Part shown: piece by piece, positions 1 through 64,000 of the stretch
Position numbering within the stretch: the stretch's first letter is position 1
How the letters are laid out: every line of letters begins with the position of its first letter
Source of the DNA: Stigmatella ashevillena
GTDB lineage: Bacteria; Myxococcota; Myxococcia; Myxococcales; Myxococcaceae
DNA length: 64,000 nt
Reading direction: 5' to 3'
Assembly (NCBI RefSeq): GCF_028368975.1
Contig: NZ_JAQNDM010000002.1
Location: 5,140,425-5,204,424 of the forward strand
The notes under the pieces: generated by a model
Told to the model about the DNA's origin: nothing
Database searches by the model: none
The model's input: only the letters and a program-made list of their open reading frames with translations
Made by a program: the position numbers and the translations under genes

Positions 1-3
1 GCC

Positions 4-2025
4 ATGTTGGAAGCCTATAGCAACCCGAATGAGATTTCGGCTCTCCCCGACAGCCCATTCTTCCAAGAGGCCGTCGAGGCGGTGAAACTCGCCCATCAGG
101 TGCTGGGAGCTGACTTTGACGCCCTGAGCATGGAGCGCAAAATCGCCCTGCTGGGCTTCATTCGCGCCTCCGGTCCGGACGCGTTTTCTCAGAAATTCAA
201 GACCGGGGGCAGGACGTCGGAGGCCCTTGAGGCCCTGGTACCTCCCCGTCTGGTCTTCCCGGAGCCCTCCCTCAATCAGCTCCGGAACGGCGAGTTCCTG
301 CTCATGATGGCGAGCACGGGTCCCGCGGTGCGCTATCTCCACAGGCACTTGCAGGTCTCCGAGCGAATTCTAGAGACCCCGCGGACCGTCTTTGCTCCCT
401 TCGACACGTTCCACTTCGCGACGGGGACCGCCATCCGGCAATTCGAGGAGCACGTCTTCCAGAAGTCCGAGCACCTGCGCAGCAAGGAGATGAGCCTCGG
501 CAGTTACACGCTGGGCTTCCTGGAACTCATCGTTTTCTTCGCCAAGGCGCCCCCGGTCGCGAAACTTTCTCCGGCGCCCGCCGGGATGTTGATTTTCAAG
601 AAGAAGACACACCTGATCAAGACGGAGCTCAAGGACTTTGATGCCTTCATGGAGCTTCGCAAAAAGCTCTGGCTCGCCCATACCTCCCCTCCGAAGAACG
701 AAACAGAGGACAAGGATCCCCTGGCGCTCAGCGAAGATGACCTGAAGAAGTTCAAATATCTGCTCGCCTATGTTCAAGAGGGCCACACCAGCGAACTCAA
801 CACGCTCAAGGCCCTGGCGGGGAAGCTCAGCGATCAGGCCAAGAAGTATGCGGAGGGTGCGTGGGAGGAGACCCCCATCGGCGCCAAGGTGGCCATCATT
901 TCAGTGCCCGCGCTCCTCGCCGGATACTCCTTGTACAGGCACTCCCAAGGCACTGCCACAGCCTTCGATCAGACCTTCCTCGGAGGCCTCGGCTCCTTGA
1001 TGGCGCAAGCCCCGTTCAACATCCTCTCTCCGAAGAAGAGTGCTGGTTTTCAGACCCAGCCGACCCAGCTGTCGGCGAAAGGGTTCCTGGAACCCTTGAA
1101 AAGAAATTTCTCGTTTCCCCAGGCAAAGCCTGTCGAGAGCAAAGGACTCAGTTGGGGAGGCTCGCTCACCTTCAACCAGCACAAGCGCCTTCCCACTGCC
1201 GCCACGCCCCAGGTTCTCAAAGCCAACGGCTTCAGCGATCCGCGCGTGTGGTATTGTGAGAAGACTTGCGGGACCTACCGCACCGACGAGCTGCGCGTCA
1301 TGGTCCAGCGGGGCGAACTCACCCTGACGGATCAGGTCATGGACCTCACCTCGGATGGAGCGCTGACAGAACTCTCCAGCATTCCCATGGTGGCGGCTCA
1401 AAAGCTTTACTCCACCGCCGAGAAGACGGCCTCGGCGACTCTGGAGTATCACAGCACCTTCTTCCGGGGACAGCCTGAGGCGTACTCACTGCCCCCCTTC
1501 CACGTCAAAGCCCAGGGCGAGTGGAAGAACTGGACGCTGGCAGCCGCCGCGAGTTCCAAGTTCGAGGACTTCAAGAACCCCGCCGATGACGAGACCAATC
1601 CAGACGACGACAAGATCACGGGCTTCGTGCGTGATCTGGAGTTCACGGTGCGGCGCAAGCTTCTCGCGGGATTGAATACCCCCTCACGTACGAGTCAGAT
1701 CGATCTGTGGGGCACCCTCAAGGACTCCCAAGTGGAGACCCCTCTCAGCCAACTCAACAAGCACACCCTCGTCACCACGGCCGGGGTGCGTTGGGACGTG
1801 GTTCGCCGGGACAAGAACGAGCTCAGCTTCTCGCTTGCAGGCTCGGTGTACCCAGACACGCCGGGCTCGGCACAAGAGGACCGCTCTCCCGAGTTGGACT
1901 TGCATACGCATCTGATGAACAAGAAGCTCACGCTCTCTCTCGATGCCAAGTTGTTGTTGAAGAAGGAGCCGCAGGCATCATCCGTTCAGCTCCACTTCTT
2001 CTACAACCTGGGCGGTAAGCGTTGA
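4..2025 (+). CDS. Unknown protein with a GYF_2-like motif and a beta-rich C-terminus
   Basis: No family is recognised over the full length. The reading frame gives 673 residues from the first ATG, but only three bases precede it, so the true start may lie outside the window. A hydrophobic stretch at about residues 292-310 could be a membrane segment. Residues ~415-460 (WYCEKTCGTYRTDELRVMV followed by GELTLTDQV) resemble the short GYF_2 fold often seen in myxobacterial proteins; this is a weak match by eye. From about residue 480 to the end the chain alternates polar and hydrophobic residues and finishes on an aromatic strand (HFFYNLGGKR), which fits an outer-membrane or secreted beta-structure. 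The next gene starts 19 bases after the stop and may be co-transcribed. Function unknown. Confidence 0.75.
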   Translation: MLEAYSNPNEISALPDSPFFQEAVEAVKLAHQVLGADFDALSMERKIALLGFIRASGPDAFSQKFKTGGRTSEALEALVPPRLVFPEPSLNQLRNGEFLLMMASTGPAVRYLHRHLQVSERILETPRTVFAPFDTFHFATGTAIRQFEEHVFQKSEHLRSKEMSLGSYTLGFLELIVFFAKAPPVAKLSPAPAGMLIFKKKTHLIKTELKDFDAFMELRKKLWLAHTSPPKNETEDKDPLALSEDDLKKFKYLLAYVQEGHTSELNTLKALAGKLSDQAKKYAEGAWEETPIGAKVAIISVPALLAGYSLYRHSQGTATAFDQTFLGGLGSLMAQAPFNILSPKKSAGFQTQPTQLSAKGFLEPLKRNFSFPQAKPVESKGLSWGGSLTFNQHKRLPTAATPQVLKANGFSDPRVWYCEKTCGTYRTDELRVMVQRGELTLTDQVMDLTSDGALTELSSIPMVAAQKLYSTAEKTASATLEYHSTFFRGQPEAYSLPPFHVKAQGEWKNWTLAAAASSKFEDFKNPADDETNPDDDKITGFVRDLEFTVRRKLLAGLNTPSRTSQIDLWGTLKDSQVETPLSQLNKHTLVTTAGVRWDVVRRDKNELSFSLAGSVYPDTPGSAQEDRSPELDLHTHLMNKKLTLSLDAKLLLKKEPQASSVQLHFFYNLGGKR

Positions 2026-2044
2026 GTGACCTCTTCTGCGAACC

Positions 2045-2590
2045 ATGAACCGGCTCATCATTCTTCTGCGCGGCATCAACGTGGGGGGCCACCGCAAGGT
2101 CCCCATGGAGCATCTCCGGCAGCTTTGCCGGGAACTCGGCTTCGACGACGTCGAGAGCTATATCCAGAGCGGCAATCTCGTCCTCTCCGCTCCCCAAGGC
2201 GCTGAGGCCGCCGTGGCGTCGCTCGAACCGGCGATCGAGCAGCGCTTCGGCTTCGCGGTCGACGTGATCGCCCGGACCGCCCGGCAATGGGCCGATTATG
2301 CCGCCGGGAGCCCTTTTCCAGATGCCGCCGAGCAGCACCCAAACCTCCTGCACCTGGCCCTGTCCAAGCAGAAACCGAAGTCCGGTGCGGCGGCCGCGCT
2401 TCGCGAGCGCGCCATGGCTGGGGAGCGCATCGAGACCGTGGGGGATGCGCTCTGGGTTCATTTCCCCGATGGCGTGGCCAGGACCAAGCTCAGCCCGGCG
2501 GTGTTCGACAAAGCCATGGGCTCCCCTGTCACCGCGCGCAACTGGAGAACCGTGCTGAAGCTTCACGAGATGGCGGGGGGGCAGCGATGA
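2045..2590 (+). CDS. DUF1697 family protein
   Basis: The 181-residue protein opens with the typical DUF1697 pattern (LLRGINVGGHRKVPM, then LGFDDVESYIQSGNLVLS) and keeps the late FPDGVARTKL and TARNWRTV motifs, so it is full length for this family. DUF1697 proteins are small, probably cytosolic and of unknown biochemical role. The stop overlaps the start of the serine hydrolase gene by an ATGA junction at 2587-2590, so the two are translationally coupled. Confidence 0.9.
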   Translation: MNRLIILLRGINVGGHRKVPMEHLRQLCRELGFDDVESYIQSGNLVLSAPQGAEAAVASLEPAIEQRFGFAVDVIARTARQWADYAAGSPFPDAAEQHPNLLHLALSKQKPKSGAAAALRERAMAGERIETVGDALWVHFPDGVARTKLSPAVFDKAMGSPVTARNWRTVLKLHEMAGGQR

Positions 2591-3693
2591 GAACTCTGGG
2601 CGCAATGAAGGGAGTAGCGGTTTGCTGGGCGTTGCTTCTGGCGTTCTCCCCGCCCTCTGCCGCGGAGCAGCCTGTTGCCCCAGCAGCGTTCCTCTCGGCG
2701 ATTGACGGCTTCGTCCGAGAGCAGAACTTCAGTGGCACGATTCTCGTGGAGGAGCGTGGCATCCGCCTCTACCAAGGAAGCTTCGGCCTCGCCAACCGGG
2801 CCTTTGCCGTACCTACGGACCTGTCCACGCGCTACAAGATCGCCTCGATCACCAAGCTCTTCACCTCGGTGCTCATCCTTCAGCTTCAGCAGGAGGGGAA
2901 GCTCGACCTCAAGGCCAAGATCAGGACCTATCTGCCCGATTTCACCGGCGACGCGGCGGACCGTGTCACCCTCCATCAGTTGCTGAACCACACATCCGGG
3001 ATGGCGCAGTTCGATACCCTCGGCAGTTATCAGGAGGCGTTCGAGAAAGGCATACCCCAGTACCAGCGTCCCACTGCGGTCCCCGCGCTCCTCGCGCTGT
3101 GCTGCAGCGGCAAGCTGGTGCGCGAGCCCGGCACTGAGTTCGACTACAACAATGGCGAGTATTTCATCCTCGGCGCCATCATCGAGCGGCTCACTGGCCT
3201 GAGTTATGAAGACGCCCTGGCCGCTCGCATCCTGAAACCCCTGGGGTTGAAGGACACCGGGATGATGCATTGGGATGAGATCGTGAGCCGACTTGCCCCC
3301 TCCTACTTCTACCGCGAGGACAGCAAGACACTGATCAACGACATGCCGGTCTACTACGAGAACTGGTATGCGGCCGGTGGGATGTACTCGACGGTGACCG
3401 ATCTCGCCCGCTTCGCCGATGCCCTGTTCGGAGGCCGGTTGCTGAAGCCCACGGCGCTGGATCTGCTGCTGGCCCCGGGCCTCGACGACTACGGCTATGG
3501 CCTGTGGAGCTACACCCTCCAGCGCGGCGGTAAGCCGTACCAGATCGCCAAGCGGCCCGGCCGCATCATGGGCGCCAACAGCGTCCTCTATCGCCTGCGC
3601 GGCCGCAACGCGACGATCGTCATCCTGGCGAACACCAACCGGGCGGATCTCGACGTGTTCGCGCAGCGAATCGCGGACATCTTGGTTCGGTAG
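2587..3693 (+). CDS. Serine hydrolase, class C beta-lactamase / penicillin-binding-like family
   Basis: The frame is open further upstream, but the ATG at 2587 is chosen because it overlaps the preceding stop (ATGA) and begins a signal peptide (AVCWALLLAFSPPSAA). The mature domain has the Ser-x-x-Lys nucleophile motif SITK at residues 87-90 and the Tyr-x-Asn motif YNN at 187-189, in a context (LLNHTSGM, FDYNNGEYFILG) typical of Pfam Beta-lactamase. At 368 residues it is a single-domain exported enzyme. Members act as esterases, D-aminopeptidases or peptidoglycan hydrolases; substrate cannot be assigned. An alternative start is the ATG at 2605. Confidence 0.9.
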   Translation: MRTLGAMKGVAVCWALLLAFSPPSAAEQPVAPAAFLSAIDGFVREQNFSGTILVEERGIRLYQGSFGLANRAFAVPTDLSTRYKIASITKLFTSVLILQLQQEGKLDLKAKIRTYLPDFTGDAADRVTLHQLLNHTSGMAQFDTLGSYQEAFEKGIPQYQRPTAVPALLALCCSGKLVREPGTEFDYNNGEYFILGAIIERLTGLSYEDALAARILKPLGLKDTGMMHWDEIVSRLAPSYFYREDSKTLINDMPVYYENWYAAGGMYSTVTDLARFADALFGGRLLKPTALDLLLAPGLDDYGYGLWSYTLQRGGKPYQIAKRPGRIMGANSVLYRLRGRNATIVILANTNRADLDVFAQRIADILVR

Positions 3694-3979
3694 CCTCGCG
3701 CACCGAGGCGTGGTGTCGCTCCTGACCACCCAGGCGGGCGATTGAGACCCTCTGCCCCCCTCCGGCAAGCAGGCACGCTACCGCATGGATGTCTGACTCG
3801 GCAAAGCCTGGAACGCTCGATACACATTGTTTACTTGCTACACCTCCGTGTGAGCCTTTTTCCTGTATCGGCGGCTTTTACAGAGAGCCAGTTGCGCCTT
3901 GAACTCCCCTTGAGAACACTGTACGCACCTCTCCGTGGAGCACTCTTCGCTTCCCTGTTTCACTCGCCCGGGGACATTC

Positions 3980-6900
3980 ATGACCGCTCGTTTCGTGCAG
4001 CACATCGAAAGGAGCGCTCTGCTCCTGACCCTCCTTCTTGTTGCCGCCTGCGGAGAGAGTTCATCTTCCCCAGACAAGTCGCTTCGCGTCACGCCTGACA
4101 GGGCCACCGTGACCACCGGCGCGACGGCGCACCTGGTGGCCGAGCTGGTCGCGGCGGACGGTACGGCCACGCCCGCCGGCGCGAACGTGATGTGGACTTC
4201 AAGCAACACGTTGGTCGCGAGCGTCGCGCGCGAGGCGGATGGGAGCGCCACGGCCACGGGAGTCAGCGCGGGCTCCGCCCAGATCAAGGCCACTGTGGAC
4301 GGCCTCTCCGCCACGGCCACGCTCGAAGTGTCCGCCGCCACGCTTGTCTCCATCGAGCTCACCCCCGCGGCGCCCTCGCTGGCAGCGGGACTGACGATCC
4401 CCCTCACGGCCACGGGCGTTTTCAGCGACACCCACACGGAGGATGTCACCTCGCAAGTGGTCTGGACGACGTCTTCGCCAGCCGTCGCCACGGTCGGCGA
4501 CGCCGCAGGGAGCAAGGGGCTCGTGACGACTGTCGCTCCGGGGCAGACGACCATCACGGCGAGCGCCGGGAACGTCCGTGGGACAACGGCCGTGACCGTC
4601 ACGGCGGCGACGCTGGTGTCCATCGCGGTGACGCCCGCCACCCCGTCCATCGCCGCCGGGACGACGCGGACCTTCACAGCGACGGGGACGTACTCTGACA
4701 CCACGACGCAGGATCTGACGGCAACAGTAACGTGGGCCTCGTCAAACACGGGTGTTGCGACGGTCAGCAATGCGGCAGGCAGCCAGGGACTGGCCCAGGG
4801 CGTCAGTGCGGGTTCGACGACGATCGGTGCGACGCTGGGCACGGTGTCGGGATCGACGACGCTGACGGTGACGGCGGCAACACTGGTGTCGATTGCCGTG
4901 ACGCCCGCCACCCCGTCCATCGCCGCCGGGACGACGCAACAGTTCACCGCGACGGGCACCTACTCCAATGCCACGACCCAGGACCTGACGGCAGCAGTGA
5001 CGTGGGCCTCGTCGAACATGGGCGTGGCGACGGTCAGCAGCCAGGGGCTGGCCAGTGGCGCCAGCACCGGGTCGACGACGATCAGTGCAACATCGGACGC
5101 GGTGTCGGGCTCGACGACGCTGACGGTGACGGCGGCCACGCTGGTATCCATCGCGGTGACGCCTGCCAACCCGTCCATCGCCGCCGGAACGACGCAGCAG
5201 TTCACGGCGACGGGCACCTACTCCAATGCCACGACACAGGACCTGACAGCCGCGGTGACGTGGGCCTCGTCGAGCACGAGCGTTGCGACGGTCAGCAATG
5301 CGGCGGGCAGCCAAGGGCTCGCCAGTGGCGTCAGCACCGGGTCGGCGACCATCGGTGCGACGTTGGGCGCGGTGTCTGGGTCGACGACGCTGACGGTGAC
5401 GGCGGCGACGCTGGTGTCCATCGCGGTGACGCCTGCCAACCCGTCCATCGCCGCCGGAACGACACAGCAGTTCACGGCGACGGGCACCTACTCCAATGCC
5501 ACGACGCAGGACCTGACGGCAACAGTGACGTGGGCCTCGTCGAGCACGGGCATTGCGACGGTGAGTAATGCGGCGGGCAGCCAGGGGCTCGCCAGTGGCG
5601 TCAGCACCGGGTCGACGACCATCGGTGCCACATTGGGCGCGGTATCTGGGTCGACGACGCTGACAGTGACAGCAGCAACACTGGTGTCGATTGAGGTGGC
5701 GCCCGCCAACCCATCGATCGTGGCCGGAACGACGCAACAGTTCACGGCAACAGGCACCTACTCCAATGCCACGACGCAGGACCTGACGGCCGCGGTGACG
5801 TGGGCCTCGTCGAGCACGGGTGTGGCGACGGTGAGCAATGCGGCGGGCAGCCAGGGGCTCGCCAGTGGCGTCAGCGCTGGTTCGACGACCATCAGTGCGA
5901 CGCTGGATTCAGTGTCCGGGTCGACGACGCTGACGGTGACGGCGGCCACGCTGGTATCCATCGCGGTGACGCCTGCCAACCCGTCTATCGCCACCGGAAC
6001 GACGCGACAGTTCACGGCAACGGGCACCTACACAGATGCCACGACACAGGACGTGACGGCGGCAGTGACGTGGGCCTCGTCGAATACGGGCGTGGCGACG
6101 GTCAGCAATGCGGCGGGCAGCCAGGGACTGGCCAACGGCGCCACCGCCGGTTCGACGACCATCAGCGCGACGTTAGGCACGGTGTCCGGTTCGACGACGC
6201 TGACGGTGACGACAGCGACGCTGGTGTCCATCGCGGTGACGCCCGCCAACCCGTCCATCGCCACCGGGCTGACACAACAGTTCACAGCGACAGGGACCTA
6301 CTCCGATACCACGACGCAGGACCTGACGGCGTCGGTGACGTGGGCCTCGTCGAACACGGGCGTGGCGACGGTCAGCAATGCGGCGGGCAGCCAGGGACTG
6401 GCCAACGGCGCCACCGCCGGTTCGACGACCATCAGCGCGACGTTGGGCGCGGTGTCCAGTTCGACGACGCTGACGGTGACGGCAGCCACGCTGGTGTCGA
6501 TTGCCGTGACGCCTGCCAACCCGTCGATCACCGCCGGGATGACGCAGCAGTTCACGGCGACGGGCACCTACTCCAATGCCACGACGCAGGATCTGACGGC
6601 GTCGGTAACGTGGGCCTCGTCGAGCACGGGCGTGGCGACGGTCAGCAATGCGGCAGCCACCAAGGGTTTGGCGAGTGGTGTCAGCGCCGGCTCGACGACG
6701 ATCAGCGCGACGCTGGACTCGGTCCTGGGGTCAACGACGCTGACCGTCAGCTCATGCCATCCCACGATCAACGAAGTGTCCACGGCAGGGACCAGCAGTG
6801 CCTCGGACGAGTACGTCGAGATCTACAACGGGTGCACGTTCCCGATCGAGCTGAGGAACTGGAAGCTCGTGTACCGGTCCGCCGCAGGGACAACCGACGT

Positions 6901-7234
6901 CAGCGGCATCTCATTCACCACGTCAACGGTGATCGCTCCGGGCGGTTTCCGGCTCTACGTCGGAAGCGCTTACACAGGGAGCGGAAGCGATGGAACGATG
7001 AGCTCAGCCCTCGCCGCTGCCGGCGGTGGCCTGGCGTTGCGAGACGGCTCCAACATCGTCCGTGACTCCATGGGCTACGGAACCGCGACGAATGTGTTCG
7101 TCGAAGGCACTGCCACAGCAGCCCCCGCCACGGGGAGTTCGGTTGGTCGGTTCCCGGCGGACGGCACGGACACCGGCAACAACGCCAACGACTTCCATGT
7201 GGCGAACCGGACGCCCAAGGCGCCGAACCTCTGA
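3980..7234 (+). CDS. Lipoprotein with ten Big2 Ig-like repeats and a C-terminal lamin-tail domain
   Basis: The ATG at 3980 starts a lipoprotein signal (LLLTLLLVAAC, lipobox Cys near residue 21); the in-frame ATG 45 bases upstream would bury it. About ten ~90-residue bacterial Ig-like (Big2) domains follow, each closing with a TLTVTAATLVSI-type strand. The last ~155 residues begin CHPTINEVSTAG and contain DEYVEIYNGC, a lamin-tail (LTD) domain as found on secreted bacterial proteins. Expected role: a long surface-anchored stalk for adhesion or scaffolding (family inference). The last eight Ig units are almost identical at DNA level, pointing to recent tandem expansion. The 286 bases upstream hold no other gene. 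Confidence 0.85.
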   Translation: MTARFVQHIERSALLLTLLLVAACGESSSSPDKSLRVTPDRATVTTGATAHLVAELVAADGTATPAGANVMWTSSNTLVASVAREADGSATATGVSAGSAQIKATVDGLSATATLEVSAATLVSIELTPAAPSLAAGLTIPLTATGVFSDTHTEDVTSQVVWTTSSPAVATVGDAAGSKGLVTTVAPGQTTITASAGNVRGTTAVTVTAATLVSIAVTPATPSIAAGTTRTFTATGTYSDTTTQDLTATVTWASSNTGVATVSNAAGSQGLAQGVSAGSTTIGATLGTVSGSTTLTVTAATLVSIAVTPATPSIAAGTTQQFTATGTYSNATTQDLTAAVTWASSNMGVATVSSQGLASGASTGSTTISATSDAVSGSTTLTVTAATLVSIAVTPANPSIAAGTTQQFTATGTYSNATTQDLTAAVTWASSSTSVATVSNAAGSQGLASGVSTGSATIGATLGAVSGSTTLTVTAATLVSIAVTPANPSIAAGTTQQFTATGTYSNATTQDLTATVTWASSSTGIATVSNAAGSQGLASGVSTGSTTIGATLGAVSGSTTLTVTAATLVSIEVAPANPSIVAGTTQQFTATGTYSNATTQDLTAAVTWASSSTGVATVSNAAGSQGLASGVSAGSTTISATLDSVSGSTTLTVTAATLVSIAVTPANPSIATGTTRQFTATGTYTDATTQDVTAAVTWASSNTGVATVSNAAGSQGLANGATAGSTTISATLGTVSGSTTLTVTTATLVSIAVTPANPSIATGLTQQFTATGTYSDTTTQDLTASVTWASSNTGVATVSNAAGSQGLANGATAGSTTISATLGAVSSSTTLTVTAATLVSIAVTPANPSITAGMTQQFTATGTYSNATTQDLTASVTWASSSTGVATVSNAAATKGLASGVSAGSTTISATLDSVLGSTTLTVSSCHPTINEVSTAGTSSASDEYVEIYNGCTFPIELRNWKLVYRSAAGTTDVSGISFTTSTVIAPGGFRLYVGSAYTGSGSDGTMSSALAAAGGGLALRDGSNIVRDSMGYGTATNVFVEGTATAAPATGSSVGRFPADGTDTGNNANDFHVANRTPKAPNL
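4611..6751 (+). repeat. Eight tandem 270-bp units inside the Big2 gene
   Basis: Units begin at about 4611, 4881, 5139, 5409, 5679, 5949, 6219 and 6489. All are 270 bp except the second, which is 258 bp because four codons (the NAAG part of VSNAAGSQ) are missing; the frame is kept. The repeats are in-frame protein domains, not a CRISPR or mobile element. They also create long antisense open frames with the same period, which are not genes. Confidence 0.95.
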
Positions 7235-7240
7235 GTCTCA

Positions 7241-7265
7241 CAGGGGCTGTCTCTGGCAGCCCCTG
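7241..7265. terminator. Hairpin between convergent genes
   Basis: A perfect 9-bp stem (CAGGGGCTG / CAGCCCCTG) with a 7-base loop lies between the Big2 gene stop and the converging desaturase stop. There is no U-tract, so it may be a bidirectional hairpin stop or transcript-end protector rather than a classical intrinsic terminator. Confidence 0.5.
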
Positions 7266-7296
7266 CCCACAGACCTGACAAGCCCAGGGACGAGGC

Positions 7297-7977
7297 TCAC
7301 GAGGAAGCACGGACCGTGTCACGCCAGCGCCGCACGAGCGTGAACGTGTCCAGCTTCGGGTGCTCGTGGTGCAGCGTGTGGGTCACGAAGAGCGCCGGGA
7401 GCAGGAAGCCCACCCGGGCCAGCGCGGTGGTCAACGCCAGCAGCGGACGCGGCGGCTGGTGGGGCAAGAGCGCGGCCCAGGCGGGCATCGTCATGTGCAG
7501 CACCAGCGCCGTAAGGACGTAGAGCCGTCCGGCGGGAAACACCGCGAGCCCTCCGAAGAGGACCGCCACGGCGCGCCACTCCCGCAGTTGGAGGGCGCGC
7601 TCGTGGGGGGCATGCAGAAGGCCCCATGCCTTCAAGCCCAGGTAGACCGAGGGTCCGGCTCGCAACGCGGCCCATGGCCCCTCCTTCGCCGCGTGTCCTT
7701 CCGGATCATCGTCCGCGAAGGGCCGTGCGTGGTGGCGCAGGTGAGCGCGCCGCGCGGCGTGGCCACTGATGCCCAGCACCACACCGCTTCCGCTCACGAG
7801 GAGCTCGTTCGCCCGCCGCGACAGGCCCAGCGCGCCATGGAGCGCGTCATGGAACAGGGAGAAGAGCGCGAAGAAGATGAGCCCCGAGGCGATCGCCTGA
7901 AGCTCGATGCGAGGGCTCACCCCCCAAAGCAGGAGATACAAGAGGATCTGGAGAACGTGTCGCGCCAAGGGGCTCAT
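7297..7977 (-). CDS. Membrane fatty acid desaturase family protein, carotenoid-ketolase (CrtW)-like
   Basis: The start is the ATG at 7977, which follows an AGGGAC ribosome site and begins at the first hydrophobic segment; the open frame further upstream is GC-rich repeat sequence. The 226-residue protein has the three His boxes of the diiron desaturase/hydroxylase superfamily: HDALHG from residue 43, HLRHH at 79-83 followed by DDDPE, and HTLHHEHP from residue 200. The HDxxHG and HxxHHEHP spacing is closest to beta-carotene ketolases (CrtW) rather than to acyl-lipid desaturases, but the substrate is an inference. Multiple hydrophobic helices indicate an inner-membrane enzyme. It diverges from the SRPBCC/two-component operon across a 173-bp region carrying two palindromes. 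Confidence 0.8.
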   Translation of the reverse strand: MSPLARHVLQILLYLLLWGVSPRIELQAIASGLIFFALFSLFHDALHGALGLSRRANELLVSGSGVVLGISGHAARRAHLRHHARPFADDDPEGHAAKEGPWAALRAGPSVYLGLKAWGLLHAPHERALQLREWRAVAVLFGGLAVFPAGRLYVLTALVLHMTMPAWAALLPHQPPRPLLALTTALARVGFLLPALFVTHTLHHEHPKLDTFTLVRRWRDTVRASS

Positions 7978-8038
7978 GTCCAGTCCCTGAAGCAGCGCGC
8001 GTGCCGACGGCCTTCTTCGAGGCAAGAGGCCCCGCGCG

Positions 8039-8090
8039 CTGTCCACGCCGTGGGCAGTCCTCCCGCCCGTGCTGTCCACGCCGTGGGCAG
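8039..8090. promoter_or_regulatory. Two identical 19-bp palindromes 33 bp apart in a divergent promoter region
   Basis: CTGTCCACGCCGTGGGCAG occurs at 8039-8057 and again at 8072-8090. Each copy is a near-perfect inverted repeat around a central C (CCACG-C-CGTGG core, one mismatched pair outside it). The 33-bp period is close to three helical turns, so both sites face the same side of the DNA. They lie between the start codons at 7977 (minus) and 8151 (plus), where a repressor or activator would control both units. Confidence 0.55.
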
Positions 8091-8150
8091 TTCCTTGGCC
8101 CGCCCCCCTGGGACGAGGGTCTGGGCACGCGGGTTGCTCATGTCCCTGGC

Positions 8151-9236
8151 ATGACCACTGCCACATGGCTTCTGCTCACCATCGGAATCCTGGGAGCCTT
8201 CGACATCGCCTGGTTCCACTCCTACAAGGCACGGCTCGTCACCCGCCCCGAGTGCCGCCGGGAAGCCCTCCTCCACGTGGTGCGTGGCGGGGTGTATGCA
8301 GCCCAGTTCCTGTGCGTGCCCAACCTGCGCCTGACGGGAGCGTGGTACCTCGGGTGGCTCGTGCTGTTCGGGGTGGATGTGGCCGTGGCCTTCCTGGACG
8401 TGCGCGAGGAGCCCCGCTCACGCGCCCCTCAGGGCGGGCTCTCGGGCGGCGAGTACCTCATGCACGTGGTGTTGTCGGTGGGCGTGGGCGCGCTCCTGCA
8501 CGCCGTGTTCTCCGCGACCTGGGGCGACTGGCGCCTGCCCACCCAGGTGCTCGGCTCGGACGTGCCGGGGGCGCTCCGGGTGGCCGCGGGCTGCATGGCG
8601 GTGGGGTGTCTCGGCGTGTCGGCGCTGGAAGCGCTCGTGCTCATCGATTCCAGCAGCGGTCCTCCCGCGCCCCTGCATGTGCGCGTGCGGCTGCCGGCCA
8701 CGGTGGAGCAGGTGTGGAACCTCACCCAGGACCACCGGCTCCATCCGCGGTGGGATCACCGCTTCTCGTCCATCGTGATGCTGCACGAGGACGCCCATGG
8801 CCCCCCTACCGTGCCCCTGGGAATGCCGGATCCCCGCATCCAGACGGGCACGGTGATGCGGTATGAGAAAACGGTGCTCGGCGCTTCCATCCGGGGCTTT
8901 GGCCGGTACAAGCTCCACCGCCCCATGCAGCAGTCCACCTTCGAGTTCTGGAGCGAGGAGCCCCTCTCGCTCATCGCGCGCGGCGTGGGGTTGTGGCGCT
9001 ACACAGCCCTGCCCGAGGGCGGGATGGAGTTCGCCACGTCGTATACCTATGAGGTGCGGTGGGGGGCGCTGGGCCGGGTGGTGGATCGCTTCGTCTTCCG
9101 GCCCCTGTTCCAGCGCTACACCGAGCAGAGCTTCACGCGGCTCGCACGGCGGTACTTCGGCGTGCGCCGCCCCCGGGTGCTCGGGCGGGATGGGCGCAAG
9201 CCCCGGACGTTCTCCCCGCGCGTGGAGGCCGTGTGA
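8151..9236 (+). CDS. Integral membrane protein with C-terminal SRPBCC (START-like) domain
   Basis: The 361-residue protein starts at the ATG at 8151, chosen because it opens directly into a transmembrane helix (TWLLLTIGILGAFDIAWF). Further hydrophobic segments occupy the first ~170 residues. From about residue 180 (LHVRVRLPATVEQVWNLTQD, later FGRYKLHRPMQQSTFEFWSE) the sequence looks like an SRPBCC/polyketide-cyclase-like helix-grip fold that binds a hydrophobic ligand. Its stop overlaps the histidine kinase GTG start (GTGA), so it is the first gene of a three-gene operon and may present a lipid or pigment-related signal to the sensor (inference). No specific subfamily is recognised. Confidence 0.75.
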   Translation: MTTATWLLLTIGILGAFDIAWFHSYKARLVTRPECRREALLHVVRGGVYAAQFLCVPNLRLTGAWYLGWLVLFGVDVAVAFLDVREEPRSRAPQGGLSGGEYLMHVVLSVGVGALLHAVFSATWGDWRLPTQVLGSDVPGALRVAAGCMAVGCLGVSALEALVLIDSSSGPPAPLHVRVRLPATVEQVWNLTQDHRLHPRWDHRFSSIVMLHEDAHGPPTVPLGMPDPRIQTGTVMRYEKTVLGASIRGFGRYKLHRPMQQSTFEFWSEEPLSLIARGVGLWRYTALPEGGMEFATSYTYEVRWGALGRVVDRFVFRPLFQRYTEQSFTRLARRYFGVRRPRVLGRDGRKPRTFSPRVEAV

Positions 9237-10777
9237 ACCTGTCCGCCGCGTTTCTGCTCTCGGGGGCCTGTGTGGCCATCGCGGTGGCCTTGCAGACCCT
9301 TCGGCTGGGCCGCCGGGGTGGGGCTGGGGTGGTGCTCCTCGCGAGCTTCCTCGCACTGTGGATGATGGGGATGTTCCTGCTGGAGCTGCGCACGGGCGAG
9401 TTGGCGGACCGGGTGCTCCCGCTGGGCATGCTGCTCGCGGCCGCCTTCGTCCAGGCGGCCAAGGACGTGATGGGACAGGCTCCGCGCTGGCTGGTGCCCC
9501 TGGCGTGGAGCGGCTCGTTGGCGGTCGCACTCACGGGGCTGATCGCCCCCCGTCTGCTCTATGGCCCGGGGGCATCGGGGGCCGGGCCCGCGTTCTGGCC
9601 GCTCGCCGTGGTGAGCGCCGCGGCCACGCTCGCGATGAACCTCCGGCTCGTCGCCCTGGTGCGCGGCGCGCAAGGACGTGAGCGGCGCAGGCGGCTGGCG
9701 CTGCTGGGCGCGAATGTCTTTGGTGCTCTGGGCGGAGGCGGGTTGATTGGCCTGCACGTGCTGGGGGTGTCCCTCACCGGATGGGGCGTCCTGTTCCTGG
9801 CCGTGAGCCTGTCGCTGGTGGCCTATGCCTCCTGGGCGCCTGAGGACCTGCGGGAGCGAGAGGGGCTCATTCAAGCCGCCGTGCAGAGCGCGGGCTTCGC
9901 CCTGCTGATGGCGCTGGCCACCGCCGCCGCGAGCGCCATCCTGGGCGTGAGGCCCGTCTGGGTCGCCGCGCTCCTGGGAGCCGCGGGCGCGCTTCCGGTG
10001 GATGCGTCTCGGCAATTGCTCGTGGAGGCCGTGACCCGGAAGCTGTTCGCGCGGCCCCAGATCGTCCCCCTGCTGGTGGAGGCGGTGGAGAAGCAGACCT
10101 CTCGCGCGGAGCACGCGGAGACCCTGGCCGAGGTGGGCAGGCTCGCCTCGGCGGTGGCGCATGAGATCCGCAACCCCCTGGGCGTCATCCTGGCGGAGGC
10201 GAAGCTTCTGGAACTCTCCGGCGCGGACCAAGAGAGCGTCCAGGCCATCCGGAACCAGGTCTCCCGGGCCAGCCGCTTCGTGGAGGACCTGCTCCACTAC
10301 AGCCGCCCTCGCCCCTCACAGATGAGTGAGCAAGCGCTGGAGCAGGTGGTGGCCGAGGCGGTGTCACGGGCACGTCAGGCCTTTGGAGACGCCGCGCCGG
10401 AGGTGTCGCTCGACCTGGAGCCTCTCCGGTGGGACGTGGATGGCGAGGCGCTGGGGGATGTCGTGGTGAACCTGGTGACCAACGCGCTCATCGCCGTGGA
10501 GACGATTCCCCTGGGCCGGGTGCAGCTCACACAGCGACGCGTGGCCGAGGGCGTGCACATCGAGGTCGAAGACAACGGCCCCGGTGTGCCGGAAGCGCTC
10601 TTGCCCCGGCTGTTCGAGCCCTTCGTCACCGGCCGGGGAAGGGACGCCCGGCACCCGGGCACGGGCCTGGGGCTGGCCTTGTGCCGCAAATGGGTTCAGC
10701 GGCACGGTGGTACACTCACCCATGCACGGCCCGCCACCGGAGGCGCGCGGTTCGTGATTGTGCTGCCCAGGCCATGA
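9233..10777 (+). CDS. Membrane sensor histidine kinase
   Basis: Translation is assigned to the GTG at 9233, which overlaps the previous stop by four bases and places a hydrophobic segment at the N-terminus. About 250 residues of multi-pass membrane sequence precede a HisKA domain with the phospho-acceptor His in AHEIRNPLG and an HATPase domain with N box (NLVTNALIAVE), G1 (DNGPGVPE), F box (LFEPFVTGR) and G2 (GTGLGLALC). The protein is 514 residues with no extra PAS domain. The stop overlaps the response regulator ATG (ATGA at 10774), so the kinase and regulator form a cognate pair. Confidence 0.93.
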   Translation: MNLSAAFLLSGACVAIAVALQTLRLGRRGGAGVVLLASFLALWMMGMFLLELRTGELADRVLPLGMLLAAAFVQAAKDVMGQAPRWLVPLAWSGSLAVALTGLIAPRLLYGPGASGAGPAFWPLAVVSAAATLAMNLRLVALVRGAQGRERRRRLALLGANVFGALGGGGLIGLHVLGVSLTGWGVLFLAVSLSLVAYASWAPEDLREREGLIQAAVQSAGFALLMALATAAASAILGVRPVWVAALLGAAGALPVDASRQLLVEAVTRKLFARPQIVPLLVEAVEKQTSRAEHAETLAEVGRLASAVAHEIRNPLGVILAEAKLLELSGADQESVQAIRNQVSRASRFVEDLLHYSRPRPSQMSEQALEQVVAEAVSRARQAFGDAAPEVSLDLEPLRWDVDGEALGDVVVNLVTNALIAVETIPLGRVQLTQRRVAEGVHIEVEDNGPGVPEALLPRLFEPFVTGRGRDARHPGTGLGLALCRKWVQRHGGTLTHARPATGGARFVIVLPRP

Positions 10778-12141
10778 ACTCTCTCGTGCTTTTGGTGGAT
10801 GACGACGCGGCGCTGCGCAGTGCCTGGCGCCGCCTGCTCAAGAGCGTGGGCTTCGAGGTGCTCGAGGCTCCCGACGCGGTAGCCGCGCGTCAGCTCTTCA
10901 AGGCCCATCCGGTGCAGTTGGTCCTGTTGGACCTGATGCTGCCTCCCGAGCAGACCCCGGAAGCGGGCGCCGCGCTCCTAGGGGAATTCTTGAGCGCCCG
11001 GCCCGATGCGAAGGTCGTGGTGGTGTCGGGAACCGGCGAGGCCTCGCTGGCCTTGTCCCTGGTTCAGCGCGGCGCGTACGACTTCTTCTCCAAGCCTGCG
11101 GATCCCGAGCATCTGCTGGCCGTGCTGGGACGGGCCCAGGCACGGATGGGCCTTGAGGCGCGGGTACGGGAGTTGGAGCAGTCGCTCGCGGCGCGGGAGG
11201 ATCAGCTGCTTGGACAGGCGCCCGCGTTCCTGGAGGCCAAGCAACTGACGGCCCGGGCGGCGGTGACGGACATCCCCCTTCTGCTCACCGGCGCCTCCGG
11301 GACGGGCAAGGAAGTGTTCGCGCGCTTCGTGCACGCGCGCAGCCGCCGCGCCGACAAGCCATTCGTCACCTTGAACTGTGGCGCCATCAGCCCCCAGCTC
11401 CTGGAGTCCACGCTCTTCGGTCACAAGAAGGGCGCGTTCACCGGTGCCCTCGCGGACAGCAAGGGCCTGTTCGCCGAAGCGCATGGGGGGACGCTGTTCC
11501 TCGATGAGATTGGCGATCTTCAATTGGATCTCCAGGTGAAGCTCTTGCGCGCCACTGAGAGCGGGGAGGTGCTGCCGGTGGGCGCTTCCCGGCCCGTGCT
11601 CGTGGACGTACGACTCGTGTCCGCCACGCACCAGCCCCTGCCCGAGCAGGTAGCGAACAAGCACTTCCGCGAAGACCTGTACTGGCGACTGCGCGGCATC
11701 GAGGTCGCCCTGCCCCGGCTCTCCGAGCGGCCCGGAGACGTGGTGCTCCTGGCACAGCACTTCCTGAACACCGCACGCTCACTGGTGCCGCACGCGGTGA
11801 TGCCGACGTTGTCACCCGCAACGGTGCGTTGCCTGGAGTCCTACGACTGGCCCGGCAATCTGAGGGAACTCCGGCACGAGATGCAGCGGGCTTTGGTGCT
11901 CTCGGGAGGGCGCGGAGAACTCCAACCCGAGGATCTATCGCCCGCGCTGCGAGCGCAGGCCCCCTCCGATGGGACGGTCCACGCCGCGCTCACATTGGAA
12001 GAGAAGATCGAGCGGCTGGAGCGGGAGGAACTCACCCGGGCGCTCGCGGAGTGCGAGGGAAACCGCTCTCATGCAGCGGAGAAGCTGGGCCTGTCCCGCC
12101 AGGGGCTGCTCAACAAGATGGCCCGCCACGGGCTGCGGTAG
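10774..12141 (+). CDS. NtrC-family sigma-54 response regulator
   Basis: The domain order is receiver (VDDD acidic pocket, phospho-acceptor Asp in VLLDLMLP, conserved Lys in FSKPAD), AAA+ sigma-54 activation domain (Walker A GASGTGKE, intact GAFTGA loop, Walker B GGTLFLDEIGDL, arginine-finger region FREDLYWRLRG) and a Fis-type helix-turn-helix at the C-terminus (NRSHAAEKLGLSRQGLLNK). The length, 455 residues, is normal for the class. It is translationally coupled to the histidine kinase and should switch on sigma-54 promoters when phosphorylated. Likely targets include its own neighbourhood, though no clear -24/-12 element was seen in the 7978-8150 divergent region. Confidence 0.95.
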   Translation: MNSLVLLVDDDAALRSAWRRLLKSVGFEVLEAPDAVAARQLFKAHPVQLVLLDLMLPPEQTPEAGAALLGEFLSARPDAKVVVVSGTGEASLALSLVQRGAYDFFSKPADPEHLLAVLGRAQARMGLEARVRELEQSLAAREDQLLGQAPAFLEAKQLTARAAVTDIPLLLTGASGTGKEVFARFVHARSRRADKPFVTLNCGAISPQLLESTLFGHKKGAFTGALADSKGLFAEAHGGTLFLDEIGDLQLDLQVKLLRATESGEVLPVGASRPVLVDVRLVSATHQPLPEQVANKHFREDLYWRLRGIEVALPRLSERPGDVVLLAQHFLNTARSLVPHAVMPTLSPATVRCLESYDWPGNLRELRHEMQRALVLSGGRGELQPEDLSPALRAQAPSDGTVHAALTLEEKIERLEREELTRALAECEGNRSHAAEKLGLSRQGLLNKMARHGLR

Positions 12142-12164
12142 CATTGCGCTTCGGGGATATTCCG

Positions 12165-13097
12165 TTGAACAAGCGCTATCCCAGAATTCGAACCCACTCG
12201 GAGGACGGTACTCTTCTCCTCCGCGAGGGATTGAGCTTTATCTTTTACATGCGTCGCCCTCATTCCGAGGTGGCCCAAGGGGTCCTGAGTGCGCTGGAAC
12301 ATTACCGGGACTTCGTGGGCTCGGAGGGATTGGGGTTGTATGCAGACGAGGACGGGGCATGGTGGACGCTGGATGCGGAGGGGTGGGACTCCATTCTCCG
12401 CAAACTGCACCACCCGCATCGGGCCAGCATCCATCTCGTGGATGCGTCAGCGAATGAGCGCCGCTACCGGTTCGACTATGACGGCAAGCGGCTTGGCTCT
12501 CCCGCCCTTTCCCATGAACCGGACGCCGTTTCCGCCGTGGCCTTCTGGCTCCCTACCGAGTCTCTGGAGGCACAAGGTCCGGAGCGAGCTCGTGCGCTCG
12601 CGATGAAACTGGCGGCTCCTCTGGCTTTCTGCTCCGGTCACGCAGGCCTCTCGTTCAATGGCGCATTGGACCGGGCGGGAGTGAGGCAAGAGATCCGCTC
12701 GTGGTGCTTCCGCTACCCGGGGTTCGACGTTCCCGATTTGGAGAGACACTCCTGGGACATGGGTACGCGGGTGAGGACCGTCTCCTGGTTGACCTTTCTG
12801 GGGCCACCCCTCTTGGACCAACTGGGCGGGGCAACGGCCCTTCGCTCGCGATTGTCGTGGCCTGGGACCCAAGTGGAGGAAATGGAGGGCAGGCGTGCTG
12901 TGGTCACGCTGGGTACATCACCTGAGGCTGGAGACACAGAAGCCGGTCAAATGCTTCCAAACTATCGGGAACTGGCTCAAGTCCTGGAACCTTGGCTTTA
13001 TCACGAGAAGTTTCAGCCAGGCTCGGCGTTCTCCGAGGAGGAGATGCGACGCTGGGAGCGCCGGTTCCTCGACGAATCCACGCAGGCGAAGCTCTAA
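12165..13097 (+). CDS. DUF3396 / TsiV-like type VI immunity family protein
   Basis: The sequence (YPRIRTHSEDGTLLLREGLSF, FYMRRPHSEVAQGV, late LPNYRELAQVLEPWLY) matches the DUF3396 family, now described as type VI secretion immunity proteins. The frame has no early ATG. The TTG at 12165 is chosen because GGGGAT lies six bases upstream; TTG 12144 is an alternative. This gives about 310 residues, usual for the family. It sits 23 bases after the response regulator but is probably a separate unit. No cognate toxin gene is adjacent, so it looks like an orphan immunity gene that may protect against toxins of relatives. Confidence 0.75.
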   Translation: MNKRYPRIRTHSEDGTLLLREGLSFIFYMRRPHSEVAQGVLSALEHYRDFVGSEGLGLYADEDGAWWTLDAEGWDSILRKLHHPHRASIHLVDASANERRYRFDYDGKRLGSPALSHEPDAVSAVAFWLPTESLEAQGPERARALAMKLAAPLAFCSGHAGLSFNGALDRAGVRQEIRSWCFRYPGFDVPDLERHSWDMGTRVRTVSWLTFLGPPLLDQLGGATALRSRLSWPGTQVEEMEGRRAVVTLGTSPEAGDTEAGQMLPNYRELAQVLEPWLYHEKFQPGSAFSEEEMRRWERRFLDESTQAKL

Positions 13098-13206
13098 AGT
13101 CGGCCAAGCGTGAAGCCTATTTCGTGGAGATCGACTCTCGCAGCGCTTCTGGACCGCAGTTCCGAGGGCCCACCCATGAGGTAGGATGCGCGAGGGAGGA
13201 GCCCCC

Positions 13207-14637
13207 ATGGACAGAAGGCCGCAACTGGACCCCCGTGCGTTGCCCCCAGGAACCCCCGTGGGGCCCTGGCAGGTGGCCGACTGGCGCGGCTGTGGGAGCT
13301 ACGGCACCGTGTACCAGGCCTGGAAGCAGGGGCATGAGCGCGCGGGCCCCGTGGCCCTCAAGCTGGCCCATTTCCCTGAGGACAAGCGGTTCGACCGGGA
13401 GACTGCGTTGCTCTCGCGCATTCACCACCCCCACGTGCCCCGTTTGCTGGACTTCGGGCACTGGCGGCACCCCTCCGGAGCCCTCTACCCTTACCTGGCG
13501 ATGGAGTGGATCGACGGCGAGCCGCTGTACGCGTGGGGAGAGGTGTACCAACCGACGTCGCGGCAGGTCCTGCGCGTGCTGGCCCAGTTGGCGCGGGCCT
13601 TGGCGGCCACAGAGGCCGCCGGGGGCATGCACCGCGACGTCAAGGGCGACAACGTAATGGTGCTGCCCGGTGAACTGCGGGCCTATCTCATGGACTTTGG
13701 CTCGGGCATCTGGGCGGGTGCCGCTCGGATCACCGAGGAAGTGCTGCCCCCGGGCACGCGCCCCTATCGCACCCCGGAGGCGTTGCGCTTCCACTGGCAG
13801 CACCGCCTCCGCCGCACGGTGCGGTACGAGGCCGCACCCGCGGAGGATGTCTATGCCCTGGGAGTGACCGCTTACCGCCTGGTCACCGGGGTGTACCCTC
13901 CTCCCGCCACGGAGCCCGCCGCACGGGACGACGACCAGCGGCCCACCACGCCCACCCGCAGTCCACCTCAGGTGCTCAACAAACGGGTCGCGCTCCCCTT
14001 GGCCGTGCTCATCGAAAGGATGTTGGCGGAGGATCCCGAAGCCCGAGGCAGTGCGAACTCCATGGCGGAGGCCCTGGAAGAGGCCGCCCAGAGTGCGGGA
14101 CCGGAAGCGGATGTTCCGTTGTTCAACGCGAAGAGGGCTCAGGAGACGCCCAGCGCTTTCAAGGAACTGTCCTCGGTGGCCGAGCAAAAACCGGTCCACA
14201 GGGGGCTGCTCTGGAAGATGGCTCCCGTCTTGGGCGTCCTGTTCGTGGGCACGTGGTGGCTATCGCGCATGCCCCCTTCCAGGCCTGTGGCGCAAGTCGA
14301 GGCACAGGAGGCAACCGAGGCGACGGTGGGGCTCGCCCATGCCGCTGTCACCGAGCCCGTGGGCTCCACAGAGGTTCCTCCAGGTTGGGAGGGAGTTGCC
14401 CTGGACATGCCTCAGCGGCCCCTCCCCGGACAGCTCAAACCCGATGCTTCGGGGAGATGTCCTGGGCGGAATCACACCTCCCTCAACGGAGGCTGCTGGC
14501 GCGCACTCAAAGGTGGCGAGGACAAGTGCGCTGAGGACGAGAACGAGTATGTCCACAAGGGGGAGTGCTACGCACCTGTGTTCTCACGAGGGCGACAGCC
14601 CACCTCGGACAGCGCGCAGGATGCGGGCTCGCCCTGA
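13207..14637 (+). CDS. Receptor-like Ser/Thr protein kinase
   Basis: The ATG at 13207 follows a strong GGAGGAG site; an upstream in-frame start at 13186 is less well placed. The cytosolic kinase domain (residues ~18-300) shows a glycine loop (GCGSYGTVYQAW), ATP-binding Lys in VALKL, catalytic HRDVKGDN and DFG in MDFGSG. A single transmembrane helix (VLGVLFVGTWWL) lies near residue 340. The ~120-residue external tail carries two Cys-rich patches (GRCPGRNH...GGCW, DKC...GECYAP). The fold suggests an envelope signal receptor, ligand unknown. A second, damaged copy of its 3' end lies 1.3 kb downstream. Confidence 0.92.
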   Translation: MDRRPQLDPRALPPGTPVGPWQVADWRGCGSYGTVYQAWKQGHERAGPVALKLAHFPEDKRFDRETALLSRIHHPHVPRLLDFGHWRHPSGALYPYLAMEWIDGEPLYAWGEVYQPTSRQVLRVLAQLARALAATEAAGGMHRDVKGDNVMVLPGELRAYLMDFGSGIWAGAARITEEVLPPGTRPYRTPEALRFHWQHRLRRTVRYEAAPAEDVYALGVTAYRLVTGVYPPPATEPAARDDDQRPTTPTRSPPQVLNKRVALPLAVLIERMLAEDPEARGSANSMAEALEEAAQSAGPEADVPLFNAKRAQETPSAFKELSSVAEQKPVHRGLLWKMAPVLGVLFVGTWWLSRMPPSRPVAQVEAQEATEATVGLAHAAVTEPVGSTEVPPGWEGVALDMPQRPLPGQLKPDASGRCPGRNHTSLNGGCWRALKGGEDKCAEDENEYVHKGECYAPVFSRGRQPTSDSAQDAGSP

Positions 14638-14702
14638 GCCATCAATGCCGCCCAGTCCCCACCGGACAGGGCCAGGAGGAAGCCAGACCGGGACGAGGGC
14701 GG
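14253..14702 (+). repeat. Kinase tail repeat, copy 1 (intact)
   Basis: This is the 3' end of the kinase gene and its downstream flank. It is closely matched by 15571-15910. Copy 1 contains about 109 bases (roughly 14500-14608) that copy 2 lacks. The match starts at GTGGTGGCTATCGCGCATGC and ends in the AAGCCAGACYGGGACGAGGG stretch. Confidence 0.9.
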
Positions 14703-14705
14703 TCC

Positions 14706-14904
14706 CTCGAGAATGCAGGAGTGTGCACGCCCGCGTATTCGACATGTCCCTGCTGAAATCAAGCTCAGACTTCTTATCCAGCGTGGCGTACCGGCCGCGC
14801 ACGAACAGCGGCTGCTCATCGGTTGGGGACGGTGCTTCGAGCGGTTTGAGTCTGGCTTTGGACCTGAGCCGAGTGCGGTGGCCTGAATAAGCGCCACCGC
14901 CCAT
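14706..14904 (-). pseudogene. Possible truncated gene downstream of the SUKH gene
   Basis: An ATG at 14904, with TAAGGA just upstream, opens ten bases after the SUKH gene stop and reads MGGGAYSGHRTRLRSKAR and onward to LDKKSELDFSRDM. The sequence then runs into the duplicated kinase-tail DNA at about 14705, where an open frame continues by chance to 14584. It may be the 5' remnant of a third gene of the immunity cassette cut by the rearrangement. No family is recognised. Confidence 0.3.
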
Positions 14905-14913
14905 GTCCTTACG

Positions 14914-15399
14914 TCAACTGCGCTCGTTCATCCCAAGCCTCTTCGGACACAGAATATCATCGTCGTCCTTGACGTACGCCAGGAGGAAGTCTTCCAGGCT
15001 CCCCAGCGGAAACTGGGGATCGTTGCCGCTGTTGCTGCCCAGGACGAGAGACACGTATCCCTTCCAGGGCCCTGTCACCCACAACGCATACCACCACGAT
15101 TGCTGAAGGTAGTCGGCGAAGATAACCGACGCCTCCGTGGCGTTACATCCGTACCCGGCGTCGCGGAGAACATCGACGGTCGCGCGAAGTTCGTTGGGCA
15201 ACCAAAAACGAAACCCCAGGGCATCCTCATCCGAAGGAAGCCCGGCGATGCGGAGGAACGCCTCGTATTCTTCTGGAAGCACGCCAGGAAGCGACCGCCA
15301 GGCTTTCACGACCTCATCCATCGCTATTGGCAGGACGTTGAGGTGCCGCTCCAGCCAGTGCTGCCGAACTTGTGTCGCGCTACCCGTTACTTCGGCCAT
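14914..15399 (-). CDS. SMI1/KNR4-like (SUKH superfamily) putative immunity protein
   Basis: The 161-residue protein has the layout of SUKH proteins: an N-terminal helix with PGVLPEEYEAFLRIAGLP, a middle strand region (FRFWLPNEL) and a late acidic LGSLEDFLLAYVKDDDD. In polymorphic toxin systems such proteins usually neutralise a nuclease or other effector. Its start overlaps by 13 bases the end of an upstream gene fragment, as expected for a toxin-immunity pair. The upstream toxin is now only a stub. The assignment is by pattern, not by search. Confidence 0.6.
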   Translation of the reverse strand: MAEVTGSATQVRQHWLERHLNVLPIAMDEVVKAWRSLPGVLPEEYEAFLRIAGLPSDEDALGFRFWLPNELRATVDVLRDAGYGCNATEASVIFADYLQQSWWYALWVTGPWKGYVSLVLGSNSGNDPQFPLGSLEDFLLAYVKDDDDILCPKRLGMNERS

Positions 15400-15587
15400 A
15401 GCTCAAGAATCCGCTCCATCAACTGAACCCTGGGCATCAGCTGATCGTTCTTTGCCAACTTTTTCCCACCCGCCTCAACGGCCAACTGGTACTGAGATCG
15501 CAGGTTTTCGACGGTACCATGGGTTAACACTCCTGAGTCAGAGTCCCAGAGGATGAAAGGGGAGGCCGAGTGGTGGCTATCGCGCAT
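15387..15587 (-). pseudogene. C-terminal stub of a lost gene, probably the toxin partner of the SUKH protein
   Basis: The frame reads about 60 residues (SASPFILWDSDSGVLTHG through MERILELWPK) and overlaps the SUKH gene start. Upstream of 15571 the DNA turns into the antisense of the duplicated kinase tail, so the first few codons (MRDSHH) are an accident of the junction. What remains is the 3' end of a longer gene. By position it was probably the toxin (inference). Confidence 0.5.
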
Positions 15588-15910
15588 GCCCCCCTTCCAC
15601 GCCTGTGGTGCAGGTCAAGGCGAAGGAGGAAACCGAGGCGACGGTGGGGCTCGCTCATGCCGCTGTCACCGGGCCCGTGGACGCCACGGAGGTTCCTTCA
15701 GGCTGGAGGAGGGTTGCCTTGGACATGCCTCAGCGGCCTCTTCCCGGACAGCTCAAACCCGATGCTTCGGGGAGATGCCCTGAGCGGAGTCACACCTCAC
15801 TCAACGGAGGCTGCTGGACAGCGCGCAGGATGCGGGCTCGCCCTGAGTCCTCGAAGCCGCCCGACCCCCGCCAAACAGGGCCAGAAGGAAGCCAGACTGG
15901 GACGAGGGGG
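15571..15910 (+). pseudogene. Decayed second copy of the kinase 3' end
   Basis: This stretch repeats the transmembrane-proximal and external tail coding sequence of the 13207 kinase. An extra C in the run after GCGCATGC shifts the frame near the start, the ~109-base Cys-rich end piece is deleted, and there is no kinase domain upstream. Many single-base differences show it is not a very recent copy. It fills most of the gene-free gap 15588-16029; nothing recognisable was seen in 15911-16029. Confidence 0.85.
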
Positions 15911-16029
15911 GAAACTGTCCGTCCCAGTCGGCGTCAACGGCCTACCCTCATAAGATGCTTGAGTCTCGCGCACCCTTCCATGGGACTTGGGTCCAATTCA
16001 CGAAGCAGCCTTCAGAAACGAGGTGTTGG

Positions 16030-17379
16030 TCACCACTTGATGCGGATGCGTGGCACAACTTTGCGAACCTCTTTCTCGATGTTTCGCGCCGCGACGTTCG
16101 TCTCTCGGGTGAGATTGTTGGCGAAGCGCACGATCTCGTGGTTCTGCCCAGGGCCCCGGGTCAGATCATTCCATTGCTTGGTAAGGTCGTTGTTCGGGCC
16201 AAACGACTGCCCAAGTGCCGCACCAATGCCGTTGATCGTCTGGGTGAAGAAGTTGTTCTTGCCGAAGCACCCATTATCCCCCACGCCGACAGTGAAACAC
16301 TTATTGAGTTCGTTCATGGCAAGCTGTCCTCCCGTGCACCCGGCAAACGCGACGGGCTCTCCGCCGCTGGCCATCGCGCACTGGAGCGCGATCACCGCCT
16401 CGCCATTCAATCCGAGGCGACCCATGTCCGGCCCGAGATAGCATCCCGCCAACCTCCATCCGTCGAGCCTCCCCCCTGCCGTGGACGCCTGGAGGCATTG
16501 GATGGCGCGAGTCACTTTCGGATCCACTCCTTGTGCCAACGCGCCCGTGGGAGAGAGGCAGTACGCGTACTGCCGCCAGTCGGTCCCATACTGCGCGTAG
16601 CACCGTTGCACGTCTGCGAGCACCGCCTGCTCATTGCTGCCCATGTTCTCTCGGAGGAGGCAGAGCTGCATCTCGTTGACGTTGCTCGACTGGCGCATGC
16701 AGCGATAGGACGCGAGCTGCTTGGGGGCCATCGCGCCCTCTGCGACGCAGTCCATGAACACCCCCCGCACGTTGCCACCGCTGCTCCCTGCCCGCTTCAT
16801 GCAGGTTTCCGTCAACGCCTGCGTCGGAATCAGCGGTGGCACGTACTCCTCCCCAATGTCGGCAGCGGCGAGCTGCCCCGTCACCGCCTCTCGCGGGATG
16901 CGCCAGCCGCCCGGGGGCATCTGGTTGACCAGCCCCATGCCGCCTGCGCCCTCGATCGACACCGCCCCATAGGCAATCGGCGGGACGGGCGGGGGCGGGG
17001 GCGGAGGCGGCACCTGGATGTTGCAGACGCCCACCTGCCGCCAGTTCCCCGTCGGCCGGAATACTTCGATGACCGCGCCCTGCCACGTCACAAACTGGAC
17101 CTGCTGCGGGTTCGCCATCGGCAGCACGAGGAAGTTCTGCCCTGAGGGATCGCGCTGCGGGTAGAAAGCCCGCTGCGGGTCGTTCGGGAAGAACATTGCT
17201 CCGTCCCCCTTCATCAGCAGTGGCAGCGGCAAGCCGACGTTGCACTGTCCGATGATCTGCTGTGCCTGCGCCTCGCGCGAGACCAACATTGTCGCGAAGA
17301 CAGTTGCCGCGACGAGCGCCACAAGCGTGGCAGACATCCAACGTGACGCCAGTGACAATCTGCGGGTCCGATAATCCAT
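16030..17379 (-). CDS. Exported Cys-rich protein, function unknown; last gene of a sigma-54 operon
   Basis: The 449 residues begin with a Sec signal peptide (MSATLVALVAATVFATMLVSREAQA). Residues ~40-125 form one domain (VGLPLPLLMKGDGAMFF, later VEVFRPTGNW-like strand), followed by a polyproline linker (QVPPPPPPPPVPP) and a Cys-rich helical region with repeated C...C spacing (CMKRAG, DCVAEG, RCMRQ, CLLREN, RCYAQYG, CLSPTG, QCLQAS, GCYLG, QCAMAS), which looks like a series of small disulphide-linked repeats. No family is recognised. It lies 36 bases after the lipoprotein gene, reading away from the sigma-54 promoter at ~20.55 kb. Confidence 0.75.
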   Translation of the reverse strand: MDYRTRRLSLASRWMSATLVALVAATVFATMLVSREAQAQQIIGQCNVGLPLPLLMKGDGAMFFPNDPQRAFYPQRDPSGQNFLVLPMANPQQVQFVTWQGAVIEVFRPTGNWRQVGVCNIQVPPPPPPPPVPPIAYGAVSIEGAGGMGLVNQMPPGGWRIPREAVTGQLAAADIGEEYVPPLIPTQALTETCMKRAGSSGGNVRGVFMDCVAEGAMAPKQLASYRCMRQSSNVNEMQLCLLRENMGSNEQAVLADVQRCYAQYGTDWRQYAYCLSPTGALAQGVDPKVTRAIQCLQASTAGGRLDGWRLAGCYLGPDMGRLGLNGEAVIALQCAMASGGEPVAFAGCTGGQLAMNELNKCFTVGVGDNGCFGKNNFFTQTINGIGAALGQSFGPNNDLTKQWNDLTRGPGQNHEIVRFANNLTRETNVAARNIEKEVRKVVPRIRIKW

Positions 17380-17415
17380 AGGATATTTCTCCAGTGGGGG
17401 AAGGATTTCTATGTC

Positions 17416-18423
17416 TCACGGCTTGAGTGGAATGCGACGAAGGGTCCTTCCACTGCGGATGCCGCCCGCGATGGCGTCGATTCGCATCCCTTGGATGTAA
17501 GCCGGTACGATGAGACTTGCGCGGAACGTGCCAGCAGTGTCCGTGAAGCCGCTCGCCGGAAGGACTTGTGTCGCGGGCACGGTCTCGATGCGGATCGGCA
17601 CATTGTAGGCCGCCACCCCATCCAGCGCGGCGGACACCGTCACGTCGAGCACCTCGCCTGCAGGCGGCAACTCTTCCACCCCAGGGGCCACATCGAGCGC
17701 GAGCGTACCGGGAGGTTCCGACTGGAACTGCTTCGGCTCAGTGACGACGCTCGTCCCGAGAAGGGCCGCCCCTACGCCAAACGCGGCTGAAGTCACCAAC
17801 AGCGTCCCCCCGTAGTGAGTGGCTCGCGGGGATGCGAGCAATCTCGCCGGGCATCCTCCCGCACTCAACGACAGGTGGGCCGCATCCCCGCCCCCCAGGA
17901 GCGCCGCATTCTGGAGGAGGAGTTGGACCTGGCCTGCTGCCGCTGAGGACTCGATGCAGAAGGGATACCGGAACCCGAGCCCTTCCCGATTGCCTCGCTC
18001 GGTGTCGACCCCGATGGCCACAGCGGGCGTGTCGACCGAGATGGTTGCCACCTCTGCGAAGCCTCCCAGCGTCGCCCGGACCTGGACTTCTCCCGCCTCG
18101 GGCCAAGCGAGCCGGACCTCACCCGCAAGTTCCTCGCAGGGTTCCTGCGGAACGAGCGTGGCTTGGGCCACGACCGTGGCCCCCTCGGGCTTGCTCGGAG
18201 TGATGAGTTCGACATCCGCCTGAACCGGCTTGCACAGCCCGGGAATGACGGCTCCGAGCCGCACCGTGAAGTCGCCCTTGGTCCGGAATGGGAGTGTCCC
18301 TAACCCTCCCTCTTCTGGGAAGTGGATCGAAAGCTGTGGATCGAACGCTTCCTCGGCCTCTTTGCCTCCGCACGCCAGCAGCAGCCCGGTCAGGACGAAC
18401 CGGATGAATCCAATGGACCTCAT
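17416..18423 (-). CDS. Lipoprotein, probably Ig-like beta structure
   Basis: A short signal ends in a lipobox (FVLTGLLLAC). The remaining ~315 residues are beta-rich with phrases such as GEVLDVTVSAALDGVAAYN and TAGTFRASLIVP typical of Ig-like or carboxypeptidase-regulatory folds, so it is probably an anchored structural or binding protein. No catalytic motif is seen. Its ATG overlaps the stop of the upstream 683-residue gene (ATGA at 18420-18423), so both are coupled within the leftward operon. Function unknown. Confidence 0.75.
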   Translation of the reverse strand: MRSIGFIRFVLTGLLLACGGKEAEEAFDPQLSIHFPEEGGLGTLPFRTKGDFTVRLGAVIPGLCKPVQADVELITPSKPEGATVVAQATLVPQEPCEELAGEVRLAWPEAGEVQVRATLGGFAEVATISVDTPAVAIGVDTERGNREGLGFRYPFCIESSAAAGQVQLLLQNAALLGGGDAAHLSLSAGGCPARLLASPRATHYGGTLLVTSAAFGVGAALLGTSVVTEPKQFQSEPPGTLALDVAPGVEELPPAGEVLDVTVSAALDGVAAYNVPIRIETVPATQVLPASGFTDTAGTFRASLIVPAYIQGMRIDAIAGGIRSGRTLRRIPLKP

Positions 18424-20471
18424 GGCGTCACCCCCACTGCCTTCAGCAATCCCTTACCAGCCTCTGCAAGCGTCGATACGTCCACGGACACCCCCAGCGA
18501 GAGCCCCAACCTCGGCCGATACTCCGTCCTCGGCTCGGGCACCTTCGCGCCGTCTCTGTTGTCCACCGTGATGCGCGAGCCGAGCGGCGCATCACCCGTG
18601 GCGCTCTTGACGAACCTCAGGCTGGGCCCGAAGGTGAACCAAGCCCCCCGGGACACCTCGACGCCCATCCGCAGGTTCAACTGCGAGAAGATCCCTCCCG
18701 AGGCCCCCACGAGAACGCTGGGCCCCAAAGCCAGGGCGAGCCGCCGATGGAACTGGTAGCCGAACAGGAGGGACACCGAGAACGCGTCCTGAGCCTCGTA
18801 TGTGCTGCCCAATTCGTAGATCCGCTGGGGCCCCGAAGGCCCTCCGATGGGCTCGTACTTCGGGCTGCCAAAGGAGAGGCCCTTCACAGGGGCCGCCGTC
18901 CCAGCCAACTCCACGAGCACCGGGAAGGAGGACTCCCACTCGGGCTCCAGCGTCACTGTGTTGCGAAGCTGGGGATTGTCTGGCTTTGCATCACAAGGGC
19001 TCTTGTCACAAATGTGCAGCACGGTCTCGGCCCCTGCTTCAAGCCTCCCGATGAAGAGGCTGCGGGTCCCCCAGGAAGAGAGGGGCTCGGAGCCAGCGTC
19101 GATCTTGAAGCCGGGCGTCTCACAGACGAGGGTGGGCCATCGTCGATCCACCTTCGGCGCCAGGGGGGAACCCTGTGGGTCTATCGGCGCCACTCCGAGA
19201 ACCCTGCTCCCCGGCCCTGCCACCCCCAGGGCCCTGGCCGCGAACATGACGAAATCCGCGAGGCTCTGGGAGAGGCCCTGCTGCTGTTGCCGCTTGCCGC
19301 TGCTCACGAGCGACCCGAGTTGTTCTGCCGCCGGCACCTTCTGAACCAGCACGGCGAGCGGCGTGCCCAAAGGTCTGACCGCATGGACGGCTCCGGTTTT
19401 ATACTGCACGGAGACCACCTCACCTGGAGAAGCCAGGGGCAGCTCCACTTGAGCCACCCACCGGGCAGCGGAGTCCTCCCTGAGCCAGCTCAAGACAGCG
19501 ACGGCCTGGCAGTGCGCATCTCGCACTTCACCTTCCGGCTGGCCGCCAGCATCCAGCTTCCTCGCGGCTTCCTGCAGGTCCACCAGGAGCGCTGCCCGCT
19601 GACTCTGAAACTCTCGCGCGCCGAGTGCGTTCTGGTACCGGATGAGTCTCCGGGCAACGCCGTCGAGGGAGGTTCGGATGCGCACAGCCTCTGCGCAGAG
19701 CTCCCGGAAAAGCGGTGGCTCTGCGTTCATCTCGGCCTCATTCTGGGGACACCCCAAGAGCTGATCGAGCGTAGCGAGGGCATCTTCGACAGCCGTTGCC
19801 AGCTCCTTCACGCCGCCAGGCGGAGGCGGAACGTCCGCCAGTTGTTCGGCGACCTCGGCGATCTTTCGCAGCCAGGGCTGGCCGCGGAGTGCAGCACGTT
19901 CGCGCTCGACCAAAGCCGGGGTGAGCAATTCCTTTTCCCGCGCGTCCCTCAGCGCCATGGACCGCTTCTGCTCGGCCTCGCCTCGAGGGAGGTCATAGAG
20001 GCGGACCACCAGCTTGTCTTCATCCCCCACGGGGAGCGCATCCGGCAGCCGGTACGTCACGCCATTCTTCACCTTGCCGCAGACCCGCCAAGAACTGTCT
20101 CGTGGCTTGACCCACTCGATGCTGACGAAGCCCTCCCGCCGCTCCGATTCCTCGGGCTCCGGACCCAAGTCGAACTGGACCCGCCATTGCTTCACTTCGG
20201 GAAACACTTTCACGATGCCCGTCCTCGCAACGCGGTACGCAGGCTCGGATTCAGGCGTTTCCACCAACCCAGGTATGTCCTTCGGGCAATCCGGGAATAT
20301 GTTGCCGTCACCGTCCTTCCAGCCCATGCCCATGAACTCGGGGATGCTCGGCGTTCGCAGAGGCCCCTCGCCCGCCGCCGGCAGCGCCATCAGGCACACC
20401 CCCACGGCCCATACAGCCCCGAGGCTCACCCGGTATGAGCGGTCTCTCCTGTCTCGCGTTCGAGCACCCAT
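18420..20471 (-). CDS. Exported protein with a probable outer-membrane beta-barrel C-terminus; first gene of a sigma-54 operon
   Basis: The start is the ATG at 20471, preceded by GGGAGG at good spacing; it opens a signal peptide (SLGAVWAVGVCLMALPAAG). The frame upstream crosses the promoter and is discarded. The 683-residue product has an N-terminal beta region, a helical middle (~230-350), another beta region, and a C-terminal ~140 residues whose strands (SVSLLFGYQFHRRLALALG, GGIFSQLNLRMGVEVS, WFTFGPSLRF, YRPRLGLSLGVSVDVS) look like an outer-membrane barrel. No family name can be given. It diverges from the activator at 20750 and is read from a -24/-12 promoter. Confidence 0.78.
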   Translation of the reverse strand: MGARTRDRRDRSYRVSLGAVWAVGVCLMALPAAGEGPLRTPSIPEFMGMGWKDGDGNIFPDCPKDIPGLVETPESEPAYRVARTGIVKVFPEVKQWRVQFDLGPEPEESERREGFVSIEWVKPRDSSWRVCGKVKNGVTYRLPDALPVGDEDKLVVRLYDLPRGEAEQKRSMALRDAREKELLTPALVERERAALRGQPWLRKIAEVAEQLADVPPPPGGVKELATAVEDALATLDQLLGCPQNEAEMNAEPPLFRELCAEAVRIRTSLDGVARRLIRYQNALGAREFQSQRAALLVDLQEAARKLDAGGQPEGEVRDAHCQAVAVLSWLREDSAARWVAQVELPLASPGEVVSVQYKTGAVHAVRPLGTPLAVLVQKVPAAEQLGSLVSSGKRQQQQGLSQSLADFVMFAARALGVAGPGSRVLGVAPIDPQGSPLAPKVDRRWPTLVCETPGFKIDAGSEPLSSWGTRSLFIGRLEAGAETVLHICDKSPCDAKPDNPQLRNTVTLEPEWESSFPVLVELAGTAAPVKGLSFGSPKYEPIGGPSGPQRIYELGSTYEAQDAFSVSLLFGYQFHRRLALALGPSVLVGASGGIFSQLNLRMGVEVSRGAWFTFGPSLRFVKSATGDAPLGSRITVDNRDGAKVPEPRTEYRPRLGLSLGVSVDVSTLAEAGKGLLKAVGVTP

Positions 20472-20547
20472 CAAGCCTCCCGTTGCGCAACCCCACCTTC
20501 GAAGTTGCTCCGGCTGGAGTCGCGCTCCCCCCGGCATCCAGGGCTTG

Positions 20548-20564
20548 AGCAACCCTTGCGCCAA
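20548..20564 (-). promoter_or_regulatory. Sigma-54 (-24/-12) promoter of the leftward three-gene operon
   Basis: On the minus strand the sequence is TTGGCGCAAGGGTTGCT. The invariant GG and GC are separated by exactly ten bases, with TGGC at -24 and TTGC at -12. The predicted RNA start is about 65 bases before the ATG at 20471. Confidence 0.7.
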
Positions 20565-20614
20565 GCCGTCCCCGAGAAGAATCCAGGGGTTCGCCCCACC
20601 GCCTTTCCAGTCTC

Positions 20615-20631
20615 TTGGAAGGGCTGTCCAA
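20615..20631. promoter_or_regulatory. Candidate activator binding site upstream of the leftward operon
   Basis: TTGGAAGGGCTGTCCAA is an imperfect inverted repeat whose centre is about 61.5 bp from the -24 GG. Its right half and flank (CTGTCCAATC) recur in the promoter region at 27.2 kb at the same distance from both promoters there. Confidence 0.5.
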
Positions 20632-20648
20632 TCCCGTTGAATCCCGGA

Positions 20649-20663
20649 CGCGAAGCCTTCGCG
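20649..20663. promoter_or_regulatory. Perfect 15-bp palindrome in the divergent promoter region
   Basis: CGCGAAG-C-CTTCGCG lies 86 bases before the activator start codon at 20750. It could be an autoregulatory operator or a second activator site; it has no counterpart found at 27.2 kb. Confidence 0.35.
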
Positions 20664-20749
20664 CAAATATGGCTTTGCACGAAAAACCATCCTTCTTCGC
20701 AAACTGGCGCGCCTTGGCTCCCCACGCGCTCCTTGGCTACAGTGAATCA

Positions 20750-22267
20750 ATGGAAGTCGCTTCCCAAGACGCGGTGAATCTGCAGCGAGAGAGAGATCTC
20801 TACCGAAACCTGCTGGAGCTGGGGGGCAAGGACGAGATGGAGCCTCTTCTGGAAGAGGCTCTGGCATTGATCGTCCGCATCACCTCCGCACAGCAAGGGT
20901 ACCTGGAGATCCTCGACAACCGCGGAGAGGGGCGGACCCCCCGGTGGTGGATGGCGCAAGGCTGCTATGACAACGACGTTGAGGCGATTCGAGCCGCCGT
21001 CTCTCGCGGGGTGCTCGGGGCAGCGATCGCTTCGGGTCAGACCATCGTCACGGCCTCAGCCCTCGAGGATCCCCGATTCTCGTCGCGCCGGAGCGTCCAA
21101 CGCAACAAGACAGGGGCCGTGCTGTGCGCCCCCATCAGCCACCCCCCTCTGGGAGTGGTGTACTTGCAAGATCGGTCCGAGCCAGGCCCCTTCACCGAGG
21201 AGGATCGCCAACTGGCCGAGCGGTTCGCGCGGTATCTGGCGAACCTGGCGGACCGGCTGATCTTGCGAAGGGACCGCCACGAGCCGGATCTCACTCGGCC
21301 CTTCCGCCAGAGACTCCGCGCCGAAGGGGTGATCGGTGGGAGTCCCGCGATGGCCAAAGTGCTCGAGCAGGTGTCGGTGGCTGCATCCTGTGACATCGCG
21401 GTGCTGATCACCGGCCCCTCTGGCACTGGAAAGACCCAAGTCGCACGTGTCATCCATGACAACAGCGAGCGCGCCCGGCGGCCTTTCGTGGAGCTGAACT
21501 GCGCAAACCTCCAAGAAACGCTCGCGGAGCGGGAGCTGTTCGGGGCGGTGCGTGGCGCCTTCAGCGGTGCGGACAAGCTGATGAAGGGCAAGATCGACGC
21601 GGCGGAGGGAGGAACGCTCTTCCTCGACGAGATTGGCGAGCTGCCGATGCCCGTGCAGGCCAAGCTGTTGCAGGTCCTCCAGTCCAAACAATACTTCCGC
21701 CTGGGAGACACGAGTCCGCTCGTCGCGAACGTGCGCATCATCGCGGCGACCAACAACGAGCTGAGGGCCGCCGTCGCGAAGAAGACGTTCCGGGAAGATC
21801 TCCTCTACCGGCTCGAGGTTCTCCCGATCCGAATGCCCTCCATGGCCGAACGACGCGAGGACATTCCAGCCCTCGCTGAGTACTTCTGCGCGAGGGCCTG
21901 TGAGGAGCAGAAGCGCCCCAAGCTCCGGCTGTCTCCCGCCGCGCTGCTCGCCATGAAGGCGGTGGAGTGGCCCGGCAACATCCGGGAGCTGGCCAACAAG
22001 ATCGAAGCAGCCGTGGCCCGCGCCGCGAGTCAAGGAGCCCAGCAGGTGGACCGGCGTCACCTCTTCCCGGACGACACCCCGGCGCATGGAAACCCCCGGT
22101 GGCTCAGCTACCACGAGACCACCCGCCGCTTTCAGAAACAGCTCCTGGAAAAGACCCTGGAAGAGACCAACTGGAACACCTCCGAGGCGGCGGAGCGGCT
22201 CGAGCTCTCGCGAGCCCATGTCTACAACCTGATCGCCGGCTTCGGACTCGAGAGGACGAAGCCGTGA
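20750..22267 (+). CDS. Sigma-54 enhancer-binding activator with GAF sensor domain
   Basis: Translation is placed at the ATG at 20750, where the family-like sequence begins; in-frame starts at 20669 and 20615 are possible. The 505 residues comprise a GAF domain (~20-185; a typical late segment is AVLCAPISHPPLGVVYLQD), an AAA+ domain with Walker A GPSGTGKT (~221), the sigma-54 contact loop as GAFSGA instead of GAFTGA (~269), Walker B GGTLFLDEIGEL and FREDLLYRL, and a C-terminal Fis-type helix-turn-helix (TSEAAERLELSRAHVYNLI). It has no receiver domain, so a ligand or partner kinase should control it. The kinase fusion gene follows 42 bases later and three sigma-54 promoters lie nearby. Confidence 0.93.
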   Translation: MEVASQDAVNLQRERDLYRNLLELGGKDEMEPLLEEALALIVRITSAQQGYLEILDNRGEGRTPRWWMAQGCYDNDVEAIRAAVSRGVLGAAIASGQTIVTASALEDPRFSSRRSVQRNKTGAVLCAPISHPPLGVVYLQDRSEPGPFTEEDRQLAERFARYLANLADRLILRRDRHEPDLTRPFRQRLRAEGVIGGSPAMAKVLEQVSVAASCDIAVLITGPSGTGKTQVARVIHDNSERARRPFVELNCANLQETLAERELFGAVRGAFSGADKLMKGKIDAAEGGTLFLDEIGELPMPVQAKLLQVLQSKQYFRLGDTSPLVANVRIIAATNNELRAAVAKKTFREDLLYRLEVLPIRMPSMAERREDIPALAEYFCARACEEQKRPKLRLSPAALLAMKAVEWPGNIRELANKIEAAVARAASQGAQQVDRRHLFPDDTPAHGNPRWLSYHETTRRFQKQLLEKTLEETNWNTSEAAERLELSRAHVYNLIAGFGLERTKP

Positions 22268-22309
22268 ACGGGGTGTCACCCGCTCCCGAGCGATCTGACT
22301 GGAAGGGAC

Positions 22310-25300
22310 ATGCTGCCACTCCCCAGCTGGAATCCCCCCCCGTTCATTGACGAGTACCGGCTCATCCAGCTCATCGGCCGCGGCGGCATGGGGCAGATCT
22401 ACCTCGCCGAGGACACACTGCTCGAGCGGCTCGTGGCAGTGAAGTTCGTGGCCATGATGCGCCCGGACGAGCGCGCCCGGCAGCGCTTCCAGTTGGAAGC
22501 GCGCGCCATCGCCCGGCTGTCGCATCCCAATGTCGTCTCCATCCACCGCGTGGGCGAGTTCGACAGCCGTCCCTACCTCGTCACCGAGTTCGTGCGCGGA
22601 AAGAGCATCGAGGAGTTACCCAAGCCGCTGCCCTGGAAGCAGGCGCTTCGCATCGGGAGCAGCCTGGCCCGGGGCCTGGCGGCAGCGCACCGCAGGGGCG
22701 TGCTCCACCGGGACATCAAGCCTGCCAACGTCATGCTGACCGAGGAGGAGCAGGTCAAGCTCCTGGACTTCGGTCTCGCCAAGCTGCTCGCGGTTCCGTC
22801 GGGGCCCACCGGCGAGCCGCTCGTCTCCTCGGGACCCGGTGCCAGGAGCGATCTGACGGGGGCGGGGGGAATGGTGGGAACGCCCCTCTACATGGCCCCG
22901 GAGACCCTGCAAGGAGCCGCCGCCACACGCTCGAGCGACATCTACGCAGTCGGCGCGGTGCTCTACGAACTCTGCTCGGGGACGGCGCCCCGGCAGACGG
23001 CGCCACAGCCGGCCTCGTTCGAGGACTGGACAGAGCTGGAGCCGGTACCACTCGAGCAAGTGGTGCCAGGGGTTGATCCCCGGCTCGCGACCGTCATCAC
23101 CCGCTGCCTGCAACGCGCCCCCGAGGACCGCTTCTCGTCCGCGGAGGAGCTGTGCGGGGCACTCGACGCCCTCGCCGTCGAGCGCTTCACCGGAGAGCTG
23201 CCCGAGGGCAACCCATACCGGGGCCTGCAGGCCTTCGATGCGAAGCACCGCGCGCTCTTCTTCGGCCGGGACGCGGAGAGCCTGGAGGTCATCGAGCGGC
23301 TCCGCAGCGAGCCGCTGGTTGTCGTCACAGGGGACTCCGGGGTGGGAAAGTCATCGCTGTGCAGGGCCAGTGTGCTGCCGTCGATCTCGGAAGGGACGCT
23401 CGAAGACGGCCGGACCTACCGCCTCATCAGCCTGGTGCCAGGACGCTACCCGGCCGCCACCCTCGCAGCCACGGCCGCCGCAGCGCTCGGCAAGGAAGAG
23501 GGGCCACTGACCGAGTTGCTCTGGAACGACCCAAAGGGCTTCTCCCGCGAGCTGCGAGGAAATCCCGAGCGCACCGCAGGAGTGCTCATCTTCCTGGATC
23601 AAGCGGAGGAACTCTTCACCCTGGCAACGCCCCAGGAGGCAGCAGCGCTCGGCGAGGCCCTGGGCTGGGCCATCCGCGGCTCCAAGGAGGTGCGCGTCCT
23701 GGTGACGGTGCGCGGTGACTTCCTGGCCCGGTTCGCGGGCCTTCCGGTGCTCGGAGACGAGGTGCCTCGGGGGTTGTATCTGCTCCGCGGCCTGCCCGCC
23801 GAAGCCGCGCGTGCCGCCATCGTCGAGCCGGCAAGGCGAAAGGGTGTGGCCTTCGAGTCCGAGGCCATCGTCGAAGAGCTCGTGGCCTCATCGGGCACGG
23901 CCGCGGGTGGACTTCCGCTCCTGCAGTTCGCTATGGCCGAGCTGTGGGAGACGCGCGACCGGGCACGCCATCAGATCCCAGCCTCCGCGCTCGACGCGCT
24001 GGGCGGAGTGGGTGGCGCGCTCGCACGCCACGCGGATGGGGTCCTGGCGAGTCTGCCACCGGCCTGGGCTCCGGCCGCGCGAAACATCCTCCTGCGGCTC
24101 GTGACCGCAGAGGGGACGCGGGCCCGGCGCTCCCGGGCGGAGCTTGAAGCGGCCGAGCCTCAGGCAGCGCCCGTGCTGGAAACCCTCGTGCGCAGCAGGC
24201 TGTTGGTGGCCCGGGAAGAACGCGGCGATACAGCCTATGAGGTCGCCCACGAAGCGCTGCTGCTGGGCTGGGATACGCTGCGCGGCTGGCTCGATGCGGA
24301 TGCCGGGAAGCGGAAGATCCGGGAGCGAGTCGAGGCAGCCGCGTCAGAGTGGGTCCGCCTCGAAAAGGCCCCGGAGACCCTCTGGAGCGAACGCCTGCTC
24401 GCGGAGGCGCAGATCCTTGACCCCAGTGACACCTCCCCGTTGGGGATGGGCTTCCTGACAGCATCGCGGACCCTCCTCCGCCGCAAACGCTACCGGCAAT
24501 GGGTCTTCCTGGCAGCTGCGCCCTTGGCTGTCGTGCTCGCGCTTGGCGCCATTGGGCTCAGGGATCAGTGGGAGCTTCAGCGAAGGGTGGATGAACGCTA
24601 CAAAGTGGCGGACATCGAGGCAGCCAGGGGACGGCAGTTGAAGCAAGAAGCGTCACGCCTTCGAGAGGCAGCCCATGCGCGATTCTCCACCCTGGGCCCG
24701 GCCCTGGCGGAAGAGGCCGAGAGGCGTGTGACCGAGGCGGAGGGCATCTGGACACAAGCCCAGGAGGCCGCAGAGAGCGCGGATGCCAGACTTTCGCTGG
24801 CGGCGCGGATCCTGGAAGGAACGCTGAACCTTGGAACCGGCGACGCGCGCATCCAGGCATTGTTAGGCGACGTGCTGCTCGACCGCATCGAGTTGGCGGA
24901 CTGGTTCCACCATCCAGAGCGCAGCCGTGAGCTGAGTGAGCGCCTGGATGCCTATGACAGGGATGGCTTGCGCGAAAAGCGGCTGAAGCGTCCCCCTTCC
25001 CTGTCCATCACCACGTCTCCCCCCGGGGCCTTGGTGGAACTGGAACAGTACGAAGACGAGGACGGAGACGGACGGAAGAACCGAGTGCCCACAGGCGTCC
25101 TGGGGCACGCGCCCATCTTCTCGGGTGAGCTCGCGGGCGGCCCCGGTTCCTATCTGCTCACCCTGAGAGCGCCGGACCGCATGGAGGTCCGCTACCCCCT
25201 GCTGATCGCGCCAGGGGAGTCTCTGTCGATCCACCTCTGGCTCCCGAAGAAGACCTCGATTCCGGATGGCTTCGTCTATGTGCCTCCAGGCGCGTTCCTC

Positions 25301-26080
25301 TTCGGCAGCACCGCCCCCGATGTGCTGCGGCGCGGCCTGCTCAGGGCTTCGCCGGTCCACTTGGAACGAACCGGAGCATTCCTGATCCAACGGACAGAGG
25401 TCTCATTCGGTGAGTGGATACAGTTCTTGAACAGCCTGGAATCAGAAGAGGAGCGCCGGAGACACCTGCCCCGTTCGAACAGCCCTCCCATGGCCCTCGA
25501 GCTTCGCCCTGGCGAGGACGGAAAGTGGGAGCTCGTGCTGGGGTCCGGCCCGAAGCGTGTCTCCGCGCGGGAAGGAGCACCCCTCTGGATCCCAGGCCGT
25601 CCGAAACCGCAGGAGTGGTGGCGGTTCCCTGTCATGTCGATCAGCCAGCAGGACGCCATTGCCTACACCCGCTGGCTCGGGAAGACGGGACAGGTTCCCG
25701 GCGCGAGGCTCTGCACCGAGCTCGAGTGGGAGCGGGCAGCGCGGGGGGCGGATGGGCGCGCGTACCCTCATGGAGATCTCCTGCTTCCCACGGAAGCAAC
25801 CATCGACGAGACCTACAAGCGCAAGGCGTTCGGCCCGGACGAGGTGGATGCCAACCCTGCCTCGGAGAGCCCTTTCGGGCTCTTGAACACCGCCGGGAAC
25901 GTCTACGAGTGGGTGAGCTCCATGAGGTCCAAGGACGAGGCGCTGATCCGGGGAGGCGCCTGGTACTATGATGCGTGGATCGCCTTTGCCTCGAACCGGA
26001 CCGTGGCCGATTCAGAGACCAAGGACCCCACGGTGGGGTTCAGGGTCTGTGCGACTGCGCCGCAGGCCGAGTCGCTCTAG
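22310..26080 (+). CDS. Ser/Thr kinase - STAND NTPase - membrane - FGE-like fusion protein
   Basis: The ATG at 22310 follows AAGGGA. The 1256 residues contain, in order: a kinase domain (~15-280; glycine loop GRGGMGQIY, VAVKF Lys, HRDIKPAN, DFGLAK, GTPLYMAPE); a STAND-type NTPase (from NPYRGLQAFD; Walker A GDSGVGKSS ~341, Walker-B-like LIFLDQAEEL ~427); a transmembrane helix (VFLAAAPLAVVLALGAIGL ~730); a coiled-coil stretch; a PEGA-like beta domain (~895-980); and a formylglycine-generating-enzyme (FGE/SUMF) fold (FVYVPPGAFLFGS ~985, NTAGNVYEWVSS, RGGAWYYDAW, VGFRVC). The paired active-site Cys of true FGEs are missing, so this end is probably a binding module. Kinase and NTPase are inside, the FGE end outside (inference). 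Co-transcribed with the activator. Confidence 0.92.
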   Translation: MLPLPSWNPPPFIDEYRLIQLIGRGGMGQIYLAEDTLLERLVAVKFVAMMRPDERARQRFQLEARAIARLSHPNVVSIHRVGEFDSRPYLVTEFVRGKSIEELPKPLPWKQALRIGSSLARGLAAAHRRGVLHRDIKPANVMLTEEEQVKLLDFGLAKLLAVPSGPTGEPLVSSGPGARSDLTGAGGMVGTPLYMAPETLQGAAATRSSDIYAVGAVLYELCSGTAPRQTAPQPASFEDWTELEPVPLEQVVPGVDPRLATVITRCLQRAPEDRFSSAEELCGALDALAVERFTGELPEGNPYRGLQAFDAKHRALFFGRDAESLEVIERLRSEPLVVVTGDSGVGKSSLCRASVLPSISEGTLEDGRTYRLISLVPGRYPAATLAATAAAALGKEEGPLTELLWNDPKGFSRELRGNPERTAGVLIFLDQAEELFTLATPQEAAALGEALGWAIRGSKEVRVLVTVRGDFLARFAGLPVLGDEVPRGLYLLRGLPAEAARAAIVEPARRKGVAFESEAIVEELVASSGTAAGGLPLLQFAMAELWETRDRARHQIPASALDALGGVGGALARHADGVLASLPPAWAPAARNILLRLVTAEGTRARRSRAELEAAEPQAAPVLETLVRSRLLVAREERGDTAYEVAHEALLLGWDTLRGWLDADAGKRKIRERVEAAASEWVRLEKAPETLWSERLLAEAQILDPSDTSPLGMGFLTASRTLLRRKRYRQWVFLAAAPLAVVLALGAIGLRDQWELQRRVDERYKVADIEAARGRQLKQEASRLREAAHARFSTLGPALAEEAERRVTEAEGIWTQAQEAAESADARLSLAARILEGTLNLGTGDARIQALLGDVLLDRIELADWFHHPERSRELSERLDAYDRDGLREKRLKRPPSLSITTSPPGALVELEQYEDEDGDGRKNRVPTGVLGHAPIFSGELAGGPGSYLLTLRAPDRMEVRYPLLIAPGESLSIHLWLPKKTSIPDGFVYVPPGAFLFGSTAPDVLRRGLLRASPVHLERTGAFLIQRTEVSFGEWIQFLNSLESEEERRRHLPRSNSPPMALELRPGEDGKWELVLGSGPKRVSAREGAPLWIPGRPKPQEWWRFPVMSISQQDAIAYTRWLGKTGQVPGARLCTELEWERAARGADGRAYPHGDLLLPTEATIDETYKRKAFGPDEVDANPASESPFGLLNTAGNVYEWVSSMRSKDEALIRGGAWYYDAWIAFASNRTVADSETKDPTVGFRVCATAPQAESL

Positions 26081-26095
26081 ATTCCCTCCTTGGCC

Positions 26096-27073
26096 TCAGG
26101 GGCATGCATCGAACTCGTTCGGACATTTTCCCCCGAGGCTGTTCGCGCTCGAACTCGCGACGCCGAGAAGGCCGACCTTGCCGCTCCAATCCTGTCCCAC
26201 CCCGAGAGAAGGGTCGTCACAGTCCGGCGCAAGGCGAAGTCCGGAGCACCCTGAGTAGCGCGTCCGCCTCAGACACACGAGACCCTTCTCATCCCAGAGA
26301 GACTCGAACGCGTACTCCGGGACCTCCTTTTTCTGGATGTTCCAGCGATCGTACATATCGATCTTCGTATCGCGGCAGGTGAAGGAGCGATCGTCCTTCA
26401 AATAATCGGCCCGGACCGCATGCATACAGGCTCGAAAGAGCTTCTCGAGCGGCTTTCCGGCATCCTCTCCATGAAAGGCGCCAGGCAAGTACCCTCCCTG
26501 AATGCACTTGGCGACGGCGCCCGAGATGCACGAGACCGTGAACGCGGTCTCGCTCGGATTCCAAGTCGTGTTCTGCCAATAGCCGGGAATGAGCATCGCC
26601 TTTCCTTTCAAGTTCTCGAAGTAGGTGCAGCTTGCTCTCCCCTGGGGGCAATTCCGGGCGGTCTCTTCGTCGGTGGGGGTATACGTCTCCGTGGGACAGA
26701 AGTCTCTCAGGCCATCGCGCGTCTTCACGGTGTAGAGATTGACCGTACGGCCCCCCTTGAGCTCGTGTCGGATGCCTGTATCGGTGATCTTCAAAGGGAT
26801 GGTCTTGTCCTGCTCGGTGTATCCCACGTAGTGGCCCGAACGGGCCATGTCTCGTTCCACGCGAACGATGCGCTCGACACACTCCCCTCTGAACAAAGCC
26901 CCCTGGGGCAGGTGATCCTTCCGGGCCGCATCGGCATCGGGGCAGAGCCATTCACGCGGTTGACCTGGAGCAACCTTCTGCTCGCTCCGGCCGGGAAAGT
27001 CCTGCAACCGGGGCTTGCATCCGATGATCAGAACAACGGTGAAGAGCACGGCACGGCAGAAGCCTCGTGACAT
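26096..27073 (-). CDS. ADYC-family-like lipoprotein
   Basis: A signal with lipobox (VLFTVVLIIGC) is followed by ~305 residues rich in Cys. The region RACMHAVRADYLKDDRS followed by TKIDMYDRWNIQ corresponds to the signature of the ADYC domain found in many myxobacterial exported proteins, but the fourth motif residue is Leu (ADYL) in place of Cys. Paired Cys elsewhere (WLCPDAD, GECVERI, NCPQGRASC, VSCISGAVAKC, LVCLRR) suggest disulphides. The start has GGAGG upstream. It is read from its own -24/-12 promoter, divergent from the protease operon, and its stop converges on the kinase fusion with 15 bases between. Confidence 0.75.
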   Translation of the reverse strand: MSRGFCRAVLFTVVLIIGCKPRLQDFPGRSEQKVAPGQPREWLCPDADAARKDHLPQGALFRGECVERIVRVERDMARSGHYVGYTEQDKTIPLKITDTGIRHELKGGRTVNLYTVKTRDGLRDFCPTETYTPTDEETARNCPQGRASCTYFENLKGKAMLIPGYWQNTTWNPSETAFTVSCISGAVAKCIQGGYLPGAFHGEDAGKPLEKLFRACMHAVRADYLKDDRSFTCRDTKIDMYDRWNIQKKEVPEYAFESLWDEKGLVCLRRTRYSGCSGLRLAPDCDDPSLGVGQDWSGKVGLLGVASSSANSLGGKCPNEFDACP

Positions 27074-27140
27074 CGCATACCTCCATTTTTGGGTGTTTCA
27101 TGACCGGTCCTCTGGCCGAGGATCGACGCACCTCACCCTC

Positions 27141-27156
27141 AGCAAAGCCTGTGCCC
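27141..27156 (-). promoter_or_regulatory. Sigma-54 promoter of the ADYC-like gene
   Basis: The minus strand reads GGGCACAGGCTTTGCT. GG and GC are ten bases apart, with GGCAC and TTGC matching consensus and one deviation (G for T before GG). The start codon at 27073 lies about 55-60 bases beyond the expected RNA start. Confidence 0.65.
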
Positions 27157-27207
27157 ACATTCCCAAGGCACCGGCAGAGCCACCACCGCTTCGCCCATTC
27201 CAATTCT

Positions 27208-27225
27208 TTAGACACGCCTGTCCAA
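27208..27225. promoter_or_regulatory. Candidate shared activator site between two divergent sigma-54 promoters
   Basis: TTAGACA-CGCC-TGTCCAA is an inverted repeat with one mismatch. Its centre is 62 bp from the minus-strand -24 GG and 61 bp from the plus-strand -24 GG, so one site could serve both promoters. The CTGTCCAATC half-site and flank equal those at 20624-20633. Confidence 0.55.
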
Positions 27226-27275
27226 TCGGCATGGTTGCTCGCCCCCGCTCGCCTTCTCCTGCGGCCCGTTCGAGC

Positions 27276-27290
27276 TGGCGCGTCCTTTGC
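27276..27290 (+). promoter_or_regulatory. Sigma-54 promoter of the DUF4403-C11-C14 operon
   Basis: TGGCGCGTCCTTTGC, followed by TTT, has GG and GC exactly ten bases apart and close agreement with TGGCACG-N4-TTGC. The RNA would start near 27302, about 40 bases before the ATG at 27343. Confidence 0.7.
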
Positions 27291-27342
27291 TTTCCTCATG
27301 GATTCGATGAAGACGCCGTGTGCGCCGAACCCGAGGAGAACC

Positions 27343-28761
27343 ATGTTCAAGGGATTGCTCATCAGCATGCTGGTCCAGCTGAGTCCCTCCGATCGGAGGG
27401 AGGCGGCACCGCCTCCTTTTCTCGACCCTCCTCCCGTTCTCCAGGTGCCCGTCTCGTCCCTCTCAGTGCCCATCACACTGGACCTCACAGCGCTTCCAGC
27501 CCTCGTGGAGCAGGAAGTCCCGTCCAGCATCAATGCCATGGGCGCCTGGACGATGGTTGACAATGGCCGGGTCGGCATCAAGTACAAGGCCTCGCGCTCT
27601 CCCTTCTCCTTGTTCGTCGAGGAAAACTCGCTGAAGGCCCGTGCTCAAATCGAGTACGAAGCGACGGGATGTATCAGGAGCAAGATTCCTTTCCTGGGGA
27701 TCGATGTCTGCTCACCTGTCGCCAGTTGTGGGATCCATGAGCCTCGAAGGCAGGCGTACGTGGCTGGAGCGGCCGTCCTCGACTGGTCGCCGGATTGGCA
27801 CCTCACCTCGAAGACCTTCTTCCAGACCGGATTCCCCAATCGTTGCCGTGTGACGTTTTTGAATCATGACATGACGCCCCACATTGATCGGGCCCTCTCG
27901 CGTTACCTCACCCGCGCCGCGGAAAACCTCGACGCCAAGGTGAAAGAAGCCACGACCATGCGGAGCCACGCCGAAAAGCTCTGGCAGGCAGCCTCCTCTC
28001 CCATCGCGCTGCAGCCCTCCACGTGGCTGCAGCTCTCTCCGAAGGAGATCCAAGTGGCCCCCCTGCGCGGGAACGGACTGAGTGTGACCACCGCCGTGGA
28101 GTTGGTCTTCCAGCCGCTGATCACCTTGGGCCCCCGTCCGGAGGCGCTGTCCGCCCCCCTTCCCCCGCTCAAGGTTGGCACATCCGGGAAGGGGGTTCAC
28201 ATCACGCTCGAGGCGAAGCTGGCGTTCGAAGAAGCCACCCGCATCATCGGAGCGACGCTGCCACGAAAGATCACCTTCAAAGGGATGGAGACCGAGATCC
28301 GGAAAGTGGAGGTCTCCGGCAACAAAGGCCACGCGCTCCTCAAGGTCTCGGTCCACATCGCATCTGGATTACCCGAGCCCACCGACGTGACGCTGACGCT
28401 GAATGGCAAACCGCGGTACGACAGCCAGACGGGGATGCTCTCCTTCGATGAACTCGACTATCTCGCCGAGAGTCAGGAAACCATCGTCAAACACCTCGAC
28501 CCGTTCATCCACACCGCCCTGCGCTCCGAGTTGCAGCAACAGTCAAGTTGGCAGGTGGGGCGGCAAGTCGATGCCTATCGACAGGCGCTGGACTCCGCGC
28601 TCAGGGACCTCAAGCTGTCGGAGGGCATCACCCTACGAGGACAGATCAAGGGTCTCAGGCCCCTCGGCATCGTGATGGCCGAGGACGCCTTCGTGGTGGT
28701 CGTCGAGGCCTACGGTGAAGTGGAAGCACTCCTGGCCCTTCCCTTTTCGAGGAATGAGTAG
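27343..28761 (+). CDS. DUF4403 family protein
   Basis: The ATG at 27343 is chosen because GAGGAG lies six bases upstream and just downstream of the sigma-54 promoter; the open frame upstream crosses the promoter. The 472-residue protein shows the DUF4403 pattern (GIKYKASRSPFSLFVEEN, GCIRSKIPFLGIDVC followed by SPVASCG, HIDRALSRYLTRAA, LQLSPKEIQVAPLRG). Members of this family are thought to be exported or envelope lipid-binding-like tubular proteins of unknown role. Only a short, weak hydrophobic stretch is present at the N-terminus (FKGLLISMLVQLS), so export is not certain. It is the first gene of a four-gene operon with two cysteine proteases. Confidence 0.85.
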   Translation: MFKGLLISMLVQLSPSDRREAAPPPFLDPPPVLQVPVSSLSVPITLDLTALPALVEQEVPSSINAMGAWTMVDNGRVGIKYKASRSPFSLFVEENSLKARAQIEYEATGCIRSKIPFLGIDVCSPVASCGIHEPRRQAYVAGAAVLDWSPDWHLTSKTFFQTGFPNRCRVTFLNHDMTPHIDRALSRYLTRAAENLDAKVKEATTMRSHAEKLWQAASSPIALQPSTWLQLSPKEIQVAPLRGNGLSVTTAVELVFQPLITLGPRPEALSAPLPPLKVGTSGKGVHITLEAKLAFEEATRIIGATLPRKITFKGMETEIRKVEVSGNKGHALLKVSVHIASGLPEPTDVTLTLNGKPRYDSQTGMLSFDELDYLAESQETIVKHLDPFIHTALRSELQQQSSWQVGRQVDAYRQALDSALRDLKLSEGITLRGQIKGLRPLGIVMAEDAFVVVVEAYGEVEALLALPFSRNE

Positions 28762-28764
28762 CCC

Positions 28765-29637
28765 ATGCCCTTCTCCATCCAAGATCCGCGCGGCATGGTG
28801 CTCCTCATGCTGGTGTTTCCGGTGCTTTCAGCGGCAGCGATCGAGGGCGCCGAGTTCATCTTCCGGTTCGACAAGCCACTTCCGGTGGCAGATCAGACCG
28901 CGCGGCAGTGGCTTGAACACCGAGCCGCCCAACTGTTCGGGCAAGGCATCTCATACGCCTGGCCTCAGGCGGGCGACTCGATCGTGCTGTCCATCCCACG
29001 CCAGCAGCCTGAGTTCATCGCAGAATCGGGGCAGGCCCTCCGCGTGCGGCTTCGAGAAGGGATCGAGGTGCTCGTCGGAGTCAAGACCCCTCCGTGGATG
29101 CCCCCCAGCGCCTGGAGCCAGCCCGCCGACGGGGGTGTCCGCGTCCACGGCTTCATCAATCTGAAGATGTTCGCGGACGCGGTGGCGCAGCACCTCAAGG
29201 GCTCACGCTTCATCCTCCCCCACGGAGATTCGAGCATGCAGTCCCTCGAACTGCGCACGAGCGGAGACGGGCTCGAAGCGAGCATCCAGCTCTCCGAGCA
29301 GGACGCGAAGCCAGGTGTGCTCATCATGCGCGGAACGCCCCGGTTCGTGGCCGAGAACGGAACCGTCAGCCTGACCGTTCCCGATGCGGAAGTGACCTAC
29401 AATGGCAAGCCGTTCGGGGCCCTCCAAGTCATCCTGCGGACCCAGCGCCTCTGGAAGCTCGATGTGGACATGGCTTCCATCGCGACGAAGGCCGAAGCGT
29501 TCTTCGAGTTTCATACCGGCTCGCTCGCCAAAGCAACCGTGACGCCCTTCCCAGATCTCCAGATCGAGGTGGTCGGCAATCACTTGCTCTTCACGTTCAG
29601 CCTCAACGTCACCCTCACCTACACCTATGCGCCGTGA
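28765..29637 (+). CDS. Exported protein of unknown function in the protease operon
   Basis: Starting three bases after the DUF4403 gene, it has a signal-like N-terminus (MVLLMLVFPVLSAAAIEG) and 290 residues of mainly beta character (EFIFRFDKPLPVAD, LRVRLREGIEVLVGV, GTVSLTVPDAEVTYNGKPFG, final strand LLFTFSLNVTLTYTYAP). It echoes the style of the neighbouring DUF4403 protein (LTLNGKP versus VTYNGKPFG) and may be a distant relative or partner. No catalytic motif or family is recognised. Confidence 0.75.
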   Translation: MPFSIQDPRGMVLLMLVFPVLSAAAIEGAEFIFRFDKPLPVADQTARQWLEHRAAQLFGQGISYAWPQAGDSIVLSIPRQQPEFIAESGQALRVRLREGIEVLVGVKTPPWMPPSAWSQPADGGVRVHGFINLKMFADAVAQHLKGSRFILPHGDSSMQSLELRTSGDGLEASIQLSEQDAKPGVLIMRGTPRFVAENGTVSLTVPDAEVTYNGKPFGALQVILRTQRLWKLDVDMASIATKAEAFFEFHTGSLAKATVTPFPDLQIEVVGNHLLFTFSLNVTLTYTYAP

Positions 29638-29665
29638 ACCGGCTGACACCACGGAGAGGTTCATC

Positions 29666-30973
29666 ATGCAACATGTCCAAACACTGATTGTCATTCTCCT
29701 TCTCGCAGCCTGTAGCCCAGCGCGGGCGAACCCCAGTCCCGCTCTCGCCGATTGGACGATCCTCGTGTTCATGAATGGGGACAACAACCTCGAACCCTGG
29801 GCACTGTCCGACTTCTACGAGATGGCGAGCGTCAAGAGCACGAAAAACGTCAACATCGCTGTGCAACTCGATCGGAACGGGCGATACACAGGGGCTTATA
29901 ACCGGTGGACGGAGACGCGCCGATTCCTCGTGAAGAAGAACCAGCTGCCGTCTCCAGACGCCTCCGTGCAGAACCTCGGTGAGGTGAACATGGGGGACCC
30001 CAAGGCCCTCGAAGACTTCCTCCGCTGGGGAATGCAGACCTACCCTGCGAAGCGTTACGCCCTCATCCTCTGGGATCACGGCCAGGGATACCGAGACATC
30101 TCAGACACAGGCTTCCAAGGAGATTTCTTCAGAAGCGCACGCGGCATGCCTTTCCGATCCGTGTCTCACGACGATACCGACAGGGACCAGCTTTACAATC
30201 AGGAGATCCAGCAGGCCCTGCGCGCGGCACTGGCGGGAAAGAAGCTTGATCTCATCGGCTTTGACGCATGCTTGATGGGCATGCTCGAGACGGCCTACGC
30301 CATGCGGGAGTTCGCGGAGGTCATGGTCGCCAGCGAAGACCTCGAGCCAGGCTTCGGTTGGGCCTACGACAAGTGGGTCGCCGAGCTGGCCGAACGGCCG
30401 GGCGCCTCCTCCGAAGAAGTCGCTCGAATGATCGTGAAGACCTACCCGCAGGCGTACAACCCCTCTGTTCTGCAGCCCGACGAGACGATGACGCTCTCCG
30501 CCATCCGCCTGAGCCAGATCGATCCGCTCGCCGCCGCTGTCTCCACGCTGAGTGACGCCATGCTCCGCTCCCTCGACACGGAGATCGGTGCGATCGAGGC
30601 GGCTCGACACGCATCTCCCGCATTCGCGAGGGATCATCCCAAGAAAGGGGATCAGCGTTTCCATCACGTGGACTTGAAGAAGTTCGCGACGGAGTACCAG
30701 GGCCGCACGAGGAACGAGGACATCCAGAAGTCGCTCGCAGAGGTGATTGCGCGTCACCAGCCAGCAGTCATCGCTTCCTATGCTGGCCCCGTCCGGTTGC
30801 GCGAGGGGGCCAGCGGGCTCGCCATCTACTTCCCTGCGGGAAGAATGGCGTATGCGACGGATGTGCTCGAGGAGCGTGGGTATGAAAAGAGCAATGAAGT
30901 GTATCCCGTGGCCTTCGTCCGAGAGCAGCGCTGGGCAGACTTCCTTCACGCGTACTTCGAGAGGGTTCCATGA
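29666..30973 (+). CDS. Clostripain-family (C11) cysteine protease, lipoprotein
   Basis: Start at the ATG at 29666 with GGAGAGG upstream; it opens a lipoprotein signal (TLIVILLLAAC). The 435-residue chain carries the caspase-clan (CD) dyad in the C11 arrangement: His in ALILWDHGQGY and Cys in LIGFDACLMGM, followed by the family motif MVASEDLEPGFGW. The start WTILVFMNGDNNLEP is also typical. C11 proteases cut after basic residues and often self-process. Lipid anchoring places this one in the envelope. Its stop overlaps the next gene (ATGA), so it is made together with the C14 protease. Confidence 0.92.
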   Translation: MQHVQTLIVILLLAACSPARANPSPALADWTILVFMNGDNNLEPWALSDFYEMASVKSTKNVNIAVQLDRNGRYTGAYNRWTETRRFLVKKNQLPSPDASVQNLGEVNMGDPKALEDFLRWGMQTYPAKRYALILWDHGQGYRDISDTGFQGDFFRSARGMPFRSVSHDDTDRDQLYNQEIQQALRAALAGKKLDLIGFDACLMGMLETAYAMREFAEVMVASEDLEPGFGWAYDKWVAELAERPGASSEEVARMIVKTYPQAYNPSVLQPDETMTLSAIRLSQIDPLAAAVSTLSDAMLRSLDTEIGAIEAARHASPAFARDHPKKGDQRFHHVDLKKFATEYQGRTRNEDIQKSLAEVIARHQPAVIASYAGPVRLREGASGLAIYFPAGRMAYATDVLEERGYEKSNEVYPVAFVREQRWADFLHAYFERVP

Positions 30974-32208
30974 GAAGCATTGACAGCCGCCGCGCCCGGG
31001 AAACACCCGTCGTTGCGCTTGTGGCCTTCTTCCTCGCGTTGGTCGGCGAAGCCCTCGCGGACGAAGAGAAGACGACAGACTCCAAACGCCCCGTACAGAT
31101 CGGGCGCGCCCTCATCGTTGCCAACAGAACGGAGCCGCAAGCGGAATTGGAACAGAATGGCTCCATCCTCGGCGCCCAACTGGTCGCGGCCGCACTGAAC
31201 CAAGTGGGGCTCGCGAGCGTCACGAGCACGACCGACCTCACCGCGAGCGAACTCAGGCGCCTCTTGGTGGAGCGCCAGAAGGCTCCCGCCGAGGACTCCT
31301 GGTCTCTGTTTCACTATGGCGGCCACGCCGTTCATTGGCGTGGGGAGAACTACCTCCTCGCGAGCGATTTCCCCTATGGGGAGAAGGCTCCGAAGGACGA
31401 AGCCGCCATCTCAGCGGCGCTCAAGGCGCACGCGGTCGCACTGAAGGAGGTGATCAGATCAGCCCCCGCGCACTCCCGCCCCAATGTCGTCATCATTGAT
31501 GCGTGCCGCAACAACCCATTTCCTCAAGACGGCGCGCTGGGCAGGTCCTGGTCGAGTGGTCTCGAAGAGGAAGACGAGCCCTTTCCGCACTCGCTGATCG
31601 CCTTTTCCGCTGCGCCCACCCTGGTGGCCTCGGACCCCTGGCAAGCACCTTCCCTCTACACCAGCGCGCTGGCCGGATTGTTAAAGCTGCCAGGTGCCAG
31701 GTTGCTCAGCGTCTTTCCGGAGCTGACCCACATCATGCGGTTCTCGGCCCAGTGGCCTGTTTTCACCTCCTACGTGGGTGCCGAGGACGATGTCCTCTTG
31801 AGAGAGCCCGCCACACTGACCGTCCGGGCCGCCGCGAATGACGATGCCGTCCTGCTCCGGAACGAAAAGCTCGTCGGGATGGCAGGGCAGCAGCAGCCAT
31901 TCTCCGTGGTCCTCGATCCGGGGGAGAATGTCTTTCGGCTGCTCGTCTACAACCAGAAGAGCTTCACCGGGGGCTTCGAGCTGTTCGGAGGGTACCAGCG
32001 CGAAGGTTGGAGCGTGGGGTTGAGCCTCACCGAGCCTGGCCAAGCTGAGCCGTTGGTCAGAATCCATGAATCAGAACCCACTCCCGCAGACGAGTCGCGG
32101 CATGGCCGACTTTTCGATGTCGCGACCTTCGTCATCCACCTGGATCCATGGACGGGGAGGATCACCCAGACAGGAGGGGTGCAGAACCTCTGGCGCGGAA
32201 TTCCATAG
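30970..32208 (+). CDS. Caspase-family (C14, metacaspase-like) protease
   Basis: The 412 residues start with a probable signal peptide (VVALVAFFLALVGEALA). The p20-like domain contains the His of SLFHYGGHAVHW and the Cys of NVVIIDACRNNPF, the classical C14 dyad; the NNPF tail is frequent in bacterial caspase homologues. After ~280 residues a beta-sandwich-like domain follows (LTVRAAANDDAVLLRN, FSVVLDPGENVFRLLVYNQ). Metacaspase relatives cut after Arg/Lys and can act in cell death or immunity; this one is probably exported. It is the last gene of the sigma-54 operon and overlaps the C11 gene by four bases. The 131 bases after its stop hold no gene. Confidence 0.9.
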   Translation: MRSIDSRRARETPVVALVAFFLALVGEALADEEKTTDSKRPVQIGRALIVANRTEPQAELEQNGSILGAQLVAAALNQVGLASVTSTTDLTASELRRLLVERQKAPAEDSWSLFHYGGHAVHWRGENYLLASDFPYGEKAPKDEAAISAALKAHAVALKEVIRSAPAHSRPNVVIIDACRNNPFPQDGALGRSWSSGLEEEDEPFPHSLIAFSAAPTLVASDPWQAPSLYTSALAGLLKLPGARLLSVFPELTHIMRFSAQWPVFTSYVGAEDDVLLREPATLTVRAAANDDAVLLRNEKLVGMAGQQQPFSVVLDPGENVFRLLVYNQKSFTGGFELFGGYQREGWSVGLSLTEPGQAEPLVRIHESEPTPADESRHGRLFDVATFVIHLDPWTGRITQTGGVQNLWRGIP

Positions 32209-32339
32209 GCAGAATCTGCGTACCGCGGGCAGGGAGGGGGTGCCGAGCAATGCCTCTCCCAGCTCGTTTCGGTAAGCGTGCCACAGCGCTCCCCGCTCGC
32301 GGAGCAGGGCGTCGGAACGGGTGCTTATCCAGTTGCTGG

Positions 32340-32810
32340 TCAGACCTCCTCGTCGGGCAGGAGCGTGCGGAGCAGTTCATCGTCAGGGCCGAGAGGGCGC
32401 CAGCCGGGCGGAGGCGGCGTGGCGCGAAGAACTGCCCTCACTCGCTCGGCCTGCGGCTGATGCGTTTCAGGAGTGTAGGCAGACCAACGGACGAGTGCCT
32501 GAGCCACCTCAAAGCGATTTGCGTCGTCCATCACCGCAGGCCAGCCGCCAGGAAGACCTTCAGACAGCTCGCGCACGAGGATATCTCGTACAAAGCGCGT
32601 GACCTGGCGGCGCTGCTCTGCTTCGGCGTGCAACCCGCCTAACAGTTGCACTGCAGCAATATCATCGTCGCCAAGCTCCTCGGCCAATTGGTAGAGCGGA
32701 ATGGCAGGACGCGCCGCAGCAAAGGCGGTGAGCGAATCGTAGCCTCGCGCACGAACCCGCTCATACAGACGAACCCGCCAGTTGCCCTGCCAGGGATGTC
32801 TGGAGGTCAT
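32340..32810 (-). CDS. Second putative immunity protein, paralogue of the 32991 gene
   Basis: The 156-residue protein aligns along its whole length with the next gene upstream: both have GNWRVRLYERVRxRGY-type starts, PLYxLAEELG, LVRE(L/F)SE.L.GGWP, FTPETH-type segments and the same C-terminus PPPGWRPLGPDDELLRTLLPDEEV (partly PPGW...). It is cytosolic with no signal. The position, second after a DUF2380 toxin, indicates an immunity duplicate that has diverged, perhaps to cover a variant toxin. The family name is not known to me. The start ATG at 32810 has GGAGG-like bases (GGAGGGG) upstream. Confidence 0.75.
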   Translation of the reverse strand: MTSRHPWQGNWRVRLYERVRARGYDSLTAFAAARPAIPLYQLAEELGDDDIAAVQLLGGLHAEAEQRRQVTRFVRDILVRELSEGLPGGWPAVMDDANRFEVAQALVRWSAYTPETHQPQAERVRAVLRATPPPPGWRPLGPDDELLRTLLPDEEV

Positions 32811-32990
32811 CGCCCCTCCATCGAATAAAACTCCTTCGTGTCACTGGGCTTGCCCCAATTGAGTGGACAGCAGGCTCAAGCTGCCAACGTATCAGGTAGG
32901 GTGGCTTTCTCAAAATCCACGGGGCTTTCAGTCGCGCGACAAGAGGCTTGGAGACAATCTCGGAAGGAGCGCCGCAGCACTTCCCCGCTT

Positions 32991-33461
32991 TCAGACTTCC
33001 TCATCGGGCAGAAGCGTTCGGAGCAGTTCATCGTCGGGACCGAGCGGGCGCCAACCAGGCGGTGGGGACGTGGCGAGGAGCGTTGCCGTGACCTGTCTGG
33101 CACGCGCCTTGTGCGTTTCTGGAGTAAAGCCAATCCAGGAAGCAAATGTTTCGGCGACGGCAAAGCGAGATTCGTCATCCAACACGCCCGGCCAGCCGCC
33201 GGAGAGGCTCTCTGAGAACTCGCGTACGAGCTGTCCTCGTACCAAGCGCGTCACTTGGTGGTTCCGCTCTGCCTCGTCCACCAAGCCGCTTAACAACTGC
33301 ACCGCATTGAGGTCACCCCCGCCCAGTTCCTCCGCCAACGCGTAGAGGGGCATGGCAGGGCGGGCCTCAGCGAAGGCAGTGAGCGAAGCATAACCGCGCT
33401 CGCGCACCCTCTCATACAAACGGACCGTCCAATTGCCACGCCAGGAACGTCCCCCATTCAT
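32991..33461 (-). CDS. Putative immunity protein of the DUF2380 toxin
   Basis: This 156-residue soluble protein starts inside the toxin stop (ATGA, 33458-33461), the usual coupling of a toxin with its antidote. The sequence is largely helical (LTAFAEARPAMPLYALAEELG, LSGLVDEAERNHQVTRLV). It is not assigned to a named family here; the role is inferred from position and from the presence of a tandem paralogue just downstream. The 180 bases between the two copies contain no gene; part of it near 32960-32990 resembles the flank after the second copy, consistent with a segmental duplication. Confidence 0.75.
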   Translation of the reverse strand: MNGGRSWRGNWTVRLYERVRERGYASLTAFAEARPAMPLYALAEELGGGDLNAVQLLSGLVDEAERNHQVTRLVRGQLVREFSESLSGGWPGVLDDESRFAVAETFASWIGFTPETHKARARQVTATLLATSPPPGWRPLGPDDELLRTLLPDEEV

Positions 33462-34885
33462 CGCGCGCTTCCTGAAGTGAAGTTCATGGGGATGTCATAA
33501 CTTCTCATGGATCTCGCGACAATCTTCAGGATTTGATCCCGCGTCAACTTCCGGCCAGCAACCGTCTCGGCGTCGCGCAGGACGCTCATGAGCATCCGAT
33601 TCCATTCTTTGGGCCATGTGCGGCCCAAGCGCCAGTTTCCACCACCGTGAATTGCTTGGTGGTGCGCCATCTCCAACTCGACGCAGAACTGGTCAATGCT
33701 CATGGCTCCAGTGAAGCCACGCTTCTCGAACCACTCGCGGTGCTCCGCAGGCAGGACATGATGTCGTGGCCGTTCGGCCATGCCTGCCCCTGCTTTGCCA
33801 GTCTCATGCATGGCACGAACCTCTGGGCCGTCGCCGAGCGCTTCGCGCACTCCCTGCGGCAAGTCCTGGCCCGCTTGCGCCATCATCACCTGGCCCGCCT
33901 GGATGCGCACCGCAGCGCTGACGGCTGTCACGGAGAGGATGCCCGCCTGGACGAGCCGACGCATCCTCTCCACCCACTCGGCAGTGACAACAAGCTGCGA
34001 GCCCATCATCACCCCGTTGGACCCCATCGTCAGGCGCACGCCAAGCGTGGCGGGAGCAGCGGGTGGCAGCCGCGGCAGCGACATCTTCAATCCCGACATC
34101 AGGGTGAGCATCTCAACGAGCTGGGCTGCGGCCATGATCTGCCCCCCGCGCTCCATGGCTATACGCGCAGCCTCACGGATGGCATGGAAATCGCGGGTGA
34201 GTTGGCCCATCCGTTCGGGCATCGCGACGGCTGCTGACTCGGCGCTCCTCGGCTCCAGAGACGCGAGCGCCGTCATGGAGGGAGCCATCCTCTGCTGCAC
34301 GTGGTTCATGTCCGCCAAGAGCCTCTCGGCGCTGTAGAGCGGGCACTGCCTGAGCACAACGCCAGCGAGATTCAGGAAATCGAGCCATGCGGCGAGCAGG
34401 GTGATCCCGGACATGGCGGCCTGGAGCCGCAAGCCACTCATGCGGAGAATGCCCAGTTCCATGTCCAGGTCCTCTGCCTCCGAAGCAGCCTCCGCAAGCG
34501 TGGCAGCCTCCCCGAGGGCATCGTGAATCCATTGCAGTTGTTCGGTGCCATAGCCGATGGAACGGGTAAACGCGCCGTTGGCCCTGCCTCCGAGGCCTTC
34601 CTTCCCAGCGGAGAGTTGGCGAAGCGAGGCAGCGATACCGCCCGTGGAACGTTTCGCACCAGAGATGGCTTCGAGCAATGCCTGCCGGGCCTGCGTCACG
34701 CTCTGATGCGCTGAGGCCGAAACGGCTGGAATCGCAGTCTTCTGGGCAGAGAACGCTCGTCCCTCTCTCCCAGCCGTCTGTCTGTAGTGACTGGAGGACT
34801 CCGCGCGTCCCCCAGGGCGTCCTCCTCCCACCGCACAGCCTGTGAGCAGCGCTGCAACACACCCCAACGCGACGGTCAGCTTCAT
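33458..34885 (-). CDS. DUF2380-type (TIGR02269) lipoprotein toxin with HNH-like C-terminus
   Basis: The 475-residue protein begins with a lipobox signal (LGCVAALLTGC). The middle is long, helical and Met/Ala-rich (RLTMGSNGVMMGSQLVV). The last ~110 residues hold His-rich motifs of a GHH/AHH-type nuclease: RHHVLPAEHREWFEKRGF, ELEMAHHQAIHGGGNW and WPKEWNRML. This is the arrangement of the myxobacterial DUF2380/TIGR02269 paralogous family, which I take to be a surface-delivered nuclease toxin (family inference). It is coupled to two putative immunity genes. A neighbouring secretion gene is not visible. Confidence 0.82.
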   Translation of the reverse strand: MKLTVALGCVAALLTGCAVGGGRPGGRAESSSHYRQTAGREGRAFSAQKTAIPAVSASAHQSVTQARQALLEAISGAKRSTGGIAASLRQLSAGKEGLGGRANGAFTRSIGYGTEQLQWIHDALGEAATLAEAASEAEDLDMELGILRMSGLRLQAAMSGITLLAAWLDFLNLAGVVLRQCPLYSAERLLADMNHVQQRMAPSMTALASLEPRSAESAAVAMPERMGQLTRDFHAIREAARIAMERGGQIMAAAQLVEMLTLMSGLKMSLPRLPPAAPATLGVRLTMGSNGVMMGSQLVVTAEWVERMRRLVQAGILSVTAVSAAVRIQAGQVMMAQAGQDLPQGVREALGDGPEVRAMHETGKAGAGMAERPRHHVLPAEHREWFEKRGFTGAMSIDQFCVELEMAHHQAIHGGGNWRLGRTWPKEWNRMLMSVLRDAETVAGRKLTRDQILKIVARSMRSYDIPMNFTSGSAR

Positions 34886-34947
34886 GCGCCCGCCTGTGCC
34901 AACGAGGACGTCAGAGGATACACCTCACTCCGGCGCTGGCCGCCCGC

Positions 34948-36345
34948 TCAGCCCCGTGACAGCAGCCACACCACGCCGAAGCCCGCCGCGCATGCTCCCA
35001 GGAAGAGGCCCGCAGCCATCAGCGCCAGCCGCTTCGGGGGCGTGGGTGCCTCCAGTTCCAGCGTGTCCGGCACCCCGTCTGCCGCCGCAGCCTCGCCCTC
35101 GATGGCGCGCACCAGCGGCAGCTTGCGCGCTTCCACCAGCCCGCCCCCCGGCTCCTCCTCCACATCCACGCCGAAGCTGAGGCGGGCCTCGCGCGTCTCC
35201 CGACGCCCGTGCGGCACGAACTTGGACGGCCCCACGTGCGACGGCTCTTCTCCGGGGATGTAGTCCTCGGGTGCGTCCAAACCGCTGTGCTCGAAGGCCA
35301 GCGCCGTCGGCGGGGCCAACATGGCCGGCATCGCCTGCTCCGTGAGCGCTCGCGAGGGGTCCTGCCCCAGCAGCTCCGCCAGCACCGCGTCCTCGGCCAC
35401 CTTCTCCTCGGCGAAGGCCTCGCGCATCAGCCGCGCGACATCCGCGTCTCCCACGCTCGGCGCCATCTTCGTCTTGAGCCGCCCCAGCTCCGCCCCGAAG
35501 GCCGCCGCGTCCGGGAAGCGCTGCCCCGGCTCCACCGACAACGCCTTCGTCAACAGGGCATCCACCGCCGGAGGCACCTCGACGCGGTGGCGACTCGCGG
35601 GTTCCCACTTCGGGTAGGCCGCCCGGCGCCAGCGCTCCAGCGGATCTCCCCGCTGCGGCAACGGGTGCCACGCGAACAGCTCCCACAGCACCACCGCCGC
35701 CGCATACACATCCGCCCGCCGGTCCACGAACTTCTTCCGCGCCTGCTCCGGGGACATGTACGTCAGGTTGCCGATGACAACCCGGGGTGCCGTCTGCTGC
35801 TCTTTCAACGTGGACTGCGAGGCGCCGAAGTCGATGATCTTCAGCTCGCCGTCATAGGACAAGCAGATGTTCGCGGGGGACAAGTCCCGGTGCACCAAGT
35901 GCAACGGCTGCCCCTGCCCATCCACGGCATCGTGCGCGTAGGCCAGCCCCTCACACAGCCGCTGGCCCAGGTGCAAAATGAGCCCCAGGGACATCGCCTG
36001 GCCGTGCTGGCGCACCCGGTGGGCCAGGCGGCTCAGCGTCTTGCCCTGCACGTACTCCATGGCCAAGTAGAACTGCCCCTCCACCTCGCCCATCGCGTAC
36101 ACCCGGGCGATGTTGGGGTGCCGCAGGTGCACCACCACCCGCGCCTCGTCCCGGAAGCGGCCGAGGAACTGCTTGTTCTCCACCAGCTTCGGCAGCACCT
36201 TCTTCACCACGCACGCCCGGCGGGGAGCCTCCTCCCGCGCCAGGTACACCTCTCCCATGCCCCCCGCGCCGATTCGCCGCGCCAGGGTGTAGGGACCGAA
36301 GCGAATGAGCCCCTGGGGGGCGTCCGTTTCGGGAGGGCTAGGCAA
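34948..36345 (-). CDS. Ser/Thr protein kinase with C-terminal membrane anchor
   Basis: The kinase domain (~15-285) has GAGGMGEVYLA, the Lys of CVVKKVLP, HRDLSPAN (Ser in place of Lys) and IDFGASQS, then YMSPEQARKK. A ~140-residue linker ends in one transmembrane helix (LMAAGLFLGACAAGFGVVWLL) with only three residues outside, so it is a tail-anchored, inward-facing kinase with no external sensor. The only workable start is a TTG at 36345, placing eight bases of overlap with the end of hemL. HRDLSPAN-type kinases are common in myxobacteria. Targets unknown. Confidence 0.9.
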   Translation of the reverse strand: MPSPPETDAPQGLIRFGPYTLARRIGAGGMGEVYLAREEAPRRACVVKKVLPKLVENKQFLGRFRDEARVVVHLRHPNIARVYAMGEVEGQFYLAMEYVQGKTLSRLAHRVRQHGQAMSLGLILHLGQRLCEGLAYAHDAVDGQGQPLHLVHRDLSPANICLSYDGELKIIDFGASQSTLKEQQTAPRVVIGNLTYMSPEQARKKFVDRRADVYAAAVVLWELFAWHPLPQRGDPLERWRRAAYPKWEPASRHRVEVPPAVDALLTKALSVEPGQRFPDAAAFGAELGRLKTKMAPSVGDADVARLMREAFAEEKVAEDAVLAELLGQDPSRALTEQAMPAMLAPPTALAFEHSGLDAPEDYIPGEEPSHVGPSKFVPHGRRETREARLSFGVDVEEEPGGGLVEARKLPLVRAIEGEAAAADGVPDTLELEAPTPPKRLALMAAGLFLGACAAGFGVVWLLSRG

Positions 36346-37624
36346 GCGAGCGGAAGGCCTTTCGCGCCGCCGTGAGGATGTGCGCCACCTCCGCCTCGCC
36401 GATGGCCAGCGAGACGAACGCCGCCTCGAACTGGCTCGGCGGCAGGTACACCCCCTCGTTCAGCATGGCGTGGAAGAAGCGGCCGAAGCGCGCCGTGTCC
36501 GCCTTCTTCGCGCTGGTGTAGTCGTACACCGGCGTATCGCAAAAGAAGAGCGTCAGCATGCTGCCCACGCGGTTGAGCGTCACCGGCACGCCCGCCGCCT
36601 TCGCCTCCGCCACCAGCCCCTCCTCCAGCATCGCGCCGAGCTGCTCCAGCCGCGCGTAGGTGCCCGGCGCCGCCAGCGCCTTGAGGCACGCCAGCCCTGC
36701 CGCCACCGCCACCGGGTTCCCCGACAGCGTGCCCGACTGGTACACCGGGCCCTCGGGGGCGATCTTCGCCATGAGGTCGCGCCGTCCGCCGTACGCCCCC
36801 AGCGGCATGCCCCCACCCACCACCTTGGCGAAGGTGCTCAGGTCCGGCTTCAGCCCGTACACCTCCTGCGCCCCGCCGCGCGCCAGCCGGAAGCCCGTCA
36901 TCACCTCGTCCACCACGAACAGCACTCCGTGCTTGCGGCACAGCTCCTGGAGCCCCTGGAGGTAGCCCGGCTTGGGCACCAGCACGCCCATGTTGCCCAC
37001 CACCGGCTCGATGATGGCGCAGGCGATCTCCTGGCCCTTCTCCGCGAAGAGCCGCTCCACCGCCCCCAGGTCATTATAGGGCGCCGTGAGGGTGAGCTTC
37101 GCCAACGCCGCCGGCACGCCCGGCGAGTCCGGCAGCCCGAGCGTCTCCACGCCGCTGCCCGCCTTCACCAGGAACGGGTCTCCCGCGCCGTGGAAGCAGC
37201 CCTCGAACTTGAGGATGAAGTCCCGGCCCGTGAAGCCGCGCGCCAGCCGGATGGCCGCCACCGTGGCCTCGGTGCCGCTGGAGACCAGGCGCACCTTCTC
37301 CACGCTCGGCACGGTGGCACACAAAAGCTCCGCCAGCTCCACCTCGCCCGGCACCGGCGCGCCGTAGGTGGTGCCCTTGCGGGCCGCGTCGATGATGGCC
37401 TCGACGATGGGCGGGTAGGCGTGGCCGAGGATGAGCGGTCCCCAGCTCCCCACCAGGTCCACGTACCGGTTGCCATCCACATCCGTCATCCACGCCCCCG
37501 TGGCCTCGCGGAAGAAGACGGGGTCGCCACCCACGCCCCGGAAGGCACGCACCGGGGAGTTCACACCCCCTGGAATGCGCTCCTGGGCTCGGGCGAAAAG
37601 GGCCTTGCTGTGGGAGTGGTTCAT
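36338..37624 (-). CDS. hemL: Glutamate-1-semialdehyde 2,1-aminomutase
   Basis: This enzyme converts glutamate-1-semialdehyde to 5-aminolevulinate in the C5 route of tetrapyrrole synthesis, using PLP in the cytosol. The sequence has the family opening (LFARAQERIPGGVNSPVRAF), the GTEATVAAIRLARGFTGR phosphate-binding region, VVDEVMTGFRL, and the PLP Lys in FAKVVGGGMPLGAYGG. At 428 residues it is full length. The start ATG at 37624 (MNHSHSK) is preferred over the one at 37636; the long open frame upstream belongs to the antisense of the neighbouring gene. The end overlaps the downstream kinase start. Confidence 0.97.
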   Translation of the reverse strand: MNHSHSKALFARAQERIPGGVNSPVRAFRGVGGDPVFFREATGAWMTDVDGNRYVDLVGSWGPLILGHAYPPIVEAIIDAARKGTTYGAPVPGEVELAELLCATVPSVEKVRLVSSGTEATVAAIRLARGFTGRDFILKFEGCFHGAGDPFLVKAGSGVETLGLPDSPGVPAALAKLTLTAPYNDLGAVERLFAEKGQEIACAIIEPVVGNMGVLVPKPGYLQGLQELCRKHGVLFVVDEVMTGFRLARGGAQEVYGLKPDLSTFAKVVGGGMPLGAYGGRRDLMAKIAPEGPVYQSGTLSGNPVAVAAGLACLKALAAPGTYARLEQLGAMLEEGLVAEAKAAGVPVTLNRVGSMLTLFFCDTPVYDYTSAKKADTARFGRFFHAMLNEGVYLPPSQFEAAFVSLAIGEAEVAHILTAARKAFRSLA

Positions 37625-37717
37625 GCCGCGCTGCATACCACGCGGGCGCCGGTGACAGGAGCCGGCTCTTGCCCGGACTCCTTGGAAACAGGCCGGGGGG
37701 CAGCCGAGACTGGGCCC

Positions 37718-38647
37718 ATGATCCGCACCACGCCGCGCCGGACGCTCCTCCTCGAAGCCCCAGAAGAACCCGGGCGCGCCCCGCATGTCGCCGCCGCCAG
37801 TGGGCTCGTGGCCGTGGGCCCCTGGCTCTACATCGTCGCGGATGACTCGCTGCATCTGGCCGTCTTCCCCCGGCAGGGCGAGGGGTTGGGGCGTGCCGTG
37901 CGCCTCTTCCCCGGGGAACTGCCCCTGGAGCCGACCGCGCGCAAGGCCGCCAAGCCGGACCTGGAGGCCCTCTGTGCCCTGGAGCCCTTCCCGGGCTGTC
38001 CCCAGGGCGCGCTCTTGGCGGTGCCCTCGGGCTCCACGCCGCAGCGGAACCGGGGCGCGCTCCTCCCCCTCGCGGCGGACGGCACCCTCTCCGGCGAGGC
38101 GCACCCCCTGGACTTCACCGGGCTGTATGCGCACCTGACCCGGCAGGTGGGCCCGCTCAACATCGAGGGCGCCGCGGGGGTGGGCGGGCGGCTGCGGCTG
38201 CTTCAGCGGGGCAATGGGGACGCCGGCGTGGATGCCTTGCTGGACCTGGACCTGGAGCGTGTCCTGCGCGCGCTGGAGGCAGGCCGGGCACCGGGCGCCG
38301 ATGCCCTGAGGGCCGTGCGGCGCTGGGAGCTGGGACGCTCGGGCACGGTGCGCCTGTCCTTCACGGATGCCGCCCCCCTGCCGGATGGGCGCATGGTGTT
38401 CACCGCCGCCGCCGAGGACTCGCGCGACGCCTATGCGGATGGCGCGGTGGCTGGCTCGGCGGTGGGGGTGATGGCCGCGGACGGCTCGCCGCTGTTTCTC
38501 GATGGGGTGGACGCGAAGGTGAAGCTGGAGGGGGTCAGCGCCCGGGTGGAGGCCGGGCGGATCCACCTGCTGCTGGTGGCGGATGGGGATGACCCGGCGA
38601 CTCCCGCGCCCCTGCTGGAGGCGGTGCTGGAGAACGTGCCCGGCTGA
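37718..38647 (+). CDS. DUF6929-like beta-propeller-type protein
   Basis: The 309-residue protein begins at the ATG at 37718 (MIRTTPRRTLLLEAPEEPG). It has repeated blade-like segments (LVAVGPWLYIVADDSLHLAVF, GALLAVPSGSTPQRNRGALLPL, GRLRLLQRGNGDAGVDALLDLDL, MVFTAAAEDSRDAYADG), which look like a small propeller. I recall this pattern as DUF6929 with moderate certainty. No signal peptide. It diverges from hemL (93 bases between the starts) and converges on the TPR lipoprotein gene. Confidence 0.75.
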   Translation: MIRTTPRRTLLLEAPEEPGRAPHVAAASGLVAVGPWLYIVADDSLHLAVFPRQGEGLGRAVRLFPGELPLEPTARKAAKPDLEALCALEPFPGCPQGALLAVPSGSTPQRNRGALLPLAADGTLSGEAHPLDFTGLYAHLTRQVGPLNIEGAAGVGGRLRLLQRGNGDAGVDALLDLDLERVLRALEAGRAPGADALRAVRRWELGRSGTVRLSFTDAAPLPDGRMVFTAAAEDSRDAYADGAVAGSAVGVMAADGSPLFLDGVDAKVKLEGVSARVEAGRIHLLLVADGDDPATPAPLLEAVLENVPG

Positions 38648-38665
38648 AGCGCCTCCATCCCCGCA

Positions 38666-39592
38666 TCAATCCCCGTGGTCGCGCGAGGCCTCCTCGGCGG
38701 TGCCGCCCGCGGCCTCCACCGAGGTGCGCGGGGGACGGGCCGGAGGGGGCGGCGCCTGCGCATGATCAAAGGCCTTGGCGCGCTCCCCAATGCTCCCCGG
38801 CGTGGTGTCGGCGATGCGGCGTCGCGCGCGGGAGATGTAGTCCTGCACCAGCGCGGGGTCTGGATGCGCCTTGAGGGCCTCCACCCACAGCTCGATGGCC
38901 TTCTCGTTCTCGCCCGTCTCGGCGCGCAGCCGGCCCATCTCCACCGTGGCATGCGCGGCCAGCTCCGAGTCCGGGAAGCGGGTGCGCAGGTCCGCGTAGG
39001 CCCGCGAGGCCTCCTGGCGGCGGCCTTCCATCATCTGAATGGCCTGGGCCCGGAGAAACAGCGCATCGTCCACATAGGCGCTGGTGGCGAACCGCTCGGC
39101 GAGCCGGGTCGCCTCCAGCTCACACTGCGCGTAATCCGCCAGCTCGAAGTAGAGCTTGGCCACCTGGTAGTGCAGCTCGGCGCCCTGGGGCGGGTTGCGC
39201 TGGAGCGCCGCGGTGAGCTGGTCAATGGCGCCGCGCAGGTCGTGGTAGTGCACCCGCAGCAGCTCGGCGAGGATGATCCGCGCCTCGAGCGCCTCGGGAG
39301 ACTCGGGGCACTGCACGAGCAGCTCCTTGTAGACGCTGACCGCCTCCTTCACCTTGCGCTGCTCGAGCCAGTAGACGTCCGCGGCCCCCTTGAGGGCCCG
39401 GGCGCGCAGCACCAGGGAGGGCGGGGTGTCATCCCGGCGGAGCAGATCCACGGCCTTGCGGTACTCGACGAGCGCCTCGTCCGGACGCTTCTCGAAGACG
39501 GCATCGCGCGCCCGCTGGAGGTGGTCCGCGGGCGTGTCCCGGCAGCCCGCCAGCGCCGCGAGCAGCGCGCATGCCAGCACGAGCCTCCTCAA
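38666..39592 (-). CDS. TPR lipoprotein
   Basis: Translation is assigned to a TTG at 39592 that overlaps the upstream gene stop (TTGA); a GTG at 39580 sits too close to the AGGAGG run. The ~308-residue product has a lipobox (CALLAALAGC) and then tetratricopeptide-type helical repeats to about residue 255 (DEALVEYRKAVDLL, KEAVSVYKELLVQCP, AELHYQVAKLYFELADYAQCELEA, ASRAYADLRTRFPDSELA, EKAIELWVEALKAHP). It resembles envelope TPR adaptors such as BamD-like proteins but lacks a specific match. The Pro-rich tail is probably disordered. It is co-transcribed with the small Cys-rich lipoprotein. Confidence 0.85.
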   Translation of the reverse strand: MRRLVLACALLAALAGCRDTPADHLQRARDAVFEKRPDEALVEYRKAVDLLRRDDTPPSLVLRARALKGAADVYWLEQRKVKEAVSVYKELLVQCPESPEALEARIILAELLRVHYHDLRGAIDQLTAALQRNPPQGAELHYQVAKLYFELADYAQCELEATRLAERFATSAYVDDALFLRAQAIQMMEGRRQEASRAYADLRTRFPDSELAAHATVEMGRLRAETGENEKAIELWVEALKAHPDPALVQDYISRARRRIADTTPGSIGERAKAFDHAQAPPPPARPPRTSVEAAGGTAEEASRDHGD

Positions 39593-39846
39593 CTGCAGGA
39601 CTCCGGAATGATGCGGGTGCAGACGGTATCCGCGCAGGTGACACACTCCTGCTCGGAGGAGACGTCGGTGACGCAGACGAAGACGCCCGAGGAGCGCGGG
39701 CAATCCTCCGCCGTGGTGCAGCGGTAGGCGTTGCCATCCGTGGCCGGGAGGGTCTCCCGCCGCGAGCCGCACACCTCGAGATCATTGCATCCCAGGAGGC
39801 CCGCCGCGGAGATGGCGGCAAGCCCCACGCGCCCTAGAAATCGCAC
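39589..39846 (-). CDS. Small Cys-rich lipoprotein
   Basis: The 85-residue protein starts at a GTG at 39846 and has a lipobox (AAISAAGLLGC). The mature part has eight further Cys in a TTAEDCPRSSGVFVC ... ECVTCADTVCTRIIPESC arrangement, which suggests a compact disulphide-rich domain of the type often seen in myxobacterial lipoproteins. It overlaps the TPR lipoprotein start by four bases. Function unknown. Confidence 0.75.
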   Translation of the reverse strand: MRFLGRVGLAAISAAGLLGCNDLEVCGSRRETLPATDGNAYRCTTAEDCPRSSGVFVCVTDVSSEQECVTCADTVCTRIIPESCS

Positions 39847-39910
39847 GCCCCCGTTCTAACCGGATTCGGGAGCGCCGTCACGGAACCGCCTGTCTGCACG
39901 CTGCCCGGCC

Positions 39911-40297
39911 TCAGTTGTGGCCGCTCTGGGCCACCGTGCCGGAGGTGAGCACCACGGTGTCCACCGAGGCCACGCTGCGGCGCCTGTTCAGCCGGGCCTT
40001 CTCCTCCTGCTTCTGCTGGTGGGCCAGAATGGCCGTCGTGTGCACGTCCGCATGCTGGCAATGCACCTCGGACACCTGCTTGTGCCGCCGGCCCAGCTCC
40101 TGCCACAGCTGCACCTGGGCCTGGTTGCCCAAGAGCCGCTCCTCGACGGTATCGAGCGCCTCGTCCATCTTCTGGGCTTCGGCCTCCAAGGCCGCCAGCC
40201 GCGCCTCGGCTTCCGGGGGAGGCGAGAAGCATCCCGTCGACCCTGTCAGCGCCAGCGCCGCCATGCCCAGACCGATCGCCCGCGTCCCAACCATCAC
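39911..40297 (-). CDS. Small coiled-coil lipoprotein
   Basis: The 128 residues open with a lipoprotein signal (LGMAALALTGSTGC) and continue as a charged coiled coil (EARLAALEAEAQKMDEALDTVEERL), ending in a Lys/Arg-rich segment and a Ser/Thr/Val tail. It has the size and shape of a small periplasmic spacer lipoprotein. No family is recognised. It lies between the small Cys-rich gene and kdsC; the gap to kdsC (164 bases) suggests its own promoter. Confidence 0.75.
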   Translation of the reverse strand: MMVGTRAIGLGMAALALTGSTGCFSPPPEAEARLAALEAEAQKMDEALDTVEERLLGNQAQVQLWQELGRRHKQVSEVHCQHADVHTTAILAHQQKQEEKARLNRRRSVASVDTVVLTSGTVAQSGHN

Positions 40298-40461
40298 TCA
40301 CCCACCTCGTGTCTTCCGCTTTGAAAGCCGCTTTCTCGGAAGCCCAAGGTAGGGAGCCCCCCCTGGGGGGACAACCCGACCTCACACGAGGACGAGAGGT
40401 TTTTCGACGAGCCAACGTTTCGGGGTAGGTGAATGTCTGATGGGGCGGGCCGAGACCGCCC

Positions 40462-40971
40462 TCAGGGGCCCGGACGGTGGCGGAGGATGAACTCGCACAC
40501 CTCGCGCGCCGCACCGAACCCCGCGGCCTTCTGGGCCACGTAGTGCACCTGGGCACGCACCTCGTCCGGGGCCTCTGGAGGCGCGGCGGAGAAGCCCACC
40601 GCCTTCAGCAGCGGCAAGTCCACTACCTCGTCTCCCATGTAGCCACACCGGTCCGCGGAGACCTTCAGCAGCTCCAGCAGCTTCTCGAAGTGCGCCACCT
40701 TGTCCTGGCTGCCGAAGTGCACGTGCCGCAAGCCCAGGGACTGCATCCGCATCTGAGCCGAGAGGCTGTCGCCCCCGGAGATGGCCGCCACCTCGATGCC
40801 CGCCTCCTGCAACCGCTTGATGCCCATGCCGTCACGCACGCTGTACATCTGCGTCCAGCCGGAGTTGGGCACCCAGAAGATGCGCCCGTCGGTGAGCGTC
40901 CCGTCGATGTCGAAGATCATCACCGACAGGTGCCGTACCCGGGCCTTGAGCGATTCGAGGTCCTGGTTCAT
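40462..40971 (-). CDS. kdsC: 3-deoxy-D-manno-octulosonate 8-phosphate phosphatase
   Basis: KdsC removes the phosphate from KDO-8-phosphate for lipopolysaccharide core synthesis. The 169-residue HAD protein has the nucleophile motif as DIDGTLTDGRIF, the second motif AISGGDSLSAQMR and the metal motif GYMGDEVVDLPLLKAVG followed by FSAAPPEAPDEV, as in C0-type tetrameric KdsC enzymes without a cap domain. It begins six bases after the MXAN_5187-like gene, at the end of the lspA-lgt operon, linking lipoprotein and LPS biogenesis. Confidence 0.92.
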   Translation of the reverse strand: MNQDLESLKARVRHLSVMIFDIDGTLTDGRIFWVPNSGWTQMYSVRDGMGIKRLQEAGIEVAAISGGDSLSAQMRMQSLGLRHVHFGSQDKVAHFEKLLELLKVSADRCGYMGDEVVDLPLLKAVGFSAAPPEAPDEVRAQVHYVAQKAAGFGAAREVCEFILRHRPGP

Positions 40972-40977
40972 CCGCGG

Positions 40978-42360
40978 CTACTTGGGCACGGCCTTGAGCG
41001 TGGCCTTGCCGTCCTTGATGACGACCTTGAACTCCACGTTCTTGGCGTTGTGCTGCTTGAGCAGGTCCGGCACCTGCTTGCGCAGGTTGGCGGCCACCGA
41101 CTCGAAGCTCATCTTCGAGGTGTCCTCCTGGTTGCGCTTCTTGGCCGTGACGTAGGCGTCGTAAACGGCCCGGAGCTTGTCGTCCGAGAGCCCAGCCCCT
41201 GTCCCCGGTGTGGCAGGCCGGGGGCTTGAAGCCGCGGGACGGGCAGCCCCGGGCGCTCCCGGACGGGCGGCAGCGGCCGGCGGACGGGCGGCGGGAGCGG
41301 AGCTCAGCGGCTCATCCGTGAGCCCCTCGAGCGCGGCGGCGATGCCCCCACCTCCTGGAGGAGGGGTTCCAAAGGAGGGGACTCCTCGCGCGGGCGCCCC
41401 ACCCGGAGTTCCCCGGGCGGGCGTTCCCCCCGCGGGGACGGGCGCTGCACCCCGGGCGGGCGCTCCCCCCGAAGGCGCAGGGACCGCGCCCCGGGCGGGC
41501 GCCGCCACCGGAGCCGACGTGCCAGGCCCCCGGACGGGCGCCACGGCAGGCGCCACTGCGGGCACGGACGGCACGGCAGCCACGGGCGCAACCGAGGGCG
41601 CTCCCCGGAACGGCGTGCCCGCAACGGGCGCAACGGAGGGAATCGAGGGCGCCCCTCCGGAGGCCGCTGGGGGCGTCGCCCGGAACGGCGTGCTCGCCGC
41701 GGGCGCGATCGCGGGAATTACGGGCGCCACCACGGGGGCGATCGGCGCCATCGTGGGCACGGACGGCACCGGGGCCACCGCGGGGGCCCCTCGGAACGAG
41801 ACCGCCCCGGCCACGGGCTCCACCGGCTGCGGAATGAAGGCGGGCCGGGCCACCTTCGCGGGCACGGGCTCGTTGGGGATGATGTCCGACACATCCTCCA
41901 AGTCCGCGTCGGAGAGCTCCTCCGTCAGGTCATGCGCCTCCTGGCGGCGCTCTCCACCGGCGGCCTTCTGGGCGCGGCGCTTGGCCTTGAGAATGTCGCG
42001 CTTGTAGGTACCCGCCTCGATCTCCTGGAGGGTGCGCGTCCACAACCGCTCGTAGGTGAGGAACTTGTTGTGGAGCGAGTTGAGGCGGAACTTCGCGGCG
42101 GTGTTGCGCACATTGCTGCCCTTGAGCCTCAGCAGCCGCTTCTTGAGTTCCTCATGGTTCCGCAGGGGCGGAAAGCGCTCGTTGCCGAGAAAGTATTGCT
42201 CGTAGGTGGCCCGCAGGGCCGCCAGTTCCTCCTCGAGCTCCGAGGTCTCCTGGAGGGCCAGCTCGCTGTTGGACTTCTTCTGTCCGGACTTGTCGTCCCC
42301 CAGGAGCTTCGCAGGGGCGGACTTGGCACTGGACGTGGACTTTCCGGGCTCCGGTGGCAT
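40978..42360 (-). CDS. MXAN_5187-like protein with long Ala/Pro/Gly linker
   Basis: The 460-residue cytosolic protein has a conserved helical N-terminal part (ELEEELAALRATYEQYFLG, RFPPLRNHEELKKRL, FLTYERLWTRTLQEIEAGTYKRD), a ~230-residue low-complexity linker built on Ala, Pro and Gly (PAVAPVPSVP-like repeats), and a conserved C-terminal domain (LSDDKLRAVYDAYVTAKKRN, VEFKVVIKDGKATLKAVPK). The two ends match the myxobacterial family I know as MXAN_5187; function is unknown. It is inside the lspA-lgt-kdsC operon. The linker DNA is repetitive and likely to vary in length between strains. Confidence 0.8.
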   Translation of the reverse strand: MPPEPGKSTSSAKSAPAKLLGDDKSGQKKSNSELALQETSELEEELAALRATYEQYFLGNERFPPLRNHEELKKRLLRLKGSNVRNTAAKFRLNSLHNKFLTYERLWTRTLQEIEAGTYKRDILKAKRRAQKAAGGERRQEAHDLTEELSDADLEDVSDIIPNEPVPAKVARPAFIPQPVEPVAGAVSFRGAPAVAPVPSVPTMAPIAPVVAPVIPAIAPAASTPFRATPPAASGGAPSIPSVAPVAGTPFRGAPSVAPVAAVPSVPAVAPAVAPVRGPGTSAPVAAPARGAVPAPSGGAPARGAAPVPAGGTPARGTPGGAPARGVPSFGTPPPGGGGIAAALEGLTDEPLSSAPAARPPAAAARPGAPGAARPAASSPRPATPGTGAGLSDDKLRAVYDAYVTAKKRNQEDTSKMSFESVAANLRKQVPDLLKQHNAKNVEFKVVIKDGKATLKAVPK

Positions 42361-42395
42361 TCGACCTCAGAGTGTCCCCAAGACGCGGTCCCTTA

Positions 42396-43700
42396 TCAAC
42401 CTCCGGCAGGGCTGGGCGTGGGCCCGAGCCCCTCGGCCTCGCTCAGCCGCCTGCTGCGTTGGTAGAGGAGAGTTGCGCCGAAGGTGAACATGCACAGGGA
42501 GATGAACTGGCTGGTGGACACGTTGTACCAGGCCTCCAACGGCACCCAGTGTGCGAGGGAAGGCGCATTGTCGGACAGCAACCCATGCAGGGTGCCGCGC
42601 TCGGTGTCGCCCCGGAACAGCTCCACCGTGGAGCGCAAGAGGGCGTAGGCCATCAGCCAGAAGGCGAAAATCTGCCCATGGAAGCGGCGGTGGCGGCGCA
42701 GGGCCAGCAGGCCCACGAAGAGCAGCGCCTGCCCCAGGGACTCGAACAGCTGCGTGGGGTGCACCGGCAGGGTGGTGCCGTGCTGGGCCACCCACTCGGA
42801 GATGCGCACCGCGCCGGGGGCCGCCTGGTGGAGCACCTCGCCCGTGGCCTCGACGACGTAGCGCGCATCCTTCACCTGGGAGTGGAAGGCGTTGCTGCCA
42901 CTGCCGGTCAGGTGCCCGAACAGATCCTGCGCCACCTGGGCGCCCGGAAAGCGCACGGCCAGGGGGGCGTGGCTCCCCGCCGTGCCGCCCCAGCAGCACC
43001 CCGCGGAGAAGCAGCCCAGCCGCCCCAGCGCCTGCCCCAAGGAGACGGTGGGAATGGCCACGTCCGCCAGCCGCAGGAAGTCCAGGCCATGCACCCGCGA
43101 GAAGGCATAGGCCGCCCCCGCCGCGCCGATGAGGCCCCCATAGAAGACCAGGCCTCCGCCCAGGGAGAAAATGCTCGCCCAGTTGCCCGCGTAGTCCTTC
43201 CAGTTGACGAGGATGAAGAGCAGGCGGCTGCCCACGAGCCCTCCGATGAGCACCCAGAGGGCCAGGTCCAAGATCTGCTCGCGCTTGCGCAAGCCCTCGA
43301 GGTCCACGAAGCCCCGTCCCTCCACCCACTCCGGCTTGCGCCACTCGTCCCGGGCCAGCCGGGCCGCCACGCTCACCGCGCAGACAAAGCCCAGGGCGAG
43401 CAGCACCCCGTAGGTGTGCACGGGAATCCCATCCCCTTTGCCGCCCGGGAAGGCGCTCGCCGGCAGCGCATACTGGAGGCCATAAAACGCCAGGACCGCG
43501 CCCACGCCCCCGAAGAGGGCCGCGCGCTGCACCCGGTCGCCGCGCGAGGCCGGTGCCCGCGGGCCAGGGCCCGTCCCCGCCCCGGTGGCGCCCCGCCACC
43601 CGTTGAGGGCGATGTAGCCCACCAGGGCCAGGGCCGCGGCGTACAGCAGCACCTGGGACCAGAGCGACTCGAAGGAGAGGCGGATGAGGATGGGGAGCAT
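42396..43700 (-). CDS. lgt: Prolipoprotein diacylglyceryl transferase
   Basis: Lgt attaches diacylglycerol to the lipobox Cys of prolipoproteins in the inner membrane. The ATG at 43700 is used; sequence upstream of it is shadow of the intergenic region. The 434-residue protein keeps the central Lgt features: HTYGVLLALGF near residue 80, FYGGLIGAAGAAYAF, GRLGCFSAGCCWGG (signature region) and HPTQLFESLGQALLF, with about seven transmembrane helices. It is longer than typical Lgt (~270-300) because of an N-terminal extension of about 60 residues and inserted loops. The many lipoproteins in the window are its substrates. Confidence 0.9.
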   Translation of the reverse strand: MLPILIRLSFESLWSQVLLYAAALALVGYIALNGWRGATGAGTGPGPRAPASRGDRVQRAALFGGVGAVLAFYGLQYALPASAFPGGKGDGIPVHTYGVLLALGFVCAVSVAARLARDEWRKPEWVEGRGFVDLEGLRKREQILDLALWVLIGGLVGSRLLFILVNWKDYAGNWASIFSLGGGLVFYGGLIGAAGAAYAFSRVHGLDFLRLADVAIPTVSLGQALGRLGCFSAGCCWGGTAGSHAPLAVRFPGAQVAQDLFGHLTGSGSNAFHSQVKDARYVVEATGEVLHQAAPGAVRISEWVAQHGTTLPVHPTQLFESLGQALLFVGLLALRRHRRFHGQIFAFWLMAYALLRSTVELFRGDTERGTLHGLLSDNAPSLAHWVPLEAWYNVSTSQFISLCMFTFGATLLYQRSRRLSEAEGLGPTPSPAGG

Positions 43701-43809
43701 GGGTCCTGCCGGTGGGAACGGCCGCGAGAGCCTACCGCCTCGCGAGGCCTTCAGAACGCCCCAGGCCCGGCGGGTGTTCCCGGCCGCCTCGGCAGGAGGC
43801 GGGCAGACA

Positions 43810-44415
43810 TCACGTCCGGGCGGTCTCGGCCGGACGCTCCTTGCGCACGAAGGCGTCGATGATGAGCAGGCCGACGCCCACACAGATGGCCATGTCCGCC
43901 ACATTGAAGGAGGGCCAATAGGCCTTGTCCATCCAGTGGGCCTGGATGAAGTCCACGACGAAGCCGCGGGCGATGCGGTCGATGTAATTGCCCAGCGCCC
44001 CGCCGAGCACGAGGCTCAGGCCCCACAGGGCCCACTTCTCCGCCGGGTCCGTGCCGGACAGCTTGGTGAAGTAGTAGCCGATGAGCAGCACCGCCCCCAG
44101 GCTCACCACATGGAACAGGGGCCCCCGCGTGCTGGGGGAGAGGTTGCGGAACATGCCCCAGGCGGCCCCGGGGTTCTCCTCGTAGCGCAGGCGCAGGAAG
44201 GACTCGGACACATCGATGGAGCGCTTGGAGCGGAAGTGCCGTCCATCCATGCCCAGCGGCGGAGGCTCGCCATACATCGCCTGGAGGCGCTCGCCGGAGG
44301 TCTCCAGGCCATCGAAGCGTGTGGTGAGCTCGCCCACGACGGCGAACTTCGTCCACTGGTCCAGCACGAGGAGGACCAGCGTGACGACGAGAAGAATGAG
44401 GTATTTGCGCGGCAC
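43810..44415 (-). CDS. lspA: Signal peptidase II, copy 1
   Basis: LspA is the aspartic protease that removes signal peptides from lipidated prolipoproteins. The 201-residue protein has four transmembrane helices, the catalytic Asp motifs GGALGNYIDRIARGFVVDF and SFNVADMAICVG, the DQWTKF motif in helix 1 and ENPGAAWGMF. It has a longer periplasmic loop than usual (about 40 extra residues with PPPLGMDGRHF). Start is a GTG at 44415. It sits 32 bases after a second lspA and before lgt. LspA is the target of myxovirescin (antibiotic TA). Confidence 0.94.
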   Translation of the reverse strand: MPRKYLILLVVTLVLLVLDQWTKFAVVGELTTRFDGLETSGERLQAMYGEPPPLGMDGRHFRSKRSIDVSESFLRLRYEENPGAAWGMFRNLSPSTRGPLFHVVSLGAVLLIGYYFTKLSGTDPAEKWALWGLSLVLGGALGNYIDRIARGFVVDFIQAHWMDKAYWPSFNVADMAICVGVGLLIIDAFVRKERPAETART

Positions 44416-44447
44416 GGGGGCGGCTTACACCACAAGCCCCCCGCCCG

Positions 44448-45071
44448 TCACGGATTGGGGCTCTCGGCGAGCTTGGGGGAGGCGGCGGTGGCGGGCCTGC
44501 GCAGCGAGTCCATCAACATGAGCGCCACGCCCACACAGATGGCGGCGTCCGCCACATTGAAGGTCGGCCAGCGCATGCCCGGCTGGTTGCGCCAGTGCCA
44601 GTCGATGAAGTCGATGACGTAGCCCCGGAACAGCCGGTCCATGAAATTGCCCAGGGCCCCTCCCGCCACCAAGGCCAGGGCCAGCCGCACCAGGCGCTGG
44701 GAAGGCTCCGAGCGCGCGTACATGACGAAGATGAAGGTCAACGCCACCAGGCTGACCACATGGAAGAAGATGCGGCGCACGGCCTCCGGCAGGTCGGCGA
44801 ACATGCCCCAGGCGGCCCCGGGGTTCTCCACGTAGCGGAAGTGCCAGTAGTCCTCGATGAAGCGGTAGGGGCGGGTGGCGCGGTAGCGGCCCCCTTCCGC
44901 GGGCGGGTGGTTGTCCAGGTTCTGTTCCGTGAAGAACCCCTGCACCCGCGACATCCCCGCCCGGCCGTCCAAGGCATCGGTCAGGCGGGCCACGGCCAGG
45001 TACTTGGTGGCCTGATCGGCGGCGAGAACCGCGAAGGCCACGAGGATCAGGAAGCGCAGTGGATTCTTCAT
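44448..45071 (-). CDS. lspA: Signal peptidase II, copy 2
   Basis: This 207-residue paralogue is the first gene of the lipoprotein-processing operon. It keeps the catalytic motifs (GGALGNFMDRLFRGYVIDF, TFNVADAAICVG), DQATKY and ENPGAAWGMF. Like copy 1 it carries a long extra loop (PPAEGGRYRATRPYRFIEDY). The two copies differ clearly in sequence, so the duplication is not recent. Redundant lspA genes are known in Myxococcus, where extra copies alter tolerance to antibiotic TA. Confidence 0.94.
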   Translation of the reverse strand: MKNPLRFLILVAFAVLAADQATKYLAVARLTDALDGRAGMSRVQGFFTEQNLDNHPPAEGGRYRATRPYRFIEDYWHFRYVENPGAAWGMFADLPEAVRRIFFHVVSLVALTFIFVMYARSEPSQRLVRLALALVAGGALGNFMDRLFRGYVIDFIDWHWRNQPGMRWPTFNVADAAICVGVALMLMDSLRRPATAASPKLAESPNP

Positions 45072-45185
45072 CGCCTGAATTCTCTACCCTGCTCACCCAA
45101 GCCCTGACAACCCAGGAAGCCTGCTTGCCGTCCCCAGAGGCGGCCTCCGTTTCCCGCCACCCCAGGTTTCGGGCATGGTGAGGCC

Positions 45186-45554
45186 ATGTCTCCTGTTGAG
45201 CCCTCCGTGAAGCCTACCTCGACCGACACTGTCACTGCCCCTGCCGTGGCCCCGAAGCCCTCGCTGCTCGAGCGCTTCAAGCTGCTGGTGGTGGAGTACG
45301 GGCCCCTGGCCATCCTCATCAACTTCGCGCTCCTGTTCCTCACGGTGGGAGGGTTCTTCGTGGCCATCCAGTTGGGCTTCCAGGCGGAGGGCACGGGCGC
45401 CACGGCGGGCTCGCTGGCGGCGGCCTACGCGGCCTCCCAGGTGGTGAAGCCGTTCCGCTTCGCCGCCGTCTTCGCGCTCACGCCCCTGGTGGGGCGCATC
45501 CCCGTGGTGGCCCGCTGGCTCCAGCGCAACCGGCCGCCGGAGCCCAAAGCCTAG
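45186..45554 (+). CDS. DUF1279 (FAM210-like) membrane protein
   Basis: The 122-residue protein has a disordered Thr/Pro-rich start and the DUF1279 core: LLVVEYGPLAILINFALLFLTVGGFFVAI followed, after a loop, by AASQVVKPFRFAAVFALTPLVGR. The family (related to mitochondrial FAM210) is membrane-bound and of unknown biochemical role. Its TAG stop and the stop of the opposite gene share the palindrome CTAG at 45551-45554. Confidence 0.85.
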   Translation: MSPVEPSVKPTSTDTVTAPAVAPKPSLLERFKLLVVEYGPLAILINFALLFLTVGGFFVAIQLGFQAEGTGATAGSLAAAYAASQVVKPFRFAAVFALTPLVGRIPVVARWLQRNRPPEPKA

Positions 45555-46927
45555 TTCAGCGGCACCAGGAAGTCCTTGATGACGCCCATGTGCTGCATGT
45601 TGGAGGCGGCACTGTCGCCGCTCTGCACCGGGGCGATCTCCGAGAGCGGCGTGTAGACCCGGCTGTCGAGCACCAGCCCATTGGCGAAGCTGCTCGTGCC
45701 GATGACCGTGGCCGTCTGGTAGGCGCGCAGATCCGCATCCACCAGCACGTGGTCATAGGGCTTGCCGCGGCTCGCGTTGGTCCCCTCCGTGCCGTTCTTG
45801 TCCGCCGGGTGGGGGCCCGTGGTCGTCACCACCTGGGAGAAGGTGGAGAAGCAGGACTCCGAGCGGCTGTCCGTATTGAAGTCTCCCCCGATGGCCAGGT
45901 AGTCCCCGGCGGGGATGTTGGCCTTGATCTTCGCGACGAGGGAGATGGCCTCCGTGTTGCGAGTCGAGGCGTTCCGGGTGAGCAGGTGCACGCTCACCAC
46001 CCAGAGGTCCTTGGGCCCCGGGATGTCGATGCGCGCCCAGGCGAAATCCCGGTTGTCGACCTCCGGATCGTCCCACTCGCCCGAGGCCAGGATGGGCCAG
46101 CGGCTGATGACCCCGTTGGGGATCTGCGCGCCGGCCTCCTGGTAGTAGTAGAAACCCGGGAACGTGGTGTTCACCAAGTCGCTGATGGAGCCCGACCTGT
46201 AGTTGAACTCCTGGATCATCACGACGTCTGGCTTCACGCCCTGCATCAGCCGGATGCCCGGGGCCTCATAGGCCTGGTAGTTCCCGCTGCTGACGTTGGC
46301 CGCCATGAGCCGAATGCGCGCTGAACCCGCATCCGGGGTGCCCGCGTCGACACCTGCATCGACCCCTGAGTCAGGAGAGCCTGCATCCTGCGCCGGGCCT
46401 CCATCAATGCCCGCGTCAATGCCCGCGTCCTGCGCCGGGCCCGCATCAATGCCCGCATCCTGCGCCGGACCTGCATCAATGCCCGCATCCTGCGCCGGAC
46501 CTGCATCCGTCCCCGGGCCGGGGCCGCCATCCAGAACAGGCCCTGGACCTCCGTCCTGCCCATCCCCGCCGGCATCCAGGCCGCCACCTGCATCCGGAGT
46601 GCCCGCATCCGGAGGCGTGCACGCATCCTTGGGCAGACAGTACCCGCCGGTCCCTGCACCCTCGCCACTGGGACAGCACAGGACTTCCGAATTCCCGCAT
46701 CCGGTGGCCAGCTCACAGGGGCTCACACACAGGGAGCGCTCAAAGGCTTCAACGAACCGGCAGCTCTGGCCCGGAGCACAATTGCCCGCATCCTGCTCAT
46801 CACAGTCGACCCACGCGCCGCCATCCGGCAGCAGCGGCGGAGGCACCGGGTCCGAATCCCCACACCCTTGCGCCACCAGCACGAGTGCCAGTCCCGCCCC
46901 AAGCATCCCCAGAAAAGTCTTTCTCAT
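45551..46927 (-). CDS. Endonuclease/exonuclease/phosphatase-fold lipoprotein
   Basis: The 458-residue protein has a lipoprotein signal (LALVLVAQGC), a Cys-rich N-terminal domain (APGQSCRFVEAFERSLCVSPCELATGC), a ~100-residue Asp-Ala-Gly/Pro linker, and a DNase I-like (EEP) catalytic domain from about residue 205: AANVSSGNYQ, KPDVVMIQEFNYR, NGVISRWPIL, WVVSVHLLTRN, AIGGDFNTDSR and PYDHVLVDADL. The metal and catalytic residues (Asn, Glu, His, Asp, Asn, Asp/His) are all present. It is a likely surface-anchored nuclease or phosphodiesterase that may use extracellular DNA or lipids (inference). Confidence 0.85.
   Translation of the reverse strand: MRKTFLGMLGAGLALVLVAQGCGDSDPVPPPLLPDGGAWVDCDEQDAGNCAPGQSCRFVEAFERSLCVSPCELATGCGNSEVLCCPSGEGAGTGGYCLPKDACTPPDAGTPDAGGGLDAGGDGQDGGPGPVLDGGPGPGTDAGPAQDAGIDAGPAQDAGIDAGPAQDAGIDAGIDGGPAQDAGSPDSGVDAGVDAGTPDAGSARIRLMAANVSSGNYQAYEAPGIRLMQGVKPDVVMIQEFNYRSGSISDLVNTTFPGFYYYQEAGAQIPNGVISRWPILASGEWDDPEVDNRDFAWARIDIPGPKDLWVVSVHLLTRNASTRNTEAISLVAKIKANIPAGDYLAIGGDFNTDSRSESCFSTFSQVVTTTGPHPADKNGTEGTNASRGKPYDHVLVDADLRAYQTATVIGTSSFANGLVLDSRVYTPLSEIAPVQSGDSAASNMQHMGVIKDFLVPLN
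46418..46507 (-). repeat. Three 30-bp units in the linker of the nuclease-like lipoprotein
   Basis: Units start at 46418, 46448 and 46478 and encode a DAGIDAGPAQ decapeptide; weaker DAG repeats flank them. The linker length is likely variable by replication slippage. Confidence 0.8.
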
Positions 46928-47150
46928 GAAACAATCAATTCCTTGCTACCGGGGAAAAGCGGGCGGACGGTCGCGCCGGCACGCGGTCACCGAAGCGATT
47001 ATACGGAACGAGCCCCGTACCGCCAGCCACATCGTAGAATTCCGTTACAGGTGACTCTTGGTCTCAGGGAAACGTGACGCAATGTGACACACGCTTACCC
47101 CTCAGAACCGGCCCCTCTCATTGCATGAGAGACTTGGAGAAGCGGCAGCG

Positions 47151-47912
47151 ATGATGCCAAAGCAGGTGACGGTGCGCCTCTATGGCGCGTTGAACGATTT
47201 CCTCCCGCCCGAGCGGCGAGGAACCGAGTTCATCCACCGGTTCACGGGGACACCGTCGGTCAAGGACCTGCTCGAATCGTTGGGGCCCCCGCATCCCGAG
47301 GTGGATCTCATTCTCCTGGATGGGCAGGCGGTGGACTTCACTCACCGCGTCGAGGCGGGCTCGCGCGTGGCGGCCTATCCCGCGTTCCATGCATTGGAGG
47401 TGACGGCGCTGCTGCGGGTGGGCAGGCCCTTGCCTGACGTGCGGCGCTTCGCGCTCGATGTGGGGCTGGGGCGGCTCGCGGGGTTTCTCCGGATGCTCGG
47501 CTTCGACACGCTGTGGCGCAACGACTTCGAGGACCGTGAGCTCGCGCGGCTGTCCCAAGAGGACGCGCGCCTCCTCCTCACGCGGGACCTGGGGCTGCTC
47601 AAGCGGGCCGAAGTCCTTCACGGCTATTTCCCACGCCACACGGATCCGGCGCATCAGCTCGTGGAGGTGGTGCGCCGGTTCCAGCTCGCCGCGCGGATGC
47701 AACCGTTCACCCGATGCATGGCCTGCAATGGCTTGCTTGTGGCGGTAGGACGGGACGACGTGCTCGGCCGTATTCCTCCGGGCGTGGCCGCCCTGCACAC
47801 CCACTTCTTGCAGTGCCCCTCGTGCCAGCGTGTCTACTGGCCTGGGACGCACCATCAACGGATGCAGGCACTGGTAGACAAGCTCCGCGCCCTACCAGCC
47901 AAAACCACTTGA
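47151..47912 (+). CDS. Mut7-C RNase domain protein with N-terminal ubiquitin-like domain
   Basis: The 253-residue protein combines a beta-grasp (MoaD/ubiquitin-like) Mut7-C ubiquitin domain (VTVRLYGALNDFLP, ...LLDGQAVDFTHRVEAGSRVAAYP) with a Mut7-C PIN-like RNase domain (FALDVGLGRLAGFLRMLGFDTLW, ARLLLTRDLGLLKR, late zinc-ribbon-like CMACNG ... CPSCQRVYWPGTHHQRM). The start ATG-ATG at 47151 has GGAG 11 bases upstream; a TTG at 47121 is possible. Proteins of this fusion are thought to be RNases linked to a ubiquitin-like system (family knowledge). It has no obvious partner gene here. Confidence 0.85.
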   Translation: MMPKQVTVRLYGALNDFLPPERRGTEFIHRFTGTPSVKDLLESLGPPHPEVDLILLDGQAVDFTHRVEAGSRVAAYPAFHALEVTALLRVGRPLPDVRRFALDVGLGRLAGFLRMLGFDTLWRNDFEDRELARLSQEDARLLLTRDLGLLKRAEVLHGYFPRHTDPAHQLVEVVRRFQLAARMQPFTRCMACNGLLVAVGRDDVLGRIPPGVAALHTHFLQCPSCQRVYWPGTHHQRMQALVDKLRALPAKTT

Positions 47913-48066
47913 ATTCAAGACTGCATGGGCACATCAAAAAAAGGGAACCTTCACGTTTCCGCAAGGCATTTTCGCTTGTCGCCTATCACGTTCATTCCTG
48001 GTCCGCGATAGCCCCAGCCAACATCACGAGCAAAGCCCTTGCTTGATTCGGGCATATTCCTGCCAA

Positions 48067-48540
48067 TCAGGACTGTACCATTACTCTCTCTGGATGTTCG
48101 ATCGGGAAGCTCCACCTGTGACCATACGTCGACACCACAACCACCTCACCGTTAACAACCTTAATTTCCTCAAAGGGATTAGAGCAATCAAAGAAAGCCG
48201 CCCATACAAGTCGATCATCAGAAATCCGCACGGCAGCAACATAACCATCACTTCCCATACTGCCCTCACCACAGCTCAGCCTAATATTTCCCTCCGCCCA
48301 TGAGTACGAGGCCAGTTCAGTGATAAACGCCCAGAGGTTCTCATTGAACTCCAAAGCGGATCTCAGGGTACTACGAGCCAATGGCCGGACCCGCACTTGC
48401 GCACCACGCTCATGCATCAAGAGAACACACTCCATGAGAATCAGTTCTCCATCGGAGAACAACACCCCATTCACACCAGGACAGAGCTCGTCCTTCCATT
48501 TCTCCTGGATGAGATTTTCCACTGAACCGTTTTCACTCAT
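48067..48540 (-). CDS. Putative immunity protein of the Rhs toxin tip
   Basis: The ATG at 48540 overlaps the Rhs stop (ATGA at 48537-48540), as is normal for a toxin-immunity pair. The ~157-residue soluble protein is acidic and AT-rich in coding compared with the rest of the window, a sign of horizontal transfer. The sequence (VLLMHERGAQVRVRPLARS, LSCGEGSMGSDGYVAAVRISD) is not a family I recognise. The role is inferred from position. Confidence 0.65.
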   Translation of the reverse strand: MSENGSVENLIQEKWKDELCPGVNGVLFSDGELILMECVLLMHERGAQVRVRPLARSTLRSALEFNENLWAFITELASYSWAEGNIRLSCGEGSMGSDGYVAAVRISDDRLVWAAFFDCSNPFEEIKVVNGEVVVVSTYGHRWSFPIEHPERVMVQS

Positions 48541-49427
48541 TTTTTGCATCCGCTCCTGATGATTTGAGGCCGTTCCTTGATACCTTGCCTCGGCACCACT
48601 CCACCTGCCTCAATGTTTCTACGATCATTCCGTCTCTGCCAGAAAGCCTTCTCCCAGGTCTTTTTCGATTCAGGCATGACTTCATTCAATTTTACGACCT
48701 CGACAGGCACTGTCTTCAACCCAGCAACCTGAGCCGCGAGCAATCTTCGATTATCATAACTCACATACTGGCCATCAACATCCATGACTCGCAATGGACC
48801 AGACCTATCCCAATTCCAATTATTACTGCTCATCTTTCCAGCATAGTCGTTTTCGGCAACTGTCCGCTGCGAGAAGTTGATCAGCCGAGGATCCACATCC
48901 ATCAGACCCAGCGGATCAATCGTCACCAGAGGATTTTCTGGATATGCATAGGAGAGCATCCCGCCAAGCAGTCCGATGGGATCCTGACTGATGTAGCGCC
49001 CAGCATACGCGTCGTAGTAGCGGAAACGGTTGTAGAGGAGTCCCGTCTCCTCGTCCTCGTACTGTCCCGGCCAACGCCAGGGGCAGTGATGGAGGGTGAC
49101 ATCGGCTTTGCCCACGCCGAAGGCATCCAGTTGCATCCGCCAAGCGAGCTGCCCCAACTCGTCGTACATCTCCGTGGGAGCCCCCAGGTGGTCCGTCACC
49201 ACGGCATAGCGCCCGGTGGCGTCCTCCCGGGCCAGCGGTGAGAAACTCTCCGGTTCGAACAGCCAGGTAGTGAGGCCCTCGGAGGAGGCCACCTCGTGCA
49301 GCGGCACGTGCCCATCCCACACGAAGCGCACCTCGCGCAGGGTGGGAGGTTGGCCTTTTGGCTCCGTGCCCATGACCGCCTTCCGCGTGCGTCTGGCCAG
49401 TGCGTCGTAGGCCAGATGTACGTGCAC
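48537..49427 (-). pseudogene. Orphan Rhs C-terminal tip with a ParB-like toxin domain
   Basis: The first ~180 residues are the end of an Rhs core (VHLAYDALARRTRK, TTWLFEPESFSPLARE, YAVVTDHLGAPTEMYDELGQL, NRFRYYDAYAGRYISQDPIGLLGG). The variable tip then reads NFSQRTVAENDYAGKM ... PLRVMDVDGQYVSYDNRRLLAAQVAG ... IPVEVVK-like (TVPVEVVKL), a pattern resembling ParB/SNRR-type folds in which DNRR is conserved. Everything upstream of ~49430 in the Rhs is missing; the DNA joins a TPR gene in another frame. A GTG at 49427 might still permit translation, but no ribosome site is obvious. The toxin end is intact and has its immunity gene. Confidence 0.75.
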
Positions 49428-50635
49428 GCCATCCGCTCGTGGCTCAGCCGCACCAACGCCTCACCCACATAGGGCAACGTCGAGGTCTCCCTCATCCCAG
49501 GGTCCATGGCTTGGCCCACCTGCCACGCGTGCTGGCCGTACTCCCACGCCCTTTCCACTTCCTTCAATCCCTCGCAGCACCAGCTCGCCATCCGCCAGCA
49601 CTCCAACTCCATGCGCGCGTCCTTCAGCTCGCGCGCCCATGGCGCCGTCTCTGCATACAGCTTCGCCGCCTGGGCATACTCTTGCGCCAGCACCCATGCG
49701 GCCCCTTGCGCCATGCGCGACTTCAGCCGCAGCTGCGCCCCCTGAGGCTCGCCTTTCGCCTCTGACTCCTTGGCGGCCGCTTCCGCCTGGCGGTAGTGCG
49801 CAAGTGCCTCCTGCGGCCTCTTCGCCCCCAGCAGCGCTCCCCCCACCACGAAGTGCGCCGTCACCGCCAGTGAGTGCAGTCCCTGCCCAGCGGCCACGGC
49901 CACCGCCTGCGCGCCCAACCGTTCCACCTGCCCCACGTTCCCCTTCGTCGCCGCGTTGCTCATGCGGACGAAGAGTTCGCGGAACTTCCCGCCTGGCGTG
50001 TCCAGGTGCCCGGCCGCCTGAGACAGTTCCTCCAATGCACGGCCCATGTCCAGCTTCGCGGGTATCGTCACCACCCTTCCGAGCAGTGCCTCCGCCAATG
50101 GCTCCAGCGCCAGCGCCCTCGCATCATCCAACACCACGAAGCGGACGTGTGCGGATGCCGCCTGACCCACCAATCGCCCCAGCCACTTCTGCCACGCGCT
50201 CGCATCCCCTCCCCGCACCGGCATCAACACCAACACCAAATGCTCGCACAGATTCTCGTAGTGGCTTCGTAGCGCATTGCACGCGGTCAGGAATACATCC
50301 ACGTCCGTTCCGGCATCCTTCACCTGTGGGCACTTCCAGCCCGACAGGCCTTCTTCCTCTAGCCCGGCCCGGCTCTCTTTCTCCAGCCGTACCAGTGCCT
50401 CGTGCAATGCATACCCATACCGCGCGGGCTCCTCAAAGGGCTCCTCCAAACGGAGGAAGAGGTCCGGGCACTCCCCGATGCGGTCATCTCCTTCCTTTTC
50501 CAGGAAGGCCTCCACCATCCGCACTTCGTCCGGCTCTACTACCCAGCGCAGCAGACGCGCATCAGAAAGCTGGGCGAATTCAGTCCACTGGTCGTGCAAC
50601 AACTCCAGGCGCCGCTCCACAGCGTTCTTGATCAT
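49196..50635 (-). CDS. TPR protein, type VI effector-associated style, 3' end replaced
   Basis: The genuine part runs from ATG 50635 (MIKNAVERRLELLHDQWTEF) to about LSHERM (~49430). It has an N-terminal domain (ARLLRWVVEPDEVRMVEAFLEKEGDD, LFLRLEEPF) and TPR-like helices (ALAHYRQAEAAAKESEAKG, QEYAQAAKLYAETA, CCEGLKEVERAWEYG). Such proteins are common beside Rhs/VgrG effector genes in myxobacteria (recollection), probably as adaptors. After ~49430 the frame reads Rhs DNA out of phase (ACTYIWPTTHWPDARGRRS onward) to a chance stop at 49196, giving 479 residues with a spurious tail. The gene is therefore truncated. Confidence 0.7.
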   Translation of the reverse strand: MIKNAVERRLELLHDQWTEFAQLSDARLLRWVVEPDEVRMVEAFLEKEGDDRIGECPDLFLRLEEPFEEPARYGYALHEALVRLEKESRAGLEEEGLSGWKCPQVKDAGTDVDVFLTACNALRSHYENLCEHLVLVLMPVRGGDASAWQKWLGRLVGQAASAHVRFVVLDDARALALEPLAEALLGRVVTIPAKLDMGRALEELSQAAGHLDTPGGKFRELFVRMSNAATKGNVGQVERLGAQAVAVAAGQGLHSLAVTAHFVVGGALLGAKRPQEALAHYRQAEAAAKESEAKGEPQGAQLRLKSRMAQGAAWVLAQEYAQAAKLYAETAPWARELKDARMELECWRMASWCCEGLKEVERAWEYGQHAWQVGQAMDPGMRETSTLPYVGEALVRLSHERMACTYIWPTTHWPDARGRRSWARSQKANLPPCARCASCGMGTCRCTRWPPPRASLPGCSNRRVSHRWPGRTPPGAMPW

Positions 50636-50838
50636 CAGTTGCCCCCCCCTTGAGAGCGTTCAAACTCACGGCCCCCCATCATCGGCGTACAGCAATCCGC
50701 ATGCTGCGCTTGACGGATACTCTGCTTTGGCGGCTGATACTCGGAAGGATTTGACAGGAGAATTTGGCTCTTGGCGAGCACTCGTTTACCATCCCCGCCA
50801 TACGAGAAAATCGGAATAAACCGGCCAGGACAGTCAAT

Positions 50839-52515
50839 ATGCCCCTCTCCCAGAAGACCGAGCATTCGCGCCAGAAGGCCCCTGTCTCCATGCTCCTCGC
50901 CCTGCTCAGCCTCGGGCCCGCCTGTGGCGAGGCCCTCCCAGGCGAGCCCTTCGAGGAATCACTTCGCCTCAGCCCAGGCGTCGCGGCGCTCGCCGACTCC
51001 AATCTGTATGACTCCTTTACCCGGGCGAACAGCGCCACCACCCTCGGAAGCCTCGAAACGGGCGGCCAGAGCTGGAGCTACACCCCTTCCACCGCGACGT
51101 GGGGCGTCACCTCGGGCAAGGCCTATCTCGCGACGGATGACGGCACCTGGAATGACCACTACGCCACCGTCCAGGGCTCCGCCAACGGCCGCGTGCTGGT
51201 CACCCTGTCGACGCTCGGCCAGTACTCGGGCCTCACCTTCCGCTTCACTGACCGGAACAACTGCTGGAAGTTGGCGACCGATACAAGCGCCGGAAAGTAT
51301 TTCCTGACGAAGTTCGTGGGAGGAACCCAGACGTTCCCGCTCCAGATTGCCCAAGCCCCCGCCGCTGGAGACGTGCTCGAAGTCCGGACCTCTGGCACCC
51401 GGATCGATGTCTACATCAATGGCGTGCTCAAGGGCGGCGTCAACGATGCGAGCCATCAGACCGCGGCACGCGCCGGTCTGCTCGGAAGCCAAGACAACCT
51501 CGCGCGGTATGACGAGTTCAAGGTCTACACGTCCGGCACCCGCGATGCCACGCTGCAACCCTTCGTCTCAAGCTCCGTCTGGAATCTGCCGATCGGCACC
51601 GGTGCGACGTACGCGGACACCACCGATGCCGCGACGAAGGACTTCATCGCCACCCACATCAACGGTCTGGCCATCACCACCTGGGCCAACTGGGATGTCT
51701 ATTCTCATCCCATCTCCTTCGCCTCCACCACTGACCCGTGGGCCACTGTGACCGACACCAACGACTCCTCGCGCAGCGGGAGCTACTACGTCCCCGCGGC
51801 GGCCCCCATCGCCAGCGGCAGTGACAAGCACATGCACGTCATCCAGCCGTCGCGGGCGTTCATCAACGAGGCCTGGTCCGTCACCCGGCAATCCTCCACC
51901 GCGTACCGCGCCGGGCGTCACCACCGGATTGATCTCTTCGGGGCCGGCATCGGGCCGCAGAACGGCGTTCGGGCCTACGGTGGCTCGGCCATCGGCGGGC
52001 TCATCCGCGGCTGGGAGACCACGCCCACCCATCCGCAGTACACGGGGAAAATCCAGCACGCGCTGGCGGTCGCCGTCGACCGCGTGCAGCTCTACTACTG
52101 CTGTGGCACGAGCGGCTACGACGCGAACGGCTACGGCACGGCGAAGGGCTATGTGTGGCCGGCCACCGAGCAGGATTGGGGCAGCGAGACCACCTACAAA
52201 GGCCATGTCGCCATGGGCGCCTACTTCGCCATTCCCCCTTCCGTGGACCTCTCCACGCTGGGTCTCACGGCCGAAGGCCGGATGGTGGCGCAGGCACTCC
52301 AGGACTTCGGCGCCTATGTCACGGACGCGACGGGCGGCACGGTGGCCTTCTACGTCGAGCCCACCGCTCCGTCCTCGTTCGTCAGCAACCTGCGCCGCGA
52401 TCTTCCGCTCATTCGCTCGAAGATGCGGCGGGTCACGAACAACAGCGCCTCGGCCCCGAATGGCCCTGGCACCCGGCGCGTCCCCCTGCTGCCGGATCTG
52501 GCCCCTGCGCCGTAA
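50839..52515 (+). CDS. Secreted or lipid-anchored protein with a concanavalin-like domain
   Basis: The start chosen is the ATG at 50839; an ATG at 50890 would give a tighter signal (MLLALLSLGPAC, possible lipobox). After the signal, residues ~55-230 resemble a LamG/concanavalin-type beta-sandwich (YDSFTRANSATTLGSLETGGQSW, DNLARYDEFKVYTSG). The second part (~235-545) starts FVSSSVWNLPIGTGATYAD and has HMHVIQPSR, RHHRIDLFGAGIGPQNGVRAYGGSAIGGLIRGWE and ALAVAVDRVQLYYCCG; this module occurs in secreted actinobacterial and myxobacterial proteins of unknown role (recollection). It may bind or act on carbohydrate (inference). The 203 bases upstream and 211 bases downstream have no gene. Confidence 0.75.
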   Translation: MPLSQKTEHSRQKAPVSMLLALLSLGPACGEALPGEPFEESLRLSPGVAALADSNLYDSFTRANSATTLGSLETGGQSWSYTPSTATWGVTSGKAYLATDDGTWNDHYATVQGSANGRVLVTLSTLGQYSGLTFRFTDRNNCWKLATDTSAGKYFLTKFVGGTQTFPLQIAQAPAAGDVLEVRTSGTRIDVYINGVLKGGVNDASHQTAARAGLLGSQDNLARYDEFKVYTSGTRDATLQPFVSSSVWNLPIGTGATYADTTDAATKDFIATHINGLAITTWANWDVYSHPISFASTTDPWATVTDTNDSSRSGSYYVPAAAPIASGSDKHMHVIQPSRAFINEAWSVTRQSSTAYRAGRHHRIDLFGAGIGPQNGVRAYGGSAIGGLIRGWETTPTHPQYTGKIQHALAVAVDRVQLYYCCGTSGYDANGYGTAKGYVWPATEQDWGSETTYKGHVAMGAYFAIPPSVDLSTLGLTAEGRMVAQALQDFGAYVTDATGGTVAFYVEPTAPSSFVSNLRRDLPLIRSKMRRVTNNSASAPNGPGTRRVPLLPDLAPAP

Positions 52516-52726
52516 GGCCAGCGAGGAACCGTGGAGGCGCCGCCCGTCCGGCGGCACCTCCTCTGGATGGGCCTGAAGAACCACCTTCCTGTTGAGTTCT
52601 CTCTCTCTCCCGCGCCCCTCACGTTCCAAAACCAACCTTTCCGTTCCAGCGCGATCCTTCTCCTCCTCCTGGGGCGCGCGGTCCTTCTACATTGTCCCCC
52701 TCGAAGTCTCTGTTGGGGGGTTCACC

Positions 52727-53785
52727 GTGGCGGAATATGACTCTGGGCGGAAGCGCGTGCGTCCTCTCACCGCATCCCAGGGGGTGGTGGCGCTTCTGGA
52801 GCGATGGGTCTCGGAACTCGAACGAGGGTCCTCCGGGGCCGCACTGGACCTTGATGATCTCTCCCCGCCGTTCCCCGGGCGCACGCCTCCCGAAGCGAAC
52901 CCTCCCGCGTCCGAAGCGGAGCTGCAGCAGGCCGACGCCGTCCGTGCCGCCCGGGCGGAGATCCGTCCCCAAGGCGCGGTGTTCAACCTCCTGGGCTCCG
53001 CGCAGATCGTCCTGGCGCAGGAGGGCGGCAAGCTCGTCCACCGGGGCACCGTCGGCATCCGCGGGCCCTGCGCCCCCTCGCGCGAGGAGTGGCTCGGGCT
53101 CGGCTTGAAGAACGCCCAGGCCCACGCCCTGGAGTTCGTCCTCACGTGGTTCGGCGCTCCGTTCGACTCGGCCACGGGTGGGGAGGACCCCAGTTGGGGG
53201 ACGTGGCCCTTCTCGGGACGCGCCCTGATCGACGTCCTGGCGCGCTGGAAGCACCAGGACTCCGCGGCGTTCAACGCACACCTGGGCCGGCTGGGAATCG
53301 ACGTCACCCTGGGGCAACCCTCCTGCCCCTCTTCGCTCACCGTCATCGACGTGGAGCAGGGCTCTCCCATAGGAGGGCGAGAGGCCCTGTCCCTGCTGGG
53401 AGAGGATGCGCGTCTGTTCGCGGCCCTGGCTCAAGCCGGCAGGGAGCGAAGTGCACAGCTCGCGCAGCTCCGTTTCATCGCCGAGAAGGCCCTCCTTCCC
53501 CTGTTGGCCTGGGCCGGACAAGACGCTCCCGCTGAGGAAGCTTCCCCGGGCCTCTCGCTGACCCCACGCATGCTGGCCCTGTTGCTCCACGCGGAGCTCC
53601 GGCTGGGCTTCCGGGGCTCCTCCAAGCTGGCCGCGCTGGCGCGCGAGGACACCGGAAAACCCAGGGCCGAAGAGCGCTCGGCCCAGCGCTTCGCGGCGGA
53701 GCTTCACGCCGCCGGGCGCACACGAGAGGCCAACGAGGTGCGGCGCATCCTGTACTCTCCCGAGCTGGCCACCGCCCTGGCCTGA
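52727..53785 (+). CDS. Unknown protein, first of a pair with a LuxR-type regulator
   Basis: A GTG at 52727 after GGGGGG is the preferred start, giving 352 residues (VAEYDSGRKRVRPLTASQ). The sequence is mainly soluble, with ASEAELQQADAVRAARAEIRPQGA, a Trp-rich middle (EDPSWGTWPFSGRALIDVLARWKHQ) and a helical C-terminus (AERSAQRFAAELHAAGRTREANEVRRIL). It has no signal peptide and matches no family I know. The LuxR-type gene starts 22 bases after its stop, so the two are probably one operon. Confidence 0.7.
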   Translation: MAEYDSGRKRVRPLTASQGVVALLERWVSELERGSSGAALDLDDLSPPFPGRTPPEANPPASEAELQQADAVRAARAEIRPQGAVFNLLGSAQIVLAQEGGKLVHRGTVGIRGPCAPSREEWLGLGLKNAQAHALEFVLTWFGAPFDSATGGEDPSWGTWPFSGRALIDVLARWKHQDSAAFNAHLGRLGIDVTLGQPSCPSSLTVIDVEQGSPIGGREALSLLGEDARLFAALAQAGRERSAQLAQLRFIAEKALLPLLAWAGQDAPAEEASPGLSLTPRMLALLLHAELRLGFRGSSKLAALAREDTGKPRAEERSAQRFAAELHAAGRTREANEVRRILYSPELATALA

Positions 53786-53807
53786 GCCGCCAAGACAGGA
53801 CACGACC

Positions 53808-54206
53808 ATGCGGACTCCACTTCCACCCGGAAGCCGGTCGCTGCTCATCTTCCCAGTGCCCAGCTCCTCCCACGCGCCCGGGGCCAGGGGACCTGCTCCC
53901 GCGGGCGAACTCATCATCGATGGCCAGCGCTACCACCTCGTGCCCGCCCCGGAGGAGCCGGGGCTGGCGCCGTCCCTCCCCGTTCCGGCCGCAAGGGTGC
54001 TCACTGCCCGCGAGTTCCAGATTGCCTCGCACGTCGCCGCGGGCCGGGTGAACAAGGAGATTGCCGCAGAGCTGGACATCAGCACGTGGACCGTGGCGGC
54101 ACACCTGCGGCGCATCTTCTCCAAGCTCGGAGTCGATACGCGGGCCGCCATGGTCTCGCGCTGCTTCAGCGAGATTCCAGGAGCGCCGCCCCCGGCCAAG
54201 CCGTGA
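53808..54206 (+). CDS. Small LuxR-type helix-turn-helix regulator
   Basis: The 132-residue protein has a Pro-rich N-terminal half with a short strand segment (GELIIDGQRYHLVP) and a complete GerE/LuxR DNA-binding domain: LTAREFQIASHVAAGRVNKEIAAELDISTWTVAAHLRRIFSKLGVDTRAAMVSRC. There is no receiver or autoinducer domain, so it is a stand-alone transcription factor. It follows the unknown 352-residue protein, which could control it or be controlled by it. It converges on the acidic small gene. Confidence 0.9.
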   Translation: MRTPLPPGSRSLLIFPVPSSSHAPGARGPAPAGELIIDGQRYHLVPAPEEPGLAPSLPVPAARVLTAREFQIASHVAAGRVNKEIAAELDISTWTVAAHLRRIFSKLGVDTRAAMVSRCFSEIPGAPPPAKP

Positions 54207-54240
54207 CCTCCCAGAGGCTCAGCGGCGCGGCGCAAGGACG

Positions 54241-54483
54241 TTAGAGGCCCCGGGTCTGGCTTCTCTCGAAGCCGTCGTCCTCGAATCCCTCGGCGCCCTC
54301 GCCGAACAGCTCAGCGAAGTCATCTTCTTGAGAGAAGCCATCGGGCTCGTCGGAGCGAAACGCCAACGTCTCGGCATCATCCCCTTCGTCCCACGCCTCC
54401 CTCTCGTCAAAGGCAGCCGCGAAGTCATCCATCCCGGCATCGGATTCGAAGGCTTCTTCCAAAAATAACTCGGCGCTGGTCAT
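54241..54483 (-). CDS. Very acidic small protein
   Basis: The 80-residue protein (MTSAELFLEEAFESDAGMDDF...) is nearly one-third Asp plus Glu, with repeated short F-[AG]-x-[ED]-type blocks (DDFAAAFDE, DDFAELFGEG, EGFEDDGFE) and no Cys. The GGGGGGCG sequence before the ATG at 54483 is a good ribosome site. It follows the IleRS-like gene on the same strand by 72 bases. It could be a DNA-mimic, a chaperone-like acidic partner or a peptide precursor; nothing decides between these. Confidence 0.55.
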   Translation of the reverse strand: MTSAELFLEEAFESDAGMDDFAAAFDEREAWDEGDDAETLAFRSDEPDGFSQEDDFAELFGEGAEGFEDDGFERSQTRGL

Positions 54484-54555
54484 CGACGCCCCCCGTCAGG
54501 CACACCACACTCCTGCAAGACCGGCAGGTTAGGGCGCCAGGGGAAACCCGGGCAG

Positions 54556-56352
54556 TCACTCGTTCGAGCTAGTCTGGACGAACTTCCCGCCAGGGAAGCC
54601 CGCGAGAAAGACACTCTCCGCCTTCTTCCCGGGCAGCGACTGCCACACCTCTTCGGCCGTGAAGCTCAGGAGTGGGGCCAACAGCCTCGCCAGGGTGGAG
54701 ACCTCCTCGTACAGCACCGTCTGTGCGCTGCGCCGGGCGGTGTCCTGAGTGAGGCGGCCGAGGACTTCGGCGGACAGCACGTCCGCACAGAAGTCCCTCA
54801 CCCTTGGGACGATCCGGTGGAACTCGCCGTTCTCATAGGCCTGACGGACCTTCTCCACCACCTCCGCCAGCGGGCCTCGAAGCCGCGCCTCCTGAAGCGG
54901 CAGCGCCTCCACGGGCACCGCGTCGCGCTCCGGGTCGAAACCGTCCAGATGACTCAGCGCGGAGTGCAGGGTGTTCCGCACCTTCGCAAGCTCCTGGCTC
55001 ACCGCCGCCAGGGCGTCCTCCCGCAGGCGCGCCTCTGGACGGAAGAAGCGGTCGGCCACCCAGAGCCGGAAGACGTCCGCGCCGTACTGCTGACGGACCT
55101 CCTCCACGGAGAGGACATTGTCCTGGAACACCTCCAGCGGAATGAACCACTGGTCCAAAGCCAAGAGGAGAACGGGCTGGTGGCAGGAGCGGCAATGCGG
55201 CACGCGGTGCTCCACCCTGTCCCGCTTCTCGTTGAGCAGCACGCCCCGCGCCTCCAGCAACTCCACGATGAGCGGATCCGCCTCGAAGACGTTCTGCCCC
55301 TGGAGCGCCTCGCCCACCGAACCGTCATAGCGCCCGTCCTCGCGCACGGCGCGGGAGAACTCCACCCACTCGCCCCCCTGGGCGGGCGCCGTGAGCACCA
55401 GCCCCGTGCCCGCCTCGTCCGTGACATGGGGGCTCAACACCACCCGGCCCGTGCGCTCCAGCCAGGGGTGCTGGTAGGTGAGGTGCTCCAGGTCCTCGCC
55501 ACTCGCGTACGCGAGAATCCGCCGGGGATTCTCGAAGCCCACCGTCTCGACGTCCCCGCCCCGCAGGTGCGCCGTCTTCTTCACCAACTCGTCCCCCTTC
55601 ACCTCGGCCAGCACCTTCGCGAGCAACGGCCGGGCCGCGCAAACGACACGCTCGCCCAACTGATAGAAGACGTACTCGAAGTCCCCGTTCACCGAGAGGG
55701 TCTGGTGCGCCGGCAGCCTCCACGGTGCCGAGGTCCACACGAGGAAGAAAACCTCCTGGCCCGCGAGCATCGGCAACCGCTCCGCCAGCTCCGGCCCAGC
55801 CCGGAAGGCCATATATAAGGAGGGGCTCTGGCGAGGCGCGTCCTCCACCTCCTCCTCGGCCAACACCCGCTGATCGCGCGGGCACCAGAACGAAGGCTTC
55901 AGGAGCCGGGTGAGCTCCCCCCGGCGCGCAAGAGCAGCCCGCTCTCGCAGCTCCCGCTCCGCGGAGGAAGCATCCCGTGTCCGGTACGAGGCCTCCGCGC
56001 GCCCAAAAACCCCCAGCCGCTGAAGTTCCGCCTCTTGGAGGCCGAGGCACTCCTGCTCGAGGGCCTGACCGTGCACGCTCCACCCGGGGAGGACGTCACA
56101 CCGGCACCCGGAGAGGTGGCGGAACTTCGCCACGATGTCCTGGAGGATCCTGTGGAACGCGGTGTCCACCGGCAGGAAGGGCCGGGCATCCACGGGCCCG
56201 CCTGCCAGCACGAAGGGCTCCGCGCCAGCGTTTTGCTGCCGGAGCCGCGCCCAGATGCCGCGCTCGGCCCACCCGGCGAGCATCTGGGATTCGCGCCGCG
56301 ACAGGTTCAGAGGGTCCTGGAAGTCGCTCGGGGGCAGGCCAGCGTCGCTCAT
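54556..56352 (-). CDS. Isoleucyl-tRNA synthetase-like protein lacking catalytic motifs
   Basis: The 598 residues follow the bacterial IleRS plan but are shortened from the usual ~930. Recognisable parts are LPGWSVHGQALEQE (for LPGWDTHGLPIE), WTSAPWRLPAHQTLSVN (editing-domain entry), GTGLVLTAPAQGGEW, HRVPHCRSCHQPVLLLALDQWFI, YGADVFRLWVADRFF and the anticodon-stem helices RNTLHSALSHLDGFDP ... RRSAQTVLYEEV ... LLSFTAEEVWQSLPG. The HIGH motif region reads LPVDTAFHRILQD, and the KMSKS loop expected before the YGAD segment is absent (QDNVLSVEEVRQQYGAD). The C-terminal zinc domain is missing. It is not expected to charge tRNA. An acidic small gene follows it. Confidence 0.85.
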   Translation of the reverse strand: MSDAGLPPSDFQDPLNLSRRESQMLAGWAERGIWARLRQQNAGAEPFVLAGGPVDARPFLPVDTAFHRILQDIVAKFRHLSGCRCDVLPGWSVHGQALEQECLGLQEAELQRLGVFGRAEASYRTRDASSAERELRERAALARRGELTRLLKPSFWCPRDQRVLAEEEVEDAPRQSPSLYMAFRAGPELAERLPMLAGQEVFFLVWTSAPWRLPAHQTLSVNGDFEYVFYQLGERVVCAARPLLAKVLAEVKGDELVKKTAHLRGGDVETVGFENPRRILAYASGEDLEHLTYQHPWLERTGRVVLSPHVTDEAGTGLVLTAPAQGGEWVEFSRAVREDGRYDGSVGEALQGQNVFEADPLIVELLEARGVLLNEKRDRVEHRVPHCRSCHQPVLLLALDQWFIPLEVFQDNVLSVEEVRQQYGADVFRLWVADRFFRPEARLREDALAAVSQELAKVRNTLHSALSHLDGFDPERDAVPVEALPLQEARLRGPLAEVVEKVRQAYENGEFHRIVPRVRDFCADVLSAEVLGRLTQDTARRSAQTVLYEEVSTLARLLAPLLSFTAEEVWQSLPGKKAESVFLAGFPGGKFVQTSSNE

Positions 56353-56418
56353 GACCCTGGGGCCGTAACACGCCCCTGGAGGCCCCGCAATCCGCTCCGG
56401 GAGGGGGCGAAGGCCTTC

Positions 56419-57786
<1,368 letters not shown>

Positions 57787-57864
57787 CCAGTGCGGAGGAT
57801 ACCAAACAGGGACGTCTGAGCTGCTCGGTCCCTCACCTGCTCGTGCTAGGCTCCCACGCCCTCC

Positions 57865-58884
57865 ATGCCCCCCTCCAAGGCGAAGCAGAAAAAGGCGCGA
57901 GCTCCGGCCCGCACCGAGGCATCCCCCCGTGCCCCGGCGCCCGCGGCCCGTCCCACGCGCCGCCGGGTGAAAAAGACGGTGGTGCTCCTGTCGCGCAAGC
58001 GCTCGCTGTACTCCACGGGCCGGCTGGTGGAGGCCATCAAGAAGCGAGGCCACAGGCCCTTGGTGCTCGACACCCTGCGCTGCACCATGATTCTGGCCAA
58101 GGACGACCCGCGGATGATGTACCGGGGCGTGGAGATCCGCGGCGTGGACGTGGTGATTCCGCGCATTGGCGCCTCCATCACCGCCTATGGCCTGGCGGTG
58201 GTGACGCACTTCGAGATGATGGGGGTGCCGGTGGTGAACGAGGCCGGGTCCATCCTGCGAAGCCGGGACAAGCTGCGGTGCTTGCAACACCTGTCGCGGG
58301 CGGGGCTGGACATCCCCCGGACGGTGATGGCGCATGACCGGAGCAACGTGCGCAAGCTGGTGCAGGAGGTGGGCGGCCTGCCCCTCATCATCAAGCTCAT
58401 CCGGGGCACGCAAGGCGTGGGGGTGATGATCGCCCATACCCTGCAAGAGGTGCAGAGCATCGTGGACACCTTCTGGGATTTGGGCCAGGAGATCGTCCTC
58501 CAGGAGTTCGTCGCCGAGAGCAAGGGCAAGGACGTGCGCGCCCTGGTGGTGGGCAACCGGGTGGTGGGGGCGATGCGGCGGCAGGCGAAGAAGGGCGAGT
58601 TCCGCTCCAACATCCACCGGGGGGGTGAGGGCCAACCCATCGAGCTGTCCCCCGCCTACGTGGAAGCTGCGGTGACCGCGGCCCGCATCACCGGGCTGGG
58701 CATCGCCGGGGTGGACATGCTGGAGGGGCACGCGGGACCCAGGTTGATGGAGATCAACTCCAGCCCGGGCTTCGAGGGGTTGGAAGCGGCCACGGGCAAG
58801 GACATCGCCGGAGCGATGGTGGACCACGCGCTGCTCTTCGCCGAGGCCAGGCAGGGAGGCGAGCGAGTCCGGCAGCCTCTTTGA
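57865..58884 (+). CDS. RimK-family ATP-grasp ligase
   Basis: The 339-residue protein has a basic, probably disordered 36-residue lead and then the RimK core: VVLLSRKRSLYSTGRLVEAIKKRGH, VIPRIGASITAYGLAVVTHFEMMGVPVVN, LIIKLIRGTQGVGVMIA, LQEFVAESKGKDVRALVVGNRVVGAM and the metal-binding end GIAGVDMLEGHAGPRLMEINSSPGFEGLE. RimK adds glutamates to ribosomal protein S6, and relatives make poly-Glu or other amide links; the substrate here is open. It is divergent from the FHA activator. Confidence 0.92.
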   Translation: MPPSKAKQKKARAPARTEASPRAPAPAARPTRRRVKKTVVLLSRKRSLYSTGRLVEAIKKRGHRPLVLDTLRCTMILAKDDPRMMYRGVEIRGVDVVIPRIGASITAYGLAVVTHFEMMGVPVVNEAGSILRSRDKLRCLQHLSRAGLDIPRTVMAHDRSNVRKLVQEVGGLPLIIKLIRGTQGVGVMIAHTLQEVQSIVDTFWDLGQEIVLQEFVAESKGKDVRALVVGNRVVGAMRRQAKKGEFRSNIHRGGEGQPIELSPAYVEAAVTAARITGLGIAGVDMLEGHAGPRLMEINSSPGFEGLEAATGKDIAGAMVDHALLFAEARQGGERVRQPL

Positions 58885-59000
58885 GAGGTACCAGGCATCC
58901 AAGCCCTCTACTTCGTGCGCCCTTCGGGAATGAGCATCGGCGCCAGATGTCAGGAGGGGATTGGCAGTCGCAGGGCGCCCCTCTAATCTGGGCGCCCTTG

Positions 59001-59678
59001 ATGAAGACCCTGCTGCCCAAGACGCTGCAGATTACCGTGTACCAGGATGTGCTGTGCGCCTGGTGCTACATCGCCGACATGCGCCTGGAAACGCTGCGCC
59101 ACGAGTTTGGCGACGCCGTCCGCTGGCGCGTGAGGCCCTACCCGCTGCGCGTCCAGGACACGCTGCCCACGGAGCGCGAGTTGCGTGGGCTGTCCGAGGA
59201 GGTGAAGCGCGCCAGCCACGAGCCGGAGCCGGTGGCGCGCTCACTGTCCACGGACCTGTGGCTGGGAGGAGATCCTCCGCGCTCGAGCCTCCCGGGACTG
59301 GCGGCCCTGGAGGCCGCGCGGCTCCAGGGGCCCCAGGCGCGAGCGTTCATGGCGAGAGCCATGCAGCGCGCGGCGCTGGAGCAGGGCGTGAACGTGTCGC
59401 GTCCGGACGTGGTGTTCGAACTGGCGAGCCGCGTGGGGCTGTCGATGAACGACTTCTCCGCGGCGTTCCACTCGGAGGAGACGCGCCGGCTGATCCTCGA
59501 CGAGCACCGGCTGGCCTCGAGCCGCGGCGTGCGCGGCGTCCCCACCGTCATCATCGGCGGCCGGTGGATGGTCTGCGGGCTGCGCGAGGTGTCCGAGTAC
59601 CGCGAGCACATCCTGGCCTGCATGGGGAAGATCGTCACCCCGCGCTCGGGCGGCTCGTCCGAGCGGTTGGTGCACTGA
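59001..59678 (+). CDS. DsbA-family (FrnE/2-hydroxychromene isomerase-like) oxidoreductase
   Basis: The ATG at 59001 (MKTLLPKTLQITVYQD) starts a 225-residue thioredoxin-fold protein with CAWC in YQDVLCAWCYIAD, a helical insert, and the cis-Pro loop SSRGVRGVPTVIIGGRWMVCGLREVSEY. It has no signal peptide, so it is a cytosolic member of the DsbA/FrnE group. These proteins act on thiols or glutathione adducts (family). The gap before it (58885-59000) holds no gene. Confidence 0.9.
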   Translation: MKTLLPKTLQITVYQDVLCAWCYIADMRLETLRHEFGDAVRWRVRPYPLRVQDTLPTERELRGLSEEVKRASHEPEPVARSLSTDLWLGGDPPRSSLPGLAALEAARLQGPQARAFMARAMQRAALEQGVNVSRPDVVFELASRVGLSMNDFSAAFHSEETRRLILDEHRLASSRGVRGVPTVIIGGRWMVCGLREVSEYREHILACMGKIVTPRSGGSSERLVH

Positions 59679-59690
59679 GCGGGTGCGGGT

Positions 59691-59715
59691 GAGGGCTCCT
59701 GCGCGAGGAGCCCTC
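59691..59715. terminator. Strong hairpin between convergent genes
   Basis: A perfect 10-bp stem (GAGGGCTCCT / AGGAGCCCTC) with a GCGCG loop sits 13 bases after the DsbA-family stop and just before the stop of the opposite gene. It likely ends transcripts from both sides. No T-tract follows. Confidence 0.65.
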
Positions 59716-59720
59716 CGCGC

Positions 59721-60683
59721 TCAGCCGCGCGCCTCTGCGCCGGGGCGCAGCGACAGGTAGAGCGCCGCCATCAGCAGGTAGCTCAACCCCAGCGCGGGAA
59801 TGATGCCCACGCAGCACGCCAGCATCCCCGCGAGGATGATCAGCCCGTTCACGAGCGAGAAGCCAAAGACGGGGAGCCGCTGGCCGCGCATGTTGGCGTA
59901 GCAGTTGCGCAAGGCCCGCAGGGGCGAGGGACGGTCCTCGTAGGCCAGCTCGCCCTGGATCAGGTAGAGAGGCAGGAAGAGGTAGATCATCACGGGCAGG
60001 AACAGCAGCCCCACGACCCCCGCGGCGATGATGCGCGACGGCTCCCACTCCATCTGCACCAAGGAAGAGGGAAGGACGCCTCCGGGCACGATGATCAGGA
60101 ACAAGACCACGCCCAGGACCCCGAACACCGCGAGCACCGCCAGGGCGATCAACAGCAACGTGCCCAGGTAGGCCCCGGTCTTGTGAAACTGGCTGAACAG
60201 CGTGGCGATGTCCGCCCGGCGCCCGTGGAGCACGTCGAACAGCATCCGCATGAGGCCCAACCCCAGGACGCCCTGCACCACGTTCTGCACGAAGAACGAG
60301 GCCACGATCAGAACGACCGAGAGCGCAGAGCTGTCCAGCGCATCGCCCAGAAGGGGCAGGATGTTGGAGATGAGCTGCGCGATGAGGGTGATGCCCATGA
60401 AGACGAGCACGCCCAACGAGAGCATCACCCACTGGCGCTTGAAGATCTCAAAGCAGTGGTCCCACAGCCCGCTGACGCTCCAGGTGTCACGGTTGAACGG
60501 AAACTCCCGCCCGCTCCCCTGCCGAGCCCGGCAGGTGGGGCAACTGGACTGGGTTCCCCCCTCGGTGCACGTGGCACACATGAAATTGCCGCACCGCATG
60601 CAGGTGCGCTGGGCCAGCAACTCCGGATGCAGGGCGCAATGCGCGCCTGCCTGGTGACCCCCGCCCCAATCCGTCTCCGACAT
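59721..60683 (-). CDS. Multi-pass membrane protein with N-terminal zinc-ribbon-type Cys/His motifs
   Basis: Residues 15-55 have CALHPELLAQRTCMRCGNFMCATCTEGGTQSSCPTC, a B-box-like zinc-binding pattern. Six or so transmembrane helices follow (VMLSLGVLVFMGITLIAQLISNIL, LLLIALAVLAVFGVLGVVLFLII, IIAAGVVGLLFLPVMIYLFLPLYLI, SLVNGLIILAGMLACCVGIIPALGLSYLLMAALYLSL). This plan recurs in myxobacterial proteins of unknown role. It is 320 residues long and monocistronic between a hairpin and a 234-base upstream region. Confidence 0.82.
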   Translation of the reverse strand: MSETDWGGGHQAGAHCALHPELLAQRTCMRCGNFMCATCTEGGTQSSCPTCRARQGSGREFPFNRDTWSVSGLWDHCFEIFKRQWVMLSLGVLVFMGITLIAQLISNILPLLGDALDSSALSVVLIVASFFVQNVVQGVLGLGLMRMLFDVLHGRRADIATLFSQFHKTGAYLGTLLLIALAVLAVFGVLGVVLFLIIVPGGVLPSSLVQMEWEPSRIIAAGVVGLLFLPVMIYLFLPLYLIQGELAYEDRPSPLRALRNCYANMRGQRLPVFGFSLVNGLIILAGMLACCVGIIPALGLSYLLMAALYLSLRPGAEARG

Positions 60684-60786
60684 CCGCTCTCCCTCGCGCC
60701 CGACCGGGACCGTCCCCTCGGAAGCCCGCGCGTAAGTCCCCTATATCCCAGGGATTACCGTGGTCTCCAGGGGGTGGGCACCGACT

Positions 60787-60833
60787 CAGAGGTCCTGGGG
60801 GAGCCCCCGTCCCCGTCCAGGGGAAGACCTCTG
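60787..60833 (+). promoter_or_regulatory. Hairpin-forming sequence upstream of the Gly-rich lipoprotein gene
   Basis: CAGAGGTC (60787-60794) pairs with GACCTCTG (60826-60833) around an interior GC-rich arm (CCTGGGGG / CCCCGT...), followed by AATTTCTT. It lies about 85 bases before the start codon at 60918. It may be a leader structure or terminator; function is undecided. Confidence 0.35.
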
Positions 60834-60917
60834 AATTTCTTCGCGATCTGTGCGTCTGCACGGGTGTCGTCGTAAGACAGAAGCGGACCGGAGGCCCTGG
60901 TCCCGGAGAGTCCTCAC

Positions 60918-62021
60918 ATGCTTCGCCTCCTTGCCCTCGTCGTCCCGTTGGCCCTGCTGGCAGGCACCGGCTGCGTCGTCACCCCCTACCACAGCCACCG
61001 CACCGCCTATCGCGCCGTGAGCGTGGTGGAGTACCGCTACGGGGGCGTGCACCCCATTCCGCACTCGGGCGGCTGGTGCGATGAGTCCGCCTACCACGTG
61101 CACGATTACGAGCCGGAGCATCAGCACTACGTGTACACGAACAACGTGTACACGTACCGAGGCCCCACGCTCGTGTGGTACCTGGACCTGCACCCCATCC
61201 CGTCGGGTGGATACTGCAACCTGAGCGGCCGACATAACCACAACTACCATGCGCGGCAGTACGACGGCTGGTCGTACGCGTGGGATCGGAACCGCGAGGT
61301 CTATGTCTACAACTCGCCCCGCGGCGCGCATGGCGCCTCGACGGCCCCCGGCTACCGGGCCCCGAGCCCGGTGCAAAACGCCCGGCCCGCGCCTCCGCCG
61401 AGCAACAATGACCGGTGGGGCCGCGCTCCGCCGAGCGGTGTGGGCCACGGCTCGTCGACTCCTCCGGGCGGCGGCTGGGGCAACCCGCGTCCTCCTTCGG
61501 GAGGCGGCAACTACCCGCCCCCGTCTTCTCCTCCGCCCTCCTCGCCTCCTCCTGGAGGGGGCAACGGTGGCGGCTACGGCGGCGGCCACGGCAACAACGG
61601 CGGCGGCCACGGCAACAACGGCGGCGGCCACGGCAACAACGGCGGCGGCCACGGCAATCACGACGACGACAACAACAACGGCGGTGGCCACGGCAACAAC
61701 GGCGGTGGCTACGGTGGCGGGAACGGCGGCGGCGGCAACAGCGGCGGCGGTTGGGGCCGGCCCGGCAGTGGCAGTGGCGGAGGCAGTGGCGGTGGTAACA
61801 ATGACAACGGTGGCTACCAGCGCCCGGGCAGTGGCAGTGGCCGCGGCAACAGCAGCGGTGGCAGCAGCAGCGGTGGCAGCAGCGGCAGTGGCTGGGGCAG
61901 CGGCAGTGGCGGCGGCAGCAACCGGAGCAGCGGCTCCTCTCCGCCGTCAGGCCGTGGCTCCCAGGGGTCCTCCTCTGGGCGCGGCTCGTCCTCTTCCGGA
62001 GGCGGCAACGTTCGCTGGTAA
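60918..62021 (+). CDS. Lipoprotein with long Gly/Asn/Ser-rich C-terminal region
   Basis: After a lipobox signal (LVVPLALLAGTGC), about 120 residues are rich in His and Tyr (YHSHRTAYRAVSVVEYRYGG, DESAYHVHDYEPEHQHYVYTNN, GRHNHNYHARQYDGW) and may bind metal. The rest (~230 residues) is low complexity: Pro-rich then GGGHGNN repeats and Gly/Ser runs. It is 367 residues in all. The protein is a probable surface or matrix-like component. The tandem GGHGNN codons are listed separately. Confidence 0.8.
   Translation: MLRLLALVVPLALLAGTGCVVTPYHSHRTAYRAVSVVEYRYGGVHPIPHSGGWCDESAYHVHDYEPEHQHYVYTNNVYTYRGPTLVWYLDLHPIPSGGYCNLSGRHNHNYHARQYDGWSYAWDRNREVYVYNSPRGAHGASTAPGYRAPSPVQNARPAPPPSNNDRWGRAPPSGVGHGSSTPPGGGWGNPRPPSGGGNYPPPSSPPPSSPPPGGGNGGGYGGGHGNNGGGHGNNGGGHGNNGGGHGNHDDDNNNGGGHGNNGGGYGGGNGGGGNSGGGWGRPGSGSGGGSGGGNNDNGGYQRPGSGSGRGNSSGGSSSGGSSGSGWGSGSGGGSNRSSGSSPPSGRGSQGSSSGRGSSSSGGGNVRW
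61578..61661 (+). repeat. Four 21-bp tandem units encoding GGGHGNN
   Basis: GGCGGCGGCCACGGCAACAAC repeats at 61578, 61599, 61620 and 61641 (the fourth altered); another similar copy lies near 61680. They are in frame and have no spacers, so they are protein repeats rather than CRISPR. Confidence 0.85.
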
Positions 62022-62030
62022 CCCATTCGT

Positions 62031-62054
62031 CCGCCACGGGACGATTGGTGGCGG
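62031..62054. terminator. Short hairpin after the Gly-rich lipoprotein gene
   Basis: CCGCCAC and GTGGCGG form a 7-bp stem with a 10-base loop, nine bases after the stop at 62021 and before the next start at 62101. A weak intergenic stop is possible. Confidence 0.35.
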
Positions 62055-62100
62055 GGTGGATTGCCACCTCGCCTTCTCATGAAAATCTTGGCCAGCAGCC

Positions 62101-62958
62101 ATGAAGCATCCTTGCCTGCTTGCTCTCTGTTCTCTGTTGGGGTTGGGGCTCTCTGCCTGCGGCGGTGACTCCATCCCGGACCCTGGCCTGCGCACCGACG
62201 ATGCCCAGACGGTGGATCCGAATCGCCTCCTCGTCACCCTCCGAGGCAAGGCCGAGCTCTTCCCCGAGGCCGCCCAGCGGTTGGCCGCCCAGGGACAGCC
62301 TCTGCCCTCGCTGGAAGGCCTCTCGTTGGTCATCGAAGAGCCCTTGCGCGCGGGGGTGAATGATCCGGCGGCCTCCTTCGGCACGGGCGTCTGCGCTGAA
62401 GATGGGACGTTCTCCATCACCGACGTGCCGGTGAAGGACATCCACACCAGCCTCGCCGCGAGCCTGGAGCACCCCGGGCTGGCGCACACCTCCACCATCG
62501 TCTTCGACACGGCCTTCACCGGCTCACGGCCGCGCACGGACATCACCGGCGCCCAGGCGTGGGCGCTTCCCCTGTCCTTCCAGGACGCCCTCACCCAGTC
62601 GGTGGGCGAGGAGGCCATTGGGGCGCACACCGAGGGCCGGGCCCGGAGCCTCCTGGACGCCGGCTTCATCCTGGGCCGCGTCGTGGATGCCCAGGGACGG
62701 CCTGTCGCGGGTGCCCGCGTCCAGATCGAACCCGGAGAGCTCGCCGACCGCCTCTACTACCCCTCCGACGATTTCACCCGGGCGGACCAGGACGGCACCC
62801 ACGGCCATGGCCTCTTCCTCTATGTGCACTCGGGGCTGGGCGCCGAAGCGTTCCAACTCGCCGTCCATGGATCCGAGGCCTACACCTGGCGCAACGCGGG
62901 GGCCATGCCGCACAGGGGTTTGGTGCTTACCCTTCACCCGGGCGACAGGGCGCCCTGA
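62101..62958 (+). CDS. Lipoprotein with a carboxypeptidase-regulatory-like domain
   Basis: The 285-residue protein has a lipobox (SLLGLGLSAC). Its C-terminal part shows a transthyretin-like turn (AGFILGRVVDAQGRPVAGARVQIE) typical of the carboxypeptidase-regulatory superfamily, and FLYVHSGLGAEAFQLAVHG forms the closing strands. An earlier segment (LSLVIEEPLRAGVND, GTFSITDVPVKDI) may be a second, degenerate Ig-like domain. No catalytic site is seen. It is probably an envelope structural protein. Confidence 0.8.
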   Translation: MKHPCLLALCSLLGLGLSACGGDSIPDPGLRTDDAQTVDPNRLLVTLRGKAELFPEAAQRLAAQGQPLPSLEGLSLVIEEPLRAGVNDPAASFGTGVCAEDGTFSITDVPVKDIHTSLAASLEHPGLAHTSTIVFDTAFTGSRPRTDITGAQAWALPLSFQDALTQSVGEEAIGAHTEGRARSLLDAGFILGRVVDAQGRPVAGARVQIEPGELADRLYYPSDDFTRADQDGTHGHGLFLYVHSGLGAEAFQLAVHGSEAYTWRNAGAMPHRGLVLTLHPGDRAP

Positions 62959-63083
62959 GCCGTTTCGCATCCTCCACTCCGTCGCTCCTTTCCCGGAAAA
63001 AAGGTCTCCGGCGCTTGACGCTTTCCGTCAGGAGCGTGATGGTTAACCCCTAGAGGGCGCTGCATTCCTGGGGGGGATGCGCC

Positions 63084-64000
63084 ATGTCCGCCGAGTCCAG
63101 TTCTCGCGACGTTCGCATCATCCAAAGCCTTGTGTGGGCCGCATCCCTGGGCGTTGCCCTGTTGGGTCTTCCCGTGCTGTTGGGGCACTCCTGGGCCGCG
63201 CTGTCCGCGGCTCCAAGCTTGAGTGTCCGGGAAGCGCACACCGCCCTGGGCCTTCTCTTCGGAGGGCTGGCCCTGGGCCTGCTCTCCCCGAAAGCCACCG
63301 GACGCCTGCGCTGGACGCTGGGCATGTGCTGCGCGGGGGCCTTGTTTCTCATCGGCGCCGCCACCCTCGTCCATCACTTCAGTGGCCTGGAGCTCCCCGT
63401 TCCCCCGCCTCCCTTTCGCTGGGAGCACTGGACCCCCGGGACGCCTCCGGATGCGTCCGCTGCGGGCACCGCCTTCTGCTTCATGCTGATTGGCAGCGCG
63501 CTGCTCCTGCTGGGGCGGTGCACCGAGCTGTCCGCGCGGTGGGCGGATCTCTTCGTCATCCCCGCGCTCATCACCACCCTGCTGGCCTTCAATGGCTACT
63601 TCCATGACGCGCTCCTGCTGCTGCCCCCCCACTTCCTGCAGCAGACGGGCATGGGGCTGCCCGCCTCGGCCGCGCTGCTGCTGCTGTGCGTGGGACTGCT
63701 GTGCGCCAGGCCGGATCAGGGACTGATGGTCCACATCACCCAAAACACCCTCGGTGGGTTTCTCGCCCGCCGCCTCGTTCCCGTCACCCTGCTGGGGCCT
63801 CCCCTGTTTGGCGCGCTGCTCAAGGTGCTCGACACCTACGGGTACCTGGACACCTCGATGAAGATTCCCCTCTTCGCCACGGTGGCCAGCGTGAGCGGCG
63901 TGGGGCTCGTGCTCCTGTCCACCACCACCTTGGATCGCATCGACACCGAGCGCCACCGGGCCAGCGCCCGGGCGGACCACGAGCGCAGCCTGCTGCGCAC
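63084..64000 (+). CDS. Multi-pass membrane protein, probable sensor kinase N-terminus (cut by window end)
   Basis: The ATG at 63084 has GGGGGG seven bases upstream, and the frame stays open to the window end, giving about 305 residues. At least eight hydrophobic helices are seen (LVWAASLGVALLGLPVLLG, ALGLLFGGLALGLLS, MCCAGALFLIGAAT, FCFMLIGSALLLLG, LFVIPALITTLLAFNGYF, LPASAALLLLCVGLLC, LVPVTLLGPPLFGALL, LFATVASVSGVGLVLLST). The sequence then goes charged and helical (RIDTERHRASARADHERSLLRT), as at the entry to a signalling domain such as HisKA. The 3' part lies beyond the window. Kinase identity is an inference. Confidence 0.75.
   Translation, partial: MSAESSSRDVRIIQSLVWAASLGVALLGLPVLLGHSWAALSAAPSLSVREAHTALGLLFGGLALGLLSPKATGRLRWTLGMCCAGALFLIGAATLVHHFSGLELPVPPPPFRWEHWTPGTPPDASAAGTAFCFMLIGSALLLLGRCTELSARWADLFVIPALITTLLAFNGYFHDALLLLPPHFLQQTGMGLPASAALLLLCVGLLCARPDQGLMVHITQNTLGGFLARRLVPVTLLGPPLFGALLKVLDTYGYLDTSMKIPLFATVASVSGVGLVLLSTTTLDRIDTERHRASARADHERSLLR

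Follow-up and report, generated by a model that had tools for sequence, protein, structure and literature searches.

Bacterial caspase-fold proteases have mostly been discussed as intracellular effectors of death or defence. The 2012 survey of prokaryotic metacaspase-like C14 proteins (PMC3501461) also lists some caspase-fold proteases with extracellular or membrane features and some C14 proteins with a single N-terminal helix, possibly a signal peptide, and it records proteolysis domains in 23 metacaspase operons; the word 'clostripain' is absent from its main text. Metacaspases are said to cleave after Arg or Lys (PMC4357240). Clostripain and PmC11 belong to peptidase family C11 (MEROPS), which is likewise in clan CD. 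In clostripain, cuts at Arg181 and Arg190 release a nonapeptide, and PmC11 cleaves itself at Lys147; the preference of PmC11 for a basic residue at P1 has been ascribed, as a proposal, to its Asp177, two residues before Cys179 (the residue replaced in the C179A mutant) (PMC4850288).

Two further kinds of system bear on the locus described here. A BPI-like, pseudo-dimeric TULIP fold was predicted for DUF4403, in a paper in which the words 'peptidase' and 'operon' are absent from the main text (PMC6791001). In conflict systems of multicellular bacteria a caspase-fold protease is accompanied by kinase, nSTAND1 and FGE (C-type lectin fold) domains (PMC8195603, PMC7159879, PMC10907252), and one described subsystem works at the membrane (PMC7159879). 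In the open-licence PMC literature no paper was found on an adjacent C11-C14 pair or on the block of genes that contains it, and the main text of a survey of signalling in Myxococcaceae (PMC7694542) includes no mention of ADYC, formylglycine or caspase.

A stretch of 64,000 nt from the genome of Stigmatella ashevillena (G000, 11 Mb; contig NZ_JAQNDM010000002.1, positions 5,140,425 to 5,204,424), here designated the window, was found to carry a C11 peptidase gene followed by an overlapping C14 peptidase gene. Seven genes are common to this locus and to two others, L037 in Corallococcus llansteffanensis (G062, matching NZ_RAWB01000060) and L049 in genome G112. They encode a transcription regulator, a kinase-nSTAND1-FGE protein, an ADYC protein on the opposite strand, a DUF4403 protein, a shorter DUF4403-like protein, C11 and C14 (Table 1). 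The protease pair is the tail of this conserved block, which was absent from the preliminary description of the DNA.

The reading that we favour, at a probability of about one half, is a protease-TULIP operon that is induced by a signal and acts outside the cytoplasm, and whose C11 enzyme activates itself and cuts after basic residues. According to this model, an extracytoplasmic signal would be sensed by the kinase-nSTAND1-FGE protein, sitting in the inner membrane and probably acting with the ADYC lipoprotein, and the adjacent regulator would then switch on four genes, those for two TULIP-type lipid-binding proteins, C11 and C14, the proteases being the putatively co-translated end of the seven-gene unit. 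The four products would be made for use outside the cytoplasm. There C11 would mature itself by a loop cut at conserved arginines and cleave after basic residues, and C11 and C14 would act jointly on envelope proteins of the own cell, kin or prey, the target being a guess. The make-up of the block points to a protease system that works at the cell surface and can be switched. With the TULIP proteins and the sensor beside it, the C11-C14 pair offers a compact unit for asking if two clan CD families form a cascade, and a means to ask what clan CD proteases do at the bacterial surface.

Table 1 Features of the protease block and of its control and catalytic sites in the window (positions counted from the first nucleotide of the window).
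Feature	Position	Strand	Basis or remark
Regulator of the enhancer-binding-protein type (GAF, Sigma54_activat AAA+, Fis HTH; GAFSGA)	20750..22267	+	Pfam, motif
Ser/Thr kinase-nSTAND1-FGE-sulfatase protein, hydrophobic segment at about residues 729-752	22310..26080	+	Pfam, hydropathy
ADYC-domain protein, lipobox-like Cys19	26096..27073	-	Pfam, pattern scan; block partners found
Sigma-54-like -24/-12 element, 11/12 consensus positions	27276..27291	+	Starts 67 nt before the DUF4403 start
DUF4403 protein (P0001)	27343..28761	+	Pfam E=1.1e-68; start set by comparison with G062
Second, shorter DUF4403-like protein, hydrophobic N-terminus	28765..29637	+	Pfam E=0.0016 (under cut-off), profile comparison
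C11 (clostripain-family) peptidase	29666..30973	+	ORF, Pfam, alignments
C11 dyad codons	His 30077-30079, Cys 30269-30271	+	Alignment
C11 conserved loop Arg codons	30092-30094, 30155-30157	+	Alignment
ATGA stop/start overlap of C11 and C14	30970..30973	+	GAGAGGG 4 bases upstream of ATG; also in L049 (G112) and L037 (G062)
C14 (caspase-domain) peptidase, signal-type N-terminus	30970..32208	+	Pfam, alignment, hydropathy
C14 dyad codons	His 31324-31326, Cys 31504-31506	+	Alignment

The C11 open reading frame extends over positions 29627-30973 of the forward strand, and its residues are numbered here from 29627. The ATG at 29666 is the better start because GGAGAGG lies 6 bases upstream of it and the ATG at 29627, an earlier option, overlaps the preceding gene by 11 nt. 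The product matches Pfam Peptidase_C11 over model positions 1-356 of 359 (E=1.3e-56; 193.1 bits, cut-off 25.8) and carries the dyad His151/Cys215 within WDHGQGY and FDACLMGM. Both residues are invariant in the C11 proteins of the three genomes, the other two of which are 67% (G062) and 46% (G112) identical to the window copy. The domain and the intact dyad place the protein in peptidase family C11, as had been proposed; it is a member of the family and not clostripain itself, since its score against the NCBIfam equivalog TIGR02806, 94.1 bits, is far under the cut-off of 550.

With clostripain and PmC11 the protein shares the near full-length Pfam match, the His/Cys dyad, an Asp two residues before the Cys, and Arg residues aligned with the two processing sites of clostripain. 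It differs from them in having an overlapping caspase-domain partner gene, in its low score against the clostripain equivalog, and in the lipobox found in two of the three block C11 proteins. The HMMER alignment pairs Arg181 of clostripain with Arg156 of C11, and Arg190 with Arg172 beside a gap; re-reading by eye pairs Arg190 with Arg177 instead, RAICWDD against R177-SVSHDD being judged to fit better. All three C11 proteins keep Arg156 and Arg177, and Arg172 is not invariant. Because Arg stands at both clostripain-aligned sites in all three genomes, C11 probably activates itself at these loop arginines.

C14 matches Pfam Peptidase_C14 (E=4.7e-14; 53.1 bits, cut-off 21.4), and its dyad, His119/Cys179 within YGGHAVHW and IDACRNNPF, is invariant in the three genomes, so that its earlier assignment to peptidase family C14 holds as well. 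The copies in G062 and G112 are 64% and 28% identical to that of the window. All three have Asp177 two residues before Cys179 (Asp-Ala-Cys), and C14 also probably prefers basic residues. The caspase domain with its His/Cys dyad is common to these proteins and the metacaspase-like C14 proteins surveyed in PMC3501461, from which the three block copies differ by an extra C-terminal region (residues ~280-412). This region is without a Pfam match, and PDB sequence searches with C14 and with the region alone returned nothing. The predicted structures are of low confidence (mean pLDDT 38.2 for C14 and 46.6 for the short DUF4403-like protein, both from two-row alignments of the window with L037), a point counted against the operon model.

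The comparison of the two enzymes bears on a zymogen cascade, in which C11 would activate itself and then turn on C14 by cleaving its linker at a basic position, or the reverse. Such a cut by C11 is chemically plausible given the probable Arg/Lys specificity of these enzymes and the Asp before the Cys; the conserved overlap of the genes, the conserved loop arginines of C11 and the presence, in every genome, of a basic residue within the linker of C14 agree with it, as does the need of some type II metacaspases for a conserved basic cleavage site (PMC4357240). The position of the linker residue is not shared, however, and apart from the residue adjoining the Cys, the three C14 proteins have no linker Arg or Lys at a common site. 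Neither enzyme has a sizeable prodomain, since the mature proteins start within a few to ~25 residues of the catalytic domains, and type I metacaspases do without processing (PMC4357240). We regard the cascade as possible but unlikely; should it exist, the direction from C11 to C14 is the likelier. It could hold as a refinement inside the operon model.

The four-base overlap noted earlier was confirmed in the window and recurs in G062 and G112, and the ribosome-binding-site-like GAGAGGG of C14 sits inside the end of the C11 gene. Among 266 gene ends called crudely in 21 stretches, 19 have an ATGA overlap, and on that frequency the notion that the overlap is remarkable by itself was rejected. 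Coupling favours co-synthesis and sets no ratio, and does not establish the fixed stoichiometry once read into it. Both proteases are probably exported, in agreement with the preliminary description, a signal-type hydrophobic N-terminus being present in three of three C11 and three of three C14 proteins; the calls were made with a pattern of our own and a hydropathy scan in place of a trained predictor. As for the designation of C11 as a lipoprotein, a lipobox-like Cys does occur in the window copy and in that of G112, but with two of three proteins having it this is not a conserved trait of C11.

C11 matches were present in 22 of the 145 genomes of the order and C14 matches in five, three of which (G000, G062 and G112) have a C14 that is full-length or nearly so in the profile search; at most 11 or 12 candidates per genome were scored in the protein searches. 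The genome of S. ashevillena itself, whose relatives include Corallococcus, has one C11 match and four C14 matches. A three-row C14 profile gave matches in 8 of the 195 genomes of the phylum and covered its whole model only in the same three. Each full-length C14 relative lies directly behind a C11 relative, in the same order as in the window, despite a C14 identity that falls to 28%; the conserved adjacency that the preliminary description had put forward as its own check is thus found in 3 of 145 genomes. Relatives of this C14 were absent from 11 of the 12 loci of a contig scan, L037 being the one close relative, and from 14 C11 neighbourhoods (L052-L065), while the stretches examined around distant C14 relatives in G060, G096, G135 (6.0 kb), G160 and G184 (5.5 kb) had no C11 relative.

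As a control, the 22 C11-bearing genomes were searched with PF00656, and C14 matches were obtained in 19 of them, 112 in total, beside 50 C11 matches, of which some represent parts of a single gene. By their coordinates, adjacent matches were confined to the three block pairs. The next closest C11 and C14 matches on one contig are ~8.2 kb apart (G094:C87), and every other C11 match was more than 8 kb from any C14 match in these genomes, some of whose assemblies consist of hundreds of contigs. As far as seen, then, adjacency is a trait of this block, and the two families do not generally show it.

These counts also weigh on the simpler explanation that C11 and C14 simply serve a predator as secreted digestive enzymes, co-produced but acting independently, with the TULIP proteins as envelope housekeeping. 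Probable export of both enzymes, the scatter of C11 over the order and the commonness of ATGA overlaps speak for it. The pairing in three divergent genomes, seen nowhere else among the 22 that bear C11, and the retention of the whole sensor-regulator-TULIP block are harder to fit, and we consider this explanation possible but rather unlikely.

The operon model draws on the fact that the seven genes stay together in the three genomes, despite a rearrangement in G112; that there are three genomes only is counted against it. Also in its favour are the kept C11-C14 order with its ATGA overlap, the purifying selection, the signal-type N-termini, the invariant loop arginines of C11 and the sigma-54-like elements before the cargo genes. 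G112 has the DUF4403 gene in the opposite orientation and carries the short DUF4403 gene behind C14, with an overlap if that gene starts at the ATG at L049:11112. Beyond the block, the three loci have in common only domain-level matches between paralogous kinases and regulators. The regulator partners are 81% (G062) and 57% (G112) identical to the window copy, whose start at 20750 is the choice of a crude gene caller in a frame open from 20549, and the kinase proteins are 71.6% and 50.8% identical, respectively.

P0001 belongs to DUF4403, which it matches over nearly the whole length with 232.3 bits (cut-off 28.3), as in the bacterial TULIP proteins of PMC6791001, and the short protein resembles the C-terminal half of the family with a probability of 93% by profile comparison. 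The short protein itself scores 17.6 bits in the window and 16.4 in G062, under the same cut-off, and 57.1 (E=1.7e-15), over it, in G112. The likeness between the G112 and window copies of the short protein is weak (25% identity, E=2e-4) and is counted against the operon model. The short proteins have a signal-type hydrophobic start in three of three cases. The start of the long DUF4403 protein is clearly hydrophobic only in G112, the export signal of the window copy not being clear, and this too speaks against the model. PHROGs gave no match for five proteins.

Between the window and G062, dN/dS is 0.15 for the regulator, 0.26 for the kinase, 0.23 for ADYC, 0.33 for DUF4403, 0.45 for the short protein, 0.14 for C11 and 0.24 for C14, rough values, since they come from simple Nei-Gojobori counting at a dS of 0.8-1.6. 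Purifying selection appears to act on all seven genes, C11 having the lowest ratio. The G+C content is 60-64% at 26-34 kb, the cargo end, against 66-70% at 21-26 kb, where the regulator and kinase lie; it is under that of most of the window, and an unrelated stretch just behind is equally low. The lower G+C and the patchy distribution (3 of 145 genomes) would suit mere co-inheritance on a mobile stretch without shared function. Such an origin of the grouping is very improbable, given that in G112 the order has changed yet the content was kept, and given the selection on all genes between window and G062.

The kinase protein has one hydrophobic segment near residue 730. Under the positive-inside rule for membrane topology, the arginines before this single segment predict that the kinase and STAND parts are inside and the FGE domain outside. 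A lipobox-like Cys is found in the ADYC proteins of the window and G062; that of G112 was missed by the pattern and has SIAC by eye.

Anti-phage or programmed-death systems of multicellular bacteria have kinase, nSTAND1, FGS and caspase domains among their listed components (PMC8195603, PMC7159879), metacaspase-FGE fusions are recorded in 33 sequences (PMC3501461), and PADLOC has PD-T4-6 kinase models that hit the kinase domain (best E=9.8e-76) and a caspase model that hits C14 (E=2.1e-4). On these grounds the block could be a system of that kind. The PD-T4-6 matches, however, cover only the common kinase domain, and the caspase-domain protein is not fused and has by hydropathy a signal-type N-terminus in three of three genomes, in place of a caspase effector kept inside the cell. 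Pfam holds models of effector-associated and death-like adaptor domains, and no domain of either sort was among the Pfam matches of P0001-P0008 at E<=0.1. The block thus differs from the described conflict systems in its stand-alone export-type protease, and it has a transcription regulator and lipid-binding-type proteins instead of such a domain; a conflict system is distinctly unlikely here. A slighter chance still is given to an inside-out death or killing pathway, in which the transmembrane kinase-STAND-lectin-fold sensor would drive a cascade from C11 to C14 outside the cytoplasm, with the BPI-like TULIP proteins as targets or helpers, and permeabilise the envelope of prey, rivals or self. 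The sensor parts in that reading are of the kind used inside cells in apoptosis-like systems.

The operon model further requires that the regulator act on the cargo genes. The Sigma54_activat domain is present in the regulators of the window and G112, and the GAFTGA-type loop reads GAFSGA in the window and G062, and GAHSTA in G112 and in the regulators of the protease-free type. The element before the DUF4403 gene was recognised with the sigma-54 -24/-12 consensus, and G062 has a 10/12 element 60 nt upstream of the start, which falls in one alignment block with that of the window. Elements of this kind (10-11 of 12 positions) precede four of four cargo start sites in the three genomes, compared with 18 of 266 gene starts in the control; the scan was post hoc, which is counted against the model, as are a 10/12 element before the divergent ADYC gene of the window and the lack of one before the regulator. 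Sigma-54 control is hinted at and is treated as likely for the window; it is not extended to the family because the regulators of G112 and of the protease-free type are without GAFTGA, and the GAHSTA of G112 is a point against the operon model.

Relatives of the C-terminal part of the kinase protein occur in at least 72 of the 145 genomes (E<=1e-20) and ADYC relatives in at least 71 (E<=1e-5), often several per genome. Twenty further loci were chosen for carrying kinase and/or ADYC relatives and are a biased sample in that respect. In 18 of them a long kinase-FGE protein adjoins an ADYC gene or is one gene off, and a relative of the window regulator is present in nine (eight of the 18). DUF4403, C11 or C14 was the best window match in none of the 20 (crudely called genes of at least 100 aa, E<=1e-4). 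As none of these loci has the proteases, the sensor seems to be modular, with the proteases and TULIP proteins as one of its outputs. The occurrence of the kinase/ADYC/regulator part without proteases is counted against the operon model.

A protease-free locus at 5.58 Mb of the own genome has a regulator and a kinase that group with those of the block (kinase clade 100/99). In the kinase tree the three block kinases are joined weakly (81/85), and in the regulator tree G112 falls with the protease-free type (98/97). The trees disagree on a single clade for the block regulators, which is held against the operon model. Four of the further loci (L103, L110, L114 and L116) have a gene of ~310 aa between the kinase and ADYC genes, and the one in L103 has sigma-70 region 4.

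ADYC-domain proteins adjoin kinase-nSTAND1-FGE proteins repeatedly in Myxococcaceae, often several times per genome, as found in 20 further loci selected for relatives of the kinase or of the ADYC protein (L101-L120). Beside these pairs is encoded either a related regulator or, in locus L103, a sigma-70 region-4 protein. The kinase-nSTAND1-FGE and ADYC proteins, with the neighbouring regulator or sigma-70 region-4 protein, appear to make up a modular signalling cassette. No paper on the ADYC domain was found in the literature search.

The GAFTGA loop, by which enhancer-binding proteins contact sigma-54, is replaced by GAHSTA in two enhancer-binding-protein-like regulators, one from the G112 block locus (L049) and the other from L101.

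Enhancer-binding-protein-like regulators with an altered contact loop
Locus	Position	Loop
L049	502-2058	GAHSTA
L101	4826-6397	GAHSTA

At the Corallococcus llansteffanensis locus (L088), an additional DUF4403-related gene (7903-9510, plus strand), the third encoding such a protein there, is divergent from the block regulator.

Residues 280-412 of the window C14 peptidase (30970-32208) form a C-terminal region common to all three C14 proteins, which includes the motifs GG..GW..GL and RHG and was without match in Pfam or PDB. The minus strand of the window at 32340-34885 carries a lipoprotein gene, its product having a sub-cut-off match to DUF2380/TIGR02269 (SitA6-type polymorphic toxin). Behind it come two 156-aa genes that are related to each other (66% identity over 92 residues) and may be immunity genes. 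The 1-kb bin of lowest G+C content in the window, 48001-49000 (50.6%), has a strongly negative GC skew.
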